Source of the DNA: Actinomycetota bacterium | GTDB taxonomy: Bacteria > Actinomycetota > Acidimicrobiia > IMCC26256 > PALSA-610 | DNA length: 64,000 nt | Assembly (NCBI GenBank): GCA_005773635.1 | Contig: SXHN01000074.1 | Coordinates: 62,001 to 126,000, forward strand | Direction of reading: 5' to 3' | Shown: in pieces, positions 1 to 64,000 of the stretch | How positions within the stretch are numbered: position 1 is the stretch's first letter | Layout: each line of letters starts with the position of its first letter | The notes under the pieces: generated by a model | The model's input: the letters and a program-made list of their open reading frames with translations, nothing else | Databases searched by the model: none | Told to the model about the DNA's origin: nothing | Translations under genes and position numbers: made by a program

Positions 1-171
1 GTTGCCGCACTAATCGGTGATCTGGTCGAGTCAATGCTGAAACGTGATCTTGGCGTCAAAGACTTTGGGTCGGTGCTTCCCGGTCACGGTGGGTTCCTCG
101 ACCGCTTTGACGGGCTGTTGTTCGCGCTGCCGCTTGCGTATTTCCTCAGCCTGCACCTAAACGCGTTTTAA
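1..171 (+). CDS. cdsA: Phosphatidate cytidylyltransferase, C-terminal part (truncated by window edge)
   Basis: The first 56 codons of the window form the end of a membrane CDP-diacylglycerol synthase, which makes CDP-diacylglycerol from phosphatidic acid and CTP in the cytoplasmic membrane. The family signature near the C-terminus is clear: [18 protein letters not shown] followed by [14 protein letters not shown], with the Asp residues that bind metal and CTP, and a last hydrophobic segment before the TAA at 169-171. The N-terminal part lies outside the window. In many bacteria cdsA is followed by dxr and rseP. Here those two genes lie 3 kb downstream, with two opposite-strand genes in between. 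Confidence 0.93.
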
Positions 172-208
172 CCATCTCTTCGGGTTGCCTCAGACGTCCG
201 AAGCGTGG

Positions 209-913
209 TTAATTTCCGATGGTGAGGGGGCCAGTTGTATCTGTCTCGGTGTCGTAGCAGCCGGTGATTTCTTCAGTGCTCGGATCGATCCAACACACCA
301 GGCCGGAACTGGTGCTGTTGTAGAGAAACGTTCTGGCGTCCTCTGTGCCCTGACGGTCCGCTTCAATGGCCGTGGTCGCGCTCATGAACACGGAGTCCAT
401 TGATTCCAGACAAATGTTCAGCGACAGCGGGTTGGTCGCGTCGTCGGGATCGTACATCGCGCCATTCGTCGAAAACCCCCAGATCCGATTGCACTCTGCC
501 TTCCATGCTGCAAGGTACGTTTTTTCGAGATCAGTTGCTTGCACAACCGTGGTTACGGTTGCCGATGGTCCGCTTCCGCTTGTGGTTGTGGACGAACCTG
601 AAGAACTCCCACCACCGGCAACCGTCGATCTCGGTGGGCCATTCGAACTTGTAGTCGTTGTCGGTTGTACGTTCGCGGTGTCGCGCGTGGTCGCCGTAGC
701 GCCATCGTCCGAGGTTGTGGTTGTTCGGTCGGCGAACTGGCCGAGGGACGGTGTCGTTTTGCCAGCCCCAGTCCCAGTGTCATCGTTGTCACTCGCAACC
801 GCGAAGATAGTCACACCAACAACGATCGCAAGACCGGTGACCGCAGCAGCGGCGATCGCGGGACCTCGTCGTGATCGCAGCAGCCGAGCCAAGTAATACT
901 GAGGCATCGCCAT
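209..913 (-). CDS. Exported or membrane-anchored protein of unknown function with Thr/Ser-rich linker
   Basis: The 234-residue product is not recognised as a named family. Residues 1-18 are basic (ARLLRSRRG), followed by one hydrophobic segment at about 18-40 (AIAAAAVTGLAIVVGVTIFAV), so it is anchored or secreted. Residues about 45-120 form a low-complexity Thr/Ser/Gly linker, as in wall-spanning actinobacterial proteins. The remaining about 110 residues form a small globular domain with three or four Cys (CNRIWGF, NICLE, LVCW, GCYD), possibly disulfide-bonded outside the cell. The ATG at 913 has AGGA about five bases upstream. The gene starts 6 nt after the propeller gene at 920-2998 and is probably co-transcribed with it. 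Confidence 0.72.
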   Translation of the reverse strand: MAMPQYYLARLLRSRRGPAIAAAAVTGLAIVVGVTIFAVASDNDDTGTGAGKTTPSLGQFADRTTTTSDDGATATTRDTANVQPTTTTSSNGPPRSTVAGGGSSSGSSTTTSGSGPSATVTTVVQATDLEKTYLAAWKAECNRIWGFSTNGAMYDPDDATNPLSLNICLESMDSVFMSATTAIEADRQGTEDARTFLYNSTSSGLVCWIDPSTEEITGCYDTETDTTGPLTIGN

Positions 914-919
914 CGCATC

Positions 920-2998
920 CTATTTGTCGTTGTAGACGCCAAGGCCCTCGACGACCACAGGCTTGCCTGAGGACGTGACCTTGACCGTCAACGTGCCAGT
1001 CTGGGGGGCTGACCATGTGACGATGGGTACCGGCACGTTGCGGGTCGTGACCGAGGCCACGAGGTCGATGCGTTTGAGCAAGGAGCCGTTCCAGAGCACA
1101 TCGACGGTGCCGCAGGTCGAACACGTTGTGGCGATCAGCGCGAGGCGTCGTCCTGCGATCTGCGCGCGGGTCGCGGTCGCGTTGCGAACTGTCGATCGAT
1201 AAACGTTGGTCGTGTAGGCGCCGACCGGTGAGTAGGTGGTCCACCCTGAACTGACGCTGAACGCGCTGGCCTTGAGTGGCAGCGCTCGACATGTGGTTAC
1301 ACCGATGCCACTCGTCGCGTTGGTAGCTCCGTCGACTTCACCGGTCACGCGAAGACAGTACGTGGTACCTGCGCTTTGCGCCGAGAAAGATGCCGAAGTG
1401 TTGGGTGTATTCGAATACAGCGGAACGTACGTGGTCCCGGCGCCGCCTCCGTTCCATGTGAATCGCCCTCGTGAGATGGTTGTGCTGGCGATGCCTGAGG
1501 GGTCCCATCCGCTCCAATTGAGTTGGTAGTTGTTGGGTTCCAAGTTTGTGATCCACACCGAATTACTGGCAATCGCAAGCGTGGTGTTGGCAAGGTCGGG
1601 GCCGTGGGTATCGTTGCGCCATTGGCGGGTGAACACATCGCGCTGCGAATTGTTGTCTCCGCCAAAGAGATTCGATGCGCCGGAATCGAACACCACTTGG
1701 TCTCCGTCTGGGCTGAAGATCGGGTTGCCACTGGGGCCATTGGTTGCCCCGCTGAGCGCACTGGAAATTCGAAGCGGCGCCGCAGCCGCGCAGCGGTTGA
1801 CCAGGAACACATCGCTTGCGCTGGCACCGCCAAGATTGGAGGCTGTTGACGTGAAGACGATTTGGCATCCATCGGGGCTGATGTGCGGTGAAAGCACATC
1901 GGCATTTGCCCCTACACCAGCGCTGACGCTTACCAACGTTGTGGCAACGGAGCCTGCTTCGTCGAACATGCCATCGGCGTCGGTATCGCGGTCGCGTACG
2001 TACGCCTGCCAACGCGTGCCGTCAACGTTTGTGGTGGCCGCAACGAGGTTGGTTGCCCGTGACAGAAAGACGAGATATCGCCCGCTGAGGTTGAGTTGCG
2101 GCGTCATGCTGGGGCCATTGGCGTCACCGCCAGTGGCGGCAACCGAAATGCGCGTGCGGCCTTGCAGGCTTGGCGCGCCGCACCGTCGTGACACGAACAC
2201 ATCGTTGAACCCGTTGGTGTCGTTGGCTACAACGTCGACAGCGTCGGAGTCGAACGCGACGTTGCAGCCGAGATACGACACCGATGGATTTGTGCCGCCA
2301 CCTCCGAGCGGCGCGTTGGTCCGACTTACCGAAATTCGAGCGAACGCTCCGGTCACGAAGTCGCGCACGTACACGTCGGGAACTTCGTTGAGATCGAGCG
2401 GCGTCATTCCGTTGTCAGTTGCAAAGGCAACCGCACCTCCATCGGGCGATATTGCAGCGTCGGTGACGTAATCGAATCCATCGTCGACGCCATTGCCGCC
2501 AGTGCCAAAATTGGTGTAGCTCGCCCGCGAGTAAGCACCGGTGGTGCGGTCGAGGCGATACGCGTCGGCGCTGAAGTTGGCGTCGTCTGACGTGAAGCCG
2601 TCGGCATTGGTGACAAAGCCGACGTAGCGGCCGTCGTAGCTCATCGATGGCGAGTAACTCGCGTCGTCGGGTTCAGCGCCGTTGGCCAGTTTGCTTGTCA
2701 GCCGCGTCGACGTGCCTCGCAAATTGTCGCGGAGATAAATGTCTGTGGAGATGTTGGTGTCGTTGAGGTCCCAGGTGTCTTCGTCGGATTCGAATACCAC
2801 GAACCGACCATCAGTGGAACTGGCCGCGTGCTGCGCAGCGCCGTTTCCTGCGAGGAAAAAACCAGGGTACGGAGCGCCAATGATGGATTGGATCGTCGTT
2901 GCGTTCGCGCCAGCCGCATCTGCGCTCGGCGCAGCAGTGAGCCCAGATATGCCGACTGCACACGACAGAGAAACCAAGACTGCTGTTGTTCGTTGCAC
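920..2998 (-). CDS. Secreted seven-bladed TolB/WD40-like beta-propeller protein
   Basis: A GTG at 2998 with GGAG seven bases upstream gives a 692-residue protein. The longer frame to 3076 only adds a non-signal-like N-terminus. A Sec signal peptide follows (TTAVLVSLSCAVGISGLTA, then ...PSADAAGA). Residues about 40-460 hold seven repeats of the PD40 type, each with a core like SPDGGAVAFATDN or DGRYVGFVTNAD followed by a DVYVRD-like strand, which is enough for a complete propeller. The C-terminal about 200 residues look like an Ig-like domain followed by a beta-sandwich (VDVLWNGSLLKRIDL...GTLTVKVTSSGKPVVVEGLGVYN). Surface binding or scaffolding is likely. No catalytic motif is seen. It is probably co-transcribed with the gene at 209-913. 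Confidence 0.82.
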   Translation of the reverse strand: MQRTTAVLVSLSCAVGISGLTAAPSADAAGANATTIQSIIGAPYPGFFLAGNGAAQHAASSTDGRFVVFESDEDTWDLNDTNISTDIYLRDNLRGTSTRLTSKLANGAEPDDASYSPSMSYDGRYVGFVTNADGFTSDDANFSADAYRLDRTTGAYSRASYTNFGTGGNGVDDGFDYVTDAAISPDGGAVAFATDNGMTPLDLNEVPDVYVRDFVTGAFARISVSRTNAPLGGGGTNPSVSYLGCNVAFDSDAVDVVANDTNGFNDVFVSRRCGAPSLQGRTRISVAATGGDANGPSMTPQLNLSGRYLVFLSRATNLVAATTNVDGTRWQAYVRDRDTDADGMFDEAGSVATTLVSVSAGVGANADVLSPHISPDGCQIVFTSTASNLGGASASDVFLVNRCAAAAPLRISSALSGATNGPSGNPIFSPDGDQVVFDSGASNLFGGDNNSQRDVFTRQWRNDTHGPDLANTTLAIASNSVWITNLEPNNYQLNWSGWDPSGIASTTISRGRFTWNGGGAGTTYVPLYSNTPNTSASFSAQSAGTTYCLRVTGEVDGATNATSGIGVTTCRALPLKASAFSVSSGWTTYSPVGAYTTNVYRSTVRNATATRAQIAGRRLALIATTCSTCGTVDVLWNGSLLKRIDLVASVTTRNVPVPIVTWSAPQTGTLTVKVTSSGKPVVVEGLGVYNDK

Positions 2999-3159
2999 CA
3001 GTGCTCCGCGTTCGTATGTGCACTTCGCCCGCGTCCAAGTGCGTATGACCAGTATTGCCTGCGCGGAGGCCAACAAACAAGGCAGGGCACTGAGACAACG
3101 CTCAGCAGGCGACGGATGTCATAGGGAGTGCGCACCCAATTCGGTCGTAAGCTTGCGTC

Positions 3160-4266
3160 ATGGTTCGCACGGTGGCGGTATTGGGTTCGACCGGCTCGAT
3201 CGGCACCCAAACACTCGATGTGATCGCCCGACATCCCGAGCAGTTTCAGGTCGTGGCGCTCGCGGCCGGCCGCAACGTCGAACTTTTGCGCGAGCAGGCG
3301 CAGCAGTTTGGCGTCCAACGCGACTACTGCATCGAGAATGCGACGAGTCCCCAACTCGCAGCCCTTGCTGGCCTTGGGACTGTAGATGTAGTCGTGAACG
3401 CCGTTGTGGGGTTCGCGGGGCTTTCAGCCACGATGGCCGCGGTGTCGCAGGGCAAACGCTTAGGCCTTGCCAACAAGGAGAGCCTCATCGCGGGCGGGCC
3501 AGTCGTGGCGAAAGCGCGTGCCGAGGGTGGTGGCGAGATCGTTCCAATCGATTCGGAGCATTCGGCGATCTACCAATGTTTGCGAAGTGGGTCGCGAAGC
3601 GAAGTGAAGTCGTTGATTCTGACTGCCAGCGGCGGGCCATTTCGCGGCCGGACGCGCCGCGAATTGGGATCGGTTACCGTGGCCCAAGCCCTCGCGCATC
3701 CCACCTGGTCGATGGGTCCCAAAATCACGATCGATAGTTCAACGCTCATCAACAAGGGCCTTGAGGTGATTGAAGCCCACGAATTGTTTGGCGTCGACTT
3801 CGATCACATCCAAGTAGTGGTCCACCCGCAGTCAATTGTGCATTCCATGGTGGAATTCATCGATGGGGCAGTGATTGCGCAACTCTCGCACCCCGATATG
3901 CGGCTGCCGATTGGGCTCGCGTTAGGCGCTCCGAGACGGCTGGATGAAGCCTTCGGCGCCATGGATTTTCGTGATGCGTTGACGCTGGACTTCGAACCTC
4001 CCGACCTCAGCACCTTTCGGGGTCTGACCTTGGCCTATAGCGCCGGGAGGGCTGGAGGAACCGCTCCTGCGGTGTTGTCGGCCGCCAATGAAGTTGCGGT
4101 GGCCGCGTTCCTGGGCGGCGGGATTGCCTGGACGGCGATTGATGAGGCTGTAGATGCGGTGCTGCAACTCGGCACGGTTCCGGCCGATACTGTGGAAGAC
4201 GTGCTCGCGGCGGATGCGGAAGCTCGCCGTCGATGTCAGGAACATCTCGAAAGGATTTCGCGTTGA
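3160..4266 (+). CDS. dxr: 1-deoxy-D-xylulose 5-phosphate reductoisomerase
   Basis: This enzyme catalyses the committed step of the MEP isoprenoid pathway, NADPH-dependent rearrangement and reduction of DXP to 2-C-methyl-D-erythritol 4-phosphate, in the cytoplasm. The 368-residue length is typical of the family. Visible motifs are the NADPH loop GSTGSIG (residues 9-15), NKES (105-108), the metal ligands in DSEHSAIYQ (D131, E133), the flexible loop TASGGPFRG (from 155), IDSSTLINKGLEVIEAHELF (191-210, with E202 the third ligand) and HPQSIVHSMVEF (222-233). The ATG directly precedes the Rossmann strand. Its stop overlaps the probable TTG start of the S2P protease gene, so the two are translationally coupled. 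Confidence 0.97.
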   Translation: MVRTVAVLGSTGSIGTQTLDVIARHPEQFQVVALAAGRNVELLREQAQQFGVQRDYCIENATSPQLAALAGLGTVDVVVNAVVGFAGLSATMAAVSQGKRLGLANKESLIAGGPVVAKARAEGGGEIVPIDSEHSAIYQCLRSGSRSEVKSLILTASGGPFRGRTRRELGSVTVAQALAHPTWSMGPKITIDSSTLINKGLEVIEAHELFGVDFDHIQVVVHPQSIVHSMVEFIDGAVIAQLSHPDMRLPIGLALGAPRRLDEAFGAMDFRDALTLDFEPPDLSTFRGLTLAYSAGRAGGTAPAVLSAANEVAVAAFLGGGIAWTAIDEAVDAVLQLGTVPADTVEDVLAADAEARRRCQEHLERISR

Positions 4267-5525
4267 AAGACCCCTTTGAAGACGTCCCACTCCAGGCGCG
4301 CCAAGCGGTGCTGGGCTCGGGTATCGCGATCGGCGCGCTGGTGCTGCTCAGTTTGATGTACCCCACGACGATGGGCACTGTAGGTGTCCTCGCGTTCTTT
4401 TTGATTGTTGTCATCGGCTTGCATGAGCTTGGACACTTCTATTTCGCCAAACGCGCCGGTATGAAGGTCACAGAATTCTTCATCGGGTTTGGCCCGCGCC
4501 TGTGGTCGGTGCAGCGGGGCGAAACCGAATACGGCGTCAAGGCGTTGCCACTTGGCGGCTACTGCAAGATCGTTGGAATGACCAACCTTGAAGAGGTCGA
4601 CCCTGCCGACGAAGATCGCACGTTTCGCTCCAAAGGGCTCTGGGCCAAGGTCTCAACTCTGCTCGCGGGGCCGGCGTCACACTTCGTGCTCGCCGCCATC
4701 ATGATGTGGGCGGTCATCGGATTTCACGGTGACACATCTACGGCGCAGCCCACCACAACCCTGTACAAGATCGAAGCCGATTCCGCGGCCGCAAAGGCAC
4801 GCTTGCAGCCTGGCGACGCAGTGCTGGCGTTTGCTGGCGAAGAGATCAAAACCTATGAAGAACTGACGTCGCTGATCCAAGCCAACGGCAACAAGAATGT
4901 GCCGGTCATTGTGCGGCGCGGCGGTCAACTCCTGACGTTGGCCATTACCCCTGGCGAGCGAGTCATCGATGGCAAGAAACAGGGGTTTCTCGGCATCACA
5001 CCCGACGTCAGCTTCGACAAGCCCGGTGTTCTGAAAGCGGCTGCTCTCACGCCAACGCGGCTCTGGAGTGTTACTACCCAGACAGTGTCAGGGTTCGGCC
5101 ACGTGTTTTCGCCTTCGGGTTTCGGCGATTACCTGTCGAACTTCACCGATGACTCCCCGAAAGACGCGGCGGCAAAGGTCGAAGCCGATCAGAAAAAGGC
5201 TGAGTCTCGTTTCATTTCCCTCTACGGGGTCGGGCGAGTTGCCAACGACGCAGTGGAATCGGGGTGGATGAACGTTTTGGGACTGCTCATCATGATCAAC
5301 ATCTCCGTCGGTCTCATCAACTTGCTGCCGCTCATTCCGTTTGATGGCGGGCACATCGCCGTAGCGTTCTACGAGTCGATCATGAGCAAGGTCTACGGCC
5401 GTAAATACCGAGCCGATTTTGCCAAGATCTTGCCCGTCGCAGTTGCGACGCTGTCGTTTTTCGCCTTCATCTTCTTGTCGAGCCTGTTCCTCGACATCAC
5501 CAATCCGCCCGAGAATCCGTTCTAG
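4263..5525 (+). CDS. rseP: RIP (site-2) zinc metalloprotease of the RseP family
   Basis: This is an intramembrane protease that cleaves membrane-anchored regulators such as anti-sigma factors and remnant signal peptides. Counting from the proposed start, the zinc site HELGH is at residues 54-58 in the first membrane segment, and the third ligand region NLLPLIPFDGGH ends with D361 and H364. One PDZ domain lies between (about 165-250, LQPGDAVLAFAGEEIKTYEEL). Length, about 420 residues, is normal. I place the start at the TTG at 4263, which forms TTGA with the dxr stop and has AAAGGA seven bases upstream. A longer ATG start at 4233 inside dxr is possible but less well supported. Confidence 0.93.
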   Translation: MKDPFEDVPLQARQAVLGSGIAIGALVLLSLMYPTTMGTVGVLAFFLIVVIGLHELGHFYFAKRAGMKVTEFFIGFGPRLWSVQRGETEYGVKALPLGGYCKIVGMTNLEEVDPADEDRTFRSKGLWAKVSTLLAGPASHFVLAAIMMWAVIGFHGDTSTAQPTTTLYKIEADSAAAKARLQPGDAVLAFAGEEIKTYEELTSLIQANGNKNVPVIVRRGGQLLTLAITPGERVIDGKKQGFLGITPDVSFDKPGVLKAAALTPTRLWSVTTQTVSGFGHVFSPSGFGDYLSNFTDDSPKDAAAKVEADQKKAESRFISLYGVGRVANDAVESGWMNVLGLLIMINISVGLINLLPLIPFDGGHIAVAFYESIMSKVYGRKYRADFAKILPVAVATLSFFAFIFLSSLFLDITNPPENPF

Positions 5526-5537
5526 ATCGGTGCGGGT

Positions 5538-6779
5538 TTAGGCGTCGAGGAGTTCGCACGTCCACGGGAGCTTGAAGCTCGTGTTCGCGATCTGCTCATC
5601 GGTGAGGTCATCCTTTGTGGCGACGGCTCCAAGGCCGCAACCCAGGCGTTCGTCGGTGGGGAGTGTCATTTCGAGATACGACGGATGTTCCCCGTGGGTC
5701 CCTGCCCACACGATGAGCGATGATTCCACGGTAGTAGGAATCATGCGGCCGCCAATGAAACCGAAGCGTGCGTCGCTTGTGCCCGCAGGAACGCGTACCA
5801 ACATGATCGCGGCTCCCGGCGAGCCGTTTGAACTGAGCGCGAAGGCGGGCTGATCGACCGGGTCATCGTTGGCGGCGGCGATGGCGACGCACCGCGTGTC
5901 GGTCTCATGGTTTGGTTCTTGCACGGTGATGGTGGGCGTCGTCTCAACTTTCCAGCATTCGCGACCCCGAGGCCCGGGTGCGCGCAGCGCGGACCAGGTA
6001 ATGTCATCATCGACTCCGGCGCGGATCTGTACGAACGGGCCTGCTGGCTCGACCGTATTTGTTCGCAGGGTTGTCGTCGTAGACGGGAATTCGACCTTGA
6101 GGGGGTCGGACGACGTGAGGGTTACTTCGTAATCGATCGTGGTCTTGTTCGCACCCGAGCCGAACGACATTGTGACGTGCTTCAGTTTATTTGCGCCGTT
6201 GGTGGTCAGCACCACCAACGCGTTTGGGAATGATTTTCCGGGGTATTTGTATGTGACCGTGCCCGACGATCGTGTGTTTGTCGAGGGCTCTGGAGCGGTC
6301 CCTTCGAGCTTCGCAAGTAACGCGGGCGCAAATATAGGCCCAAGTGCTTCCGCGAGAATGCCTATTTTCAACAGTATTGGCACAGGTTGACCCGGACTCT
6401 CGCTGACGAGCGCTGCCGGCCACAGGACATGGTCGTCGGCGCGGGGGCTGCGCTGCGACGACACCGCGCCGTCGCTTATGCGCAAGTCCAGCGGCACTGG
6501 TTGTAAAAATGGAATCGACCCCGTCACCACGACTCGCGCATCAGTAGCAAGGTCCCCTCCAGTCCATTCACCGTTAATGGCGGCACTGCGGCCGTCGATG
6601 GTGATAGTGCCTGTGAACGATGCGTGGGTGCCTTTAGTGAGCAATGCGGTCCGTATCGCAGTTGCGGTTTCCTTCGATAATTTCGGTTCGGAGTCGCCGC
6701 TGCAGGACGCAAGCACAACAGCTCCGATAATCGAAACGACACTCCACCAACGAATGATGGGGGCTTGCTGCGCGCTCAA
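5538..6779 (-). CDS. Putative lipoprotein of unknown function, 413 residues
   Basis: Residues 1-26 form a lipoprotein signal peptide (hydrophobic SVVSIIGAVVLASC) with lipobox L-A-S-C, so the mature protein should be tethered to the outer face of the membrane. The first half (THASFTGTITIDGRSAAINGEW...) is beta-rich and vaguely resembles the LppX/LprG lipid-carrier fold of actinobacterial lipoproteins, but I see no decisive motif. The second half has Cys pairs (RECWK, DTRCVA, GCGLG, WTCELL). The start ATG overlaps the upstream lipoprotein stop as ATGA (6776-6779), so the two are one translationally coupled unit. No function is proposed beyond cell-surface localisation. Confidence 0.78.
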   Translation of the reverse strand: MSAQQAPIIRWWSVVSIIGAVVLASCSGDSEPKLSKETATAIRTALLTKGTHASFTGTITIDGRSAAINGEWTGGDLATDARVVVTGSIPFLQPVPLDLRISDGAVSSQRSPRADDHVLWPAALVSESPGQPVPILLKIGILAEALGPIFAPALLAKLEGTAPEPSTNTRSSGTVTYKYPGKSFPNALVVLTTNGANKLKHVTMSFGSGANKTTIDYEVTLTSSDPLKVEFPSTTTTLRTNTVEPAGPFVQIRAGVDDDITWSALRAPGPRGRECWKVETTPTITVQEPNHETDTRCVAIAAANDDPVDQPAFALSSNGSPGAAIMLVRVPAGTSDARFGFIGGRMIPTTVESSLIVWAGTHGEHPSYLEMTLPTDERLGCGLGAVATKDDLTDEQIANTSFKLPWTCELLDA

Positions 6780-7795
6780 GGTTTTGTTTCTTTTGTGCTC
6801 GGTGTTGACGTGGCACCAGGTGCTGTGGTTGAGGACCCCTTGGTTGTGGTTGGCAATGGTGGGCAGCGGGTCTCGCTGACCTTGCCATCGAGTACGTCGG
6901 CTACGACATCGGCGATCTTTTCACCGACCACGAATGCCACCCAGTTGCTGCCTCTAATGTGGCGTACGTCTGCACCACCCGAGCAGAGTTCTTGGAGCTG
7001 GTTCGGAATGAATACGTCGGCGGGCGTGGAACCCTGTGCAAATGCCACGAGCCCAAAGGTAGGTGCGCCAAGGGCGCCGAAATCAGCATCGCACGATCCG
7101 AGCGCACCAGGAAGGCCGATCTCGACGTACCGTCGTTCGTTGCGCGCAAGGTCTTTGTCGTCGACCGCGAACGGGCATTTGTAACCGGCGGCGTTGAGCT
7201 TCTTTGCGAGGTCGCGGATCGTGTCCACTGCGCCCCGGTCCCAGTCGGTGTCTTTGACTTCGGGGCACGGGGCTACCTTGTAATCGCCGTCGAGCACTTC
7301 GGCGATGTCGAGCGCGACCGTTTGGCTATCGGGTTGGATCGTCCAAGAATCGCCCACGGCAAAGCGCAACCCAGGGAATCCCACGTTGCGTTGTCGTGAG
7401 AGACTGCACAAAATCCAGCGGCGTTCTTCGATGAAAGTGTCGCGGTGTTTGTTGTCGGAGAATATAGCGATTTCCAAGCTTTCTTCGCCGGCGGTGCAGC
7501 TGCCAATCGATTCTGGGATCTCTTTAGCTTTTTGCAATGTGGTGAGACTGAGGCGATAGTCGTCGGTGGAAGTGATCCCGAGATCTGCGCAGAACTTGGC
7601 ATCGGATTTCGCAAGACGACCTGCAAGATCTTTGAGATCTTGGATCCCTTGTGCCGACCATTGTTTCGGAACATCTTTGACAACCGGGGGAGCCGTCGCT
7701 CCCGTGGCCTTTGGCTTGTCGCTGCCACATGCAGTTGCGATGACACATAAGGCTACGGTGACGAGGACGAGACGTTGACGCCGAGGAGTTTGCAC
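6776..7795 (-). CDS. Putative lipoprotein with an internal duplication
   Basis: Starting from the GTG at 7795, the N-terminus is an ideal lipoprotein signal (QTPRRQRLVLVTVALCVIATAC, lipobox ATAC with lipidated Cys at residue 23). The open frame continues upstream to a TTG at 7870, which would add 25 residues ahead of the signal. Neither start has a strong ribosome site. The mature part contains two copies of about 130 residues. Each begins with an LKDLAGRL or IRDLAKKL helix, has a central GSC(T/D)A turn, a C-S pair, then VGDSWTIQ or RGSNWVAF and ends in (A/V)xVLDG. The C-terminus is a Thr/Ser/Pro-rich tail. The function is not recognised. Its stop overlaps the start of the gene at 5538-6779. 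Confidence 0.74.
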   Translation of the reverse strand: MQTPRRQRLVLVTVALCVIATACGSDKPKATGATAPPVVKDVPKQWSAQGIQDLKDLAGRLAKSDAKFCADLGITSTDDYRLSLTTLQKAKEIPESIGSCTAGEESLEIAIFSDNKHRDTFIEERRWILCSLSRQRNVGFPGLRFAVGDSWTIQPDSQTVALDIAEVLDGDYKVAPCPEVKDTDWDRGAVDTIRDLAKKLNAAGYKCPFAVDDKDLARNERRYVEIGLPGALGSCDADFGALGAPTFGLVAFAQGSTPADVFIPNQLQELCSGGADVRHIRGSNWVAFVVGEKIADVVADVLDGKVSETRCPPLPTTTKGSSTTAPGATSTPSTKETKP

Positions 7796-7896
7796 CCGGC
7801 AACAATAGTGCCTGAAATCATGGAGAATTTTGCGCCGCCTGAGATTCGTCTTAGATGTGCCATCGGTCAAGATGCAGGGTCGCCGGCTTGAAACGC

Positions 7897-7930
7897 AAAT
7901 GTGGCCCGCCCTTTCGGGCGGGCCACATTT
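7897..7930 (-). terminator. Strong hairpin terminator downstream of secreted-protein copy A
   Basis: This is a perfect 15-bp inverted repeat (left arm AAATGTGGCCCGCCC) enclosing a 4-nt loop. On the minus strand the loop reads GAAA, a stable GNRA-type tetraloop, and the stem ends in a short T-rich run. It lies 33 nt after the stop of the minus-strand gene 7964-8800, where a rho-independent terminator belongs. The GC core is the same as in the hairpin at 8872-8901. Confidence 0.88.
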
Positions 7931-7963
7931 GGTGCGTCGGTGCGTTCGGCTTATCAGCGAGAG

Positions 7964-8800
7964 CTAGGGCGCACCAATGGTCAGTGTCGTGCCGGTCGTA
8001 AGCGAACTCAGAATCGGCGAGGTGCCATCCTGCACGACGATGTAACGGAGGTTCGTTACAAGGCTGCCGGTCGCTTCTTCGACTACCGCCTGGCAGCCAA
8101 GCGCGGCAGGGTCAACGGCGTAGCCCTGGATAACTGCGCGGGCTGCCGCTGTGCCACCGGTCAGGATTTCGGTCACCATTTCGGTGCCGTCCCAGTCGGT
8201 GACGATCGTTTTGTCCTTGAGCACCGGGGTGTATGCAACGTTGCTCGAAATCCGGGCGCCGACCGCATTGCCCTTCACCACGATGCCAGCAAGGGTCGTT
8301 GTATCTCCGGGCGCGCCGGTTGGGTTCGCGGTGCTGACGTAAGCATCGGTCTTGGAAAGATCAGAGAATGTGTAACTCGTCTTGCCACTCAATGGCCATT
8401 CCCCAACGTTGCCGTCGGAAACGCAGTCGAGTGCCGGCGAGGTGACCTTGGAACTCCACTTTGTGATCGTTTTGGTGCCAGCGGGCGCGGTGGTCAAAGC
8501 ACCCGTTGCCACGGTTTGCGACGTCGTGCATGAGCCTCCGATGGTGAGCGGTGCGGCATTCAGGGAATGCACGCCTTTGGTGCTCACTGCGGCGTCATGA
8601 TTTTGTGCAGTGATCCCAGCGGCTTTGCCGTCACCGGGCCACAAGAAGGTGCTTTTCGCCGAACCGATACCGCGGGTGCCACTGCACGTGCCAACCGTTG
8701 TGACAACGGCGTCGGCCGACTCGGGCATCGCCGTGGCGACCGACGCGGCGGCAAGCCCGCCTGCGATCGCGATCCGAACCGCGTGAGAAACGAGCTTCAT
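7964..8800 (-). CDS. Secreted protein of unknown function, tandem paralog A
   Basis: The ATG at 8800 is preceded by GAGGAG at good spacing, which sets the start although the frame is open further upstream. The 278-residue product begins with a Sec signal peptide (KLVSHAVRIAIAGGLAAASVATA, cleavage near SADA). The mature domain begins VVTTVGTCSGTRGIGSAKSTFLWPGDG and ends in TLTIGAP. It contains four or five Cys and many beta-strand patterns, and no enzyme motif. It is about 70% identical by eye to the next gene (8934-9764). Secreted beta-sandwich proteins of this kind are usually structural or binding proteins, but that is an inference. It has its own terminator hairpin downstream. Confidence 0.82.
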   Translation of the reverse strand: MKLVSHAVRIAIAGGLAAASVATAMPESADAVVTTVGTCSGTRGIGSAKSTFLWPGDGKAAGITAQNHDAAVSTKGVHSLNAAPLTIGGSCTTSQTVATGALTTAPAGTKTITKWSSKVTSPALDCVSDGNVGEWPLSGKTSYTFSDLSKTDAYVSTANPTGAPGDTTTLAGIVVKGNAVGARISSNVAYTPVLKDKTIVTDWDGTEMVTEILTGGTAAARAVIQGYAVDPAALGCQAVVEEATGSLVTNLRYIVVQDGTSPILSSLTTGTTLTIGAP

Positions 8801-8871
8801 CGAACATCTCCTCAAGTATGGGTTACGAGGTAGCAAACCCGGCGTGGACCGCGCAGGTTGGTGCAAGAGCA

Positions 8872-8901
8872 CTGTGGCCCGCCCTTTCGGGCGGGCCACA
8901 G
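8872..8901 (-). terminator. Strong hairpin terminator downstream of secreted-protein copy B
   Basis: This is a 13-bp perfect inverted repeat (left arm CTGTGGCCCGCCC) with the same TTTC/GAAA loop as the hairpin at 7897-7930. It lies 32 nt past the stop of 8934-9764 and upstream of the ribosome site for 7964-8800. It therefore separates the two paralogs into independent transcripts or attenuates read-through. The T-tract is weak, so stem stability would have to do most of the work. Confidence 0.82.
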
Positions 8902-8933
8902 GTAGTGCTAATTGCTCAGTGGTGAACCCAGAA

Positions 8934-9764
8934 TTATGGAGCACCAATGGTGAGCGTGCCACCCGTGACAGCCGACAACAAGATCGGCGTGGTGCCGTCT
9001 TGGATCACGACGTAACGGATGTTTGTGGCTTCGATAGCTGGCTCAACAACAACCTGGCAACCGAGGGCGGCTGGGTCAACCGCGTAGCCCTGGATAACTG
9101 CACGTTCTGCGGCGGTGCCGCCAACCAGGATTTCGGTGACCATTTCGGTGCCGTCCCAGTCGGTGATGATGGTCTTGTCCTTGAGCACTGGCGTGTAGCC
9201 AACGTTGTTGGCGACCTGCGAGCCAACGGCCACACCTTTGGTGACGATACCGACGAGGCTCACCGTGTCGGCCGGCGAACCGGTCGGGTTGGCGGTGGCG
9301 ACGTAGGCGTCCATCTTGGTGAGGTCGGTGAACGCAAAGCTGAGCTTGCCGTTCAGCGGCCATTCAGTAGAGTCGGTGTCGCCGGCGCAGTCTGAAACCG
9401 GTGACGTCACCTTGGAGCTCCACTTCAACAGGCTTTTGGTGCCTGCTGGGGTGGTGGTGAGTGCGCCGGTGGCGACGGCCTGCGTGAAGGTGCAAGATCC
9501 ACCGATGGTGAGCGGCGCGGCGTTGAGGGCGTGGGTGCCCTTGGTGCTGACCGCAACGTCGTGGTTCTTGTCCGTGATGCCAGCTGCTTTGCCATCGCCC
9601 GGCCACAAGAAGGTGCTCTTGGCCGAACCGATGCCGCGGGTGCCGGTGCATGTACCAACCGTCGTGACGACGGCGTCTGCTGAGTCCGGAGCAGCGATCG
9701 CCACTGAACCGGCCGCAAGGCCGCCAGCAATAGCTACGCGAACTGCGTGAGAAACAATTTTCAC
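8934..9764 (-). CDS. Secreted protein of unknown function, tandem paralog B
   Basis: The 276-residue sister of the adjacent downstream gene. I take the GTG at 9764 as start: AGAGGAG lies about nine bases upstream and the first residues (KIVSHAVRVAIAGGLAAGSVAIA) match the paralog's signal peptide exactly where it begins. The rest keeps the same Cys positions and motifs (GTCTGTRGIGSAKSTFLW, LTIGGSC, YTPVLKDKTIITDWDGTEM, DPAALGCQVVVE, TLTIGAP). Differences are spread evenly, so the duplication is not recent and both copies seem functional. A long 5' region precedes it. No catalytic residues are recognised. Confidence 0.82.
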   Translation of the reverse strand: MKIVSHAVRVAIAGGLAAGSVAIAAPDSADAVVTTVGTCTGTRGIGSAKSTFLWPGDGKAAGITDKNHDVAVSTKGTHALNAAPLTIGGSCTFTQAVATGALTTTPAGTKSLLKWSSKVTSPVSDCAGDTDSTEWPLNGKLSFAFTDLTKMDAYVATANPTGSPADTVSLVGIVTKGVAVGSQVANNVGYTPVLKDKTIITDWDGTEMVTEILVGGTAAERAVIQGYAVDPAALGCQVVVEPAIEATNIRYVVIQDGTTPILLSAVTGGTLTIGAP

Positions 9765-10158
9765 GTGAATATTCTCCTCTGTCGCTTCCAGACCAGGTTG
9801 GCCACTAGCCCTGGTCATTAGGATGCGAGGTCCGCCTTGTACCGCACGCGTCACGCGTCCGTTGCCCGCGTGTTGTTCGGTCCTTGGTGTTCCCCCCAAG
9901 TCCGGAGATTCCATCGGTTGATGTTGCCTCCGGCCTCTCGACAATCGCTTGTCGATGTGGCCGTCGCCATGTTGGTGCGCGCGAGTGCCGCTTGTCAAGC
10001 ATTGGAAAGGAAAGTTTTTGCCAGCGTTCATTCCGAATGGAGGTGGCGGGGCACGTGTGGCTGGTGTGGTTGGCGTGGTTCGTGAGGTCGGTCACGGCGT
10101 AATGTGACGGGTCGCTAGGCAGGCAAAATTGTTCTCAACCGATGGTACGTTGCGGCCC
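9765..10158. other. Intergenic region between divergent genes, with two inverted repeats
   Basis: These 394 bases separate the minus-strand secreted-protein gene from the plus-strand sugar dehydrogenase gene, so promoters for both should lie here. No convincing coding frame is seen. Two inverted repeats stand out: arms GACCAGG and CCTGGTC at 9791-9797 and 9810-9816, and the compact TCGACAA/TTGTCGA pair at 9938-9955 with a 4-nt loop. Either could be an operator or an RNA hairpin in the leader of 8934-9764. I cannot place a sigma-factor promoter with confidence. Confidence 0.5.
9938..9955. promoter_or_regulatory. Perfect 7-bp inverted repeat with 4-nt spacer, possible operator
   Basis: The bases read TCGACAATCGCTTGTCGA, a perfect palindrome of 7-bp arms around TCGC. 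It is roughly central in the divergent intergenic region, about 174 nt ahead of the secreted-protein start and about 204 nt ahead of the dehydrogenase start. The size suits a dimeric repressor site, but no regulator is encoded nearby, so the role is speculative. Confidence 0.3.
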
Positions 10159-11499
10159 ATGAATGCCTCTTCTCCGGAATCGCCGAACAGTTGCTTGGGA
10201 GCTGCAGCCGCAGAATTACTGCACCGGCTCGGCGATCGGACGGCACGGGTCGTTGTGGTTGGTCAGGGCTACGTCGGCCTGCCGGTCGCTATGCGGTCGG
10301 TGGAAGTCGGCTTTACCACGACTGGTTTTGAACTCGATCCGGGTCGCCTCGCAGCCTTGCGGCGCGGAGAGTCGTACGTCGAGGATGTACCTACAAGCCA
10401 GCTACAGGCGGCACTCGCGAGCGGATATTCGGCGACGGATCAAGCTAACGATTTTGCTGGGTTTGACGTTGCTGTGATTTCGGTGCCCACGCCGTTGCGC
10501 GAGGGTGTACCCGACCTGAGCTTTGTCGAAAGTGCGTCCGCGTCGCTAGCCGAGGTTATGCGCCCCGGTTGCGCGGTGATCTTGGAGTCCACCACGTATC
10601 CCGGCACCACCGAGGAACTTGTACGACCGATTCTTGAGGGGAGCGGTCTGGAATGTGGCGTTGATTTCTTCTTGGGCTACTCGCCTGAACGCATCGATCC
10701 CGGCAACGCGAAATGGGGATTTGTCAACACGCCAAAGGTGGTCTCCGGAGTTGATGCCGCGTCCCTGCGGGTGATCGACGCGTTCTTTAGCGCACTCGTG
10801 GACCGAACTGTCGCAGTGGGTTCGCCCGCGGAAGCCGAATTGGTGAAGCTCTTGGAGAATACGTTTCGCCACGTCAACATCGCGTTGGTCAACGAACTCG
10901 CCATGTTTGCCGCCGACCTCGGTGTCGACATCTGGCGCGCTATCGACGCAGCGGCAACAAAACCCTTTGGTTTTATGCGCTTTACGCCGGGGCCAGGAGT
11001 CGGCGGCCACTGCTTGCCGGTCGACCCTTCGTATTTGTCGTGGCAAGTCAAACGGCGATCAGGCCGACCGTTTCGATTCGTGGAACTCGCCAATGATGTG
11101 AATGACCACATGCCGGATCATGTGGCAGCGCGGGTTGCTGCGCTGCTCAACTCGCACGGCCGAGCGGTCAACGGCACCAAGATTTTGTTGCTTGGGCTGA
11201 CCTATAAAGCCGGCACCTCCGACTTTCGGGAATCGCCCTCCATCGTGGTCGCGGAACGGCTCGCCGCGTTGGGCGCTGAACTGACGGCCTGTGATCCGCA
11301 CGTGCTGCCCAGCGCAATATCGCGGCTGCCCTGTCCGCTGGTCGATTTCAGCGCAGTGAACCTTGCGGCTGCAGACCTGGTGGTGACGCTGGTCGATCAT
11401 CCCGAGTTCGACGTACAAACCATCGCCGCAGCGTCGGTATTGGTGTTCGATGCCAAAGCGATGCTGCGCGGCCATCAATTTCGAGGTGAAACGCTCTAG
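10159..11499 (+). CDS. Nucleotide-sugar dehydrogenase, UDP-HexNAc 6-dehydrogenase type
   Basis: This NAD-dependent enzyme oxidises C6 of a UDP sugar in two steps to a uronic acid. The Rossmann loop GQGYVGLP is at residues 35-42, followed by ESTTYPGTTEELV, the substrate loop GYSPERIDPGN, the hinge helix KLLENTFRHVNIALVNELA, and the active-site GVGGHCLPVDPSYL with catalytic Cys285. The combination SPERIDPG plus GGHCLPVDP is typical of the WbpA/WecC group acting on UDP-GlcNAc or UDP-ManNAc rather than of plain UDP-glucose dehydrogenases, although substrate cannot be proved from sequence. I choose the ATG at 10159; a TTG 30 nt upstream is in frame. It opens the glycan region and would supply an acidic sugar donor. 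Confidence 0.9.
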   Translation: MNASSPESPNSCLGAAAAELLHRLGDRTARVVVVGQGYVGLPVAMRSVEVGFTTTGFELDPGRLAALRRGESYVEDVPTSQLQAALASGYSATDQANDFAGFDVAVISVPTPLREGVPDLSFVESASASLAEVMRPGCAVILESTTYPGTTEELVRPILEGSGLECGVDFFLGYSPERIDPGNAKWGFVNTPKVVSGVDAASLRVIDAFFSALVDRTVAVGSPAEAELVKLLENTFRHVNIALVNELAMFAADLGVDIWRAIDAAATKPFGFMRFTPGPGVGGHCLPVDPSYLSWQVKRRSGRPFRFVELANDVNDHMPDHVAARVAALLNSHGRAVNGTKILLLGLTYKAGTSDFRESPSIVVAERLAALGAELTACDPHVLPSAISRLPCPLVDFSAVNLAAADLVVTLVDHPEFDVQTIAAASVLVFDAKAMLRGHQFRGETL

Positions 11500-11625
11500 T
11501 CTCAGACGCTCTCGCGGCACCGCGCACTGGCGGCACATGCCACGTTTGGACCTCCATCCTTGTTGTCACTGGCGCAGCGTGGCATGATGGGCGCCGGAGT
11601 AGGAACATCCAGTGATAGGGCAGAA

Positions 11626-13530
11626 ATGATTCGAAGTTTTGGCGCGCGCGCGGTATCGATGGCTGGCGCCATCGTATTGCTTGCCTCGGCGACGGTCGGT
11701 GGTGCCTATATCGCCAACGCACCATCAGTGCGAGCTACTCCGCCTCCCAATATCGTCGTCATCGAAATCGACGATATGCGTTATGACGAAATGCCGTTTC
11801 TCACTAAGACGTTGGCGGCCTTGCCTGGCACCAGTTTTACCAATTCGTTCGTGTCCACGTCGCTGTGTTGTCCGTCTCGAGCCGGGTTTTTATCCGGTCA
11901 GTACGTGCAAAACCACCTCGTCGTCAACAACAATGCATATAACAACTTCAACCACAACCAAACCATTGCGACGTCGTTGTCGGCCGGCGGGTACTACACC
12001 GCACAACTCGGCAAGTACATGAACGGGTATTCGTGTGGCAAGGCACAGCCTCAGGGTTGGACCGACTGGCAGGCGCTGTGTAAGAACATTTACGGCTACA
12101 CGAACTATTCAATCAATGACAACGGTGTCGTCACGCCGTACGGTTCGACACAAGCTGACTATGTCACTGATGTCTTGGCGGGCCGCGCCGAAGCCACAGT
12201 CGACGCGGCGGTGACGTCTGGGAATCCCTTCTTCATGTGGCTGAATCCCACGGCGCCTCACAGCGGCACCGGTATTCAAGTTGCGGCGCGCTACGTGGAC
12301 AGTTTCAAGCCGTACAACATTCCGCAAGGCGGCGCGTTTAACGAGGCCAATGTTTCCGACAAGCCACTGTGGGTACGTGCGTTGCCGTTGTTGACAGGGT
12401 CGAAAATTAATGGCATCAGCAAGTCGCAAGCAACTCGATTACGCAAGTTGCTCGCAGTCGACGACATGATTGAACGCACGATCAACCGCGTGGCGGCGAA
12501 TGGGCAGATGGCGAACACCATTTTTGTCGTGACCTCAGACAACGGGTTCATGCGCGGCGAACACCGGGTTCCGTTGGGCAAAGACGTGCTGTACCGCGAC
12601 AGCATTGCGGTGCCGCTGCTGATTTCGGGCCCAGGAATCCCAGTCGGTACTAACAGTGCGCTGGTTACGAACACCGATTTGGCCCAAACGATTCAGGCTT
12701 GGTCGGGCACAACGTCTCCGCGCGTACAGGATGGGAGGTCGCTGCTCGATGCGATCGCAAACCAGGATTACACCGGGCGGGCAGTGTTGCACAGCCAAGT
12801 GAACGACATCACGACTCCGAAGCATCCGGGTGGTTGGGCGGTGCAAGCTGATCAGTTCATCTACATCGAGACTGACACCGGCGAAAAGGAGTTGTACGAC
12901 CACGCAGTAGATCCCTTTGAGCTCATCAATGTGCATGGTGACGCGAAATATTCGCCGGTCGTCGCGCAGCTGACGCCGATGCTGGCCGCGCTGAAAACTT
13001 GCAGCGGCGCGACATGTCAGGTGGTGCGGTCGAACATCGCCCCCGTAGCCGAGGTGTCGCCCACCTGCACTGGGGGGATTCCGAGCTGTGATTTCTCTTC
13101 GATTGGTTCACTCGACATTGATGGCAGCATTGCCAGCTATGCATGGGACTTCGGCGATGGCAACACATCTACGAGCGCGAATCCTCACCACGACTACGCG
13201 GCAGGTGGCCCGTACACTGTGGCCCTGACGGTCACCGATAACCGCGGTTCCACCCACACCGTGAATGCGCAAGCCGGTTCCCCCAATACGCCACCTACAG
13301 CTTCGTTCAGCTTCAGCGTTTCGGGCGCAGTCGTCGATTTCGATGCCACCGCGTCGGCTGATGACGGGTCGATCGTTGCCTACGACTGGGATTTCGGTGA
13401 TTCCCAAACTGGGACCGGCTCAAACCCGAATCACGACTACATCAACCCTGGTACGTACACGGTCGTGTTGACGGTTACCGACAACAACGGCGCCAGCGAC
13501 ACTGACACCCAAGACGTGACGATCTCGTAA
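11626..13530 (+). CDS. Secreted sulfatase with two C-terminal PKD domains
   Basis: A type I sulfatase expected to hydrolyse sulfate esters outside the cell. The ATG at 11626 is followed by a Sec signal peptide (RAVSMAGAIVLLASATVGGAYIANA). The alkaline-phosphatase-fold core begins PPNIVVIEIDDMRYDE, with metal-binding Asp49/Asp50. The CCPSR motif at residues 81-85 matches C-x-P-S-R, the signal that converts the Cys to formylglycine. Further metal ligands sit in TSDNGFMRGEHRVPLGKD. Two PKD domains follow (about 470-550 and 555-634, each with WDFGDG or WDFGDS), which usually mediate polysaccharide or surface binding. A longer frame to 11560 lacks support. The gene lies just upstream of the LPXTG protein on the same strand. 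Confidence 0.9.
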   Translation: MIRSFGARAVSMAGAIVLLASATVGGAYIANAPSVRATPPPNIVVIEIDDMRYDEMPFLTKTLAALPGTSFTNSFVSTSLCCPSRAGFLSGQYVQNHLVVNNNAYNNFNHNQTIATSLSAGGYYTAQLGKYMNGYSCGKAQPQGWTDWQALCKNIYGYTNYSINDNGVVTPYGSTQADYVTDVLAGRAEATVDAAVTSGNPFFMWLNPTAPHSGTGIQVAARYVDSFKPYNIPQGGAFNEANVSDKPLWVRALPLLTGSKINGISKSQATRLRKLLAVDDMIERTINRVAANGQMANTIFVVTSDNGFMRGEHRVPLGKDVLYRDSIAVPLLISGPGIPVGTNSALVTNTDLAQTIQAWSGTTSPRVQDGRSLLDAIANQDYTGRAVLHSQVNDITTPKHPGGWAVQADQFIYIETDTGEKELYDHAVDPFELINVHGDAKYSPVVAQLTPMLAALKTCSGATCQVVRSNIAPVAEVSPTCTGGIPSCDFSSIGSLDIDGSIASYAWDFGDGNTSTSANPHHDYAAGGPYTVALTVTDNRGSTHTVNAQAGSPNTPPTASFSFSVSGAVVDFDATASADDGSIVAYDWDFGDSQTGTGSNPNHDYINPGTYTVVLTVTDNNGASDTDTQDVTIS

Positions 13531-13584
13531 CACTTCTCAAATTTTCGTCGAATTCCGGCGAAACCACCCAGCAAAGGTTGCGCC

Positions 13585-14358
13585 ATGACCACTCAGCGTG
13601 CGAAACTGCCCCTTGTGGAGCAGGGCGAAAAGAACATCACACGACGCGACGTCGTCAAAGGCGCGGCCAAGGTAGGCGTGGCTGGTGCTTCGATTGCATG
13701 GGCCGCGCCGCGCTTCGACAGCGTCGCGTACGCCTCCGATCACACGGGATCGCCCGAGGAGACGACGACAACTGGCCCCACAACCACGACTGGCGGCGGC
13801 AGTCAGCCAACGTGTCGCATCGACCCGATTGTGTTGAACGTCAGTCGTTTGCCCTACCCGGAGCGCGTAATCGGCACCGGCTGGGCTCCTAGCAGCAAAG
13901 TGAACGTCCAACTTGTGGGTGTGCGTCGGCTCGGTACCGTCACCACAAATCCAAGCGGGAGTTTTGACACCCGCGTCGAAGTCCCCGCCTCGGTCGCTCC
14001 TGGTCAGTATCGCGTAGAGTTTGCTGGTTTTCTTCCGAATGGGCAACCGTATCGATGCTTTCGTGACTTCGAAATTTCGGGGAGCACCGGCACAGCGGGA
14101 ACCACGTCGACGACTCGCAAAACAGAGGTGACCACTTCGCCCACCACAGCGTCTGGCGGCAACTCCAACTCGAATGGTGGCAATGCTTCGGGCAACGGCA
14201 CATCGGGCAATGGCAGCGGCACATTGCCCGACACTGGATCCGATTCGCGCACGCTGCTGCTGGTCGGTGCCGGAGCGGTCGTTGTCGGTCGCTCGCTGTA
14301 TGCACTGCGGCACCGCATTGCGAATGCAGCGGCTGATGGCGAAGCGTACGCGCGCTGA
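13585..14358 (+). CDS. Tat-exported surface protein with LPXTG sorting signal
   Basis: The 257-residue product starts with a twin-arginine signal: ITRRDVVKGAAKVGVAGASI with Arg20-Arg21, then an Ala-rich cleavage region near SVAYA. After a Thr-rich stretch comes one Ig-like or IPT-like beta domain (about 75-155, ending in YRCFRDFEI), then a Thr/Ser/Asn/Gly-rich wall-spanning linker. The C-terminus has LPDTG (214-218), a hydrophobic segment (TLLLVGAGAVVVGRSLYAL) and a basic tail, the layout of a sortase substrate. No sortase is encoded in this window. The 3' end overlaps the first PqqD-like gene by 23 nt, so the two are translationally linked, and this protein is a candidate substrate of that system. 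Confidence 0.88.
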   Translation: MTTQRAKLPLVEQGEKNITRRDVVKGAAKVGVAGASIAWAAPRFDSVAYASDHTGSPEETTTTGPTTTTGGGSQPTCRIDPIVLNVSRLPYPERVIGTGWAPSSKVNVQLVGVRRLGTVTTNPSGSFDTRVEVPASVAPGQYRVEFAGFLPNGQPYRCFRDFEISGSTGTAGTTSTTRKTEVTTSPTTASGGNSNSNGGNASGNGTSGNGSGTLPDTGSDSRTLLLVGAGAVVVGRSLYALRHRIANAAADGEAYAR

Positions 14359-14650
14359 GACGTCAGAGTCTGCGCGCTACCGAGTCAACCCGCAACTGAT
14401 CACCCGTCGCGTCGCTGAATCTACGGTTGTGTGCCTGGCAGCGCACGGATCGTTGCAATCTCGTGCCGTGACGACTCGCCTGGACGCGACGGCCACCGCG
14501 ATCCTCGAACTCCTCCAGAGTCCTCATGATGTTGGGTCATTGACTTCGGAAGTTGCAGACGGATTCGGCGCTGACATTGATGTCGTGCGGGCTGATGTTG
14601 CTGCTGCGCTCCAGGTGTTCGTGCGCAACGATTGGGTGTTGGCTTGTTGA
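14336..14650 (+). CDS. PqqD-like small protein (peptide-recognition domain), copy 1
   Basis: This is a 104-residue cytoplasmic protein of the PqqD/RRE type: a basic N-terminus, two strands (RYRVNPQLITRRV and TVVCLAAHG), then helices LDATATAILELLQ, LTSEVADGF and VVRADVAAALQVFVRNDWV. PqqD-type domains bind a peptide or protein substrate and present it to a modifying enzyme. The ATG at 14336 lies inside the end of the LPXTG gene, and the stop overlaps the TTG start of the nucleotidyltransferase gene (TTGA at 14647). The second PqqD-like gene closes the same set at 16547. No radical SAM enzyme or peptide cyclase is nearby, which argues against classical PQQ or lasso-peptide synthesis. Confidence 0.78.
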   Translation: MAKRTRAETSESARYRVNPQLITRRVAESTVVCLAAHGSLQSRAVTTRLDATATAILELLQSPHDVGSLTSEVADGFGADIDVVRADVAAALQVFVRNDWVLAC

Positions 14651-15729
14651 TAGGTGACAGTGTCGCAGGGATCGCCGGTTTCGGGCTGCGCGGTCATCGT
14701 GGTGGGGCGCACGGTCCGTTTGATGATGGACAATGGCAGGAAATCCTGCACGTAGTAGGCGAACAGCGCATCTTCGGCCTCGCGCTCGCCGCGCAGCGCT
14801 CGGGATTGCTGGCGTTGACCGACGATCAGCAGCGCAAGATTGTTGAGGGTTGCATCGACAGTATGGCGTCGGTGTTACAACTCGAAGCGATGTTGGCTGA
14901 GGTGGCTCGCGGCTTGCGCGGCTCGGGCATCGATTGGCGAGTTTTGAAGGGCCCTGCCAACGCGCATCTTGACTACCCGCATCCAGAGTGGCGGGCATTC
15001 GGCGATATCGACATCATGGTGCACGGCGACAATTTCGACGCCGCTGCGGGCGGGTTGGAAGCTCTCGGGTGCCGGCGCCGATTCGATGAGCCACGACCGG
15101 GTTTCACCGCTCGTTTCGGAAAGGGTGCTTGTTTCGTTGCACCGAATGGCCTTGAGATCGATTTGCATCGTTCTTTCGTCGCGGGCCCGTTCGCGTCGCT
15201 CGGCGCCGACGACCGACTCTGGCGTCGGCCGCAGACGTTTATCATCGGCGATGAGCCGCAATATGCTTTGCCACAGGAGTTGCGGCTTGTGCATGCGTCT
15301 ATGCACGCAGTATTGGGCAAACTCACGCCGAGGTTGGTGCCGTTGCGCGACGTTGCCCAGATTTGTGAGGCCGTCGAGCCTGCTGCATTGATCGATGTTG
15401 CGGAGCAGCTCGGCGTCGTCTCGGTCGTTGCGAGAGCCGTGCTGCAATCGAGTGCGACGTTGCAGCTGGCCGCCCATGGTCCGTTAGCGGCGTGGGCGTT
15501 GAGCTACCAGCCGACGCAACGGCAACGTCGGATGGTGCGCGCCTACACAAATCCACAACGTAGCTACCTCGGCCAAGTACGTGCCGGAGCGCGAGAATTA
15601 CCAGGCATCGCGAACAAGGTGGCGTACTCTCGGTCGTTGATATTTCCCGATCGTGACTATTTGGAACGCAGAGAGGGTTCCTACGGCCGACGGATCGCGC
15701 GTGCCCTCGGCCGAGGCCGCGCTCAATGA
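14647..15729 (+). CDS. Nucleotidyltransferase-fold protein (uncharacterised NTP_transf_5 family)
   Basis: The product is about 360 residues. The core shows WRVLKGPANAHLDYPHPEWRAFGDIDIMVHGDNFDAA: a Lys-Gly loop followed by D-I-D, the metal-binding pair of the minimal nucleotidyltransferase fold. ACFVAPNGLEIDLHRSF supplies the third acidic residue. Family members occur beside HprK-like kinases and PqqD-like proteins in exopolysaccharide or exosortase loci and in some lasso-peptide clusters, and their target is unknown. I favour the TTG at 14647, which forms TTGA with the preceding stop; TTG codons at 14632 and 14644 are alternatives. The stop overlaps the kinase start as ATGA. Transfer of a nucleotide to a protein or peptide is an inference. 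Confidence 0.78.
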   Translation: MIGDSVAGIAGFGLRGHRGGAHGPFDDGQWQEILHVVGEQRIFGLALAAQRSGLLALTDDQQRKIVEGCIDSMASVLQLEAMLAEVARGLRGSGIDWRVLKGPANAHLDYPHPEWRAFGDIDIMVHGDNFDAAAGGLEALGCRRRFDEPRPGFTARFGKGACFVAPNGLEIDLHRSFVAGPFASLGADDRLWRRPQTFIIGDEPQYALPQELRLVHASMHAVLGKLTPRLVPLRDVAQICEAVEPAALIDVAEQLGVVSVVARAVLQSSATLQLAAHGPLAAWALSYQPTQRQRRMVRAYTNPQRSYLGQVRAGARELPGIANKVAYSRSLIFPDRDYLERREGSYGRRIARALGRGRAQ

Positions 15730-16550
15730 CCCCGGAATTCGAGGGCATTGCCACGTATCGCGTGCTCGACACATCGTTTTGTGTGATTTCCGACCACCTC
15801 GATCTGCTGCAGCTTATCGACGGTTTGTACGCGCACTGCGCGGTCGACGGAGTACCCGCTCACATCATTGAGATTGTGAGCGAACCGGATGGTTTCTGTG
15901 TTGCGGTCGACGCAACGGTGCAGCTACGCGGCATTGCTGAGGAAGCGTTGCTCGGGCGTTTCGTATGGGAAGTCAATCGGATGGTCAGATCGACGCCCGG
16001 AACACGGATACTGATACATGCCGCGGCGGTCGAAATTGATGGGCGAGGAGTGTTGCTCTGCGGCGCATCAGGAAGCGGCAAGTCGACACTTGCTTTGGCG
16101 CTGGTAGAGCGAGGCGCTCGGTACCTCAGCGACGAAATCGCAGCAATTGACGATGTGACAATGACTGTGAGCGCATACCCGAAGCCCATCACGCTGCGCC
16201 CTGATTCGTGGGAGTTCGTCACCTCGCTATTTCCTAACTGCCCCAGCGAAGTTGCAGGTTTGATGCGCGACTTGTGGTTTGTAGTGCCGAAATCGGCTTC
16301 TGACGAGACGCGGGCATCTCTCATTGTACTGCCGAATCAGTTGGTCGGAGTCGGCGCCGCGATCGCTGAGGTTGGGGGCGACGCTGCGTTGGTAGCGCTA
16401 TGCGAGAACACCCATGGGCTGCGCGCCGCAGGGGTGCCGATGTTTCGTCGTCTCGCACGAATCGCCCGACAGTCTGGGGCTTTATCGGGTTCCGTACGTT
16501 CGTTGCCTGAGGCTTGTGACGCGATCGAGCGTCGAGTCGCGTCGATATGA
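15726..16550 (+). CDS. HprK-related kinase (P-loop serine kinase-like)
   Basis: The 274-residue product resembles the C-terminal catalytic domain of HPr kinase. ILIHAAAVEIDGRGVLLCGASGSGKST contains the Walker A (GASGSGKST, residues 113-121) preceded by the family's HAA strand. RYLSDEIAAID (133-142) is the counterpart of the HprK YLVADDE segment. The HPr-binding N-terminal domain of true HprK is absent, replaced by about 90 residues of unknown role, so HPr is unlikely to be the target. Families named HprK-related kinase are known next to PqqD-like proteins in exosortase/exopolysaccharide loci. Start and stop both overlap neighbours at ATGA, so it is made in step with the nucleotidyltransferase and the second PqqD-like protein. 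Confidence 0.83.
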   Translation: MTPEFEGIATYRVLDTSFCVISDHLDLLQLIDGLYAHCAVDGVPAHIIEIVSEPDGFCVAVDATVQLRGIAEEALLGRFVWEVNRMVRSTPGTRILIHAAAVEIDGRGVLLCGASGSGKSTLALALVERGARYLSDEIAAIDDVTMTVSAYPKPITLRPDSWEFVTSLFPNCPSEVAGLMRDLWFVVPKSASDETRASLIVLPNQLVGVGAAIAEVGGDAALVALCENTHGLRAAGVPMFRRLARIARQSGALSGSVRSLPEACDAIERRVASI

Positions 16551-16840
16551 GGGTCGACAAGGCGGTTCCGCAATCGATCATTGCTCGGCTTGCAACGGTC
16601 GCGAGTGAGTCGTTCGAAGGTATCGAAGTGGTGTTCGATCCCGATAGCGGCTTGGTACGCAAGCTCAACCGCACAGCGAGTGAGATCTGGCGACTGCTTG
16701 AGGCGCCTTCAACGCGATCGGAACTGATGAGCACATTGAGCGCCAGAACTCCGCAAAATGCCACCCACATAGCAGCGGATGTTCTACGGTTTGTCGACGA
16801 GTTGATCATGTGGGGTCTGGTGGAAAACTTTGACGGATAG
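16547..16840 (+). CDS. PqqD-like small protein (peptide-recognition domain), copy 2
   Basis: This 97-residue PqqD-family protein is less like copy 1 than like standard PqqD. It has a two-strand start (ESFEGIEVVFDPDSGLVRKLN), the helix NRTASEIWRLLEAPSTRSELMSTL, and the closing helix HIAADVLRFVDELIMWGLV. The D-x-x-x-(F/L)-(V/L) pattern in the last helix and the aliphatic residue before the terminal loop are typical. The start overlaps the kinase stop at ATGA and the stop is 9 nt from the next gene. Having two PqqD-like proteins in one operon suggests two substrates or two modification steps. That is inference. Confidence 0.8.
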   Translation: MRVDKAVPQSIIARLATVASESFEGIEVVFDPDSGLVRKLNRTASEIWRLLEAPSTRSELMSTLSARTPQNATHIAADVLRFVDELIMWGLVENFDG

Positions 16841-16849
16841 GGCGAATCG

Positions 16850-17800
16850 ATGTTGAACATGCTGGCGGCATCGGCGCCATTCGACGGAACGACGTTCGGA
16901 TACGGTCTCTTCGCGGGCGCGCTGGCGGTTTTGGTGTCTGGGGTGTTGGCCTGGTGGTTGCCGAATGATCGGCCCGGCACGATCGGCGTGCCGATGGCGA
17001 TCGCGGGGTTCGCGGTGCTTCGTTGGCAGCTCGGTTCGGCGGGCGCTCCGATCGGCATCTTGGCCGCGGCCGGGCTACTCGCGGTTGCGACTGAACTCAT
17101 CGCGAGGGCAACTGCACGGCAAATGCCAGCCGCGTTATTGCTGGTGCTTCCGGGCGCCGCCGCATTCGTGGCGATCGATGTGGAGGGATTGTCGCTTGGT
17201 ACTCGCATCGGTTGTGGATTGGGTGCCGCGGCGACGGCGGTAGCGCTGAGCGATTTTGATCAGCGTCACGAACGGGATGGTCTTGCGGTTGCGCTGTTCA
17301 TCATGTCCTGTAGTGCGCCTTTGATTATGGTGCGCGCCAGCATTGCTGGGCCAGCACTGCTCGGCGCAGTCGTGCTGTTTGTCATCTTGTTGTTCCCGAA
17401 GCCACAGGCTCGCCTGGGCAACGCGGGGTGTGGCGCGATAGCTGCCATGTACTGGTGGGCGATCGCGCTCATCGCGCAAGATATCGGACCACGCGTGGGC
17501 GGCGGGTGGGTTGCAGTTGGCCTTTTGGGCCTTGAGCCGTTGAGTCGTGCCGTGCTGCCGGATTCGATTCGTCGTCAGCTGCGACGAAACGACAAGGATG
17601 CCCGGTGGCTCGTTACCACCACCGCCGTTGTTGCCCAAGGTGCAGTTGTGCTATTTGCCGTTGCGGTAACGGCTCGACAAGCGACGCTCGACATTGCATT
17701 GTTGTCGATGCTGCCAGTAGTGATCCTTGGCGTGTTGCTCTCGACCGTGGTGGTGCCGACGCCACGAAAGAAACGACGATCACGCAGCCGCGAAGTCTGA
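16850..17800 (+). CDS. Multi-spanning membrane protein of unknown function, paralog of 47786-48742
   Basis: The 316-residue product is almost entirely hydrophobic, with about nine or ten membrane segments (for example FGYGLFAGALAVLVSGVLAWWL, GIGVPMAIAGFAVL-like and VVILGVLLSTVVVP) and a strongly basic cytoplasmic tail RKKRRSRSREV. It has no catalytic signature that I recognise. It shares layout and several segments with the product at 47786-48742 (LLGAVVLFVILLFPKP against LVGAVLPLIVLVLPRP, then (L/I)EP(L/I)(S/A)R at equivalent positions). It starts 9 nt after the second PqqD-like gene, so it probably belongs to that operon. Glycan transport or a membrane partner of the modification system are possible roles, neither proved. 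Confidence 0.72.
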   Translation: MLNMLAASAPFDGTTFGYGLFAGALAVLVSGVLAWWLPNDRPGTIGVPMAIAGFAVLRWQLGSAGAPIGILAAAGLLAVATELIARATARQMPAALLLVLPGAAAFVAIDVEGLSLGTRIGCGLGAAATAVALSDFDQRHERDGLAVALFIMSCSAPLIMVRASIAGPALLGAVVLFVILLFPKPQARLGNAGCGAIAAMYWWAIALIAQDIGPRVGGGWVAVGLLGLEPLSRAVLPDSIRRQLRRNDKDARWLVTTTAVVAQGAVVLFAVAVTARQATLDIALLSMLPVVILGVLLSTVVVPTPRKKRRSRSREV

Positions 17801-19336
17801 ATTTCTTTGTTTCTTGCGAATTCGTTCGCTCAACGGCATGGCTAACAGCAGGAAGAGGAACGGCGCGATCTGGGTCCGTTGCCGCGCCAAGATTCCAAAG
17901 TTCGCGAAATTCGAGAACAAGAAAATGAACACGACGAGGTTGACGAACGCGTAAATCATGTAGCCATTCACTCGGCGCAAGTTGCGGGCGATGCGGGGGA
18001 AATTGCGAATCAGCAGTAACCCGATGAAGGTGGATTCAATTGCCGTCGCGAACTCCTGGGGCGACGGGGCTTCCCATGGCATTGGCCGCATGATGACAGT
18101 CCAGGTGGCATACGGAAAGTTGATCGGGTTCGTGATCTGGACCGCGGCGTTGTCGAATTGCGAGCCACCCTGTGACGTGCGATCGTCGGCTTCGGTTTGC
18201 GTCTCTGCTTGCACTTTGGAATCGGTGATATCACCATTGAAATACGCGCTCGCTTGGCCGAGCGTGAATGTAAGAATCGGGATGAAGAGCACGGCAGTGA
18301 CGATTGAGCTCACGATCTGACCCGAAGGGCGCTTGCGCACCACCATCGCGACGGCAGCACCGATCAAGATCACCAACGCCACGTGCGGACGCACGTAGGT
18401 GACCAACACCGTGCCTGCCCCTGCCAGGACTGCACCGCTCAGCGTCGCGTTGGTGATCATCCGAGCGAATCCCAGTGACGCCATGCCGAGCCCAAGAATC
18501 ACAACGGCTTCCTTGCCGAGCGAGGAAGGCCAATACGCCACTGACGGCATGAATAGCAACAAAATCAGATACTTGCGATCTTGACCAGGGGCAACTGTTC
18601 GGCGCATCGCCCGCCAAAACATCAGGTAGCCCAAAAAGCTAAACCAACCGAATATGAAGAACGCGGCCAGCGTTGACGGCGGAATCAGATCGTAGAGAAT
18701 ACCCGTTAGCAAGCGCAGAAAGTTGCTGCCGGTATAACTCTTGTAATTCGGAAGGTGACCTTGCGAAATGAATTCGGTGGCGATTCGCCGACCCTCCACA
18801 TCGTAGGTTTTGGCGTCCGATCGTTCGTAGATCGTGCCGCTGAACGAGATCCAATAGCGCAATAGGCTGGCGAGCAACTTCATCGCGAGACCAGCAACCA
18901 AGATCGGGTACTCGCCATGCATCGTGTCGGCAGCGACGCGTTTTAAGGCAAGTAGCGTGACGGTTCCGAGCACGATCATCACGAATCCAGCAGTGATCGT
19001 CTCGCCGTTGGAGAACGCGAAGCCTCCGGCCAACACCGAGAGTGCCGCGATGACCCCGGCCGCAGTGACCGCAAGCGCCCAACCCGGGGTCCGAACGCCG
19101 CTGTCGCTTGCGTTCGTGCGTGCGGTTACGGCATCAACTTCGGTCGGCGCGGGGCTGAACCGATTGTCGGGATCGAAGGCATCAAGGGTGTGCGCGGAGC
19201 TGGGACGTGCGGTTCGGTCGTGGCCAAGACGGGACCGGCCTCGAGCAGGTGTATCCGCTGGCGTCGCCGGTCGCGGTCGCGCCCGCCCCGAAATAGCCGG
19301 GGTGACGCTGTCGTCGTCGAGCCAATTGCCCCGCAC
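17780..19336 (-). CDS. Large multi-spanning membrane protein, candidate polysaccharide polymerase (Wzy-like)
   Basis: The 518-residue product has a hydrophilic, Pro/Arg-rich N-terminus (about 80 residues) and then roughly eleven membrane segments with one long extracytoplasmic loop near the C-terminus (about 390-450, KVQAETQTEADDRTSQGGSQFDNAAVQ). RSDAKTYDVEGRRIATEFISQGHLPNY after the first segments and the pattern SVAYWPSSLGKEAVVILG are typical of actinobacterial EPS-locus polymerase-like proteins, a highly divergent class. It is 37 nt downstream of the chain-length regulator/kinase gene, where Wzy genes often sit. Function therefore rests on topology and position. Its 3' end overlaps the convergent gene at 16850-17800 by 21 nt. 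Confidence 0.66.
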   Translation of the reverse strand: MRGNWLDDDSVTPAISGRARPRPATPADTPARGRSRLGHDRTARPSSAHTLDAFDPDNRFSPAPTEVDAVTARTNASDSGVRTPGWALAVTAAGVIAALSVLAGGFAFSNGETITAGFVMIVLGTVTLLALKRVAADTMHGEYPILVAGLAMKLLASLLRYWISFSGTIYERSDAKTYDVEGRRIATEFISQGHLPNYKSYTGSNFLRLLTGILYDLIPPSTLAAFFIFGWFSFLGYLMFWRAMRRTVAPGQDRKYLILLLFMPSVAYWPSSLGKEAVVILGLGMASLGFARMITNATLSGAVLAGAGTVLVTYVRPHVALVILIGAAVAMVVRKRPSGQIVSSIVTAVLFIPILTFTLGQASAYFNGDITDSKVQAETQTEADDRTSQGGSQFDNAAVQITNPINFPYATWTVIMRPMPWEAPSPQEFATAIESTFIGLLLIRNFPRIARNLRRVNGYMIYAFVNLVVFIFLFSNFANFGILARQRTQIAPFLFLLLAMPLSERIRKKQRNSDFAAA

Positions 19337-19373
19337 GGGTTACACCGGAGCCGAAAAGGGGAGCGGCATTGCG

Positions 19374-21260
19374 CTACTCGGCGTCGGCGTCGTTGTCGTC
19401 GATACGAACTTCGTCGCCGTCGTGATCGTTGTCGATGCGTTTGCCGCGACGGGCGAACCACCCGGGCTTGCGGGCCGGGCCGGCAGCCACAAGTGCGGTG
19501 TCGTCGAGCACGGCGGCCGTTTCGGCAGCGTCGGACCCGGCGGTGCCTACGCCACCCTCGGCCGCCTTGCGAGCTTGGACCACGCCAGTGCGCGAGCCGT
19601 ATCCGTAGCCATACGAGTAGCCGTAGCGGTATCCGTAGCCATATCCGTAGCCATATCCAGGCCGTGAGCTGATGGCGCCAATCAGCGCGATACCCACCAC
19701 TGGTGCGTCGAGGCGTTTCAATTGTTGTGATGCGCGGTTCAGTGCGGCCGATTTTGTCTTGGCGTCGCGGGCCAGCAGCACGACCGCATCGGAGAGATCG
19801 AGCAAGTCGAAGGTGTCGTTGGTGAGCAACAATGGCGGTGTGTCGATGATGACGATGTCGGCGATCTCACGAGCCGCGAGAATCGCGGCACGGCCAGCGA
19901 CGGCAGCCTCGGCCGGAGTGGAGTCGGGGCTTGAGCTGCCGATGAACTCAACCCCAGGGATTGAAGTGGTCTGGGTTGCGGCGTCGAGGTCGACGATTGG
20001 GGCGGACAGGCTGCCGGTGTTTTCGAGGTAGGGCTCGGCGTTGGCACCCAAGAAGCGGTGCAGGCGCTGACGTCGGAAGTCGAGGTCGACGACGATCACT
20101 CGTTTGCCAATTTCGGCGTATGCGGCGGCGAGGTTCGCGCTTGTCGTTGATTTACCTTCGTTTGGTCCTGGTGACGCGACGAGCAACGTACGGGGCTCGT
20201 TTTGGCCGCTTTCCGATTCGTTTGCCAGCCACATCAGCCCGATCGATGTGCGCAATCCTCGATACGAATCGGCCACGCCGGACAGCGGCGAGAGTTGGGT
20301 GAGTACTTCGAAGCGACGACGCCGGGTCGTGGTGACGTGCGGGATTTCGGCGAGCACCGGCAAGCGAGCGGCGGCCTCAGTCGCCGGGATGCCATAGACC
20401 GCGCTGTCGAATCGGCTGATCAAGAACGCGATCAGCGCGCCGAGCAGGAGCCCGAGCAGTAGACCTGCCGCGAGCCGTGGTTTCGCAGTTGTTGGGATTC
20501 CCGAGCTGGCGGCGTCGGGCACAACCTTGACCTCTGCCGATGACGCGCCTGCCGCGTCAAGAATCACCGGGCGTAACTCAACGAATTTACGCCCCTGTTG
20601 CAGCTTGCGGTTGATGTCGCCTGCGGTGCGTTGTGCCAGCACCCGGAGGCCACTTACCTTGCTGTTCGCGAGTGTCCGGCATCTGCGATCGAGGGCTGGG
20701 CAATTGGCCAACTCGATGACGGCCGCGTCGAGATCTGCATTGAATTTGGCCGACTTATCCTGCAGAGCTTTCAGTTCATTTCTGTAACCACTGTCGTAGC
20801 CACTCTGGATCTCGGCAACGAGTGTGTTCGCAAGGTCATCTGCAATCGCCTGCGCGAATTCACGATTTGTCGAAGTCACGGCGATGGTGAGCTGCGCGGC
20901 AACTTGGTCGGGCGTCACGGTTGCTTTTGCTCGCGCGTCACGCGTTACGAAGGTGACGAATTTCTTTTCGCCACGAGCAGTCTTTTCGCCGTTGATAGTC
21001 ACGGCCTGGGCGTCGAAGTGCGATGCGACCTCTCGAGGGACTGGACCGAATGTCGCCTTTGAAACCCATATGTCCCAGTTGCCGATGTTGCGGACAAGCG
21101 AAATCGCGGTGAGGCTCTGGGTCGCTTGGTAGGTGCGTTCTTGCCGCTGAGTTTTGGCGCCGGGCGTCGTGATCCACGCCACGGCCATTGTCGCCGCGGT
21201 GATAATGGCGATGACCCGCCAGCGCCTCCGCAGGGCGATCAAAAACTCCAATGCGTTCAT
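19374..21260 (-). CDS. Wzz/Wzc-type chain-length regulator fused to BY-kinase with alternating Tyr tail
   Basis: From the ATG at 21260 (AAGG five bases upstream) the 628-residue protein has a first membrane segment at about 14-31, an extracytoplasmic region with coiled-coil helix (ANTLVAEIQ...ELKALQDKSAKFNADLD), and a second membrane segment at about 263-283. A cytoplasmic kinase follows: Walker A PGPNEGKST (364-372), Walker A' VVDLDFRR (390-397) and Walker B IIDTPP (471-476). After the kinase, residues 536-554 have a tyrosine at every second position, ten in all. In Wzc and CapA/CapB, autophosphorylation of such clusters controls oligomerisation and polymer length. It is the likely regulator of the locus. 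The C-terminal about 75 residues are acidic and variable. Confidence 0.92.
   Translation of the reverse strand: MNALEFLIALRRRWRVIAIITAATMAVAWITTPGAKTQRQERTYQATQSLTAISLVRNIGNWDIWVSKATFGPVPREVASHFDAQAVTINGEKTARGEKKFVTFVTRDARAKATVTPDQVAAQLTIAVTSTNREFAQAIADDLANTLVAEIQSGYDSGYRNELKALQDKSAKFNADLDAAVIELANCPALDRRCRTLANSKVSGLRVLAQRTAGDINRKLQQGRKFVELRPVILDAAGASSAEVKVVPDAASSGIPTTAKPRLAAGLLLGLLLGALIAFLISRFDSAVYGIPATEAAARLPVLAEIPHVTTTRRRRFEVLTQLSPLSGVADSYRGLRTSIGLMWLANESESGQNEPRTLLVASPGPNEGKSTTSANLAAAYAEIGKRVIVVDLDFRRQRLHRFLGANAEPYLENTGSLSAPIVDLDAATQTTSIPGVEFIGSSSPDSTPAEAAVAGRAAILAAREIADIVIIDTPPLLLTNDTFDLLDLSDAVVLLARDAKTKSAALNRASQQLKRLDAPVVGIALIGAISSRPGYGYGYGYGYRYGYSYGYGYGSRTGVVQARKAAEGGVGTAGSDAAETAAVLDDTALVAAGPARKPGWFARRGKRIDNDHDGDEVRIDDNDADAE
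19599..19655 (-). repeat. Codon repeat encoding ten alternating tyrosines of the BY-kinase tail
   Basis: The coding strand here is a near-perfect 6-nt repeat of GGN TAY codons, broken only by single R and S residues (YRY, YSY). It encodes Y536 to Y554 of the kinase. Such a hexanucleotide tract could gain or lose Gly-Tyr pairs by slippage without shifting the frame, changing the number of phosphorylation sites. Confidence 0.9.
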
Positions 21261-21289
21261 GCTGCCTTCGCCTACACAACTCTTCGCCC

Positions 21290-21309
21290 GTACGTGTAGC
21301 CACACGTAC
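21290..21309. promoter_or_regulatory. 8-bp inverted repeat in the leader of the chain-length regulator gene
   Basis: The bases GTACGTGTAGCCACACGTAC form perfect 8-bp arms around AGCC, 30 nt upstream of the kinase start and within a 235-nt gap before the upstream GT4 gene. It is flanked by two direct copies of CTCTTCGCCCGTA (beginning near 21280 and 21319). It could be a repressor site or an RNA hairpin that affects translation of the kinase gene. No T-run follows on the minus strand, so a terminator is less likely. Confidence 0.4.
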
Positions 21310-21495
21310 CGTTCCGACCCTCTTCGCCCGTAGACAAACCCATCGGCACGGACAGTGCCCGCCCTGAGGTGTGTCGACTTGTTACGCGACAACGAGAGTG
21401 CCGCAAACCGGCACTATTACAGCACAGCAACCATGGCCCCGTCCATGGGAAGCGGCAGGAATTGCGCCTGTGTTCACACAAAGTGGCAAATTCCT

Positions 21496-22647
21496 TTACC
21501 GCCGAACGCGGTCGTACACCTGTTGGAGGACCTGAGTGACCTTGGCAGGGCTCCGATCCTGCGCCACCTGCGCCGATGCTGAGCCGAATGCTTGCCGCAT
21601 TGCGGGAGATGCCGCGGCAATTTCCAGCGCACTCGCCAACTGTTGTGGGTCGCTGGGGTGAATGACCCAGCCGGTTGCATCCTCTCGAACTGAATCGCCG
21701 AGCGCGCCCACATCGCTCGCGATGACGGGAAGGTGGTGGCTGTAGGCATCGTGGAGCACCGCGCTTTGGCTCGAAAAGGTGGTGTAGGGCAGTACGACAA
21801 CGTCGGATGCGCGGTACAGCTTGGCCTTTTCTTGCTCGGTGACGTATCCGATACACGCGGAAATTCGAGAGTCTCGGGCTGCCGCGTCCGTGACAAGGGC
21901 CTCGATATCAGCGAAGCCTCGGCCCGCGACTACGAGACGAATCGACGGTGCGTTGAGGAGCTGCATGGCTGCGAGCAGCACTTCTACTCCCTTGTTGCGG
22001 CGCAATGTGCCAAACAACAAGACTGTGCAGATTCCGTCGTCGGGTTGCGCCGGCCGGTCAGCGTCCTGAGTGGGGTATGCGCCGACCTCAGGCACGGCCC
22101 AGGGAACGAAGTGGATTCGTTGCGGATCCACGTCGAATTCCGCTGTGAGCCGAGTGCCCACGCTCGGATGGTGCACGACGATGGTGCCCGCGCTGCGGTA
22201 CTGCGCCGCCAAAAGCGTTCGCTCAACCCGCGAGGGCACCCGAGCTTGGTGTGGCACCACATCGTGGACAGTGCAGACCAGCGGGGCCCGCCGACCCAAA
22301 CGCGCCAAGCTGAGCCCGTCGGTGAAATAGTTGAGATACACAATGTGTGCCACATCAAATCCACCGCGCTTTACCGTGGTGTGGCGGTTCAAAGCCCGGC
22401 GCGGGTAGGTGGTCGCTCGTGTTGCGAGCCAACGTGCCCCGCCCTCCGACTTCTGTGGCACTGCCGGAACTGAATCGTCGATGTGGATCTGAGGGCCGTC
22501 GGTGCGGGGTGTTGGGTCGTGGCTGGTGGCTCCAGCGATGCGTCCCCGAATGGTGTGAAGCGTGACATCGTGGCCGCACCGCAGCAGTTCATTGCCGACG
22601 CCAAGTTCTTCGCTGCGCACAAACGGCCAGTACCAGTAGATACGCAT
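21496..22647 (-). CDS. Glycosyltransferase family 4 (GT-B fold)
   Basis: The 383-residue enzyme has the two Rossmann halves of GT4. The N-terminal half begins MRIYWYWPFVRSEELGVGNELLRCGHDVTLHT. The donor half contains VLLFGTLRRNKGVEVLLAAMQLL, then the nucleotide-sugar loop YRASDVVVLPYTTFSSQSAVLHDAYSHHLPVIASDVGALGD; an E in the usual EG(F/L) position is not obvious. It should transfer a sugar from a nucleotide donor to a lipid-linked or glycan acceptor at the inner face of the membrane. It starts 5 nt after the acetyltransferase stop and precedes the kinase gene on the same strand. Donor and acceptor are unknown. Confidence 0.88.
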   Translation of the reverse strand: MRIYWYWPFVRSEELGVGNELLRCGHDVTLHTIRGRIAGATSHDPTPRTDGPQIHIDDSVPAVPQKSEGGARWLATRATTYPRRALNRHTTVKRGGFDVAHIVYLNYFTDGLSLARLGRRAPLVCTVHDVVPHQARVPSRVERTLLAAQYRSAGTIVVHHPSVGTRLTAEFDVDPQRIHFVPWAVPEVGAYPTQDADRPAQPDDGICTVLLFGTLRRNKGVEVLLAAMQLLNAPSIRLVVAGRGFADIEALVTDAAARDSRISACIGYVTEQEKAKLYRASDVVVLPYTTFSSQSAVLHDAYSHHLPVIASDVGALGDSVREDATGWVIHPSDPQQLASALEIAAASPAMRQAFGSASAQVAQDRSPAKVTQVLQQVYDRVRR

Positions 22648-22652
22648 CGCAA

Positions 22653-23282
22653 TTACAGGGTGCGTTGTGATTTGGGAGGCAGCAGCCGGGCGGGAATTCC
22701 TACTGCGGTGTAGCCCGGCGGCACATCTTCGAGCACAACCGCGTTGGCGCCGACGCGGGCGCCGTTGCCGATGGTGATATCACCGAGCACTTTGGCGCCT
22801 GCGTGCACGCTTACATTGTCGCCGAGGATGGGGCGGGCGCCAGGGCGATCGAATCCGATTGTGACTTGTTGGTTGATCCAACAGTTTTCGCCGACTTTGC
22901 GGGCCGCCACGACTGTGGCAAATCCGTGCTGAATAAAGAGCCCGCCACCGATATCGGAACAGGCGAGGTGCAGCGTGCGCTCACCCGGATACAGCACTTT
23001 CGAGATGGCGCCCACGACGGCAGCCGCCAGGCCCCCGCGCCGAAGCCGGTAGCAGTAGAGCGTGCGGAATTCGGGGTAGCTCGCGATGAGCGAGAGCGTC
23101 GTGGCATGCGAGTTGTTGGTTGCTGTCGCCCAGCGGCGGACGTCGGCGGCGATCCTGATTTTGGATTGGTGCGCGAAGGGAAGTCCCAGGAGCATGGGCG
23201 CGAACCAAAGCTGGAGCAACGCGGACGCGACGCGACGAGCCTTGGTGTGCGCAGGAGCGGCTTCGGCTTCGGGAGTAGTCAT
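22653..23282 (-). CDS. Serine acetyltransferase-like hexapeptide-repeat acetyltransferase
   Basis: I take the ATG at 23282 (209 residues); the open frame runs to 23357 but that part overlaps the MBOAT gene's end. The N-terminal helical region ADVRRWATA...SLIASYPEFRTLYCYRL matches CysE-like proteins. The C-terminal half is a left-handed beta helix with hexapeptides (IGGGLFIQHGFATVVAARKVGENCWINQQVTIG, GDNVSVHAGAKVLGDITIGNGARVGANAVV) ending VPPGYTAVGIPARLL. The His in IQHG is the usual catalytic residue. In polysaccharide loci such proteins can acetylate sugars rather than serine, and the position between GT4 and MBOAT genes favours that, but it is not proved. Confidence 0.84.
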   Translation of the reverse strand: MTTPEAEAAPAHTKARRVASALLQLWFAPMLLGLPFAHQSKIRIAADVRRWATATNNSHATTLSLIASYPEFRTLYCYRLRRGGLAAAVVGAISKVLYPGERTLHLACSDIGGGLFIQHGFATVVAARKVGENCWINQQVTIGFDRPGARPILGDNVSVHAGAKVLGDITIGNGARVGANAVVLEDVPPGYTAVGIPARLLPPKSQRTL

Positions 23283-23316
23283 GACGTTGCTGCTATCTCG
23301 ACAAGCGGCGGGGTTA

Positions 23317-24744
23317 TCAGAATTGAAAATATATAAATGGGGTTGGTGCACCACCACTGAACACCAAAATTGCGACTACTGCCGCACCGGCGTAGGCGCC
23401 TTGGAGCCAGGCTGGCCACGCGGTGAGCGGCCGCCACTCGCGACGTCGCCGGTCGATGATGTCCATAGCAAACATGATGCAGAGAAACGCGACTATCAAC
23501 GTGAGATTGGGCCACCATGCTCCGGGGCGAGATCCGAGCAGCCCCGACTTGAATCCCTTGAAGAAATCGAGGGCAGCCTGCAGCGATTCGGCTCGGAAAA
23601 ACACCCATAACACGGTGACCAGGGTGAAGTTCCCAAGGATCTTCAATATCGTTGCGGGTGTAAATCGAAGCGTTTCATCGCGATCGGTGCTCCCGCTGAG
23701 CATCCGATGCACCGACAATGCAGCACCGTTGAGCCCGCCCCAGACGACGAAGTGCCATGATGCACCGTGCCAAAGGCCCCCCAACAGCATGGTGATCATG
23801 AGGTTGCGGTAGGTCTTGGTTCGCGAGCCGCGATTTCCGCCGAGCGGTACGTAGAGGTAGTCGCTCAGCCAACTCGACAGTGAGATATGCCACGTACGCC
23901 AGAACTCGGTGATGTTGCGCGCCAAGTATGGCTGTTCGAAGTTTCGGGCGAGCTCGATGCCAAGGAGTCGAGCAACGCCTCGCGCCATATCGGTGTAGCC
24001 CGCGAAGTCGCCGTAAATCTGGATCGAAAATCCGACGGCGGCGATCATCAGCGGAATGGCGCCTCGGCCATCCGTGCGGCCAAACACATCGTTGACGTAC
24101 CCGACGACGCCGTCGGCCAGTACCACCTTTTTGAACAGTCCGGTGAGGATCAACACCATTGCTGAATAGAAACGCTCTTTGTCGGGGAGGGTTCGCGTTT
24201 TGCGAAACTGCGGCAACATGTGCGCAGCGCGGGTGATCGGGCCCGCTACGAGCTGTGGGAAGAATGCGATGTAAATCGCATAGGTGACGATGTTGTATTC
24301 GGGCTCGCAGCGGCGCCGGTAGACGTCGATCGCGTAGCTGATTTCGTGGAAAACGTAGAAGCTGATGCCGACCGGAAGCGTGAATCGAAGCAGTGGATCG
24401 GCAACTGTGACGTTGATTTTGTCGAGCGCGCTGATCGCGCTGTCGATGAAGAACTCGAAGTACTTGAAGAACCCAAGCACGACGAGATTCACAGCGACGG
24501 AGAAGATCATCCATGCTCGGCGTCGCCGCTCGTCGTCACCCGCAGTATGGATGCGTTGGACCGAAAAGAAGTCGACGATTGTGGTGCCGGCAAGCAAGAA
24601 CAGAAAGCGCCAATCCCAAAACGCGTAGAACGAGTACGAGACCGCCACCAGCAAGAGATTCTGGAGCGTGCGAGTGCGCAGCGCCCAGTACAGCGGAAAC
24701 ACGAGCGCGAAATAGAGCGCAAATTGCAGTGAATTGAACGTCAT
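23317..24744 (-). CDS. MBOAT-family membrane O-acyltransferase (AlgI-like)
   Basis: The 475-residue membrane enzyme would move acyl groups across the membrane to an extracytoplasmic polysaccharide, as AlgI does for alginate and PatA/DltB do for wall polymers. It has about ten membrane segments. The family motifs are present: FWRTWHISLSSWLSDYLYVPLGGNR (from 281) and LGGLWHGASWHF (322-332), the latter holding the conserved active-site His326. The ATG at 24744 overlaps the stop of the SGNH partner gene (ATGA at 24741-24744), and no ribosome site is seen, so translation probably depends on coupling. The pair matches the AlgI/AlgJ arrangement. Confidence 0.93.
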   Translation of the reverse strand: MTFNSLQFALYFALVFPLYWALRTRTLQNLLLVAVSYSFYAFWDWRFLFLLAGTTIVDFFSVQRIHTAGDDERRRRAWMIFSVAVNLVVLGFFKYFEFFIDSAISALDKINVTVADPLLRFTLPVGISFYVFHEISYAIDVYRRRCEPEYNIVTYAIYIAFFPQLVAGPITRAAHMLPQFRKTRTLPDKERFYSAMVLILTGLFKKVVLADGVVGYVNDVFGRTDGRGAIPLMIAAVGFSIQIYGDFAGYTDMARGVARLLGIELARNFEQPYLARNITEFWRTWHISLSSWLSDYLYVPLGGNRGSRTKTYRNLMITMLLGGLWHGASWHFVVWGGLNGAALSVHRMLSGSTDRDETLRFTPATILKILGNFTLVTVLWVFFRAESLQAALDFFKGFKSGLLGSRPGAWWPNLTLIVAFLCIMFAMDIIDRRRREWRPLTAWPAWLQGAYAGAAVVAILVFSGGAPTPFIYFQF

Positions 24745-25853
24745 GAGGGAAACGCCGTGGACCACCACGGTAGCGATTTGAGACGCGCCGTGAGTTTTGG
24801 CGTGAACACCTCGCGTGCCGGTTCGGGCCAGAGGTGCTCGTAATCACGAAACGCCGAGTCGGGCATTGAGCGCACCAAATCATCGATCACCGAAACATTC
24901 AGCTGTTTGGCTTCCTGGGTGATTTGGCGTTGCCACTGCACGAACTGGGCCTCGCCCTTCGGGTGGAGCGGCAGGTAATCGCTCGGAACCGGCATGATCA
25001 CGATGACGACGTTGATGCCTTGGCGTTGCAGGGCCGCGACTGTTTCGCGGAATGCTTGGAGTTCGGCGTCGCCGACCTGAAAATCTTTCAGCTGTTTGTC
25101 TCGGACAGTCAGGAGATGGTTGGCCTTCATTTTCTTGAGCTGTTCAGGAGTCTTGGAGTCGTATTCCAACCGCCACGTTGCGCGTGCCTTGAGCGACTTC
25201 TGTTGAAGATACTTGGTCGCAGTTCCTTGCGCTGCTGACTTCAGCTCAAACGGATCGCGTAACGCGTCGCGGTGTTCAGACAGCGCGCTTGTTTCCAAAC
25301 CGCGGTCGAGGGAGCCGAAGAGCCCTTGCTGGCTCGCGCGCGCCGCGTTGTACTGATCGATCGGGTGGTCGGGCCGCCCACTATTGAAGTCGAGTGTCGA
25401 TATGCCCCAAACCACAACCCTGGGTTTGAGCCGAGGCACAACTTCTTCGAGGAGCCAGCGTTGCACCACCGTGGTTTGTGATCCCGGCAGTGCCACATTG
25501 TGCGCCGAGGTGTCAGGCCACTTCAGCTCCTTTTCCACCCTGGCGGCATCGACATCGCGGCGCACCATCGAGGTGCCGACAAATGTGACTCGGCTTGTGA
25601 CCCCGTTGGCGGCTAACACGTCCATGTCGTTGATGACGCTTTGTGACTGCCCCGAGAAGTACCGCAGCGGCTCGGGGAGCCGAGACTCTGCGACCCGAAC
25701 ACCGGCTTCGGCGACGCCGATGACCGCGAACATGGCGACGACGAACATCACAAAGGGATGCCGGCCACGTCGGGGCCGTTTGCTGGTTGCGGGTGTCGGC
25801 AAGGCAGGCTTCGAGGTTGTCGTGGGTTGATTGGCCACGGAGTCGTCGGTCAC
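24741..25853 (-). CDS. SGNH-hydrolase-like acyltransferase partner (AlgJ/DltD-like)
   Basis: The 370-residue protein has a basic N-terminus, one membrane anchor at about 33-50 (PFVMFVVAMFAVIGVAEAGV), and an extracytoplasmic SGNH-type domain. Visible are the nucleophile block VTFVGTSMVRRD with Ser95, the Asn/Gly region VALPGSQTTVVQRWLLEEVVP, VVVWGIST, and the catalytic Asp-His of DYEHL near the end (D-x-x-H). In AlgJ, AlgX and DltD this domain passes the acyl group delivered by the MBOAT partner to the polymer. It is first in a minus-strand operon running from 25853 to about 17780, and its promoter should lie in the 66-nt divergent gap before 25920. Confidence 0.86.
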   Translation of the reverse strand: MTDDSVANQPTTTSKPALPTPATSKRPRRGRHPFVMFVVAMFAVIGVAEAGVRVAESRLPEPLRYFSGQSQSVINDMDVLAANGVTSRVTFVGTSMVRRDVDAARVEKELKWPDTSAHNVALPGSQTTVVQRWLLEEVVPRLKPRVVVWGISTLDFNSGRPDHPIDQYNAARASQQGLFGSLDRGLETSALSEHRDALRDPFELKSAAQGTATKYLQQKSLKARATWRLEYDSKTPEQLKKMKANHLLTVRDKQLKDFQVGDAELQAFRETVAALQRQGINVVIVIMPVPSDYLPLHPKGEAQFVQWQRQITQEAKQLNVSVIDDLVRSMPDSAFRDYEHLWPEPAREVFTPKLTARLKSLPWWSTAFPS

Positions 25854-25919
25854 AGAGCGCCGCAGGGTAGTCGCAACTGGGGCGAGTTGCCAGGCGAAAA
25901 GTCGTTACTGTGGTCACGA

Positions 25920-26828
25920 ATGGATGATCACCTACCGCTGCTCTCAATCATTATTCCGGCATACAACGTCGCGGCCTATGTTCGAGAGGCCGTCGATTCG
26001 GCGTTGGCTCAGACCTATCCCAATGTCGAGGTCGTCGTGGTCGACGATGGGTCGACCGACGACACGAGCGCGATCCTTGATTCGTATGGTGATCGGATTG
26101 TCTTAATCCGTCAGCGGAACCGGGGTCTTGCGGGTGCACGCAATTCGGGGATTGCCGCAGCGCGCGGCGACCTTCTGGGGTGGCTTGATGCCGATGACGT
26201 GTGGTTTCCGACACGCGCTCAGGAGGCCGTCGATTATTTGGTTGCCCGTCCTGACATCGCCGCGGTCACCACCGACGCGTTACTCATCGATGGCGAGACC
26301 TATAGCAACCGGCGTTACTACGGCGACTATTTCAAGGGTGCGTTTCCCGATCCGTCTGCGCAACTCGCGGCCATGGTGGAACATAATTTCATGTTCGTTG
26401 GCGCCGTCGTGCGGACGAGGCTGCTGCGGAAGTACGGCGGGTTCGATGAGGCGCTGCGACGATCGGAGGATTACGACCTCTGGATCCGATTGTTACTCGG
26501 AGGTGAACGCTTTGGGCGCATCGATGTGCCGCTGGCGGCGTATCGCTTGCGGTCCGACAGCCTCAGCGCCAACGCGGAGGCGCAGTGGGAAGCCCACCTC
26601 AGCGTGATCGACAAACATGTTCGTGCAATTCGTAGTGCAAATGTTCGGCCGCCTGCGACTGTGAGTTACGACCTTGCGAAGATCGCAGCTGCCACTGGCG
26701 AGAGTGGGCTCGCAGCGTCGCTCTACTTTGATTGCTTACGTTCCACGTCGTGGCAACGGATCCGTGATCGGCTCAGGATTGCTCTTCTCGCGGCTGGACA
26801 ACTTTGTCACATCCCGACGCAACGCTGA
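25920..26828 (+). CDS. Glycosyltransferase family 2 (GT-A fold)
   Basis: The 302-residue enzyme starts LLSIIIPAYNVAAYVREAVDSAL, the GT2 signature, followed by VVVVDDGSTDDTSAIL, AGARNSGIAAARGDLLGWLDADDVW (DxD-type metal site) and GGFDEALRRSEDYDLWIRLLLGG with the conserved ED catalytic-base region. It should act in the cytoplasm on a lipid-linked acceptor. The ATG at 25920 starts directly before the first strand; the frame is open upstream into the divergent SGNH gene but is not used. It is followed after 27 nt by a sulfotransferase gene on the same strand. Confidence 0.9.
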   Translation: MDDHLPLLSIIIPAYNVAAYVREAVDSALAQTYPNVEVVVVDDGSTDDTSAILDSYGDRIVLIRQRNRGLAGARNSGIAAARGDLLGWLDADDVWFPTRAQEAVDYLVARPDIAAVTTDALLIDGETYSNRRYYGDYFKGAFPDPSAQLAAMVEHNFMFVGAVVRTRLLRKYGGFDEALRRSEDYDLWIRLLLGGERFGRIDVPLAAYRLRSDSLSANAEAQWEAHLSVIDKHVRAIRSANVRPPATVSYDLAKIAAATGESGLAASLYFDCLRSTSWQRIRDRLRIALLAAGQLCHIPTQR

Positions 26829-26855
26829 TCGCGCAACCCGTAAGCTGCCCGTGTT

Positions 26856-27806
26856 GTGAACGCTCTCCAGGTCACCCCTCAAAGCTCTGTGGCTTCCGCG
26901 GTCGGAGATTCCACGCCGATCGTCATCTTGGGAATGCACCGGAGTGGCACGAGTGCGCTGGCAAAGGTGATGGGGCGCTTGGGAGTGTGGATGGGTAGCG
27001 CCGAATTCGTATCTCGCCGCACGGAGCATGTGCTGCTCCAGGCTTGCAATCAGGCACTACTCAACGGGTACGGCGGGCACTGGAGCGCGCCGCCGCAACT
27101 CGGCACCGAATGGGTGGAAGGCGAGGTCGCGCGTTCGATCGACACGGAGGCCCGCCGAGCACTCGACGATCTTGAGAATCACTCGGTGTTCGCATGGAAA
27201 GACCCGCGAACCTGCTTTACGTTGCCCTACTGGCGTACGCAATTTCAACGCGAGCCCGTTGCGCTCATCTCCTATCGGCATCCCCTTGAAGTGGGCGCAT
27301 CACTGAAAAAGCGCAATGATTTTCTGCCCGGGCATGTGCACGCGCTTTGGGAGAGTTACAACCGAGCCCTGCTTGACGCCGTAGCCGGGCTCCGCACGGT
27401 TGTGGTGTCGTATGCCGATCTCACTCGCGATCCGGTCGCTACGCTGGAAGCGGTGCGGGCAAGTCTCGCAATGTTCGGAATCCGTATTGAGGGTGATCCG
27501 AGCGACGCGGCGCAAGACATCGAACCTGACCGCCGCCACCACGTGTTTGACGAATTGCCCGACAGCACTGTGACTCGCCAACAAATGGAATTGTGGGAGA
27601 CGTTGCGTGCCCTGCCGCAGCACACGGAGCATTTCGTGGTCCCGACTTTGAGCGAGCCGCACGCGGCATCGACGGAACTTCTCGCGCAGCGCGCCGCAAC
27701 GATTCGCGGTGAACGCGCCACCACCGAATTGCAACTCCAGCTGCGTTCGCGTCGCAACTTGGCGCGCACGTTCGTGCGTCGACTTCGCGACCCGAAAGGA
27801 GATTGA
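26856..27806 (+). CDS. Sulfotransferase family protein
   Basis: The 316-residue protein has the P-loop of PAPS-dependent sulfotransferases, TPIVILGMHRSGTSALAKVM (residues 20-40), and the 3'-phosphate region AWKDPRTCFTLPYW...VALISYRHPLEVGASLKKRNDF, where Arg and Ser-equivalent residues contact PAPS. The C-terminal 40 residues are Arg-rich. It would move sulfate to a sugar hydroxyl or amine. The start is a GTG. It lies between a GT2 gene and a GT-A-like gene on the same strand with very short gaps, so it is part of one unit of four genes ending at 29377. Confidence 0.86.
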   Translation: MNALQVTPQSSVASAVGDSTPIVILGMHRSGTSALAKVMGRLGVWMGSAEFVSRRTEHVLLQACNQALLNGYGGHWSAPPQLGTEWVEGEVARSIDTEARRALDDLENHSVFAWKDPRTCFTLPYWRTQFQREPVALISYRHPLEVGASLKKRNDFLPGHVHALWESYNRALLDAVAGLRTVVVSYADLTRDPVATLEAVRASLAMFGIRIEGDPSDAAQDIEPDRRHHVFDELPDSTVTRQQMELWETLRALPQHTEHFVVPTLSEPHAASTELLAQRAATIRGERATTELQLQLRSRRNLARTFVRRLRDPKGD

Positions 27807-27812
27807 ACCGCA

Positions 27813-28658
27813 GTGTTGCATGTCGTGACTGTGCATTTTCGCTCGGCCGACTGGATCGAGCCGCAACTGGAATACCTTCGGCGCAATTGTTCGCAGCCGA
27901 TGCAGACGTGGGCGATACTTGATGGCATCGACGATCGTTGTGAAGCGCATTTCGATCATGTCGTGAATTTTGAAGGTACGCATCCGCAACGTCTCAACGA
28001 GTTGGCGCGCCAAGTGAGCTTGGTGGCGAAGGAAAGCGACGACATCTTGTTTCTTGACGGTGACGCCTTCCCGATTCGACCCTTCGACGAGTTGCTGTGT
28101 TCGGCTGGCGACGGACCGCCCTTGATTGCAGTGCGTCGAGATGAAAACCTTGGTGATCCACAGCCGCATCCGTGCTTTTGTCTCACCACCGTTGGATTTT
28201 GGAATCGCATCGGCGGCGACTGGCGAGTGGGGTATCGATGGCGTAACAGCGCTGGCGACGACGTGACCGATGTTGGCGGCAACCTGATGGAAATTTTGCA
28301 AACGCACGCGGTCGCGTGGCGCCCGCTCACGCGTCGCAACACAGCAGATCTTCACCCGTTGTGGTTTGGTGTCTACGGTGATGCTGCAATTGGAGACGTC
28401 GTCTACCACCACGGCGCGGGCTTTCGGCCTCGCATCGCCAGAGTGGACGGCACCGCAACCGAGCTTTCCAGCCCGGTCGATCGCGTGCCGGTGGTTGGTC
28501 CCTGGCTCGCTCGCCGACGTCGTGCACATTTGCTGGCCGAGCGGGAAGCTTGGGAGGCAACGGAAGGCGTTCGGCAAGTTGAACTTGCCGCGTCAGTTTT
28601 CGAAGGATTGAGAACTGATCCGCAGTTCTACCGTCGATTTACGGGAGTATCGGCGTGA
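27813..28658 (+). CDS. Putative glycosyltransferase, GT-A-like, uncharacterised
   Basis: The 281-residue product begins MLHVVTVHFRSADWIEPQLEYLRRN and has ESDDILFLDGDAFPIRPFDELL, where D-G-D is a likely metal-binding DxD motif, followed by LIAVRRDENLGDPQPHPCFCLTTVGFWNRIGGDW. That layout is seen in GT-A enzymes of unassigned family. VVYHHGAGFRPR near the end may supply a metal-binding His. The GTG at 27813 is preceded by AAAGGAG at somewhat long spacing. Its stop overlaps the next start as GTGA, so it is coupled to the sulfotransferase at 28655. The substrate is unknown. Confidence 0.72.
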   Translation: MLHVVTVHFRSADWIEPQLEYLRRNCSQPMQTWAILDGIDDRCEAHFDHVVNFEGTHPQRLNELARQVSLVAKESDDILFLDGDAFPIRPFDELLCSAGDGPPLIAVRRDENLGDPQPHPCFCLTTVGFWNRIGGDWRVGYRWRNSAGDDVTDVGGNLMEILQTHAVAWRPLTRRNTADLHPLWFGVYGDAAIGDVVYHHGAGFRPRIARVDGTATELSSPVDRVPVVGPWLARRRRAHLLAEREAWEATEGVRQVELAASVFEGLRTDPQFYRRFTGVSA

Positions 28659-29377
28659 GCAAGCCGCTGCGCAAGACCAAACATTTTGTGGTGCTGTTTC
28701 CGGGGCGTACGGGCAGCACGTTCGTGATGTCGGCGTTGCGGAGTCACAACAAGATCAAGGCAACGGGCGAACTCATTGGTCCGCTGCGCACCGCAGGTTG
28801 GGACGCGCAGCTCAGTGCGATCCGCGAGTGGTACAAGGTGCCGCTGCTGAGTAACGAACGCACTATTGGATTCAAGACGAAACTCGTTGACGTCGTAGAC
28901 CGCGACGCATTTCGCGCCACGATCGAAGAGTACGACGCGAACATCGTGCTCCTGGCGCGCGATAACCATGTGAAGCATGTTGTGTCTCGCTCGAACGCTA
29001 AGCGTTTGCGTGACACAACGAACCGTTGGAATCGGCGTCCCGGAGACGACGAACTGCCGCCGATCTCGATTGATCCGCAGGAGTTTGCGGAGGCATTGTT
29101 GCGGGTCGAGGAACACCAACGCGATATCGATGCATGGTCCGCGGCCCTCGACCGCCCGTTGCTGCGAGTGACGTACGAAACGCTGTTGGCGCAACCACAG
29201 GCGACGTTTGATGAAATCTGTCGATTCCTAGGGGTCAACCCCGAGCTTTTGGAGGGCCGCACCGAAAAAGCGACTCGCGACGATCTCACCGAAGCGCTCG
29301 CAAATTTCAGCGAGCTGCGCGGGCATTACGCGGGGACGCAGTACGAAGCAATGTTCGACGAGGGCGTCATTCCGTAA
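28655..29377 (+). CDS. Sulfotransferase family protein (Stf0/LPS-sulfotransferase-like)
   Basis: The 240-residue enzyme has the PAPS-binding P-loop KHFVVLFPGRTGSTFVMSALRSHNKI and the 3'-phosphate segment NIVLLARDNHVKHVVSRSNAKRL, followed by RVTYETLLAQPQATFDEICRFLGV. The TGSTF form of the P-loop is typical of bacterial Stf0-like and glycan sulfotransferases. It is translationally coupled to the preceding gene by GTGA (28655-28658). The last 17 residues (YAGTQYEAMF and following) are matched by a 31-nt near-identical copy at 31577-31607 on the other side of the sulfatase gene. Confidence 0.86.
   Translation: MSKPLRKTKHFVVLFPGRTGSTFVMSALRSHNKIKATGELIGPLRTAGWDAQLSAIREWYKVPLLSNERTIGFKTKLVDVVDRDAFRATIEEYDANIVLLARDNHVKHVVSRSNAKRLRDTTNRWNRRPGDDELPPISIDPQEFAEALLRVEEHQRDIDAWSAALDRPLLRVTYETLLAQPQATFDEICRFLGVNPELLEGRTEKATRDDLTEALANFSELRGHYAGTQYEAMFDEGVIP
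29327..29357 (+). repeat. 31-nt direct repeat, left copy (3' end of sulfotransferase gene)
   Basis: The 31 bases starting TACGCGGGGACGCAG encode the YAGTQYEAMF end of the sulfotransferase. They recur at 31577-31607 with two mismatches, both at third codon positions. The two copies flank the opposite-strand sulfatase gene. Confidence 0.9.
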
Positions 29378-29393
29378 GTTCGATTTTTCTCGA

Positions 29394-31526
29394 CTACGTG
29401 CGACAAGTATCGCCTGAACAATTTTGAAGGATGAGTGCTTTCGTCGCTAGCACCGCGACCGTTGCAGCGTTGATGGATGCGATATTGGTGGCTTCGATGG
29501 GGTCTGTCGCGAGGTCATATAAGGGTGTGCCTGGTTGGTCGTACCACAATTTGTATTGACCGGGGCTGATGATCGCCTTTGGCCCATTACTGATGAGCAA
29601 ATGGCGATTCGGCCACTGCGCCAGGCGTGCTAATGAGATGCCGTCGCGCTTCGTGTGTGCATAGTGATTCGACAATCCGAACCAATCGAGCATGGTCATT
29701 GGCAAGTCGATGGTCGAGGTCGGTATCGAAATCGAGCCGCCACCGCCTGCCCCAGGCTGATTTTTTACGACGAGCGGAAGGTGAATGCTTTCCTCCCAGG
29801 TGTACCCGATATCCCAAACACCGTGTTCCCCAGTCATGAAGCCGTTGTCCGATGTGAAGACAAAAATCGTTTCTGCCTGCCAACCACGTTCAACGATTTT
29901 GCTCCAAGTCATGTCGACGATATCGTCGAGTGAAATCAGCAACTCTTGGCGGGTCTGCCAAAGCTCTTCGTGGCTGCGCCTCACCACGGCGCCGGTCGCA
30001 CTTGTCGAGGTGGGAAGACCAGTGCCGAGCGGGACAGCAAGCGTCAAAGGGTCCGACGTTGGCGTCGCAGTGACAAAAGTGTTGCCGGACGGGACCCGCG
30101 AAGCCATCCCTGCGATGCCGTGAAACGCAACCGACGTTGAACTCGTTATGCCGTGCGGTTTCGCGCAGGACACCAATTGCGAAACGCCTGTGTTCACAAT
30201 CGATGTGATGCTTGGCCCCGTGGTAGGAGCAACTGCCATCGGCACCCCTCCGAATTTCGAAAAGGCACCCGAAACCTCGGTGTCTTTATATTCCCTGCGA
30301 CGATTGTCAACATTTCCATCGTCGGTCGCTGGTTCATGGGGTGCGAGATAGAGGAAAAATGATTCGTCGGCAGCGCGACCATCGATGAATTCGCCAGCCA
30401 TTCTGGCGAGCACGAGTGATTGGTGCAGCGATGCTGGGTACGCGTAGGCCGCTGGCGGGGTGTACGTGCCTACAGCCGCGTTGGTGATGAACCTCAATTG
30501 GTTGGTTACAGAGTTGTAACTGCTGATCGTTGGTGGAGCGAGGTATTGACCTGGGTTTGGGTTCCAGTCGGCGTCGAATTGTGCCCAACCGGTCACGACG
30601 ACTGGATCGCCAGCTACGATTTCTCGCGTTTCGAGCGCACTCGGTGGGGTAAGCGTGAGTTCCGCGATTCTGATGGTCCCTTGTTGCACAACGGTGATAC
30701 TGGTGATTTTCTGCTTGTAGTGGATAATCGACTCGGTGCCCACGCCGGGAACAGTCGGCCCCGAACAGAAACGTGAGTTGTATTCATCGTCGACCCCACC
30801 GTTGTAAGTCGCAGATTCATCTCCAGTGATTGCTCTCCAAAAGTCCCAGCCCGGTGGGACCCGCAAGTGACCAGCGTTTCCTTGGTAACTGTCGGCGTAG
30901 CCGTTTTGATATTTGCCGATCATGGCGGTGGTGATCGAGTTGCCCGGAGATTTGAGCCAGTTAGGAAGTGAGCCGCTGGTCTTTTGGGGGTCGTCGTTGG
31001 ACAACCGGGGTGTGGCTGCTTCCGATTCCCATGGCCCTACCCAAACTGCCGAATTCCCAGACCCAACCTTCTTGCCGTCTGCGCAGTACTGGTAGTACTG
31101 CGCAGTCGTGTTCCCGCTGCCGATTCGATGATTGTGTGAGTAGAGGCCGGTCATGAGAGCACATCGGTCGGGTGCGCACGCCGCCTTCTCAGCGCGGTGC
31201 GCAAGGTACGTAGTTGTTCCCGAGCCGAAGATGCCTTGAGTCTTGGGCATGTGCAATATGTCGTCGTACCGCATGTTGTCCGCGATGATCAGCACTACGC
31301 GGACTGGTCCGCTGACGAGGGCGCTCGATCGGCTTACCGCCGATGCCGCGGCGGGGTCGACCGTGAGGAGAGACGAACGGTTCGTCGTCGCAGCGAACGC
31401 TGCTGCGGCAGCGGTCCCGGCGATAAAGGCCCGCCTAGAAAACTCCCCGGGTTGTTTGGCGAGGTCGCTCGCCCGGGTATCGATGTCGTCTGCCGTCGGC
31501 GCTGGTACATCGTTGTCTTGAGTCAT
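29394..31526 (-). CDS. Tat-exported sulfatase
   Basis: The 710-residue enzyme has a twin-arginine signal (FSRRAFIAGTAAAAAFAATT, RR at about 31-32) behind an unusually long, acidic n-region. The sulfatase core begins VRVVLIIADNMRYDDI, with CAPDRCALMTGLYSHNH (C-x-P-x-R) as the formylglycine motif and TSDNGFMTGEHGVWDIGYTWEES as the distal metal site. An insert at about 300-510 looks like added beta domains, so it is longer than simple sulfatases. It should remove sulfate from an extracellular glycan. It lies on the opposite strand to its neighbours between two copies of a sulfotransferase 3' end. Sulfotransferase and sulfatase genes side by side suggest remodelling of a sulfated polymer. Confidence 0.9.
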   Translation of the reverse strand: MTQDNDVPAPTADDIDTRASDLAKQPGEFSRRAFIAGTAAAAAFAATTNRSSLLTVDPAAASAVSRSSALVSGPVRVVLIIADNMRYDDILHMPKTQGIFGSGTTTYLAHRAEKAACAPDRCALMTGLYSHNHRIGSGNTTAQYYQYCADGKKVGSGNSAVWVGPWESEAATPRLSNDDPQKTSGSLPNWLKSPGNSITTAMIGKYQNGYADSYQGNAGHLRVPPGWDFWRAITGDESATYNGGVDDEYNSRFCSGPTVPGVGTESIIHYKQKITSITVVQQGTIRIAELTLTPPSALETREIVAGDPVVVTGWAQFDADWNPNPGQYLAPPTISSYNSVTNQLRFITNAAVGTYTPPAAYAYPASLHQSLVLARMAGEFIDGRAADESFFLYLAPHEPATDDGNVDNRRREYKDTEVSGAFSKFGGVPMAVAPTTGPSITSIVNTGVSQLVSCAKPHGITSSTSVAFHGIAGMASRVPSGNTFVTATPTSDPLTLAVPLGTGLPTSTSATGAVVRRSHEELWQTRQELLISLDDIVDMTWSKIVERGWQAETIFVFTSDNGFMTGEHGVWDIGYTWEESIHLPLVVKNQPGAGGGGSISIPTSTIDLPMTMLDWFGLSNHYAHTKRDGISLARLAQWPNRHLLISNGPKAIISPGQYKLWYDQPGTPLYDLATDPIEATNIASINAATVAVLATKALILQNCSGDTCRT

Positions 31527-31576
31527 TGCGACGAAGCTATCAACGGTGGCGTTTCATCGCAACGACCCGAGACGGA

Positions 31577-31607
31577 TACGCTGGGACGCAGTACGAAGCG
31601 ATGTTCG
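31577..31607 (+). repeat. 31-nt direct repeat, right copy
   Basis: This is the partner of 29327-29357, with 29 of 31 bases identical. Together the copies bracket a 2.2-kb segment holding the sulfatase gene. Confidence 0.88.
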
Positions 31608-31625
31608 CGAGCGGGTTACCGCTTG
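31577..31625 (+). pseudogene. Relic of a sulfotransferase C-terminus
   Basis: In this plus-strand stretch, in frame, lies GYAGTQYEAMFASGLPL, clearly homologous to the end of the sulfotransferase at 28655-29377 (YAGTQYEAMFDEGVIP). No upstream part of a sulfotransferase is present; the frame instead runs back into non-coding sequence beside the sulfatase start. The last bases overlap the stop of the methyltransferase gene on the other strand. Differences from the intact copy are mainly synonymous, so this is a remnant of a separate functional gene or paralog, not random repeat DNA. Confidence 0.62.
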
Positions 31626-32404
31626 AGGTTGATTGCTCCAACGCAGTGCTCGCCGGCACCGAATACCACAAATGGCGTGTGTGTTTCTGCGACGTAATCT
31701 CGAAAGAACACGTTGTCGACGATGTCATCCATCATGACGATGGCACTCGGAGCCAATTTGGGTTTCACGATGTCGATGCCGAAGCGACGGCCGGCGTAAC
31801 TTTTGTCGCTGTCGTAGTGATACAAGTCGATGTGATCCACCGCTTCGAGAATCTGAGGCAAGTTCACGTCGTCGCCTTTGAGGAGCAGCGTCCAGTCAGT
31901 CCGCATCTCGCGCGGCACGAGTATTCCTACGTACTCCTCAGGATTGTCGGCACGAAAGTAAGGAAAGTCACTTGAGTAGAGACGCCCAACGCCGTTGCGC
32001 TGCATTGCGCTCAGAAACGCCATTGACGAGAACCCTGCTGCAACGCCCGTTTCTACTACCACTTCGGGTTTCGTGAACCGGGTCAGGAAGTAGAGCAGTT
32101 CCGCACGGGCGCCACCGCCGATGCGCAAGCCGGTCTCATCGCGCAATTGCGCGGCGCGTGCGCGGAGGTCGGCCGCGAACTGTCGCGCTTCTGCTGCGAG
32201 TAGACCGTCTTGGGCCTCACACCACTCTCGGGGTTTGATGCGGTACTGGGCTGCCCAATCGACGGCCTCGCGACGCGTGCGTTCTTTTGGCGACAATCGC
32301 CGGGTGACCTTTTGCATCATCACCTTGGCGTACCCAGGGCGAATCGCATTGCGAAGCGTGTGTGCGAACGAAGTGTCGTTCATCACTTTTGTGGGCCGAG
32401 CCAT
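31616..32404 (-). CDS. Class I SAM-dependent methyltransferase (Methyltransf_24-like)
   Basis: From the ATG at 32404, which has AGGAAAGGG upstream, the product is about 262 residues. The N-terminal 100 residues are helical and basic. The Rossmann core has VVVETGVAAGFSSMAFLSAM (glycine-rich SAM loop E-T-G-V-A-A-G), then RLYSSDFPYF, and IDLYHYDSDKSYAGRRFGIDIVKPKLAPSAIVMMDDIVDN with the Asp-rich strand typical of CmcI/Methyltransf_24 proteins. These methylate sugars or small molecules. O-methylation of a glycan residue is likely from context. It follows the two GT2 genes on the same strand, 10 nt after the last. Confidence 0.83.
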   Translation of the reverse strand: MARPTKVMNDTSFAHTLRNAIRPGYAKVMMQKVTRRLSPKERTRREAVDWAAQYRIKPREWCEAQDGLLAAEARQFAADLRARAAQLRDETGLRIGGGARAELLYFLTRFTKPEVVVETGVAAGFSSMAFLSAMQRNGVGRLYSSDFPYFRADNPEEYVGILVPREMRTDWTLLLKGDDVNLPQILEAVDHIDLYHYDSDKSYAGRRFGIDIVKPKLAPSAIVMMDDIVDNVFFRDYVAETHTPFVVFGAGEHCVGAINLKR

Positions 32405-32414
32405 GATCCCTTTC

Positions 32415-33275
32415 CTACAGCCACAGAGTTCGATAGTGCAAACAGCCTTCGAGTTGGCCAATGCGGTTGCCCGCGACCCAACACCAGGCGGCTCGTCCTT
32501 GCAGTGTAAAAACGCGCGGCAACCAGAGAATTACCAGCGCCCATGATTTCCATCCGGCGAAACGAGCAGGAGTGGGCAAGTTGGCTTCGTGGAGCATCTT
32601 GCAAATGAGCGGTTTGCCCTTGCCGTAGAACCGCCCGTGACGCCACAACGAAATCGGCTCGGATCGGTACCGATAGTGGATCACTGCGTCGAGCGCGAAG
32701 CCGATTTCCACGTTGGCCTGCCAGAGCCGCAGTGAAAATTCGATGTCGTCAACGGCGCCGACAATGTCCTCACGAAACCGTCCGACCCGACGCCAGGTCG
32801 ATCGACGAATCGCCATATTGCCGCCGGCGGCTAGTGGGAAAATCCCGAAGTATGCGCGTGGGCGGTCAGTCGGGAAGAGTCCGCGAGTGTGTACGAGCCA
32901 AGCCGGGTTGAGTAAGGCCGCATCAATCGGTCCGGTCATGACTTCATGATGCTGCAATCCGTCGTACATTGCTTGCACCCAACGCGGGCCGACGATGTCG
33001 TCGCCGTCACACAATGCAACAAGCTCTGAGCGGGCACCTTCGATGCCGCGGTTGCGTCCGAAGTTGACGCCGCTACCGTCGTCGGCGGTGATCATTCGGA
33101 TGCGAGGATGTTTGGCGGCATACTCGTGCACGATCTCGGCCGTGTCATCGGTTGAACGGTTGTTGACGATTACGACTTCCCAGCTGCAAGTACATTCCTG
33201 CTGTACGAGCGCGTCGAGTTGCTCTCGCAACGTCGCGGACACATTCCGCACTGGCATGACGATCGAGAAATCCAT
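32415..33275 (-). CDS. Glycosyltransferase family 2, tandem copy 2
   Basis: The 286-residue GT2 begins MDFSIVMPVRNVSATLREQLDALVQQ, with VVIVNNRSTDDTAEIV and ARSELVALCDGDDIV (DxD). The ATG at 33275 overlaps the preceding stop as TAATG. The C-terminal 40 residues (LQGRAAWCWVAGNRIGQLEGCLHYRTLWL) match the end of the upstream paralog and are not part of the catalytic fold. It is probably coupled to the paralog at 33275-34153 and to the GT4 gene at 34143. Donor and acceptor are unknown. Confidence 0.88.
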   Translation of the reverse strand: MDFSIVMPVRNVSATLREQLDALVQQECTCSWEVVIVNNRSTDDTAEIVHEYAAKHPRIRMITADDGSGVNFGRNRGIEGARSELVALCDGDDIVGPRWVQAMYDGLQHHEVMTGPIDAALLNPAWLVHTRGLFPTDRPRAYFGIFPLAAGGNMAIRRSTWRRVGRFREDIVGAVDDIEFSLRLWQANVEIGFALDAVIHYRYRSEPISLWRHGRFYGKGKPLICKMLHEANLPTPARFAGWKSWALVILWLPRVFTLQGRAAWCWVAGNRIGQLEGCLHYRTLWL

Positions 33276-34153
33276 TAGAGGTACACCGTCTTGTAGCGAA
33301 CGCAGCCTGCGATTTGGCCACACCGACTAGCCAATACCCATCGCCAGCGAAGGCGCACCACGGGATCTTTGAGTTTCGGAACGTTGCGGACGAGCCACAC
33401 CCAGTTTCGAAGACCTTCGACGCGACTCGGATTCAATCCTTGCGTATCTCTGGACAGTTTGCTGACGTACGGCTTGATGCGTCCATTTTCGAAAGCTTGA
33501 TTCCATTGGTCTTTCGGATCGGTGCGGTACCGATAGTGCACGATGGCGTCGGGGGTCTCAACGAATTCGACTTGATGGGCAAGCAGCCGAATCGCCAAAT
33601 CGATTTCTTCGCCAGCCCGCAGGGACTCATCGAATCCGCCGACTGCGTGATACGTCGATCGCCGGATTCCAAAGCATGCACCGTGGGCAAATGTGATGCC
33701 AAGGAAGTTGCCTGCAGTTCCGCCAACCGTGGTGCCGCGCGCCGCCACGATCGCGGCGTCGTTGAGCGAAGCAACCTCAAGCACACCCGCGACTGCCTGA
33801 TGCTTTTCGAGCGCCGTGTTCATAGCGGAGAGCCAACCGCTCGCAACGATGTCGTCGGCGTCGCAGCAGGCAATGCGCTCCGATCGGGCTGCGGCAATAC
33901 CCGCATTGCGTGCATAACTTGGACCTCGGCCATCGGCGTTGGTTTGCAACAGTACGCGGGGATCTCGGCGGCAGTATTCCAAGACCAACGCTGCGGTGGT
34001 GTCGGTGGAATTGTTGTCGATCACAAGCACTTCGAAGGGCTCATCGAATTCTTGCGCAAGCACCGCGTCGAGTTGCTCGGCGAGCGTGGCTGCCGCGTTG
34101 TGCGCCGGAATGACAACGGTAATCATGGGCGCGGATTCGGTATTAGGCGACAT
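33275..34153 (-). CDS. Glycosyltransferase family 2, tandem copy 1
   Basis: The 292-residue GT2 (from the ATG at 34153; 34126 is an alternative) has the signature MITVVIPAHNAAATLAEQLDAVLAQ, VLVIDNNSTDTTAALV, and RIACCDADDIVASGWL (DxD), then ESLRAGEEIDLAIRLL with the catalytic-base region. It shares its C-terminal block (RWRWVLASRCGQIAGCVRYKTVYL) and the RYR(T/S) segment with the next gene, so the two arose by tandem duplication. The start at 34153 overlaps the GT4 gene by 11 nt. Neither candidate start has a good ribosome site, in line with coupling. Confidence 0.88.
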   Translation of the reverse strand: MSPNTESAPMITVVIPAHNAAATLAEQLDAVLAQEFDEPFEVLVIDNNSTDTTAALVLEYCRRDPRVLLQTNADGRGPSYARNAGIAAARSERIACCDADDIVASGWLSAMNTALEKHQAVAGVLEVASLNDAAIVAARGTTVGGTAGNFLGITFAHGACFGIRRSTYHAVGGFDESLRAGEEIDLAIRLLAHQVEFVETPDAIVHYRYRTDPKDQWNQAFENGRIKPYVSKLSRDTQGLNPSRVEGLRNWVWLVRNVPKLKDPVVRLRWRWVLASRCGQIAGCVRYKTVYL

Positions 34154-35276
34154 GAGATGCTTCGGTGCCAACGTGTGTGGCGAGCAATGATTCGAATCGT
34201 TCGGCGACCGCCGTTGGTGTTGCATCATGGCGGCGTGCATGGTCGAGTGCCGCGAGTCGCAGTTGTTCGTACAGGTCGGCGTCGTTCCAGAGGTTTGACA
34301 ATGTTTCGACCCATTCGTCGAGCAAGGCATCTGGCGCGACCAGAATTCCGCCCGGCCCCACGACCTCTCCGTGCCCAGGGCGATCTACTGCGAGCACCGG
34401 TATGCCATTCGCCTGTGCTTCGAGCACAACCCGCGGCCGACTCGCAACTGTGCACAGCATGAGGAGCACTTTGGCGTGGGCGTATACCTGGCGAGGATCA
34501 TCCTGGTAGGGCAGTAGGCGAGCGTTGCCGAGCGTTCGGCACTTTTTCGTGAGCGCGTCGCGTTCGTGCTCAGTGAGTGGCCACGATTCCACGAATGTGA
34601 ACGGTAGGTGGTGCAATCGCTGAGCAATATCCAAAGCGAGATCGATGCCGTACATCGTGACTGGATTCACCATCACGATCTCAGTGCGGTCGGTCGCGGT
34701 AATACACTTTTCGGTCTCGACCACCGATGGCACCACAGCACAATCGAAGCCGAGCGCCCGCACTTCAACCGCATGAGCCTCAGCATTGGCCATGATGATC
34801 GACGCTGCTGCTGGTGGATCGACCAGATGTCGGACACCGGAAGCCTCACGGACATACAAGACTGTTGGAATGCCAAGGTCTGCGCAGAACTGGCGGATGT
34901 ATCGCCACGCGGGACGTTCGACCGAGTTGACGATCACAACGTCAGGGGTGCACTCCCGGAAAGTTGCTTCGAACGCGTTTTCGGGCAGCGGGCAGGTCCA
35001 GGCCGGGTGCGCGTGCCCTGCGGCATGGGATCGTGCGCAGCCAATTGTCCGCCGCAACGAATTGACCACCGTGGCGAACGGCCGGGTGAGGGGATGGCGA
35101 TCGAGCTTGACACAACTGTTCAACCATCGCTTGTGTCGTTCGATGACAGCTGTGGCCGCATCGTCGGTCATCAGGGTTGCGACGGTATGGCCGCGTTGCC
35201 GCATGATTTCAGCGAGTTCGTAGGTGCTGCGGGCGGCGCCACCTACCGATGTGCCCGAGACGAAGAGAAGTCGCAT
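34143..35276 (-). CDS. Glycosyltransferase family 4
   Basis: The 377-residue GT-B enzyme begins MRLLFVSGTSVGGAARSTYELAEIMRQRGHTVATL and has the donor-side pattern YAHAKVLLMLCTVASRPRVVLEAQANGIPVLAVDRPGHGEVVGPGGILVAPD, in which RPRVVLEA contains the conserved E of the GT4 E-x7-E motif. It is first in a four-gene minus-strand unit (GT4, GT2, GT2, methyltransferase) ending at 31616. Its promoter must lie in the 52-nt gap to the divergent sulfotransferase at 35329 or overlap that gene's leader. Confidence 0.9.
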   Translation of the reverse strand: MRLLFVSGTSVGGAARSTYELAEIMRQRGHTVATLMTDDAATAVIERHKRWLNSCVKLDRHPLTRPFATVVNSLRRTIGCARSHAAGHAHPAWTCPLPENAFEATFRECTPDVVIVNSVERPAWRYIRQFCADLGIPTVLYVREASGVRHLVDPPAAASIIMANAEAHAVEVRALGFDCAVVPSVVETEKCITATDRTEIVMVNPVTMYGIDLALDIAQRLHHLPFTFVESWPLTEHERDALTKKCRTLGNARLLPYQDDPRQVYAHAKVLLMLCTVASRPRVVLEAQANGIPVLAVDRPGHGEVVGPGGILVAPDALLDEWVETLSNLWNDADLYEQLRLAALDHARRHDATPTAVAERFESLLATHVGTEASHVA

Positions 35277-35328
35277 GAGACAAGAGAGTGTACGGGGTAC
35301 ATCAGCTCACAGCGTTAGCCTGCGGGTA

Positions 35329-36249
35329 ATGCTGCGGGTGCTTGTGCTTGGCGTTCCAAGGAGCGGTACTACCTGGATCGGTGAAGTACTGGGGCGTTGT
35401 GACGGTGCTTCCTACGTGCACGAACCGGATGGGGTGCACGAGCCGTTTGGGTTCGTCGCCCGTTCCGCGTTGCCGCCGGGATTTTGCCTCTCGCCGAACG
35501 AACAATGTCGAGCCTATGAATCGCTGTGGGCTGGGGCGTTTGCGGGCGGCGCAAAAGCCACGACATTGGTAGATCACGCGGCGCGACGTCTCTACGCCGG
35601 AGTGACAACCGAACAGCGAGCGCGCGTCCGCAACGGTGGGTCACCCACATCGCGCTTGCGGCTAGCCAGCCGGTTGGCGCGCCCCCGGACAGCAGTGCCC
35701 GGACTCGATGCGGTGGTAGTGAAATCCGTCGACGCGGCGTTGACCGCCGAGTGGATTGCGCAACGTTTCAATCCCAACGTTGTCGTGGTACAACGCGATC
35801 TGCGCAGCGTGCTTGCCAGTTGGATCACGCTCGACATGGCAGGGCCGCAACAAAGGAACTACGAAGTGCTGACCGATTTTGCTCGGTCGTGGTGGGATGT
35901 GGAGCTGCCGGGTTATGGCGTCTCGAAGGTTGTGCGGTCGGCCGTCGTGTGTTCGGTCTGGTCGATCGCGCTCTCAACTGCCGCGGCCCGCCACGATTGG
36001 ACGGTGCTTCGTTATGAAGATGCGGCCGTTGACCCTGAGGCGCAGTTTCGGCGCGTTGCTGAATCGTGTTCACTGTCGTTCGGCGATCGCGCGCTGGGGT
36101 TTCTCAACGACAGCAACCGTCCGGGCTCGGGCTACTCGACGCAACGGGTTGCGGGATCAACGATTGATTCGTGGAAAGAGCGCCTCGACGCCGAACAGGT
36201 GACTGCAATCGAAACCGTTGTGGCGTGCTTCCCCGCTTCACTGCGCTAG
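35329..36249 (+). CDS. Sulfotransferase family protein, paralog of 37101-38033
   Basis: From the ATG at 35329 the protein has 306 residues and opens directly with the P-loop VLVLGVPRSGTTWIGEVLGRC. The PAPS 3'-phosphate region is NVVVVQRDLRSVLASWITLDM. The segment YVHEPDGVHEPFGF is shared with the paralog at 37101 (FVHEPDGDHVPYAI), as are YESLWAGAFAGG and the end RPGSGYSTQRVA. A longer frame to 35224 runs into the divergent GT4 gene. The protein is cytosolic and should sulfate a nucleotide-sugar, lipid-linked glycan or similar acceptor. It converges with a GT2 gene 10 nt away. Confidence 0.87.
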   Translation: MLRVLVLGVPRSGTTWIGEVLGRCDGASYVHEPDGVHEPFGFVARSALPPGFCLSPNEQCRAYESLWAGAFAGGAKATTLVDHAARRLYAGVTTEQRARVRNGGSPTSRLRLASRLARPRTAVPGLDAVVVKSVDAALTAEWIAQRFNPNVVVVQRDLRSVLASWITLDMAGPQQRNYEVLTDFARSWWDVELPGYGVSKVVRSAVVCSVWSIALSTAAARHDWTVLRYEDAAVDPEAQFRRVAESCSLSFGDRALGFLNDSNRPGSGYSTQRVAGSTIDSWKERLDAEQVTAIETVVACFPASLR

Positions 36250-36259
36250 CGGGCCGAAG

Positions 36260-37027
36260 TCACTTCGTGAGTTGCGTTGCGCTGCGGTGCGCCACCTTGG
36301 ATCGCTGCCATCGAATCCAGACTGTCATGCGTTTGGCGATTTGTTTGAGTTGGCGCCGAAGCGGAATCCCGCGGCCTTGCCAGGTCATTCCGCTGTAGTG
36401 ACGAAACGAGCGAGCGAACTTCGCTGGCATTTCGACAAAGGTCAACCCTGCCAATTCGAGCTCCCGAAAAAATGCTGCAGCAGTGTCGTATGCGATTTTC
36501 GACCCGTCGGATTGCACACGCTCTTCGTAGAGGAAGCTCGCGTTGAGTTGCTGCGACGGCTCGGTTCGAATGAGCATGAGCCACGGCTCGGGCCGCGCCG
36601 CAAGGGTTGCCGCGGCACCGGTCGCCGGATGGGTATATGCGACACCGTCGCGGGCCTGAATGCGGGTTGCGACCAGGGTGGCGCCCGAGACCTCGGCGGC
36701 CTGCACCATTTCAGCGAGCCAATTCGGGCGGAGGAACTCCACGTCGGAGTCACAAAACACAACGTATGTGCTGGTTGCGGTCTTCAGCCAGAGATCAAGC
36801 CATTCGCCATGGCGTCGACCCCCGCGCGCTATTTGAAGTGTGCATGCTCCGGCGCGCTCATAGCGCTGGAGCATGTTGATCGACCCGTCATTGGAGTCGC
36901 AGTCGCCGACGATGAGTTGAAACGGATGTCCCGCCAGCGCGTGCATGGATCGCAAGCAGAGTTCACTCACTCGTGCCGTATTGAAGCTTGCAAAGTGCAC
37001 GGTCACAGTGGCTGTCTTCGTGCTCAT
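36260..37027 (-). CDS. Glycosyltransferase family 2-like
   Basis: The 255-residue GT-A protein begins TATVTVHFASFNTARVSELCLRSMHAL, then LIVGDCDSNDGSINMLQRYE and TYVVFCDSDVEFLRPNWLAEMV, where C-D-S-D gives the DxD site. It lies on the opposite strand between two paralogous sulfotransferase genes, with a 73-nt divergent gap to the one at 37101. The C-terminus is basic (RRQLKQIAKRMTVWIRWQRSKV), which suggests membrane association. No substrate can be assigned. Confidence 0.83.
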   Translation of the reverse strand: MSTKTATVTVHFASFNTARVSELCLRSMHALAGHPFQLIVGDCDSNDGSINMLQRYERAGACTLQIARGGRRHGEWLDLWLKTATSTYVVFCDSDVEFLRPNWLAEMVQAAEVSGATLVATRIQARDGVAYTHPATGAAATLAARPEPWLMLIRTEPSQQLNASFLYEERVQSDGSKIAYDTAAAFFRELELAGLTFVEMPAKFARSFRHYSGMTWQGRGIPLRRQLKQIAKRMTVWIRWQRSKVAHRSATQLTK

Positions 37028-37100
37028 ACGGCTCGGAATCGTAGGCGGCTTTGTGGTCGAGTGCTCTTTGGCGACCTATCGACTCGGTAGCCTCGCAGCG

Positions 37101-38033
37101 ATGAGCCGCGTACTGGTTGTCGGACTGCCGCGCTCGGGTACGAGTTGGACCGGGCGCGTCGTCGGCAAAGCCGACGGCGCTGCCTTCGTGCACGAACCTG
37201 ATGGCGACCACGTGCCCTACGCGATTCGCGCCAAACGCGGCTACGGGCGTCATATAGATCTTGACGCAGATACCGAACTTCCCGAGTATGAACGCCTCTG
37301 GGCCGGTGCCTTCGAGGGTGGCGATCGTTTCCCATCGCTACGGTCACGAATCGCCGAGCGGCTTTTTGAAACCGCAACACTGGCGCAGCGTTCAGCGGCT
37401 CGGCGCAACGAGTCGATTCCAGTGCGGCTCCGCGCAGCATTGGTGCTGTCGGAGCCTTCCGGCGCGGTTGCCGGCGCACAGCATGTGGTCGTCAAGACCG
37501 TCCACTCGGCGTTGAGCGTCGAGTGGATTACTCGTCGTTTCAACCCACGAGTCCTGATCGTCGAACGGGATCCGCGCAACGTGCTCGCAAGCTGGATGGA
37601 ACTCGGGATGGGCGGCGATAAACGCGAAAACGTTCAGCTCGCTCACTACGCAATGCGGACGTGGGGGCTTGCCGCGCCGGCCGGCGACGCACCCAAGATC
37701 GTCGTTCGAGCGTTCGTCTTTGGCGTGCTTGCATCGGCGCTGCGCGCCGCGGCCCAACGCCACCCCGATTGGGTGGTTGCGAGCCATGAAGATCTCTGCA
37801 TCGAGCCGCGGGCCCGATTTGCGGCGCTGCTGGGTGAGTTCGGCCTCACGTTCGGAGAAGAAGCTGAGCGATACCTCGAAACCTCCGATCGTGCTGGTGA
37901 AGGATTTCGTACGCAACGCGTTGCTCGGGACCAACCCGAAAAATGGCGTGAACGGCTGTCGACCGAAGACGTCAAGATGTTGTGCGGCGAACTGGAACGT
38001 TTTCCGTTTCCGCTGGTGCGCGACATTCGCTAG
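37101..38033 (+). CDS. Sulfotransferase family protein, paralog of 35329-36249
   Basis: The 310-residue protein from the ATG at 37101 opens with MSRVLVVGLPRSGTSWTGRVVGKADGAAFVHEPDGDH, the P-loop plus the shared HEPDG block. VLIVERDPRNVLASWMELGM is the PAPS 3'-phosphate segment. It aligns with the protein at 35329 over its whole length, including LWAGAFEGG and the end EGFRTQRVARDQPEKWRERL. The frame is open back to 36945 but that part overlaps the divergent GT2 gene. Probably a duplicate with changed acceptor specificity. Confidence 0.87.
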   Translation: MSRVLVVGLPRSGTSWTGRVVGKADGAAFVHEPDGDHVPYAIRAKRGYGRHIDLDADTELPEYERLWAGAFEGGDRFPSLRSRIAERLFETATLAQRSAARRNESIPVRLRAALVLSEPSGAVAGAQHVVVKTVHSALSVEWITRRFNPRVLIVERDPRNVLASWMELGMGGDKRENVQLAHYAMRTWGLAAPAGDAPKIVVRAFVFGVLASALRAAAQRHPDWVVASHEDLCIEPRARFAALLGEFGLTFGEEAERYLETSDRAGEGFRTQRVARDQPEKWRERLSTEDVKMLCGELERFPFPLVRDIR

Positions 38034-38071
38034 TACGTGTGCTGCTGCTGACCTTATTGGTGCGCGCAGGC

Positions 38072-38770
38072 TTACGACTTTTTCGTGGTCCGTTGCATGA
38101 GGCCGGTGATGCGCCGCTGCAGGGCCGCGCTGGCGTGCTTTGCGACTGACACTGGGTGCATGAGCAGCATCCGGCGTTGTTCGGTGCGGTCAAGTGCCTG
38201 TTCGTGTACATAGTCGGGGCGATATCGTTCATGCAGGACTCTTTCGTAGTCCTGCAACGTGAGCCGCGGGTCGAGCACCGCAAGTTTTGAAAAGGTGTAC
38301 TGCGGATCGCTGGCAAAACGCGGGAAGTACAACAGCGTATGGGGCACGTCATACTGAGCGACCGTGACCATAAGTTGTGCCAGCACTTCGCCGACCGCGC
38401 CGCGTTGATGGCTGGCTCGTTTCGAACCCCACAACATGCCGCCCGGAGCGTTGAGTGACTTGCCGTATCCGGCCGCGCGCACGCGGCTGGCCGCTGCGAT
38501 GTCGAGGTTGCGGACCGGAATAATCACGTGTTCGACTTCCACGAGGCCTGCGGCGAGCAGTGGCCCGAGTTCGACCGACAATCGTGGGCTTTTGACAACC
38601 CTGGGTGCATTGGGTGTCAAGACGTTCTTCTCCAGCCCGGCGCGTGATGCAGGGTTTGCTTGGATACCGGGTTTGAAGCCGGTATCGAATCCCAGATCGG
38701 TCATGACTTGCACCAGCAGTGTGGTTCCGGCGCGGCCTGTTCCCGCGATGAGTATCTTCGGTTCGTTCAT
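38072..38770 (-). CDS. P-loop protein, sulfotransferase-like
   Basis: The 232-residue product begins KILIAGTGRAGTTLLVQVMTDLGF, a P-loop in the G-x-x-R-(A/S)-G-T-(T/S) form of sulfotransferases. VEHVIIPVRNLDIAAASRVRAAGYGKS resembles the PAPS 3'-phosphate strand, where Arg and Ser bind. It is shorter than usual, and the C-terminal acceptor region is reduced, so it could be a kinase or another P-loop enzyme instead. It shares a strand and short gaps with two clear sulfotransferase genes upstream (38783-39559, 39563-40561), forming a three-gene unit. Confidence 0.72.
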   Translation of the reverse strand: MNEPKILIAGTGRAGTTLLVQVMTDLGFDTGFKPGIQANPASRAGLEKNVLTPNAPRVVKSPRLSVELGPLLAAGLVEVEHVIIPVRNLDIAAASRVRAAGYGKSLNAPGGMLWGSKRASHQRGAVGEVLAQLMVTVAQYDVPHTLLYFPRFASDPQYTFSKLAVLDPRLTLQDYERVLHERYRPDYVHEQALDRTEQRRMLLMHPVSVAKHASAALQRRITGLMQRTTKKS

Positions 38771-38782
38771 GGTTGCTTCAAA

Positions 38783-39559
38783 CTAGCGATCGCCGCGGTC
38801 GGACAAGCTGTACCCAAATCCCAGTTGGCGAACCCGTGATTCGAAACGCCATCGCAACGGAGTGATCTTGATTTGGGCAGGGAGCAACGCGTGGTGCCGG
38901 AAACGCCGGAAATACCGAACGTTGGTGTCGGCCCGCACTTGCTCCGCGCTTTTGTGCGGTGCGAGACCGACAAAGGAGGTGACGGATGCAAGCGCAGCGT
39001 CGGGATCGAGCACCAGGTCTTCGTACCGCACGACGTGCAGGCGCGCGATGTCGGATGCGTCAGAGCGCACGATTTCGTGCGCGTGGCACCAGTGTTCAAG
39101 CAGACGTGCGATCGAGGTGTTCGCCCAGAACTCAGTCGCGTGGGCGACAGCCACCGGGTGACGGACCACCAAAATACAATATGGATCGTCGAAGACAGTC
39201 TCGAGAAACCGGAATCTCAACAAATTCGGAGGCGACTTTTCAACGAAGTGAGGCTTGGCGTCGCTGCGATGTGCGGCCCAAGTCTTGACCAAAGATGTCT
39301 GCAGAGCTTTAGGCCCGCGCTCGAGGGCGTCGTCTGTCGACATCCGAGAACGCGGGTCGAACGCGAATTTTCCTGGCCCTCCGTGCATCGACGCAGGAAG
39401 CATCTCTGCTTGGACATGTTGCCCCTCGTCTTCCGGTGCCCCGGTGGCCGTGAGTCCGCCAATAAGTGGGTGTTCGGCCAACATTCGGGCGAGCAGCGAC
39501 GTTCCGCTGCGGTGTAGGCCGCCAACGAAGATGGTCTTATCGAATCCTGGCACCGCCAT
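38783..39559 (-). CDS. Sulfotransferase family protein
   Basis: The 258-residue enzyme has the P-loop KTIFVGGLHRSGTSLLARMLAEHP and the segment HFVEKSPPNLLRFRFLETVF...YCILVVRHPVAVAHATEFWA (PAPS 3'-phosphate site), then VVRYEDLVLDPDAALASVTSFVGL, the canonical R-Y-E-D-L of the family. It begins 3 nt after the stop of the upstream sulfotransferase gene, so the two are closely coupled. The protein is cytosolic, and a glycan acceptor is inferred from context. Confidence 0.88.
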   Translation of the reverse strand: MAVPGFDKTIFVGGLHRSGTSLLARMLAEHPLIGGLTATGAPEDEGQHVQAEMLPASMHGGPGKFAFDPRSRMSTDDALERGPKALQTSLVKTWAAHRSDAKPHFVEKSPPNLLRFRFLETVFDDPYCILVVRHPVAVAHATEFWANTSIARLLEHWCHAHEIVRSDASDIARLHVVRYEDLVLDPDAALASVTSFVGLAPHKSAEQVRADTNVRYFRRFRHHALLPAQIKITPLRWRFESRVRQLGFGYSLSDRGDR

Positions 39560-39562
39560 TGT

Positions 39563-40561
39563 CTACGGCTTCGCAACCGGAGCGACGCGCCGTGCAAGTC
39601 GATTCGCTCGTGATGCCATGGATCTCAGTGCTCGAGCGACAATTCCTCGTGCGGCGACCCGAATCCGGAGCACCAGGTTGGCCTTGACCCACGAACGATC
39701 AGATTCATACCCGAGTTGGACGAGGAGGTCGCCAGCGGCATGATGGAACGCGAGCCGTTCAGCTGCAGACCAAGCTGCCCAGGAACCAGTTTTCGCTTCT
39801 CCAACGAAACCCTTGGGTTCTGGTCGCCCCGCGTAGGCCGCGAAATGCCCGCTGATCGGGAGAGCGTCGCGTCGTGAAAGTTGTGTTTCGCCGCGTTGTA
39901 TGGCGTGCGTGTTCAGCAGTTCGGTCACGTGAGCGACTTCGATTTCGCAGCCGATGCCACTGAATACTCTGCGGAGTTCGTTGACACCGTCGCGACGCAA
40001 CGCTTCGTACCGAACTTCGATGTAACCGCCACTCGCCCGTGCGGCTGTCTGTGCTCCCCGTACATGTGTGGCCCACATCGCGGCGGCCTCACCGACGTTG
40101 GTTGGGGCCCATCCTGCGCCCCAGGACTGGCCCGCCGCGACGAGCGAACACGCAACGTCGCGACCATCGCGGAGGAGGTGAACGAAAGTTGTGTTGGGAG
40201 TAAACCGCAACACGGGGGAAATCGCCAGACTGTGCGCAGGGCTTTTTTCTAGGACAGCAGACGCTCCCGGTTTCAGCGCACACGTGTGCAGGATGACTTC
40301 CTCGATGACCCGAGCGACGATTGCGTTGAATTGGGTTTCAGTAAGAACCGATGGGAGTCCTTTGAATCGACGTCGCTGCCAGTCTTCGGCAGTTCCTCGC
40401 ACCTGCCAATCCCACGACTCGCCTAAAGGCCCAATAAACCTTGAAAAAAGGTCGGTTTCCTGCGGGCTAACTATGGCTGGGTGGCCGCTGAGGATCGCCT
40501 GTAGCCACGTGGTTCCTGATCGGGGAGCTCCTATGAGCAGGATCAATTTCGGGGAATCCAT
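39563..40561 (-). CDS. Sulfotransferase family protein
   Basis: The 332-residue protein from the ATG at 40561 opens MDSPKLILLIGAPRSGTTWLQAILSGHPAIVSPQE, a textbook sulfotransferase P-loop. SAVLEKSPAHSLAISPVLRFTPNTTFVHLLRDGRDVACSLVAAG is the PAPS 3'-phosphate region (RDGRDV...S). IEVRYEALRRDGVNELRRVFSGIG follows. The C-terminal 35 residues are unusually rich in Arg and may bind membrane or polyanionic glycan. It is the first of three adjacent minus-strand sulfotransferase-type genes. The promoter should lie in the 123-nt gap to the divergent GT4 gene. Confidence 0.9.
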   Translation of the reverse strand: MDSPKLILLIGAPRSGTTWLQAILSGHPAIVSPQETDLFSRFIGPLGESWDWQVRGTAEDWQRRRFKGLPSVLTETQFNAIVARVIEEVILHTCALKPGASAVLEKSPAHSLAISPVLRFTPNTTFVHLLRDGRDVACSLVAAGQSWGAGWAPTNVGEAAAMWATHVRGAQTAARASGGYIEVRYEALRRDGVNELRRVFSGIGCEIEVAHVTELLNTHAIQRGETQLSRRDALPISGHFAAYAGRPEPKGFVGEAKTGSWAAWSAAERLAFHHAAGDLLVQLGYESDRSWVKANLVLRIRVAARGIVARALRSMASRANRLARRVAPVAKP

Positions 40562-40684
40562 TGTGCTGGAGCGTAGTTGTCGGTCGTCCGCTCGGATGGC
40601 GACGTGTGGCGTGTGCAACGGGTCTCACGTTTCTTATTGGTCAGGTTGCATTCGCGGAGGAATTACGCTCAACTGCGATCGTTG

Positions 40685-41869
40685 ATGGTGGATGCCCCGG
40701 AATCAAGCGCACAGCCGCGTGGTAACGCCCTTGACGGCGCCGCGCGGCAGATTCGCGTTCTGTGGCTTATTAAGGGCCTCGGTCCGGGCGGCGCGGAGAA
40801 TCTCCTTGTGGCCTCGGCGCGAGCCCGGGATCGTGACCAGTTTGCCGTTGAGGCCGCGTATTTGTTGCCTTGGAAGAATGCTCTTGTCGAATCGCTCGAA
40901 CAACTTGACGTCGGGGTGACGTGCTTCAACGTGCGTGATGAACGGGATCTGCGATGGGTGTGGAGGCTGCGGTCCCGGTTGCGGAAGCATCCGGTCGACA
41001 TCGTGCACGTGCATTCTCCCTACGCTGCCGCAATGGTGCGCATCGTGACGCGTTCGCTGCCCCGATCGGCTCGGCCCAGGATTGTGTCGACCGAGCACAA
41101 CGCGTGGTCGAATTTCAAAGCACCCACTCGCATCGCGAACGCCGCGACTGCCCGGGTCGATTCAGCGACGATCGCGGTGTCACAGGAGACGAAAGATTCG
41201 ATGTCGCCGCGCCAACGGGCACGCTGCGAGGTCTTGGTGCATGGCGTCGATGTGGCTGGTATTCGCGCATTGCTGCGCGAACGCGATGCGGTACGAGCCG
41301 AGTTTGGCTTTGACGCCGACACGATTGTGGTGGGCACTGTGGCGAATTACCACCCGAAAAAGGATTGGCCGAACCTCCTGCGGGCCGCCAGCGTCGTGGC
41401 TGATCATGGCCTCAATGTGCGGTTTTTGTCGGTGGGGCAGGGGCCGTTGCAGGCCGAAGTGGAGGCGATGCATCGAGAACTCGATCTCGGATCCGTGGTG
41501 ACACTGACGGGTTTTCGACCCGACGCGGTGCGGCTGATGGCAGGCTGCGACATGTTCGTGTTGTCGTCGCAGTGGGAAGGGCTTCCGGTCGCGATCATGG
41601 AAGCGCTCGCGTTAGAGCTTCCGCTCGTGGCGACGGCGGTGGGAGGAATCGCGGAAACCTTTACCGACGGTGTTGATGCGGTACTGGTGCCAAGCGGCCA
41701 AGCTGGCCAACTCGCCACGGCAATTGAACGAGTGGCGAGCGACCGTGACTTGCGAACAGCGCTGGCGGCCGCGTCGAAGCGCCGGAGCGCAGAATTTGAT
41801 GCGGCGCGGGCTCAGCGCCACATCGAAGCTGTCTATCGACGGGTTCTGCGCAAGGCCAAGCGTGTCTGA
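40685..41869 (+). CDS. Glycosyltransferase family 4
   Basis: The 394-residue GT-B enzyme (ATG at 40685) contains IRVLWLIKGLGPGGAENLLVASARA, the acceptor-side signature, and IVVGTVANYHPKKDWPNLLRAA, then LMAGCDMFVLSSQWEGLPVAIMEALALELPLVATAVGGIAE, with E-G-L-P and the second Glu of the E-x7-E motif. It should transfer a sugar from a nucleotide donor. Its end overlaps the next gene by 8 nt, so it is translationally coupled to the GNAT gene. A TTG at 40682 and more distant upstream starts are possible. Confidence 0.92.
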   Translation: MVDAPESSAQPRGNALDGAARQIRVLWLIKGLGPGGAENLLVASARARDRDQFAVEAAYLLPWKNALVESLEQLDVGVTCFNVRDERDLRWVWRLRSRLRKHPVDIVHVHSPYAAAMVRIVTRSLPRSARPRIVSTEHNAWSNFKAPTRIANAATARVDSATIAVSQETKDSMSPRQRARCEVLVHGVDVAGIRALLRERDAVRAEFGFDADTIVVGTVANYHPKKDWPNLLRAASVVADHGLNVRFLSVGQGPLQAEVEAMHRELDLGSVVTLTGFRPDAVRLMAGCDMFVLSSQWEGLPVAIMEALALELPLVATAVGGIAETFTDGVDAVLVPSGQAGQLATAIERVASDRDLRTALAAASKRRSAEFDAARAQRHIEAVYRRVLRKAKRV

Positions 41870-42821
41870 ACTTTCGGTGCGGCGAGCGACCGAGCACGAT
41901 CTCCCACAGGTCCTCGACCTGCTGCGCGCCGCGATGCACCGATCCGACGATGAGCGATTCACCGAGCTGTTTCGATGGAAACACCTCGACAACGCCTACG
42001 GTCCTTCGCCAGCTTGGGTCGCAGAGGACGGCGACCGGATTGTGGCGGTGCGGTACTTGATGCGCTGGGAATTTGAGCGAAGTGGGGAAGTGCTGCGAGC
42101 GGTCCGGGCGGTCGACACCGCGACCCACCCGGACTACCAGGGCCGAGGGTTGTTTCGAACCCTCACCACGGGAGCAATCGACGACCTGTTACAGGAAGGA
42201 ACCGACTTCATTTTTAACACGCCGAACGACCAAAGCCGCCCCGGATATCTGAAGATGGGCTGGAAACTGGTCGGGGTGCTTCCCGTGCCTACTCGACCGT
42301 TGTCGGTCGTCGGGTTGGTGAAAATGGCCAAGGCAAGAGTTGCCGCCGACCACTTTTCAACTCCCGCTACGTGTGGCGATCCGGCCGCGGACGTACTTGT
42401 TGACGGGTTCGCAGTTGAGCAACTCCTCGCCCAACGGCCTGCGTTACCCAGGTTGCGATCGCGCCTGACGCCCGAAGTGCTGCAGTGGCGATTTGGTGGC
42501 ACGCTGCTCACGTACCGCGCGATATCGACCCCCGACGGCATAGGAGTCTTTCGATTTCGACGGCGTGGACCGGCCCGCGAATTGGCGATCGCGGCGCTGC
42601 TCAGCCCCACCGAAGCCGGTTCGAAACGTTTGGCCCGCGCGATCCTGCGGGCTGCGCGTAGTCACGCTGACTACGCGGTCGCGATTGGTGCCGCGCCGCT
42701 CGCGAGCTTCGTTTCGGTGCCAAAGGCTGGTCCGACGTTGGTCTGGCGGGCACTCGCAAACGACGATTTTCCGAGCCTCGGTGAGTGGTCCCTCACCCTC
42801 GGCGACATCGAGCTCTTCTAG
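41862..42821 (+). CDS. GNAT-family N-acyltransferase
   Basis: The GTG at 41862 overlaps the GT4 stop. The 319-residue protein begins with a GNAT domain (about 1-150): LSVRRATEHDLPQVLDLLRAAM, then AVRAVDTATHPDYQGRGLFRTLTTGAIDDL, in which Q-G-R-G-L-F is the acetyl-CoA phosphate loop. The C-terminal half (about 150-319, LTPEVLQWRFGG...) is a second, weaker domain of the kind seen in two-domain GNATs near polysaccharide genes. It would acylate an amino group of a sugar or peptide. It is followed by a 229-nt gap, the end of this unit. Confidence 0.82.
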   Translation: MSELSVRRATEHDLPQVLDLLRAAMHRSDDERFTELFRWKHLDNAYGPSPAWVAEDGDRIVAVRYLMRWEFERSGEVLRAVRAVDTATHPDYQGRGLFRTLTTGAIDDLLQEGTDFIFNTPNDQSRPGYLKMGWKLVGVLPVPTRPLSVVGLVKMAKARVAADHFSTPATCGDPAADVLVDGFAVEQLLAQRPALPRLRSRLTPEVLQWRFGGTLLTYRAISTPDGIGVFRFRRRGPARELAIAALLSPTEAGSKRLARAILRAARSHADYAVAIGAAPLASFVSVPKAGPTLVWRALANDDFPSLGEWSLTLGDIELF

Positions 42822-43050
42822 GTTGCGGCTTCGTCAAGAGTGGGTGCCGAGAGTGTGACGTCTGCTGCGCGGCATTGCTATTGCCAGGGTCTGGGATCTA
42901 CGATTAGCGCCCGCTGCGAAGGGGTTCGAGCGATCACAACGGTTGTGGCAAGGCCCCTGCAGGTGATGTCCCGCATGGGCGCTCTTCGAACGAGCGCTCG
43001 CACCACTACCGTTCGTGTCCCGCTCGCAATGTCAGGAGGTTCGTGCCCCA

Positions 43051-43884
43051 ATGGTTGGCTTGCGTACCTCGCTTCGACAGTTCGCACAACGGGCAGTCAA
43101 GGCCTCTGCACACGGTTTTGACCAGATCATGCCTCCCCAACGGGGTGCCGTCGTGCTCATCTATCACCGGATTGGGCGGACCTCTGAGCTTGAGGTCGAT
43201 CTGCCGGATGCCCTCTTCGACGAACAAATGGCGATGCTGGCCGACACACGGCGGGCCGCGACCCTCGATGCTGCGTTGGCCGCAGTTGCCGGCGCACCGA
43301 ATTGTTCGATTGACCCCGTGGTGGTGACCTTTGACGACGGGACTGCCGATTTTGTCGATCGGGCCTTGCCGGTGTTGGTACGACACGCGGTTCCGGCGGT
43401 GCTCTATGTCGCGACCGACTTCGTCGAATCACGCCGAGATTTCCCCGACGCGGGCACGCCGGTTTCATGGTCAGGCTTACGAGACGCGCTGTCGACAGGG
43501 CTTCTGACCGTTGGCTCTCACACGCATACTCATGCGCTACTGGACCGCCTCGCTCCAGATGCTGTTGCTGAAGAATTGGATCGCTCGATTGCGCTCATCG
43601 GGGATCGTCTCGGTGTCGTCGCCGAACATTTTGCCTACCCCAAAGCCTTATCCGGCCATTCGCAGGCTGCACTGGCCGTCCGGGATCGATTCCGTTCGGC
43701 CGCCGTTGCTGGTACCCGGCCAAACCCATACGGGGCAACCGATGTGTACAACCTTTCGCGTTCGCCAGTGCAATTCGCCGACGCCATGAAGTGGTTCGAA
43801 CGCAAAGTCTCGGGTGGAATGCGCGGAGAAGACGAGCTGCGTCGGCTCGCGAACCGTGTTCGCTATTCGGGTGCGACCCAATGA
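43051..43884 (+). CDS. Polysaccharide deacetylase family protein (NodB domain)
   Basis: The 277-residue protein from the ATG at 43051, with AGGAGG about 11 bases upstream, has the NodB fold: GAVVLIYHRIGR (motif near the start), VVVTFDDGTADFVDRALPVLV (T-F-D-D, catalytic base and metal Asp), and TVGSHTHTHALL (metal-binding S/T-H-x-x-x-H). FAYPKALSGHSQAAL (the RPP/YPx region) follows. No signal peptide is visible, so it may act on an intracellular or lipid-linked N-acetyl sugar. Its stop overlaps the next gene as ATGA. It begins the five-gene unit 43051-47798. Confidence 0.9.
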   Translation: MVGLRTSLRQFAQRAVKASAHGFDQIMPPQRGAVVLIYHRIGRTSELEVDLPDALFDEQMAMLADTRRAATLDAALAAVAGAPNCSIDPVVVTFDDGTADFVDRALPVLVRHAVPAVLYVATDFVESRRDFPDAGTPVSWSGLRDALSTGLLTVGSHTHTHALLDRLAPDAVAEELDRSIALIGDRLGVVAEHFAYPKALSGHSQAALAVRDRFRSAAVAGTRPNPYGATDVYNLSRSPVQFADAMKWFERKVSGGMRGEDELRRLANRVRYSGATQ

Positions 43885-45074
43885 AGCGAAATGTGTCGAA
43901 CCCTGCGGCGAAGTCTCGTGGTCGCCTAGTGCATATCACCACGACCGATATCAGCCTTGCGCTGTTGCTCGGCCCTCAGCTGCGTGCGTTTCGCGACGCA
44001 GGTTACGAAGTGATCGGCGTGTCGGCGCCAGGGCCATTTGTCGAACAGCTTGAGGCCGACGGGATCCGCCATGTGCCGCTGCGGCATGCGACCCGTGCGG
44101 TGGCCCCGCACCGCGACCTGGCGGCGTTGTCGGAGGTATACCGCGTGATTCGTGACCTCGCGCCAACGATCGTGCACACCCACAACCCGAAACCCGGCAT
44201 CTACGGGCGCCTCGCGGCGAAGGCTGCTCGGGTGCCGGTCATCGTCAACACCGTGCACGGCCTGTATGCCCTGCCGACCGATTCATTCGTTAAGCGCTCG
44301 GTTGTCTACGGCTTGGAACGAATTGCTGCCACCGCGTCAGACGCCGAACTGCTGCAAAACATCGAGGACCTCGCTGTGTTGCGGTCCCTGCGGATTCCGA
44401 TTGCCAAGCTCAGTGTGTTGGGTAACGGAATTGACCTTGCCCGCTTCGACCCCGAAGGTGTCGATCGTGATCGAACCGAGGTGTTGCGCAAGGAATTGGG
44501 CGCGACTGATGGCGATGTTGTAGTCGGGCTCGTTGGTCGGTTGGTCTGGGAAAAGGGGTATCGCGAAGTGTTCTCGGCGGCACGGGAACTAGCGACAACC
44601 GCGCCGCACATCCGGTTCGCGATCGTTGGCCCCACCGATTTCGACAAAGCCGACGCGATCACGCCAGCCGACATCGCCGCGGCGGAAGCGCTTGGCAACA
44701 TTCGCTTTTTGGGTCATCGCGACGACGTCGAGGAGCTGTATCCCGCGTTCGATTTGTACGTTTTGGCATCGCATCGCGAAGGGTTTCCTCGTTCTGCGAT
44801 GGAAGCTGCGGCAATGGGCGTGCCGGTTATTGCTACTGATGTTCGGGGGTGCCGTCAGGTTGTGGACCATGCGACGACTGGATTCCTCGTACCCCGCAGC
44901 GATGCGACGGCGATCGCGCGAGCTATTGCGACGCTCGCGGATGACCCTGAGATGTCGGCGCGCATGCGCGGCGCGTCGATACTCAAAGCGCGTTCGGAGT
45001 TCGACCAGCAGCGAGTGATTACCCACACCCTCGCCACCTACGATCGCCTCCTCGCCGCGAGGGGATTGCTGTGA
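43881..45074 (+). CDS. Glycosyltransferase family 4
   Basis: The 397-residue enzyme starts at the ATG overlapping the deacetylase stop. VHITTTDISLALLLGPQLRAFRDAGYEVIGVSAPG opens the acceptor domain. HTHNPKPGIYGRLAAKAARVPVIVNTVHGLY is a pattern of the PglA/WbpY-like GT4 group. VVVGLVGRLVWEKGYREVFSAARELA and DLYVLASHREGFPRSAMEAAAMGVPVIATDVRGCRQVV provide the donor site with E-G-F-P and the second Glu. Its position directly before a GNAT, a WecA-type enzyme and a DegT aminotransferase suits a role in adding the second sugar of a lipid-linked unit. Confidence 0.92.
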   Translation: MKRNVSNPAAKSRGRLVHITTTDISLALLLGPQLRAFRDAGYEVIGVSAPGPFVEQLEADGIRHVPLRHATRAVAPHRDLAALSEVYRVIRDLAPTIVHTHNPKPGIYGRLAAKAARVPVIVNTVHGLYALPTDSFVKRSVVYGLERIAATASDAELLQNIEDLAVLRSLRIPIAKLSVLGNGIDLARFDPEGVDRDRTEVLRKELGATDGDVVVGLVGRLVWEKGYREVFSAARELATTAPHIRFAIVGPTDFDKADAITPADIAAAEALGNIRFLGHRDDVEELYPAFDLYVLASHREGFPRSAMEAAAMGVPVIATDVRGCRQVVDHATTGFLVPRSDATAIARAIATLADDPEMSARMRGASILKARSEFDQQRVITHTLATYDRLLAARGLL

Positions 45075-45697
45075 TGACCATTGAGGTTCGCGCCGCGCGG
45101 GCTGGCGATGCGAAGAAGATGGGTGCCTTGCACGCCGCGCGAATCAATGAAGGCTTCCTCGCTTCGCTCGGCGAGGGATTCCTGACTCGGCTCTACCGTC
45201 GTGTCGCGGCATCGCCCGATGCATTTGCCGCAGTCGCTGTGGACGAACGAGGTGAGGTGGTGGGCTTTGTCGCCACCGCGCTCAACGTGAGCACGCTCTA
45301 CCGCCGTTTCATTGTGCGTGACGGTGCCGTTGCGGCCATTGCCTCGGCGTCGAAACTGGTCCGTTCTTGGCGCCGAGTATTGGAGACGCTGCGGTACCCG
45401 AGCCATGCTTCCCAACTCCCCGCACCTGAAGTGTTGTCGGTCGCGGTCGCCGCATCCGCCGCCGGGCGCGGCGTCGGGCGCGCACTATTGGCAAGTGCAC
45501 AACGCGAACTTGAACGGCGAGAGGTACAAGCCGTCAAGGTCGTCACCGGGAGCCACAACACCGCGGCAATGGCGCTGTATCGTTCGGCCGGATTTCACGA
45601 AGTCGAAACCATCGAAGTACACGCTGGTGTGCAGTCGACTGTGCTGGTGTGGAACGCTCCGATTCTGCACGTGGTACACGATCGCGGTGCGAAATGA
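45071..45697 (+). CDS. GNAT-family N-acetyltransferase
   Basis: The 208-residue protein starts at GTG (GTGA overlap at 45071-45074) and has the acetyl-CoA motif LSVAVAASAAGRGVGRALLASAQREL (G-R-G-V-G-R-A), then VTGSHNTAAMALYRSAGFHEVE, a normal GNAT ending. In amino-sugar pathways such enzymes acetylate a 4-amino group made by a DegT transaminase. Both that aminotransferase (46638) and a 4,6-dehydratase (49015) lie close by. The stop overlaps the WecA-type gene as ATGA. Confidence 0.88.
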   Translation: MMTIEVRAARAGDAKKMGALHAARINEGFLASLGEGFLTRLYRRVAASPDAFAAVAVDERGEVVGFVATALNVSTLYRRFIVRDGAVAAIASASKLVRSWRRVLETLRYPSHASQLPAPEVLSVAVAASAAGRGVGRALLASAQRELERREVQAVKVVTGSHNTAAMALYRSAGFHEVETIEVHAGVQSTVLVWNAPILHVVHDRGAK

Positions 45698-46641
45698 ATC
45701 CACTTGTCAGCGTGGCGGTGGCGTTTGCGATTGCACTCGTACTCACACCGGTTGCCGCTCGGGTCGCTCGTCGGTATTCCATCGTGGACCGTCCGGGCGC
45801 GCTGAAAGTGCACGAAGTTTCGGTGCCATATCTCGGCGGGGTAGCTGCGTTCATCGCATTCGCAGTGCCCGTGGCATTTGTGCGACTTTCGTTACTCGCG
45901 CCATTGGCATTGTTGGCACTGCTTGGGCTGGCTGACGATATCGGCGATTTGCGACCGCGGTTGCGCCTCATGTTGGAGGTCGCCATCGGTCTGGTTGGCG
46001 GAGTTACGGTGCCCGCACCCGGCCGCTTTGGCGTGCTGATTACGGCAATCTTTGTGATCGGCTTGGTGAACGCTGTAAACCTCCTCGATGGGCTCGACGG
46101 TCTCGCGGGCGGGGTCGCAATGGCGTCGGCGATTGGATTCGCAATTCTTGGCGGTCCCGGACAAATTCCGGCTCTCGCTCTTGCCGCCGCGTTGGCCGGT
46201 TTTTTGGTGTTCAACCGACCCCCAGCGCGCATCTACCTTGGCGATTCCGGCGCCTACTTCTGTGGTGGTGCGCTTGCGTTACTCGCCGCGCTGTCCTTGC
46301 AATCTGGCAAGGGCACGGCGACCTGGGCGACTGTGCCGCTACTGGTCGCATTGCCGGTGTTCGACACGGCGATCGCGATTATTCGCCGCCGCCGCGACGG
46401 AAAACCGGTGTTTGCAGGTGATCGAAGTCACGTCTATGACCAATTGGTAGACCGTGGGCAATCTCGGGTGCAAGCTGTACTCGAATGCGTCGCCGCGCAA
46501 GTACTGCTGACCTCCATTGGCGTATTTGCGGTGCGATGGGACACAGTGTGGGCCGTGATCGCGGCCACCACGACAGTTGCAGTATTGGTACTTCTCGCAG
46601 CGTGGGGCGGATTTCTATCCCGAACGGAGCAATCAACATGA
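45694..46641 (+). CDS. Polyprenyl-phosphate HexNAc-1-phosphate transferase (WecA/MraY family)
   Basis: The 315-residue membrane enzyme would move a sugar-1-phosphate to undecaprenyl phosphate, starting glycan assembly. It has about ten membrane segments. Family motifs are LADDIGDLRPRLRLMLEV (catalytic Asp pair), NAVNLLDGLDGLAGG (N-x-x-D-G-x-D-G-L), PPARIYLGDSGAYFCGG (G-D-S-G) and FAGDRSHVYDQLVDRG in place of the usual HRxH loop. The start is the ATGA overlap at 45694, and the end overlaps the DegT start as ATGA. WecA-type rather than MraY-type is likely from context, but substrate is not proved. Confidence 0.92.
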   Translation: MNPLVSVAVAFAIALVLTPVAARVARRYSIVDRPGALKVHEVSVPYLGGVAAFIAFAVPVAFVRLSLLAPLALLALLGLADDIGDLRPRLRLMLEVAIGLVGGVTVPAPGRFGVLITAIFVIGLVNAVNLLDGLDGLAGGVAMASAIGFAILGGPGQIPALALAAALAGFLVFNRPPARIYLGDSGAYFCGGALALLAALSLQSGKGTATWATVPLLVALPVFDTAIAIIRRRRDGKPVFAGDRSHVYDQLVDRGQSRVQAVLECVAAQVLLTSIGVFAVRWDTVWAVIAATTTVAVLVLLAAWGGFLSRTEQST

Positions 46642-47798
46642 CCCAGCCAGCCATCCTTGGTGGTATCCCAGCATTTCCCGACGGCGTTGCGTTCGTGCGC
46701 CCGCCCGCGCCACCCTTAGATGCTGTCATGGCAAAATTGGAGAATTCCTACAACCAAGGGATGTTGACCAACGGTCCGTTGGTGCGCGAATTGGAAGCCG
46801 CTGCCGCCGCCGCGCTCGAAGTGCGCAATGTGGTGGCGGTCTCGTCGTGCACCACTGGGCTCATGCTCGTGTTTCGAGCGTTGGGGGTGCAAGGCGATGT
46901 ATTGCTCCCCAGCTTTACATTCTCGGCCTCCGCGCATGCCGTGGCCTGGAACGGCCTCAATTGTCGGTTTGCGGAATGCGATCCCAATTCGTTTCAGCTC
47001 GACCTTGGTGATGCAAAAGAACGTATGGACGGTGTCGGTGCGATCCTTGCAACGCATGTGTTTGGGGCTCCGTGTCGGCCCGAAGAAGTCGAAAACCTTG
47101 CTGCAAATGCAGGCGTACCGGTGGTTTTTGATGCCGCGCACGGCTTCGGCTCGCGCCGAGGAAATCGGGCACTTGGAGGTTTCGGTGTGGCCGAGGTGTT
47201 CAGCTTGACGCCAACGAAACCCGTGGTTGCGGGTGAAGGCGGCCTCGTGGCCACCAACGATGACGCCCTTGCAGCTCAGCTCCGGATGGGCCGTGACTAT
47301 GGCAACCCTGGCAACTACGACACCCAGTTCGTCGGCCTAAACGGTCGCATGTCCGAGATGCACGCTGCGGTTGCACTGTGTTCACTTGAAGCATTTCCTG
47401 CGCACCTGGAGCGGCGTCATGCGATGGCGGCCCGCTACAGCGACGGGCTGCGCGTGATTCCCGGGGTGAAGGTCCAACACCTCGATGAGGGCGATAGCTC
47501 CACCTTCAAAGACTTCACAATCGCGATCGAGACCTCGGCTTTTGGATGTGATCGCGACGCCCTGGTGAGCGCGCTGAAGGCCGAGGGCGTCGATACTCGC
47601 AACTATTTTGACCCGCCCGTGCACCAGCAGCAGTCGCACGCAAGAGCCGACGGACCGAATTTGCCGGTCACCGACCGTACGTCGAAGCGAGTCGTCAGCC
47701 TTCCCATTTACCCCGCGCTGACGGATGCTGTGATCGACCAGATTTGTGCGGTGATCGCGCGGATTCATGATCACGCGAAGGCGATTCAAGCCTGTTGA
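46638..47798 (+). CDS. DegT/DnrJ/EryC1-type PLP aminotransferase
   Basis: The 386-residue enzyme has the family layout: NGPLVRELEAAAAAALEVRNVVAVSSCTTGLMLVFRALGV (phosphate loop), DVLLPSFTFSASAHAV, ILATHVFGAPCRPEEVENLAANAGVPVVFDAAHGFGS (Asp that contacts PLP), and SLTPTKPVVAGEGGLVAT with the Schiff-base lysine. It should transfer an amino group from glutamate to a keto-sugar. PglE/WecE-like roles fit the nearby dehydratase and GNAT. The ATG at 46638 overlaps the preceding stop. Its 3' end overlaps the convergent membrane-protein gene by 13 nt. Confidence 0.93.
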   Translation: MTQPAILGGIPAFPDGVAFVRPPAPPLDAVMAKLENSYNQGMLTNGPLVRELEAAAAAALEVRNVVAVSSCTTGLMLVFRALGVQGDVLLPSFTFSASAHAVAWNGLNCRFAECDPNSFQLDLGDAKERMDGVGAILATHVFGAPCRPEEVENLAANAGVPVVFDAAHGFGSRRGNRALGGFGVAEVFSLTPTKPVVAGEGGLVATNDDALAAQLRMGRDYGNPGNYDTQFVGLNGRMSEMHAAVALCSLEAFPAHLERRHAMAARYSDGLRVIPGVKVQHLDEGDSSTFKDFTIAIETSAFGCDRDALVSALKAEGVDTRNYFDPPVHQQQSHARADGPNLPVTDRTSKRVVSLPIYPALTDAVIDQICAVIARIHDHAKAIQAC

Positions 47799-48742
47799 CG
47801 CCTGCGACGCTTTTCGGGCAACGGCGGGCGGGGGAGCCTCGCTGCGGTCCAGAAGCCCGCGACAACCCCTACCGCTGAGGTAAGTAGTGCGGGCAGCGCT
47901 TCTTGAGTCAAGCCGGCCACTCGCGTTGCCCATGCGACCAAGATCCCTTGGAGCGTAAGCGCGACCGCGGTATTGCGGAAATGGTCGCCCGGATCGTGGC
48001 CATCGCGCCCCTTGAGTTCCGGCATGACGCGCCGGGCGATCGGCTCGATCACCAAGAATCCGAAACCGGCGAATGCGCCCACAATGGAGCCCGGTCGCGG
48101 GGCCCCTTCGGTGACCGCGACCGCAAGCACTACGCCCACGATGGCCGCCGAGCCCATTGCCCCGAGCGTTGCGAGCGGTCGTGGCAACACCAACACGATC
48201 AGCGGCAGCACGGCTCCAACGAGCGCTCGCGATCCTTCAGTGTCGGGAACGGTGACGTACACGCCGCATATCGTGACGATCAACATCGCGGGGCCGAACG
48301 CTCGACGCCGGTGGAAGCGATCGAGGTCGATGGTGGTTGCCCCAAAAACCGGCGCCGCGATCGCGATCGCGATCGGAACCCAGGTTGGCTGTGCATCCCG
48401 CAATGCCCAGCCCATGGCCGCGCCGCCAGGGACAAGCAGGATTGCGTGGATCGCCGGGCTCCACTTCGCGTCACGATCGATGACTTGGATCGCGAGCCCG
48501 CCAACAGCCAGCACCACAATGGCCGCTAGGAGGCTGGTGTCCAAAGCAAGCGCAGCTTTGTGTGGGCCCCAGCCCTGCAATGCCGCCAAAGCCGCCCCAG
48601 CCGTGGCCAAGCCAGCGATCTCGAGCCGCATGCCTCGACGTTGAAACACTGCAATCAATACGACGATGGCGACGCCAATGCACCCGGCGAATAACCCGGC
48701 CTCGAACTGCTGGCTTTGCGTCAAGTCGGTGACTTTCCCCAC
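47786..48742 (-). CDS. Multi-spanning membrane protein of unknown function, paralog of 16850-17800
   Basis: The 318-residue GTG-started product has about nine or ten membrane segments and a basic C-terminus (PPLPEKRRRRQQA). Segments match the product of 16850-17800 in order: the first membrane hairpin (GLFAG), the pair LVGAVLPLIVLVLPRPLATLGAMG, the FLVIEPIARRVMPE block after the last loop, and the final PPxPxKR-type tail. No catalytic motif is seen. It is alone on its strand, convergent with the DegT gene and divergent from the CapD-like gene (272-nt gap). One copy at each end of the central biosynthetic block suggests a duplicated, perhaps accessory transport function. Confidence 0.7.
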   Translation of the reverse strand: MGKVTDLTQSQQFEAGLFAGCIGVAIVVLIAVFQRRGMRLEIAGLATAGAALAALQGWGPHKAALALDTSLLAAIVVLAVGGLAIQVIDRDAKWSPAIHAILLVPGGAAMGWALRDAQPTWVPIAIAIAAPVFGATTIDLDRFHRRRAFGPAMLIVTICGVYVTVPDTEGSRALVGAVLPLIVLVLPRPLATLGAMGSAAIVGVVLAVAVTEGAPRPGSIVGAFAGFGFLVIEPIARRVMPELKGRDGHDPGDHFRNTAVALTLQGILVAWATRVAGLTQEALPALLTSAVGVVAGFWTAARLPRPPLPEKRRRRQQA

Positions 48743-49014
48743 AACTTCGCCCTCTGAATCGGAAACTTTGCGTGTTGGCCTTGCGCTGGAGCCCTTGCAA
48801 GGTGGAAACTACTGCCATATAGGGTCGCACCGGTTGGGCGCCGGTGCAAACGCTATGTGGCGAGGTACAGCGGAGCGCGGATATCGGCCTGGACATAGTC
48901 TGGGACAATCAGAGGGAACAACCACAACACAAGTGTTCAACGTCGTGGGGGCGAACAACGCTTTATCCAGTACGGAACACGACCAGGGCACGGAAGCGCT
49001 CTCGAGGGAACTGC

Positions 49015-50889
49015 ATGCGCGACGCGACAAATCGTCTGGCCTGGTACCAGAATCGAGCCTTGCAAAAACGCGTGGTGCAAGCGACATGCGACAACATCGC
49101 ATGGGCGTTCGGGCTGTATTTCGCGACACTGTTCCGCTATGGGCTCGATTTTTCGCGTGCAGAATTCGGCGGCATTGCTCGGATGTTGCCCATCGTGTGG
49201 ATTGCGCAGGTCTATGCAGGTCGGTCGTCAGGCTTGTACCGCGGGAAGTGGGTATTCGGAAGCTTCGAAGAGGTAGCTGCTGTAGCTCGCACGCTGGCAG
49301 TGTCAACTGCGGTGTTGCTCTTCGCGGATGCGGTTCCTCGCGGCACCCGGCCGATTCCGATTTTGGCTGTGTTCGGTGGTGCAGTGATCGCGTTTCTGCT
49401 GCAAGGCGGGCTTCGCTACACATGGCGATTGGTGCAGGAGCGGCGCTTTCGCATGCGCGCAACTGAGCGCACGCGCGTCATCGTGTTTGGCGCGGGCAGC
49501 GGGGGGATGCAAGCGATCCATGCGATGCTGCGCGACGAATTCAGCCCATTGCTACCAGTCGCGATAATCGACGACGACCCCGACAAACAGGGTCTTTCGA
49601 TCATGGGCGTGAAGGTCATCGGGGGTCGAACGAAGATATCTGCGGCGAAACTGCGCTACGAGGCCGACATGTTGTTGGTTGCCTTGCCGAGCGCCGACGC
49701 CGCGTTGATGCGAGAGATTATCGACCTTTCAGTGCCGCTCGACCTCGATGTGCGCGTGCTTCCTTCGGTTCATGAACTCCTCGGTCATGCGGTGCAAGTA
49801 GCTGATATCCGTCTCCCCAACGAGCGTGATTTCCTCGGTCGACACCAAGTCGAGACCGACATTGCCTCTGTCGCCAGTTACATCGAGGGCAAGATCGTCG
49901 CCGTGACCGGAGCGGGCGGTTCGATTGGCTCTGAGCTTTGCAGGCAGCTTTCAACGCTGAATCCCGCGCAGCTGATCATGATCGACCGCGACGAGTCCGC
50001 ATTGCACACGGTGCAGCTGTCGCTCGAGGGCCGCGCGTTACTCGATTCGCCCAACTTGGTGTTGCTCGATATTCGCGACCGTCATCGCGTCAAGGAGCTG
50101 TTTTGCGATCGTCAGCCGGACGTCGTGTTCCACGCCGCGGCCCTGAAGCACCTGCCGCTCCTGGAAGCGCACCCAGTCGAAGCGCTGAAGAGCAACGTTT
50201 GGGGCACGCTGTCGGTACTTGAGGCGTCAGCGGCGGCCGGCGTCACCACGTTTATCAATATTTCGACCGACAAAGCCGCGAACCCTTGCAGTGTGTTGGG
50301 GTATTCAAAGCGCGCGGCCGAGGGTCTCACCGCTTGGATGTCGAGTCGGGTGACGGGCTCCTATTTGTCGGTGCGATTCGGCAATGTGCTCGGTAGCCGG
50401 GGTTCGGTGCTCACGGCATTTCGTTCGCAAATCGATAATGGTGGCCCACTGACGGTCACACACCCAGAAGTATCGCGGTTTTTCATGACGGTCGAAGAAG
50501 CGGTGCAACTCGTTGTGCAGGCGGGCGCGATTGGGAAGCCTGGACAGGTGCTGGTACTGGACATGGGCGAGCCCGTGCGTATCGCCGATGTAGCCCGGCG
50601 CTTGGCTGCGTTGGCTGATCATCCGGTCGACATTGAATTCACTGGGCTACGACCAGGCGAGAAGATGCACGAAGAGTTGTTTGGCGACGGCGAGGTTCGT
50701 TTGACGAGCCAACACGAACTGATCGATTCAGTCACGGCGCCGCCGCTCGATCCAGCGAGTGTCCGCGATCTCGACCCCACTGGATCAAATGCCGACATCG
50801 TCGCCATACTCCAAGACCTCGTTGCCGAGATGACAGCCACTCAAAACGCCTACTACGTCGACGGCGACGAATTCAGCGTCTCGGCCTAG
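49015..50889 (+). CDS. Membrane-bound nucleotide-sugar 4,6-dehydratase (CapD/PglF/FlaA1 type)
   Basis: The 624-residue protein (ATG at 49015, GAGGGAA upstream) has about four membrane segments (25-120), a first Rossmann domain (RVIVFGAGSGGMQAIHAML) and a second SDR domain with VAVTGAGGSIGSELCRQLS. The catalytic block is ISTDKAANPCSVLGYSKRAAE. The position of the usual SDR Tyr is Leu, as expected for PglF-like dehydratases, which lack the classical Tyr. FGNVLGSRGSVLTAFRSQI and GLRPGEKMHEELF complete the family. It would turn UDP-GlcNAc into the 4-keto-6-deoxy sugar, the substrate for the nearby DegT and GNAT enzymes. Confidence 0.93.
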   Translation: MRDATNRLAWYQNRALQKRVVQATCDNIAWAFGLYFATLFRYGLDFSRAEFGGIARMLPIVWIAQVYAGRSSGLYRGKWVFGSFEEVAAVARTLAVSTAVLLFADAVPRGTRPIPILAVFGGAVIAFLLQGGLRYTWRLVQERRFRMRATERTRVIVFGAGSGGMQAIHAMLRDEFSPLLPVAIIDDDPDKQGLSIMGVKVIGGRTKISAAKLRYEADMLLVALPSADAALMREIIDLSVPLDLDVRVLPSVHELLGHAVQVADIRLPNERDFLGRHQVETDIASVASYIEGKIVAVTGAGGSIGSELCRQLSTLNPAQLIMIDRDESALHTVQLSLEGRALLDSPNLVLLDIRDRHRVKELFCDRQPDVVFHAAALKHLPLLEAHPVEALKSNVWGTLSVLEASAAAGVTTFINISTDKAANPCSVLGYSKRAAEGLTAWMSSRVTGSYLSVRFGNVLGSRGSVLTAFRSQIDNGGPLTVTHPEVSRFFMTVEEAVQLVVQAGAIGKPGQVLVLDMGEPVRIADVARRLAALADHPVDIEFTGLRPGEKMHEELFGDGEVRLTSQHELIDSVTAPPLDPASVRDLDPTGSNADIVAILQDLVAEMTATQNAYYVDGDEFSVSA

Positions 50890-50954
50890 GTCTTCCCGGG
50901 TGAGTGTGCGCGTTGTCGTGTCCGCCGGGATGTTGCGCACAGTCGCTCAGGTGA

Positions 50955-52994
50955 TTATGCCCCGTAGGTGATTTCGTGCAGTGTCGGGCGCGTCGCGGTG
51001 CCAACGATCTCGAAGAGCCGTACGTCGTTTGCGCCGAGGCGAAATGAAGTATTCGCAAGCACTCCCCAATACTCCGACGTACCGTTAGCACCCACAAGCG
51101 AGGTCTGGAAAACGCCCGCGACGGTGCCGTTGATGGAAATCGCAATGTTGGTTCCCACCGGCGCAGTCATGAATCCGTGTACGTCGTTCCAAGGCACGCG
51201 ACGGGCAAAGACATCAACTTTCGGAAACCATTTGTACTGATCGAGCGTGGCGGTTGCGTTGGAGCGTGCCGGTGATATCCATTGCTGCGCGTCGCGGCCG
51301 ACGAGGCCAGCGAATGGGCCAACGCGCTGGAGTCGTAAGAGGTCATTGGGCCCGGGTGCAGCTTGTGCACGAAGCACATCGGCGAATCCTGCCACGCCAT
51401 CAAACTGAAGGTAGGAATCGTCACCTTGCGGTTTGATCGCGTTGCGTTCCCACCGCAAAAGCTTCCGTTGGTCATCGGTGCGTTTCGGCCCGTACAGGTT
51501 GATGCCGTCGAATTTCCAGTCGGATTTGGCCTGCAACGTTGCAGCAATTGTTGGGAGCGCGTCGATCGACAAGGCAATACGATCATCGATGCTTCCGGTT
51601 CGTTGCTGCGGGAGTTTCACGAACATTGGAGTCCACAAGATATCGGGGTAGGTCGTTTCGGCGACTCCACGGAAAGGAAGCTTTGCCTTGAACGCAACGC
51701 CGTGATCGGCGGTGACCACGATCATCGAGTTGTCAAATTCTCCAATCGCGGTGAGTCGGTCGATGAGTTGGCCGATAAATCGATCAGCTGCGCCAACTTG
51801 GAGGAGGTGGCGTTGGCGCCCCATTGTTGCGGCCCAGTCGCTCGACCAGTCTTGGCCGTCGAGGCCGATCGTGTGCAAGGGCAGGGCTTCATACCTCTGT
51901 CCGGTGGGGAGGTAATGCCACGGAAAATGGGGTAGGAGGAGGTGTAGGAAATCGACACGCGGTTTGTTTGCCGGGCGAATCGTTGCGAGGAATTTGTCGG
52001 CGGTGTCGAGGGCTTGGGTGTCGGCCGACCCGAGACCGTCGAACCGAAACGACGGCGCGCGGTTGGGCGAAGCGAAATCGCGCCAAATTGATACAACGTC
52101 GCCAACCATTCCAGTAAAACCCGATTGCACGTTGAGTCGCGACGGCGTGCGTTTGCAGAGCTGCGTTGGACAGATGCTGGTGACGGCTTCTTGTACGTTG
52201 AGGTCGTAGCTACCTCCGAGGAGAGTAAACAAGCTGTTTGGGTGTTCGGTTGCGGTCGGGAGCGTCGACTCCGCCTTTGGGTATTGCCCCGTGAGAATTG
52301 CGGGTATGGCCTGTTCAGTGGATGGTGCCACGGTGGTGTTGTTGCGAAACCAGTTGGAGGTCGCCGCGAACTTGGCGAAGTTGGGATACAGATTGGCATC
52401 GATCATGCCTGTGCCATCAAGCAATGACATCGTGGGAAATTCATCCATCACGATCATCACAAGCCGGGCGGGCGCGTCGATACGGGTGTTGCTTGCTCGC
52501 GGCTCGGAGGCCGTGATGAGCGAAGTAACCGGCGAGGCCGCGAGGAAGAGCGCGGCGAACAGTGGCGGCGCGATCGCGAGATACCGCAGCCACTGCCGGA
52601 TCGCTTGCCAGCGATTGGTGGTAACTGCGGCTGCGATTGCAATCGTAACGGCTCCGACAACAAGTGGCCAATACCCCAGCGATGTCGACTTGAGGAGTTC
52701 GAGCGCGATCACGCCCAATACCGCGGCCACCGACAGCACGTGAACTGTCATGCGGCGGAGGGGGAAAACAGCACCGATTGTGGCACCCGCCGCCCACAGC
52801 ATCATCGCAGGGGCGAACACGAGACATAGCGCCAGCGCGACGATCTCGAAGCCGCTCGCTCGCCACGCAATAAAAAGCGCAGCGTTCTTGGCGAGCAAAT
52901 CGAACGTGGGTTGGGCAACTGCGATACCGCAGATCCCGAATAGTTCCAGAAACAGAACCAATTCGCGCGGTGCCGTGGATTGCCGTCGGGTCAC
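50955..52994 (-). CDS. Membrane-anchored sulfatase/phosphotransferase-superfamily enzyme
   Basis: The 679-residue protein begins ELVLFLELFGICGIAVAQPTFDLLAKNAALF, then about four or five membrane segments (to about 165). A large extracytoplasmic alkaline-phosphatase-fold domain follows: LVMIVMDEFPTMSLLD (metal Asp), TTVAPSTEQAIPAILTGQYP with a Thr/Ser nucleophile rather than a Cys-x-Pro-x-Arg motif, and VVTADHGVAF (distal metal ligands). The layout is that of phosphoglycerol or phosphoethanolamine transferases and related enzymes. It is unlikely to be a true sulfatase. A final beta domain (GTNIAISINGTVAGVF...) ends the protein. Its start overlaps the GT-C gene upstream as ATGA. The same N-terminal module occurs at the end of the acyltransferase at 62537. 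Confidence 0.86.
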   Translation of the reverse strand: MTRRQSTAPRELVLFLELFGICGIAVAQPTFDLLAKNAALFIAWRASGFEIVALALCLVFAPAMMLWAAGATIGAVFPLRRMTVHVLSVAAVLGVIALELLKSTSLGYWPLVVGAVTIAIAAAVTTNRWQAIRQWLRYLAIAPPLFAALFLAASPVTSLITASEPRASNTRIDAPARLVMIVMDEFPTMSLLDGTGMIDANLYPNFAKFAATSNWFRNNTTVAPSTEQAIPAILTGQYPKAESTLPTATEHPNSLFTLLGGSYDLNVQEAVTSICPTQLCKRTPSRLNVQSGFTGMVGDVVSIWRDFASPNRAPSFRFDGLGSADTQALDTADKFLATIRPANKPRVDFLHLLLPHFPWHYLPTGQRYEALPLHTIGLDGQDWSSDWAATMGRQRHLLQVGAADRFIGQLIDRLTAIGEFDNSMIVVTADHGVAFKAKLPFRGVAETTYPDILWTPMFVKLPQQRTGSIDDRIALSIDALPTIAATLQAKSDWKFDGINLYGPKRTDDQRKLLRWERNAIKPQGDDSYLQFDGVAGFADVLRAQAAPGPNDLLRLQRVGPFAGLVGRDAQQWISPARSNATATLDQYKWFPKVDVFARRVPWNDVHGFMTAPVGTNIAISINGTVAGVFQTSLVGANGTSEYWGVLANTSFRLGANDVRLFEIVGTATRPTLHEITYGA

Positions 52995-54790
52995 GGGCGT
53001 TGGACCTTAACGTCGTTGCCGAGTGGCCCGGCTGCACTCGAACACTCGGTATCGGGGAGGCGTTTTGCGTACACCGTCACTGGTTTACGCAAGATGCCGC
53101 GGCTCACGGTTTCTGCGACTGTGGACGCGGGCCGTTCGCGATTACTCACGACAACAGTGATGCAAAGACCTTTGAGGTAAGCGTTCTTAGTGGCTTTGCG
53201 AAAGCTTTCGGGCTTGCCGATGAGACGAAATGGGGGTGATCGGTCGAGGCGAAATCCTACCCATTCATAGCCCGCGTCGATGTCGGAGATTGCAAAGCCA
53301 ACCTGTGTGGCCTTCACCGCGGTCGCCCAACGTGTGCCGTCGTAGGACGCGGATTCATCGGTATACACGAATCCCAATGCGATGAGCATCGCCGCGGAAA
53401 CCGCGACGCCGACCCGGCGGCCTGCGCTTGCGGGCGTGGGCTGTGGCTGTGAACCCGCCTCGCCATGACCTTTCGTCGCGGCGCGCGCGTAAAGGATGCC
53501 CACTAATGGCAGCGCCGGCAACATGTAGCGATCAAACATCGGAAAGTTGACCATGATGGCGAGTTCATATGCGCCGAGGAACCCAACCATGCTGAGTCCG
53601 AGCATGGCGCCGCACGGATCGAAAGCTTCGATCTTGCGTTGCCGGAACTGTGGCCCGCGTTCGTGCAACATCGGGACCATCGCAACGAACAGCGCCACCG
53701 CGCCGACTGTGCCGATGATGGCACATGCATCAAAAAGCCACCATGGAATCACATTGGGCCGTGTTCCTCGTACGATGTCGTCGGCGAGGACTCCTTGGCG
53801 GGCAAAGTAATTGCCCACGAATGGAATTCGTGGTTTGAAAAAGTACGACAAACCGAGCAGGCCACTGCTGACGATGAGTATCACTTTCGTCAGTTGTGGA
53901 TTGGTGGCCTGTGCGCGGCGCAACACTCGCCGCGGTCCGCAGCTGATGATGACGGGGATCATCGACAGCCCGGCGATGCGGGCGAAACCGCCTGCGCTTT
54001 CGAATGCACCTTGGAGTGATGATGCATTAGGAATCGTTGGTGACAGTGTTTGGGGGTGCGGAATCGAGCCCGCGAAGGCCAGAATGGCACCGGTTACCGC
54101 CATTGCGAGCACGTTCAGTGTCCAAACGCCGCGAATGTTGCGGGCGTCGTTGCTTCGATGCGCCGACACCGTGGAAATAATCAAGATCGCGATAAGGGTG
54201 ACGCCCGCGTACTGGCGGATCGAAATTGCCCACACCCCGAACGCCACGCTTACACACAGGAGCGGCATCAAGGTCTCATCGCGCCGCACAGCCCGCACTG
54301 CGAAATACATCGTGAATGCCTGAGCTGCAAATGCTGGTACGTCGGTCATGTAGGTATTCGCGAGGGATCCCCACAGTGGGGTCGCCGCGACGCAGGTGGC
54401 GATCAGCGCCGACCGTCGCAACCCGATACCAAGGTTTCGGGCGGTCGCGATCATGGCGCAGAGCCCGAGACCTCCTAGCAACGCCGTAAAGATGCGCACT
54501 GCCGCAATGCTGCTACCGAAGATTTCAACGATCGGGCGGGTCGCGACCACTTGGCCGAACAAAGTCATCGAAACCCAGCCGTTGAAATCCCACCTGCCGT
54601 CCTCAGACCACCGAAACAAGGTGCGCAGGTACGACCAGTCATCGGAGCGAGGGATGTTGAGGGCACCGTGATGTCGCGCGACCAGCAACGGAATCGCAAC
54701 TCCGATGAGTAGCACACCTCCGACGCTCAGTGCGTCGTAGATTCGGTTCGACCTGTTGTTGACTTGACTCACCGTGGCGGGGTTAGTCAT
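52991..54790 (-). CDS. GT-C-fold membrane glycosyltransferase, paralog of 59186-60937
   Basis: The 599-residue product has about twelve membrane segments and starts ...GVLLIGVAIPLLVARHHGALNIPRSDDWSYLRTLFRWSEDG, where the Asp-Asp of the first extracytoplasmic loop matches the GT-C catalytic Asp motif of PMT/ArnT-like enzymes. TPLWGSLANTYMTDVPAFAAQAFTMYF is the second family block. The soluble C-terminal 100 residues (GFVYTDESASYDGTRWATAV...) are shared with the paralog. These enzymes use polyprenyl-phosphate sugars as donors at the outer face of the membrane. Its start overlaps the AftD-like stop by 8 nt, and its stop overlaps the sulfatase-superfamily start. Confidence 0.85.
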   Translation of the reverse strand: MTNPATVSQVNNRSNRIYDALSVGGVLLIGVAIPLLVARHHGALNIPRSDDWSYLRTLFRWSEDGRWDFNGWVSMTLFGQVVATRPIVEIFGSSIAAVRIFTALLGGLGLCAMIATARNLGIGLRRSALIATCVAATPLWGSLANTYMTDVPAFAAQAFTMYFAVRAVRRDETLMPLLCVSVAFGVWAISIRQYAGVTLIAILIISTVSAHRSNDARNIRGVWTLNVLAMAVTGAILAFAGSIPHPQTLSPTIPNASSLQGAFESAGGFARIAGLSMIPVIISCGPRRVLRRAQATNPQLTKVILIVSSGLLGLSYFFKPRIPFVGNYFARQGVLADDIVRGTRPNVIPWWLFDACAIIGTVGAVALFVAMVPMLHERGPQFRQRKIEAFDPCGAMLGLSMVGFLGAYELAIMVNFPMFDRYMLPALPLVGILYARAATKGHGEAGSQPQPTPASAGRRVGVAVSAAMLIALGFVYTDESASYDGTRWATAVKATQVGFAISDIDAGYEWVGFRLDRSPPFRLIGKPESFRKATKNAYLKGLCITVVVSNRERPASTVAETVSRGILRKPVTVYAKRLPDTECSSAAGPLGNDVKVQRP

Positions 54791-57700
54791 CGCGGTCTTT
54801 CGTGGTGGCGATTGGCCGTACGACGTTGATCACCCCATGTGCAGCGAACAGGAGTACTGCGATCCATGTTGGTATTCGAGCGGGCTCGAAAAATGTCGGC
54901 CAATCGAATCGAGGGGGGTAGCGCTGAAACATCTGCTTTGTTGCCATGTACACGGCGACCGACGCGATGATCACGAACGGCATATAGCGCACCGCGTGAT
55001 ACGCGATGCGATTGCGCATTGAAAGCGCGAGCATGATTCCGATGACGAGCCCGGCCCAGGGGGCGACCAGCAGCACGCCAAGCGCAGCGAAACCGAACGC
55101 AATGCCGATTGCAGCGAGCGACGTTGGAAAAGGCGTTTGCGGTTCGTGAATATTGCGCCAATGGACCTCGTCGTTGGCATGGGCCAAATCCGCGGACCGG
55201 CGCAATGGGTCGCGTCGCTTACGCCAGATTGAGAATCCGACGATCGCAAGGCATCCGAGATTCGCACCTGCGGAGCCCCAAAGTGCCAGCGAGACGACTC
55301 GCTGCGGAGTCCATTCGATACTGATCATTATTGGCTTTCCCGACTGGTCTTCGGGAATACGCCAGCCGTTGGCATAACCGTTCACTAATTCACTCGGGCC
55401 CAGATCTTGGCCGTTGACTTTGGCGACCCAACCTTTGCTGATGCTTTGACCCAAGACAAGCCACCACGGCTGTTGCGCGCCACGGGTCTCGATGGTCATT
55501 GAGGTGCGCGTTTGCTGAGTGATGTTCAGTTCGGGTGCGGGATTGACAGTTGCCGTTGATCGGCTCGTTGCTGCGATGGTGGCCGCGGGTGTGGCGGCAC
55601 CATCAGCACCCGACGAGAGGATCAACCGTGTCACGTCGATGCCGGTTGGGTTGCTGGGGTTGTTCGGGTTCATCTTCGACGACACTGTGTGCTCGCCGAC
55701 CTTGAAATCGATGGTGCCGGTGCGTTCGCATGGAGTAATGGAGAGCGGACGCTGGCGTACTGCGTCCTCGCTAGTGCCGGCCACGCGCACCGGGAACGGC
55801 GCGCCGTCGATTTCGATGAGGCCGGTATTGCAAGTAGTTGGCAACCGGTCGGGCAACTGATCGCGTTGGACCCCCGCGATACCGAGTTCTGCAATCGCAG
55901 CCGGCATTACCGTTCCGGTGCGTTCCACGGGGTCGTAGCTGATGATTTCGAACGTAAAGGATTTTGATTTCAACGCCGGGAATTTTACTGGAGCGTCGAT
56001 CAATCCCGATGCGGGCGCGATGTCGCCCACCGGAGGAATCTTGAACGTTTGCCGCTGGCCTTCTGCGGTAGTAATTGCGAATTCCGTCGGGATGGAATGC
56101 CTTCCGTCGGCAATCAGTTTGAGATTCAAATGATCCACAACGATCGGTTGCCCGACTTCCACTTTCATCTTGACATTCGCGATCTTGACAACCGGCGTGT
56201 TCCACGCTGTTGTCGGGTCGCCGTCGATCGCTGACGACGCGCGTGCGATCGGGTCGCCCAAACGACGACTGGACGTCGCGGTGACGCCGCCGTGCTGCGC
56301 GTCGCGCAACCCGAGCGCGCGGTCGATGGCGTCGTCCTTCGCGAACGTGCCGATTTGAGCAGATCCACTCAGTTCAAATGACCTCGCAGTCGGCACATCG
56401 AAACGACGAATCAACGTTCTTCCGTCCATGCCATTCTCACGGTTCATCACGAACACGAGGGGGCGACTCGCGGACTCGGACCCGAGCGACTCTAGAAGAT
56501 CGTTCGGCATTCTTGTGGCCTCAACGACCTGAATCGGCGCGTTGTCTTGGCTCATGTCGACCAGCCGAATCTCACTAAATCCAATGGGGTTTTGAGTAAG
56601 GAGTGAGAGGCCAGGGATCTGGCGAACCTTGTCGATGGTGAGCTCGAACTTGCTGAATGTCGTGCGAGGAAAATTGAATGTTTCGCCGACCTCTTCTCGT
56701 GATGAAAGCCCAAGCCTGACCGTTATTGGTTTGCCACCATCAAAACGAATCGTGGCCTGTGATACGTACCGTGACAGAGACCTGCCTTCAGGTTGCACAA
56801 GATTGATGTGATCGGTGGTGATCGCATCCTCAAGCTCGAGTTCGAGGCGCTGTTGCGTTGGGTTTACTCCGTTGTCCACTACCCATGCCGTGTCGACATC
56901 GCCATCGAATGCTCCGGCGGGACGGTCTCCGATCGTATAGCCGAATGCTGGAGAGCCGTATCCGGTCGCCTGCAGTGATTTCACACCAATCAATTCGGTT
57001 ACAGTCTGGGCCGTCGTGGATTGGTTAGGAAATACGGCGAGGCGCTGATCGAGTGGGTCTTCGCGAAGGGCCACTTCGTTCGCGGCTTCGGTATAGCCAT
57101 AGTTGCTAAAAAGTCCAGCCCAACGAACGCCGCGTCTGCGGTTGGAATCGGTGACAATGAGCAACGAGTCTTTCGGCAATGAGCGCAATACGTGGGGGCG
57201 GTCTTCGAACGTTGCGGAGTACAGCACCACTTGCTTCCCGTCGATCAGATTCGCCGCGGCGGCATCGACCAGCCCTTCACCGTCGCCAGACAGCACCACG
57301 GGCGCCGCGCCGGATCGGCTTGTGACAATTGGTTGTGCGTCGTCGATCGCGACGGTGGCGACTGGTGGAGGATCAACGTCTTGCGAGGGCGGGTGTGCGA
57401 GATCGCCAAACACGGGAAAGGTGAGTTCGCCTGGAATCTCATCGCCATACGGCTTCGCGGGCTGCGTGCCAGGAATGTTCTGGCGCGTGAAGGTGGCCCA
57501 AACGATGTCTGCAGGGGCGATGCCGAAGCGATCGGTTTCGAGGTCCATGCGAAGCACGATGTCGCCGACGCTCATCAGCCTGGCGATTGGCGCGATTGCG
57601 GTGGGTTCAAGCGCGAGTTCTTGCATGCGGCGATCGAACGCGTTCACGAAGTTTGCTGTGGGCTCCGAACCCCAAGGTACGAGTTCGCGGGCGATGTACG

Positions 57701-59189
57701 GGCGATCGATCAGCCCGGGCTCGATGGGGTCGATCGTATTTCCCCACCGGTAGGCGGCGAAGTCGCTTCCGGGGAGCGCCATCACCCGGGTGTCGTGAGG
57801 CTCGGCATCAAGATCTCGCAGCGCGTCCAGCCAGTATTGCGGAAGCTTCTCATCGCGTTCGAGATACTTGCTGTAGTAGCTCCCATTCCACGCGCCAACG
57901 GCGTTGGTGAGGCACAAGACTCCCACCGCGAACGCAGCAAAGATTCCGGTGCGCGGACTGCGGCGCGAGTTCATATGTTGCGCAAAGGCACTGAGTCCGG
58001 CGCCGAGACACGCGGCGAGCCCCATCGCGACGAGTGGTGTTGCCCGAGCTGTGCTGCGCAACGCGAAGCCAGCAGTCGAAGTGCTAGCGAAATTTTTAAA
58101 GATGCCACCAAGCGGCGATGGGCGATCGTACGGCGAAGCCGCGACGGCGATCGCCACTCCCACGAGTGTGAGCACTGCGAAATACACCTGATGACGCCAT
58201 CGAATCATTACCGCGTTGAGCATCGCGAGCGCCGGGATCGCCAGGCTTGCGAAGATTACGAACGAGTTCAGGGAATAGACGAGGTACGCGTCATTCCATT
58301 GGCCGACGCGATCACGACCGTAGAAAAACCAATACCCGAGCCCGCGCAACACTTCATATGGGTAAGACGTGGCGGAGACAGTCTTTATTGATTCGGTGAA
58401 TCGCAAAATATTGAGACCGTATTTGCCCTCAATCCACAGACCGCTCATCCACCACAGGGAGGTCGTAAGCGTGAGGGCCCCGATGCGCCAGGCCACGGAC
58501 CATGTGCGACGCCACGTCGCTTCACGGCTGATGAATAGCGCGTAGGGGAACCACAACGCGGGCCCAATGAGCGCGAAAATCACTGCGCTCGCGTTTACGG
58601 AACTCACGAGTTGTAACGTCAGTGCGAACAACGCGGGGTACTTCCAACCGCCCACGCGCAGCGACAGGATCACCAATGCGGTGAGCCATGGAAGTGCAGA
58701 CCAAGGCCCGAGCAACACGCTTAGACGCGACGAATATTCCAACGCGTACGGGGTGAAAGCGTACGCCAACATGGCCACCGGCACGCCTGGGCCCGAGATC
58801 GAAAGGGTGCGCAGCAAAAAGCGCATACCCATTCCTGCTGCGAATAAGAGCGTACCGAGCCAGATTCGTTGTGCTACCCACGCGGGTAACCCGAGCAGTT
58901 CTTGGGTAACCCAATAAAACGGTCCCATTGGGAATAAATATCCGATGGTCTGGTGGCTTGAGGTGCCCAGACCAATCTTGGGATCCCACATCGATCCTGC
59001 ACTCGCGAGGAGACGGCCAGGGTCGAGGTAGAGGTACGACTTCGTATCAGCAACCACACGACCGGGTGATGTGAGCAACAGCGGTAGGTACGCGATCGTT
59101 GCGAACAAAAGCCGCCCAATGCGCGAACGATGTTCACTGCTCAAGCCGTACAGCGTGGGCGGGCGACGCGAAACGGGAGCGGTGGTCAT
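54783..59189 (-). CDS. Very large AftD-like alpha-(1->3)-arabinofuranosyltransferase-type GT-C enzyme
   Basis: From the ATG at 59189 (ATGA with the upstream stop) the protein has 1468 residues, similar to mycobacterial AftD. An N-terminal GT-C part of about ten membrane segments contains SPGRVVADTKSYLYLDPGRLLASAGSMWDPKIGLGTSSHQTIGYLFPMGPFYW, the AftD signature with the catalytic Asp. The extracytoplasmic C-terminal half includes two discoidin-like carbohydrate-binding domains (GAFDGDVDTAWVVDNG..., SSAIDGDPTTAWNTP...) before two closing membrane segments. AftD adds arabinofuranose branches from decaprenyl-phosphoarabinose in mycobacteria. Here donor and acceptor are uncertain. It lies between two paralogous GT-C genes, all coupled. 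Confidence 0.9.
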   Translation of the reverse strand: MTTAPVSRRPPTLYGLSSEHRSRIGRLLFATIAYLPLLLTSPGRVVADTKSYLYLDPGRLLASAGSMWDPKIGLGTSSHQTIGYLFPMGPFYWVTQELLGLPAWVAQRIWLGTLLFAAGMGMRFLLRTLSISGPGVPVAMLAYAFTPYALEYSSRLSVLLGPWSALPWLTALVILSLRVGGWKYPALFALTLQLVSSVNASAVIFALIGPALWFPYALFISREATWRRTWSVAWRIGALTLTTSLWWMSGLWIEGKYGLNILRFTESIKTVSATSYPYEVLRGLGYWFFYGRDRVGQWNDAYLVYSLNSFVIFASLAIPALAMLNAVMIRWRHQVYFAVLTLVGVAIAVAASPYDRPSPLGGIFKNFASTSTAGFALRSTARATPLVAMGLAACLGAGLSAFAQHMNSRRSPRTGIFAAFAVGVLCLTNAVGAWNGSYYSKYLERDEKLPQYWLDALRDLDAEPHDTRVMALPGSDFAAYRWGNTIDPIEPGLIDRPYIARELVPWGSEPTANFVNAFDRRMQELALEPTAIAPIARLMSVGDIVLRMDLETDRFGIAPADIVWATFTRQNIPGTQPAKPYGDEIPGELTFPVFGDLAHPPSQDVDPPPVATVAIDDAQPIVTSRSGAAPVVLSGDGEGLVDAAAANLIDGKQVVLYSATFEDRPHVLRSLPKDSLLIVTDSNRRRGVRWAGLFSNYGYTEAANEVALREDPLDQRLAVFPNQSTTAQTVTELIGVKSLQATGYGSPAFGYTIGDRPAGAFDGDVDTAWVVDNGVNPTQQRLELELEDAITTDHINLVQPEGRSLSRYVSQATIRFDGGKPITVRLGLSSREEVGETFNFPRTTFSKFELTIDKVRQIPGLSLLTQNPIGFSEIRLVDMSQDNAPIQVVEATRMPNDLLESLGSESASRPLVFVMNRENGMDGRTLIRRFDVPTARSFELSGSAQIGTFAKDDAIDRALGLRDAQHGGVTATSSRRLGDPIARASSAIDGDPTTAWNTPVVKIANVKMKVEVGQPIVVDHLNLKLIADGRHSIPTEFAITTAEGQRQTFKIPPVGDIAPASGLIDAPVKFPALKSKSFTFEIISYDPVERTGTVMPAAIAELGIAGVQRDQLPDRLPTTCNTGLIEIDGAPFPVRVAGTSEDAVRQRPLSITPCERTGTIDFKVGEHTVSSKMNPNNPSNPTGIDVTRLILSSGADGAATPAATIAATSRSTATVNPAPELNITQQTRTSMTIETRGAQQPWWLVLGQSISKGWVAKVNGQDLGPSELVNGYANGWRIPEDQSGKPIMISIEWTPQRVVSLALWGSAGANLGCLAIVGFSIWRKRRDPLRRSADLAHANDEVHWRNIHEPQTPFPTSLAAIGIAFGFAALGVLLVAPWAGLVIGIMLALSMRNRIAYHAVRYMPFVIIASVAVYMATKQMFQRYPPRFDWPTFFEPARIPTWIAVLLFAAHGVINVVRPIATTKDRDD

Positions 59190-60937
59190 CGTTGCGAATG
59201 GACCGATACAGGCGCAGCAGCCATGTTTGGGAATGGCGCGATCGCTGGCGAATGTTTGCATGGCTTCGCCTCGCGAAGTGCAGCGACTGTCATCGGGCGA
59301 TGTAACGGTGGGCGGTACATACGGCTGACTCCTTTGAGCGCGCTCACCGGAGCGCGTTTCGTCTGCAACAGCGTCACTCGTACACAAAACTTTTCACGTT
59401 TACGCACACCGGTGCCGGGAGTCGCTGCGTAGAAATTTACCCATTCGAAGCTGCCGCCAATGTCACGGTTCGCGATCTTGTATTTCTCATGCGTAGCGCG
59501 AGCGACATCCCATCGCGCGCCGTCGTAGGACGCGGAGTCTGCGGTGTAGACGTATCCGAGCGCCATGAGCGACACGAGCACGCCGACCGCCGCCCACTTG
59601 CGAGTGCGTCGGTGCGCCGATGATTTCCGCATGGGCCTTTCAGCACGATCCGATACTTGGGAGCGACGCAGCAGCAGGATGCCGATTATCGGCACCAGGG
59701 GTATTGCGTAGCGGTCGTAGAGCGGAAGCCCAACGGCGGCCGCGAACACGTAAATCGATGCGTATCCGAAGACTGCAAAGCCCAGCAATGCAGCGACGGG
59801 ATCGCGAATCTCAGCGTCGCGAGTGCGAATCCGCGTGAACAGCGCGTGCGCCGTCGGGAACGCGGCGATCACCAGCAACACGGCTCCGACACTTCCGATC
59901 ATTACAAGCAGGTTCCAGAATGGTGCCGAAATGAGGTCGGGTCGTCGGCCTCGGCCGACACTCTGCGCGAGCGCACCGTCGGGCGACATGTAGTTGCCTG
60001 CGAACGCAATTCGAGGGCCACTGATTCCCGAGAACGCGAAGGCAAAGGTGACAAACACGGTGAGGAAGAACGCGGAATCTTTTTGGGTCGCAAATGCGGT
60101 ACGTACTATGCGAACCGGGCCCGCCATGATGATTGCGGGAAGCAGGAGCAAGCCCAACAAACGCGGAATTCCGGCACCTTTGTAAAACAGTGTGCGAATT
60201 GAATGGCCGTCTGGAAAATGTGGGGTGAGGGCTTTGCCGTTGGGCACTGTGCGCCACCAGGCCATGATCGCAAGACAAGTGATGAGCGCAGCGAGTGAGG
60301 TAATTACGATTGTTCGCAACCTTGGCGAGGCTGTGGCATCGGAACGGGTACGTAGTACTGCAACGATGACAGCCGCGACGCCAGGAATGATTGCGTATTC
60401 GCGCACAGTAAATGCGCATACCGCGGTTGCGATGGCAGCCCATAGATATCGCGACGCCACAGCGGTGCCGTTCACCGCTCGTATGCCGAGCGCGATCGTG
60501 GCTATGGCCATCGTGAGCGCGGGCACATCGGTCATGAAGCCAACGCTCAGCACACCCCACAATGGAGTTGTGCCAAGAAGTAGGGCCAGACCAAACGCGT
60601 AACTGTGACGATGTGTAAGCCGTAGCGTTACGAAAAAGACGAGCACAATTCCGATGAAGCCCCAGACCGCGTTGAGGGTCTGTAGTGCGGCGATGCTGTT
60701 AGGTCGGATCCACGCAACTGGTGCAGCCACGACGAGCTGCCCGATCAGCGTCATCGAGACCCAATTGTTGAAGTCGAGCTGGCCGGTGTCGACCCAATGG
60801 AACAGAGTGCGCAGGTATGACCAGTCGTCACCGCGCACTGCGCCGTAGGCCCCGTGGTGGCGGGCCACGATCAGTGGTATTGCCAATGTGATGACCGCGA
60901 GGGCACAGATGGCCGAGCCGCTCCGGACGCGCTTCAC
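59186..60937 (-). CDS. GT-C-fold membrane glycosyltransferase, paralog of 52991-54790
   Basis: The 583-residue product has about twelve membrane segments and the same opening as its paralog: IVARHHGAYGAVRGDDWSYLRTLFHWVDTGQLDFNNWVSMTL. TPLWGVLSVGFMTDVPALTMAIATIAL and the C-terminal GYVYTADSASYDGARWDVARAT block also match. It first appears as a gene of its own at the head of the minus-strand unit 60937-50955. The C-terminal 40 residues (CKHSPAIAPFPNMAAAPVSVHSQR) are not conserved. The promoter should lie in the 304-nt divergent gap upstream. Confidence 0.85.
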   Translation of the reverse strand: MKRVRSGSAICALAVITLAIPLIVARHHGAYGAVRGDDWSYLRTLFHWVDTGQLDFNNWVSMTLIGQLVVAAPVAWIRPNSIAALQTLNAVWGFIGIVLVFFVTLRLTHRHSYAFGLALLLGTTPLWGVLSVGFMTDVPALTMAIATIALGIRAVNGTAVASRYLWAAIATAVCAFTVREYAIIPGVAAVIVAVLRTRSDATASPRLRTIVITSLAALITCLAIMAWWRTVPNGKALTPHFPDGHSIRTLFYKGAGIPRLLGLLLLPAIIMAGPVRIVRTAFATQKDSAFFLTVFVTFAFAFSGISGPRIAFAGNYMSPDGALAQSVGRGRRPDLISAPFWNLLVMIGSVGAVLLVIAAFPTAHALFTRIRTRDAEIRDPVAALLGFAVFGYASIYVFAAAVGLPLYDRYAIPLVPIIGILLLRRSQVSDRAERPMRKSSAHRRTRKWAAVGVLVSLMALGYVYTADSASYDGARWDVARATHEKYKIANRDIGGSFEWVNFYAATPGTGVRKREKFCVRVTLLQTKRAPVSALKGVSRMYRPPLHRPMTVAALREAKPCKHSPAIAPFPNMAAAPVSVHSQR

Positions 60938-61241
60938 GATCTGCTCTCGCCTCCGACACCTATTGTTGAACTGCTGCAGACTAAGAAATCGCCGATACGT
61001 GCGTCAAGGGTTCACCCGAAGTTTGCGGTGAATTCGGGCGCGGTTGCGCCAGTTGCCACACTGGATCGCCGCTGACCATACATCCTCGGCGGTTGGGCGT
61101 AATGTGCAACCAATCGTTGTCGTTGTGGGTACGCACATATGGAGCCAAACACTTTGCACACCAGCGCGCCATACCCTCGCCGTTGTGGCATCGACGCCTT
61201 TGCGTGTCGCGCCCAGTGAGTTTGTCCAGTGAGTTTGCCCA
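60938..61241. other. Intergenic region between divergent genes, ending in tandem repeats
   Basis: These 304 bases separate the GT-C gene (minus) from the twin-domain protein gene (plus). Nothing in them reads as a supported gene. The only structure I see is the 13-nt tandem repeat at the right-hand end (61221 onward). Promoters for both genes should be here but cannot be placed with confidence. Confidence 0.55.
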
Positions 61242-61272
61242 GTGAGTTTGCCCAGTGAGGCTGGTCCAGTGA
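61221..61272 (+). repeat. 13-nt tandem repeat over the 5' end of the twin-domain protein gene
   Basis: Three near-perfect copies of TTTGCCCAGTGAG (61221-61233, 61234-61246, 61247-61259), preceded by a part copy (61212-61220) and followed by a degenerate one (61260-61272). Each unit contains a GTG that could start translation. 13 is not a multiple of three, so changing the copy number would change which GTG is in frame with the gene. Confidence 0.88.
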
Positions 61273-62540
61273 CCGTGGACGGGCGCCGACGAGACGGCGC
61301 AGTGCTGCTCGCAATGGTGGTAATGGGCCTGTTCGCGGTCGGGCTGTTACTCGATTCGGTGACGAAGCAGACAACGGTTGCGAAGCCGCCGTCGATTATT
61401 ACGGCACCGCCGCAGGGTGGCGACCTCCCTCCAGATCCCGGTATCGAAGACACATTTGATCGTGGGGATTCGCCGCTGTCACTTGGCTCCACTGCCACTG
61501 GGGCCCAATGGCAAGCGATCGGCGGCGTCTGGGGTGTCAATCAGGGTCAGGCATATGTCGCGGTGCCTGAAAAGTCGGTCGCGATGGCGACGCTTCGCGG
61601 CGGTACCGCCGATGGGCGGGTTGCGGTTTCTGCTGCCAAAATGGCGCCCGGCTTTGGCCTTGTGTTTCGGTGCCAAAGTGTTCTGAATTGTTGGCGTGTG
61701 GAGGCCGTTCCGCAGTTTGGGACCTGGAATGTGATCAAGGTCGAAAATGGCACCGAGACGATAGCGGCGCGACTGGGCACGGTATCGGTAGCAGACGATA
61801 CGGAGATTGCAGTAGAGATGAATGGGTCGGTGCTCACCTTTTTCATCGACGGTGAGCGGGTTACCGCGATAGATGATGCGACTTTCAAAGACGACGACGG
61901 CGCGGGGATTTCTTTGCGGGAGCCCGCGAGCGCGGGGGTCGCTCGCTGGTCGAACTTCGCGGTGACGGTTGTGAAGGGCGCTGGCATTGTCGATGTCGCC
62001 GAGGCGACCTTCTATGACACGTTCGACCGTGCTGACGGCGATGTAATGGGCGAGCCTTGGAACCCCATCAAGGGCACGTGGGCAGTAAAAGCCAAGCACG
62101 CGCAAGTAACTGAAAGCGTCACGCTCGGCGCCAACCTTGCCCTCGTGGATGGAGCCTCGTCAGATGGAATCGTGCAAGCCACCATCTATCGACCACAACA
62201 AGCAATGGGAATCGCGTTTCGATGCAAGGATGCAAACAACTGTTGGCGCGTCGAGGCCGCGATCGGATTTGGCACTTGGAACGTCTTCAGGGTTGTCAAT
62301 GGCACGGTCACAAAAGTTGGCACGCTCGGTATCCAGCCCACGTCAGCGGGTACGACGGTGTCGGTGCAACTCGCAGGCAACAAAGCGATCGCGTATATCA
62401 ATGGCGTGGAAGCGTTGAAGTTTGACGTTGATGAGTTACAGAGCGAAACCGGTGCCGGGCTGGTTGTCGAAACCGACCCGTTGGCAACCACCGCCAAATG
62501 GTCAGAATTCGTACTCGCTCCGATCGGAGCGCGGCTATGA
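61242..62540 (+). CDS. Membrane-anchored protein with two concanavalin/LamG-like domains
   Basis: The 432-residue product has a basic N-terminus (DGRRRDGA) and one membrane anchor at about 18-40 (AVLLAMVVMGLFAVGLLLDSV), then a Pro-rich spacer. Two repeated domains of about 170 residues follow. Each begins DTFDR and contains FRC...NCWRVEA...FGTWNV(I/F)(K/R)V.NGT and ends ARWS(N/E)F or AKWSEF. This is a beta-sandwich of the LamG or 3-keto-disaccharide-hydrolase-like type, so carbohydrate binding is likely. GTG at 61242 lies in the tandem repeat; GTG codons at 61269 and 61275 are shorter alternatives. Its stop overlaps the acyltransferase start as ATGA. Confidence 0.82.
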   Translation: MSLPSEAGPVTVDGRRRDGAVLLAMVVMGLFAVGLLLDSVTKQTTVAKPPSIITAPPQGGDLPPDPGIEDTFDRGDSPLSLGSTATGAQWQAIGGVWGVNQGQAYVAVPEKSVAMATLRGGTADGRVAVSAAKMAPGFGLVFRCQSVLNCWRVEAVPQFGTWNVIKVENGTETIAARLGTVSVADDTEIAVEMNGSVLTFFIDGERVTAIDDATFKDDDGAGISLREPASAGVARWSNFAVTVVKGAGIVDVAEATFYDTFDRADGDVMGEPWNPIKGTWAVKAKHAQVTESVTLGANLALVDGASSDGIVQATIYRPQQAMGIAFRCKDANNCWRVEAAIGFGTWNVFRVVNGTVTKVGTLGIQPTSAGTTVSVQLAGNKAIAYINGVEALKFDVDELQSETGAGLVVETDPLATTAKWSEFVLAPIGARL

Positions 62541-64000
62541 CCATTCCTGCATCGGTTGGCGCGCCCGCCGCCACCGACGGGGGCGCGGGAGTGCGGCGCT
62601 TCGACAGTATCGACGGACTGCGAGCAATCGCCGCGATTGCCGTCGTTGTGTATCACACAGTGATCAACTACAACGAGCGATCTTTGGAGTTCGCCACGTG
62701 GGAGTGGATCAATCGCCTCGGTAATTTTGGCGTGTCGACGTTCTTCGTGATCAGCGGTGTCCTGCTCTATCGGCCGTTTGTGCTTTCGCACTTTCGTGGC
62801 GATGCGCCGCCCCGGGTGAACTCGTATCTCACGCGGCGCTTCTTGCGGATTCTCCCTGGCTATTGGCTCGCGCTCACCGTTGCGATCGTCGCGTTGGGTG
62901 CCACCAAAGTTCGGCTGATCACGGGTGCGGGCGACTATTTCAGTAGCTATTTGCTGATGCAGAACTATCGCCGCGGGCACCTCCTGACCGGAATTGGTGT
63001 CGAGTGGACGTTGGTGATTGAGCTCTCGTTTTATTTGGCGTTGCCGGTATTCGCGAACTGGCTGCGGCATCGCGACCCGGGCGCCACCATCCAAGCGAAG
63101 TTGCGCCGCCAGTTGCTGGGGCTTTTGGCGATGTACGTCGTGGCGATGGCCACACGTGTGTGGGCGCTGTGGTTCAACAAGCCAACGAAGGGGCGTTACG
63201 GCGACTGGTTCCCATTTGATCAGATCACGTCGTGGCTGCCCGCGTATCTCGATTGGTTTGCGTTCGGAATGTTGCTCGCAGTGGGCAGTGCGTGGCTCGC
63301 AATGGGCCACCAACTGCCCTGGGTTGCACAGATGCTTGCCGACAATGCTTGGGCATCGTGGCTCATCGCGCTGCAAACGTATTGGGTCGCTCTACAATTG
63401 CACCTGCCAGTGAGTGTGTTCACCAAGGTCACACGAATCCAATCGTTTGGCATCGCATTTACGTACGGAATAGTTGCGTTCTTCTTGTTGCTGCCTGCCG
63501 TATTCGGGCAACCTGATAGAGGCCTCATTCGTCGCGTACTGCGGAGCCGGGTGATGCACGGGTTGGGCACGATTTCCTTCGGTATTTACCTCTTCCATCT
63601 CATTGCGGTGGAACAAGTCGTGCGCTGGACGCAAGAGGATTCGTTGGCGTTGGATGTTTTCGTTTGGCTCGCGGTCGTGCTCGCGATCACGTTGCCGGCC
63701 GCGACGCTGAGCTACTTCCTGGTCGAGAAGCCGCTCATCAAGTTGTCGCATCGGCTCACCAAGGCCAGTCGCGTCGCGGTAGCGAACAACAACTTGCGGG
63801 ATCCTGCGGCGCGCGGCCCCAACTGGCTCACTCGCATGATTGCTCCATCTGAAGACGGTCGCCGCCCGAATCTGCGAGCATTCCTCGAACTGTTCGCATT
63901 GTGCGGTCTCGTCATTGCGCAGCCACTGCTCGACCTCCTTGGCAAGAACGTTGGGCTGTTTGTCACGAGTGATGCCTCGGCACTCGAAGTGGTGTTGTTG
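62537..64000 (+). CDS. Acyltransferase family 3 (OafA-like) with start of a fused sulfatase-superfamily module; truncated by window edge
   Basis: The frame stays open for 488 codons to the window end. Residues about 18-400 are an acyltransferase-3 membrane domain: RRFDSIDGLRAIAAIAVVVYHTVIN (the H-x-x at the active site), FFVISGVLLYRPFV, YLTRRFLRILPGYW, and FGIYLFHLIAVEQVV, with about ten membrane segments. This domain acylates extracytoplasmic glycans. After a linker the last 41 residues read AFLELFALCGLVIAQPLLDLLGKNVGLF, a close match to the N-terminus of the enzyme at 50955-52994 (LFLELFGICGIAVAQPTFDLLAKNAALF). So a sulfatase/phosphotransferase-superfamily part probably continues outside the window. 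ATGA overlap with the preceding gene sets the start. Confidence 0.9.
   Translation, partial: MTIPASVGAPAATDGGAGVRRFDSIDGLRAIAAIAVVVYHTVINYNERSLEFATWEWINRLGNFGVSTFFVISGVLLYRPFVLSHFRGDAPPRVNSYLTRRFLRILPGYWLALTVAIVALGATKVRLITGAGDYFSSYLLMQNYRRGHLLTGIGVEWTLVIELSFYLALPVFANWLRHRDPGATIQAKLRRQLLGLLAMYVVAMATRVWALWFNKPTKGRYGDWFPFDQITSWLPAYLDWFAFGMLLAVGSAWLAMGHQLPWVAQMLADNAWASWLIALQTYWVALQLHLPVSVFTKVTRIQSFGIAFTYGIVAFFLLLPAVFGQPDRGLIRRVLRSRVMHGLGTISFGIYLFHLIAVEQVVRWTQEDSLALDVFVWLAVVLAITLPAATLSYFLVEKPLIKLSHRLTKASRVAVANNNLRDPAARGPNWLTRMIAPSEDGRRPNLRAFLELFALCGLVIAQPLLDLLGKNVGLFVTSDASALEVVLL

Follow-up and report, generated by a model that had tools for sequence, protein, structure and literature searches.

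A PqqD, HprK-like kinase and nucleotidyltransferase cassette that may tailor a Tat-exported LPXTG protein

Main finding

A four-gene cassette in the window (the 64,000-nucleotide stretch of DNA that we analysed) encodes two PqqD-type proteins, a nucleotidyltransferase (NTase) and an HprK-like kinase. We lean towards the reading that it is an RRE-guided protein-tailoring cassette acting on a Tat-exported LPXTG protein encoded upstream. Its gene content, its catalytic residues, the co-occurrence and fusions of its genes and the association of a leader motif with its enzymes are computed results. In the original prediction the target of modification was probably a protein or peptide tied to the surface glycan, and polysaccharide context, kinase–NTase co-occurrence, PqqD–kinase fusions and a Tat-leader motif all back that view. 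It also stated that no substrate was known; the LPXTG protein had been named, but not as a substrate. We can now propose a substrate class, proteins with Tat leaders.

The cassette and its enzymes

All four genes lie on the forward strand, and searches with Pfam and NCBIfam profiles bear out the identities first assigned to them. The RRE-like proteins PqqD1 (14336–14650, 104 aa; E 1.5e-8, 35.2 bits) and PqqD2 (16547–16840, 97 aa; E 5.5e-13, 49.5 bits) both pass the PF05402 cut-off of 23.4 bits and are thus assigned as RRE/PqqD domains. Between them lie the NTP_transf_5 NTase (14647–15729, with an alternative TTG start at 14632; PF14907 E 4.9e-28, 98.8 bits against a gathering cut-off of 31.2) and the kinase (15726–16550; PF07475 E 3e-10; TIGR04352 E 9e-25). 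The gene overlaps are as originally described, at TTGA (14647–14650), ATGA (15726–15729) and ATGA (16547–16550), as are the DID motif (15004–15012) and the P-loop GASGSGKST (16062–16088).

The kinase was expected to be without an HPr-binding domain, and indeed only the C-terminal HprK core is matched. It is not HprK proper: TIGR00679 gives 47.6 bits against a cut-off of 240, and the N-terminal HPr-kinase domain is absent. Its H98 (16017–16019) and the D136 of D136-E137 (16131–16136) are invariant among 29 aligned kinases, together with G118, K119 and T121. Loss of key catalytic residues in relatives would have spoken against the prediction; they are kept in 29/29. The closest named kinase family, TIGR04352 of the NCBIfam HPr-rel-A system, also has a PqqD partner (TIGR04353). 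Both models fall below cut-off: membership in TIGR04352 is ruled out by score (87.3 bits against 200), TIGR04353 reaches 24.5 bits against 35, and neither passes in any of the 55 genomes of the order. The HPr-rel-A system is linked with exosortases, and our literature search for PqqD together with exosortase found no paper.

With counting begun at the TTG at 14632, the NTase residues K106, G107, R121, D125, D127, D177, H179 and D240 are invariant across 30 aligned NTases, with D125, D127 and D177 forming the acidic triad. An AlphaFold2 model (pLDDT 92.6) has a nucleotidyltransferase fold and resembles MenT1 (Z 15.5), ANT(2'')-Ia (Z ∼13.7) and FKRP (Z 9.4); among PDB sequences the NTase profile found no match. 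The presence of FKRP, a user of CDP-ribitol, among these structural relatives would suit a small-molecule route, in which a sugar kinase and a nucleotidyltransferase provide the polysaccharide with an activated sugar of an unusual kind, and so would the sugar locus and the co-occurrence of the two enzymes. We consider this very improbable. The best structural matches are MenT/ANT-type transferases, and the route leaves unexplained both the fusion of PqqD to kinase or pseudokinase and the leader association described below.

A surface protein with an unusual Tat leader

The proposed substrate, or precursor, is a 257-aa surface protein (13585–14358, forward strand) whose gene overlaps that of PqqD1 by 23 nt, position 14336 falling inside it. 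It has a Tat signal, a Ser/Thr/Gly-rich composition, an LPDTG sorting-type motif (aa 214–218; 14224–14238), a transmembrane segment and a basic tail. Matches to TIGR01409 and Gram_pos_anchor are weak, with marginal scores; the protein also came up as a Tat match (G000:C60:75636). The twin-arginine signal, an A-x-A, the LPxTG–TM–basic tail and a sortase in the genome (three are encoded elsewhere) together mark it as a Tat-exported LPXTG protein.

The leader carries its twin arginine at aa 20–21 (13642–13647), followed within the Tat signal by W39-A-A-P42 (13699–13710; W39-A-A-P-R-F, or WxxPxF), a motif of the RRE-binding type. Discrete RREs bind [Y/W]xxPx[L/V/I/F/A] in the leaders of lasso peptides and LPPs, and the surface-protein motif is equal to it (PMC13381572). 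Right behind the predicted cleavage site lies G55-S56-P57 (13747–13755), a candidate phospho-acceptor. Relatives of the surface protein were found in L030, L031, L034, L035 and L036. RR..W..P is invariant across 19 aligned leaders, and G[ST] stands shortly behind A-x-A in the family and in relatives from the order but is absent from some leader proteins.

The leader motif follows the enzymes

Among 246 genomes of the class, 54 encode both kinase and NTase, 6 and 6 encode one alone and 180 neither (Fisher 2e-40, uncorrected for phylogeny); kinase-profile matches with E > 1e-10 were left out as generic P-loops. A leader profile trained on cassette-linked proteins has strong matches in 29 class genomes, and 29/29 encode both enzymes. 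Outside the training genomes the same holds for 16/16 genomes with a strong leader (p 4.8e-14, again uncorrected for phylogeny). Some strong leaders are unlinked to a cassette, yet lie in genomes with both enzymes. In other classes most strong leader matches adjoin the same enzymes, with kinase/PqqD/NTase next to the leader in four genomes (G369, G302, G480 and G352) and PqqD in a fifth (G279). Moreover, among generic Tat leaders from eight genomes, the motif is absent from all but the window's. Counting against the leader reading are the phospholipase-C-like Tat leaders of two genomes (G484 and G479), which contain SWAAPII where the NTase is absent. No strong leader match was found in 25 of the 54 genomes with both enzymes.

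Gene fusions bear on the same question. Relatives of PqqD2 are fused to an active kinase in some cases and to a pseudokinase in others, and the model of a PqqD2 homologue (L081) resembles lasso B1 (Z 9.7). A Tat–LPFTG–TM–kinase fusion (G039/G040) has lost the leader W and kept G-S, the pattern one would predict for a substrate that comes ready tethered. The fusions of kinase or pseudokinase to PqqD, and of kinase to the LPXTG protein, support a physical coupling.

Polysaccharide neighbourhood

The cassette recurs within a Wzz/BY-kinase/Wzy-like polysaccharide locus, in two gene orders. In the window a Wzy-like polytopic membrane protein (17780–19336) and a Wzz/BY-kinase-like polysaccharide co-polymerase (19374–21260) with a P-loop ATPase, CbiA/AAA_31 domains and a Tyr/Gly-rich tail are encoded on the reverse strand. 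A UDP-sugar dehydrogenase (10129–11499, forward strand; TIGR03026, 375 bits) often appears in the locus of relatives too. The Wzy-like gene is linked in both arrangements, and in 17 genomes it lies within 12 kb of kinase and NTase alike. Its label comes from topology and position, since Wzy_C is weakly matched by 1 of 21 relatives and no relevant NCBIfam or PDB match was found. A polytopic membrane protein that matches no family (16850–17800, forward strand; relatives in L029, L030 and L035) is in the same operon only in arrangement A. The Wzy-like N-terminus (RGxWLDD) is not conserved in arrangement B and was dropped as a candidate leader for that reason.

Given this tight linkage, the target of the cassette could instead be the polysaccharide machinery, whether Wzz/BY-kinase, the Wzy-like protein or some lipid or sugar intermediate. 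The cassette would then work as regulator or primer maker, the Tat protein being a mere neighbour and WxAP a variant of the Tat c-region. Arrangement B, with the Wzy-like gene between NTase and kinase and the LPXTG gene on the opposite strand, agrees with such a role. We nevertheless judge it unlikely: out of 86 kinase matches just 19 are within 12 kb of a Wzy-like gene, the Wzy-like family is present without the kinase in many genomes, the leader motif follows kinase and NTase even where unlinked, and an LPXTG–kinase fusion exists.

Comparison with known systems

The cassette had been put forward as an undescribed system. That is only partly right, because paeninodin-like lasso clusters and LPP clusters are already known to contain the trio of RRE, HprK-like kinase and NTP transferase (PMC9266682, PMC13381572); tailoring of Tat-exported, wall-anchored proteins by such a trio was not found in the literature searched. 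LPPs (linear polyphosphorylated peptides, Popov et al. 2026) combine a discrete RRE, an HprK-like kinase and an NTP transferase in a capsule-locus setting (PMC13381572). The cassette has all three, its RRE likewise discrete, in a capsule-type locus without a cyclase, and shares a conserved leader with a [Y/W]xxP motif and variable cores. However, the rest of the LPP leader consensus (YxxPxVLxHQxIxFETxxS) is absent, its WxxPx[hydrophobic] part being present inside the Tat signal. A point against the leader reading is that LPP and lasso leaders carrying the motif are soluble, whereas here it lies at the end of a hydrophobic Tat h-region. LPP precursors are peptides of 35–200 aa from Bacillota; the cassette, from an actinobacterial MAG lineage, pairs twin-arginine signals with surface proteins ending in LPXTG or Cys-rich segments. 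Two PqqDs, Wzz/Wzy-like partners and, in relatives, a pseudokinase also set it apart.

In pseudomycoidin/paeninodin lasso tailoring, an HprK-like kinase phosphorylates the peptide and an NTase then glycosylates it (PMC9266682). Common to the cassette and PadeK/ThcoK or PsmK/PsmN are the H-K-D residues of the kinase, an NTase-type enzyme for phosphorylated Ser (a putative role in the cassette) and a WxxP leader motif (PMC9266682). The fourth catalytic residue differs, being Glu in >90% of the aligned kinases and Asp in the lasso tailoring kinases (H-K-D-D). Lasso tailoring acts on a lasso precursor, whereas the substrate proposed here is a protein.

Such sets also occur in capsule loci (PMC13381572, PMC9266682), and the cassette might therefore belong to a classical lasso- or LPP-type RiPP cluster with a small precursor still unrecognised and the Tat protein irrelevant. 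This we find quite improbable. Among genes called at 3160–32383 there is no radical SAM gene, no Pfam match to macrolactam synthetase (C) or transglutaminase-like protease (B2), no S26 match indicating the SpI-like (SipW-type) peptidase of LPP and no MsbA-like ABC exporter of the LPP kind. Short W/YxxP ORFs at 12.5–20 kb, considered as hidden precursors, are all out of frame or antisense inside longer genes. The finding that would have overturned the prediction, a described RiPP cluster with precursor and cyclase, was not made: neither turned up in these searches. The statement that radical SAM and protease genes are missing holds for RiPP-type proteases and not for proteases at large, as there is a dxr–M50 protease pair at 3160–5525. 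That pair is of housekeeping type.

Proposed mechanism

We propose that, in the cytoplasm, PqqD1 and/or PqqD2 would bind WxxPx[hydrophobic] within the Tat signal and present the surface protein to the kinase, which would phosphorylate a Ser/Thr, with S56 the candidate. The NTP_transf_5 enzyme may then add a nucleotide, hexose or sugar phosphate to that phosphate, in PsmN-like fashion. The modified protein would be exported by Tat, lose its leader and be retained at the surface, where it could serve the polysaccharide of the Wzz/Wzy-like system, perhaps as its anchor or primer.

A bolder version, which we put forward as doubtful, is that Tat signals double as RiPP-style leaders whose WxxP is read by PqqD/RRE proteins, that kinase and NTP transferase prime a wall protein with a phosphate-linked sugar and that this sugar is the site on which a polysaccharide of the Wzy-dependent kind is assembled or anchored. 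If true, this would be a cytoplasmically primed protein–polysaccharide linkage. The main reading, if right, would extend RRE-guided tailoring from small secreted peptides to ordinary exported surface proteins, make one signal peptide both export signal and enzyme-recruiting leader, and give a substrate and function to the widespread, unexplained PF14907 NTases and the HprK-like kinases of polysaccharide loci. It would also be one possible answer to how capsule-like glycan is attached to wall proteins in some bacteria. Tat proofreading chaperones of the DmsD/TorD type are cytoplasmic proteins that hold a twin-arginine signal until maturation is complete; they have a helical fold and act in cofactor insertion, whereas the cassette proteins have a PqqD/RRE fold and are proposed to direct covalent modification.

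Results

All four genes of the original prediction are present as described, each with a Pfam match over cut-off: PqqD1 (14336-14650, +) and PqqD2 (16547-16840, +) match the PqqD domain at 35 and 49.5 bits, the nucleotidyltransferase (NTase; 14647-15729, +) matches NTP_transf_5 at 98.8 bits, and the kinase (15726-16550, +) matches the HprK C-terminal core at 40 bits. The predicted overlaps (TTGA, ATGA, ATGA) are exact. PqqD1 and PqqD2 are the only PqqD domains in this 3.56-Mb genome. Directly 5' of PqqD1, and sharing 23 nt with it, is a gene (13585-14358) whose product starts with a Tat signal and finishes with LPDTG followed by a hydrophobic stretch and a basic tail.

The Tat leaders next to such cassettes have a motif in common. 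Between the h-region and A-x-A lies W[AVST][AT]Px[hydrophobic], and RR, W and P are invariant in 19 aligned leaders. Discrete RREs (PqqD-like, peptide-recognising domains) bind [Y/W]xxPx[L/V/I/F/A], and paeninodin-like leaders typically carry WxxP (PMC13381572). By sequence, the leader motif is this RRE-binding motif. Among 30 TIGR01409 matches read in eight genomes as a control, only the window's protein has WxxP. Leader matches counted as strong (E up to 6e-7) occur in 29 class genomes, and 29/29 carry both kinase and NTase; outside the training genomes the figure is 16/16 (p 4.8e-14). In G083, G085, G210 and G045 the strong leader is on a contig other than the cassette's. Within the 29 genomes, G054 has a match without WxxP and G217 one with YxxP. 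Phylum-wide, leaders adjoin kinase/PqqD/NTase genes in G369, G302, G480 and G352 and a PqqD gene in G279; G404 has an NTase and a leader without the W. The motif's tie to the cassette is not absolute: in G484 and G479 (loci L224 and L225, respectively), which have no NTase, phospholipase-C-like Tat leaders contain SWAAPII. The proteins' cores vary, some being LPxTG and some ending YCCP, and variable cores behind a kept leader resemble precursor families with a conserved leader. One locus (L177, G234:C14:8499-10070) has three tandem WxxP-Tat-leader genes with differing cores, with two more elsewhere in G234.

The catalytic residues are conserved. H98, G118, K119, T121, G130 and D136 never vary across 29 aligned kinases, and E137 hardly does; the catalytic set of lasso kinases is His-Lys-Asp-Asp (PMC9266682). 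K106, G107, R121, D125, D127, D177, H179 and D240 are invariant in 30 aligned NTases. A predicted structure of the NTase, of mean pLDDT 92.6, aligns to MenT1 at Z 15.5 (rmsd 2.6, 173 aligned), to ANT(2'')-Ia at Z about 13.7 and to FKRP at Z 9.4, and we therefore assign it a predicted nucleotidyltransferase fold with conserved acidic residues, a fold-level assignment that says nothing on donor or acceptor.

PqqD is also found joined to active kinase, N-terminally in L019, L123 and L125 and C-terminally in L074 and L133. The PqqD2 of order relatives has a C-terminal domain that is without a P-loop yet aligns full-length to the kinase (hhalign 95%, E 8e-9). The modelled L081 protein (10458-11606) has an RRE domain resembling lasso B1 (Z 9.7) and a second, HprK/PEPCK-like domain (HprK 2qmh Z 8.1; PEPCK about 6.5). 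L081 and the order relatives carry a PqqD-pseudokinase: an RRE plus a degenerate HprK-fold domain without P-loop.

NTP_transf_5 is present in 13/14 family genomes, and the cassette's surroundings follow two recurring orders. In arrangement A (window, L029, L030, L035) the order is Tat/LPXTG, PqqD1, NTase, kinase, PqqD2 and a TM protein (16850-17800, +), with convergent Wzy-like and Wzz/BY-kinase genes. In arrangement B it is Wzz/BY-kinase, PqqD1, NTase, Wzy-like, kinase, PqqD2 (L031, L034 and L036 in the family; L073, L075, L076, L078-L081, L084 and, at a contig end, L085 across the order). L033 holds the first half of the cassette, its kinase (L072) being about 30 kb off on the same contig. 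With kinase matches of E > 1e-10 left out, 54 of 246 class genomes have both kinase and NTase, 6 have one alone, 6 the other alone, and 180 lack both (Fisher 2e-40). Kinase, NTase and Wzy-like gene lie inside 12 kb in 17 of the 246; the Wzy-like family is associated with the pair, not obligate.

That conserved polytopic membrane family, present in 52/246 class genomes, has invariant LPS..YWPS..GKEA, VRPH and NFGILARQR-type motifs. Its window member (17780-19336, -) has no match in Pfam, NCBIfam or PDB, and the family is perhaps an unmodelled Wzy/ligase family. The adjacent BY-kinase-like protein (19374-21260, -) has long C-terminal Tyr/Gly repeats (YGYGYG), and the operon's TM protein has a paralogue at 47786-48742 (-).

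Discussion

The closest systems are tailoring of linear polyphosphorylated peptides (LPP) and paeninodin-like tailoring. Their peptidase, exporter and cyclase are missing among the genes called in 3160-32383 of the window, and we therefore do not class the cassette with either, although its mode of action is probably similar. The literature we searched, in which most subscription papers are missing, yielded no paper joining RREs and twin-arginine signals as one topic; the single hit was unrelated.

HprK-like kinases are known to phosphorylate Ser in peptides that an RRE presents, and PsmN attaches hexose to phosphorylated Ser of pseudomycoidin (PMC9266682). On the simplest reading of the cassette in this light, PqqD would recognise the Tat leader, the kinase would phosphorylate the Tat protein, and the NTase would elaborate the phosphate ahead of Tat export. 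The weakest step is the link to glycan, which rests on neighbourhood. By likeness to LPP Ser3, one candidate phospho-acceptor is the G-S/T just past the predicted cleavage site, S56 in the window's protein; its conservation is limited to family and order relatives.

Two genomes, each a species of a single genus, encode in one ORF (L077 9508-10866; L082 6040-7335) a Tat signal, a low-complexity stretch, LPFTG, a TM segment and an HprK-like kinase. In these fusions the leader W is absent and G-S is retained, which fits a tethered substrate that needs recruitment no more.

Two tandem paralogous secreted proteins (7964-8800 and 8934-9764, -) have no match in Pfam; in L030 and L031 their relatives are found close to the cassette. 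Genes around the locus (11560-13530, 26889-29377, 29394-31526) encode two sulfatases, one of which contains PKD domains, and two sulfotransferases, which suggests that the glycan is sulfated; WxxP is missing from the Tat leader of the second sulfatase. An MBOAT acyltransferase adjoining an SGNH/AlgX-like protein (23317-25748, -), kept in several relatives, is likely to serve glycan O-acylation.
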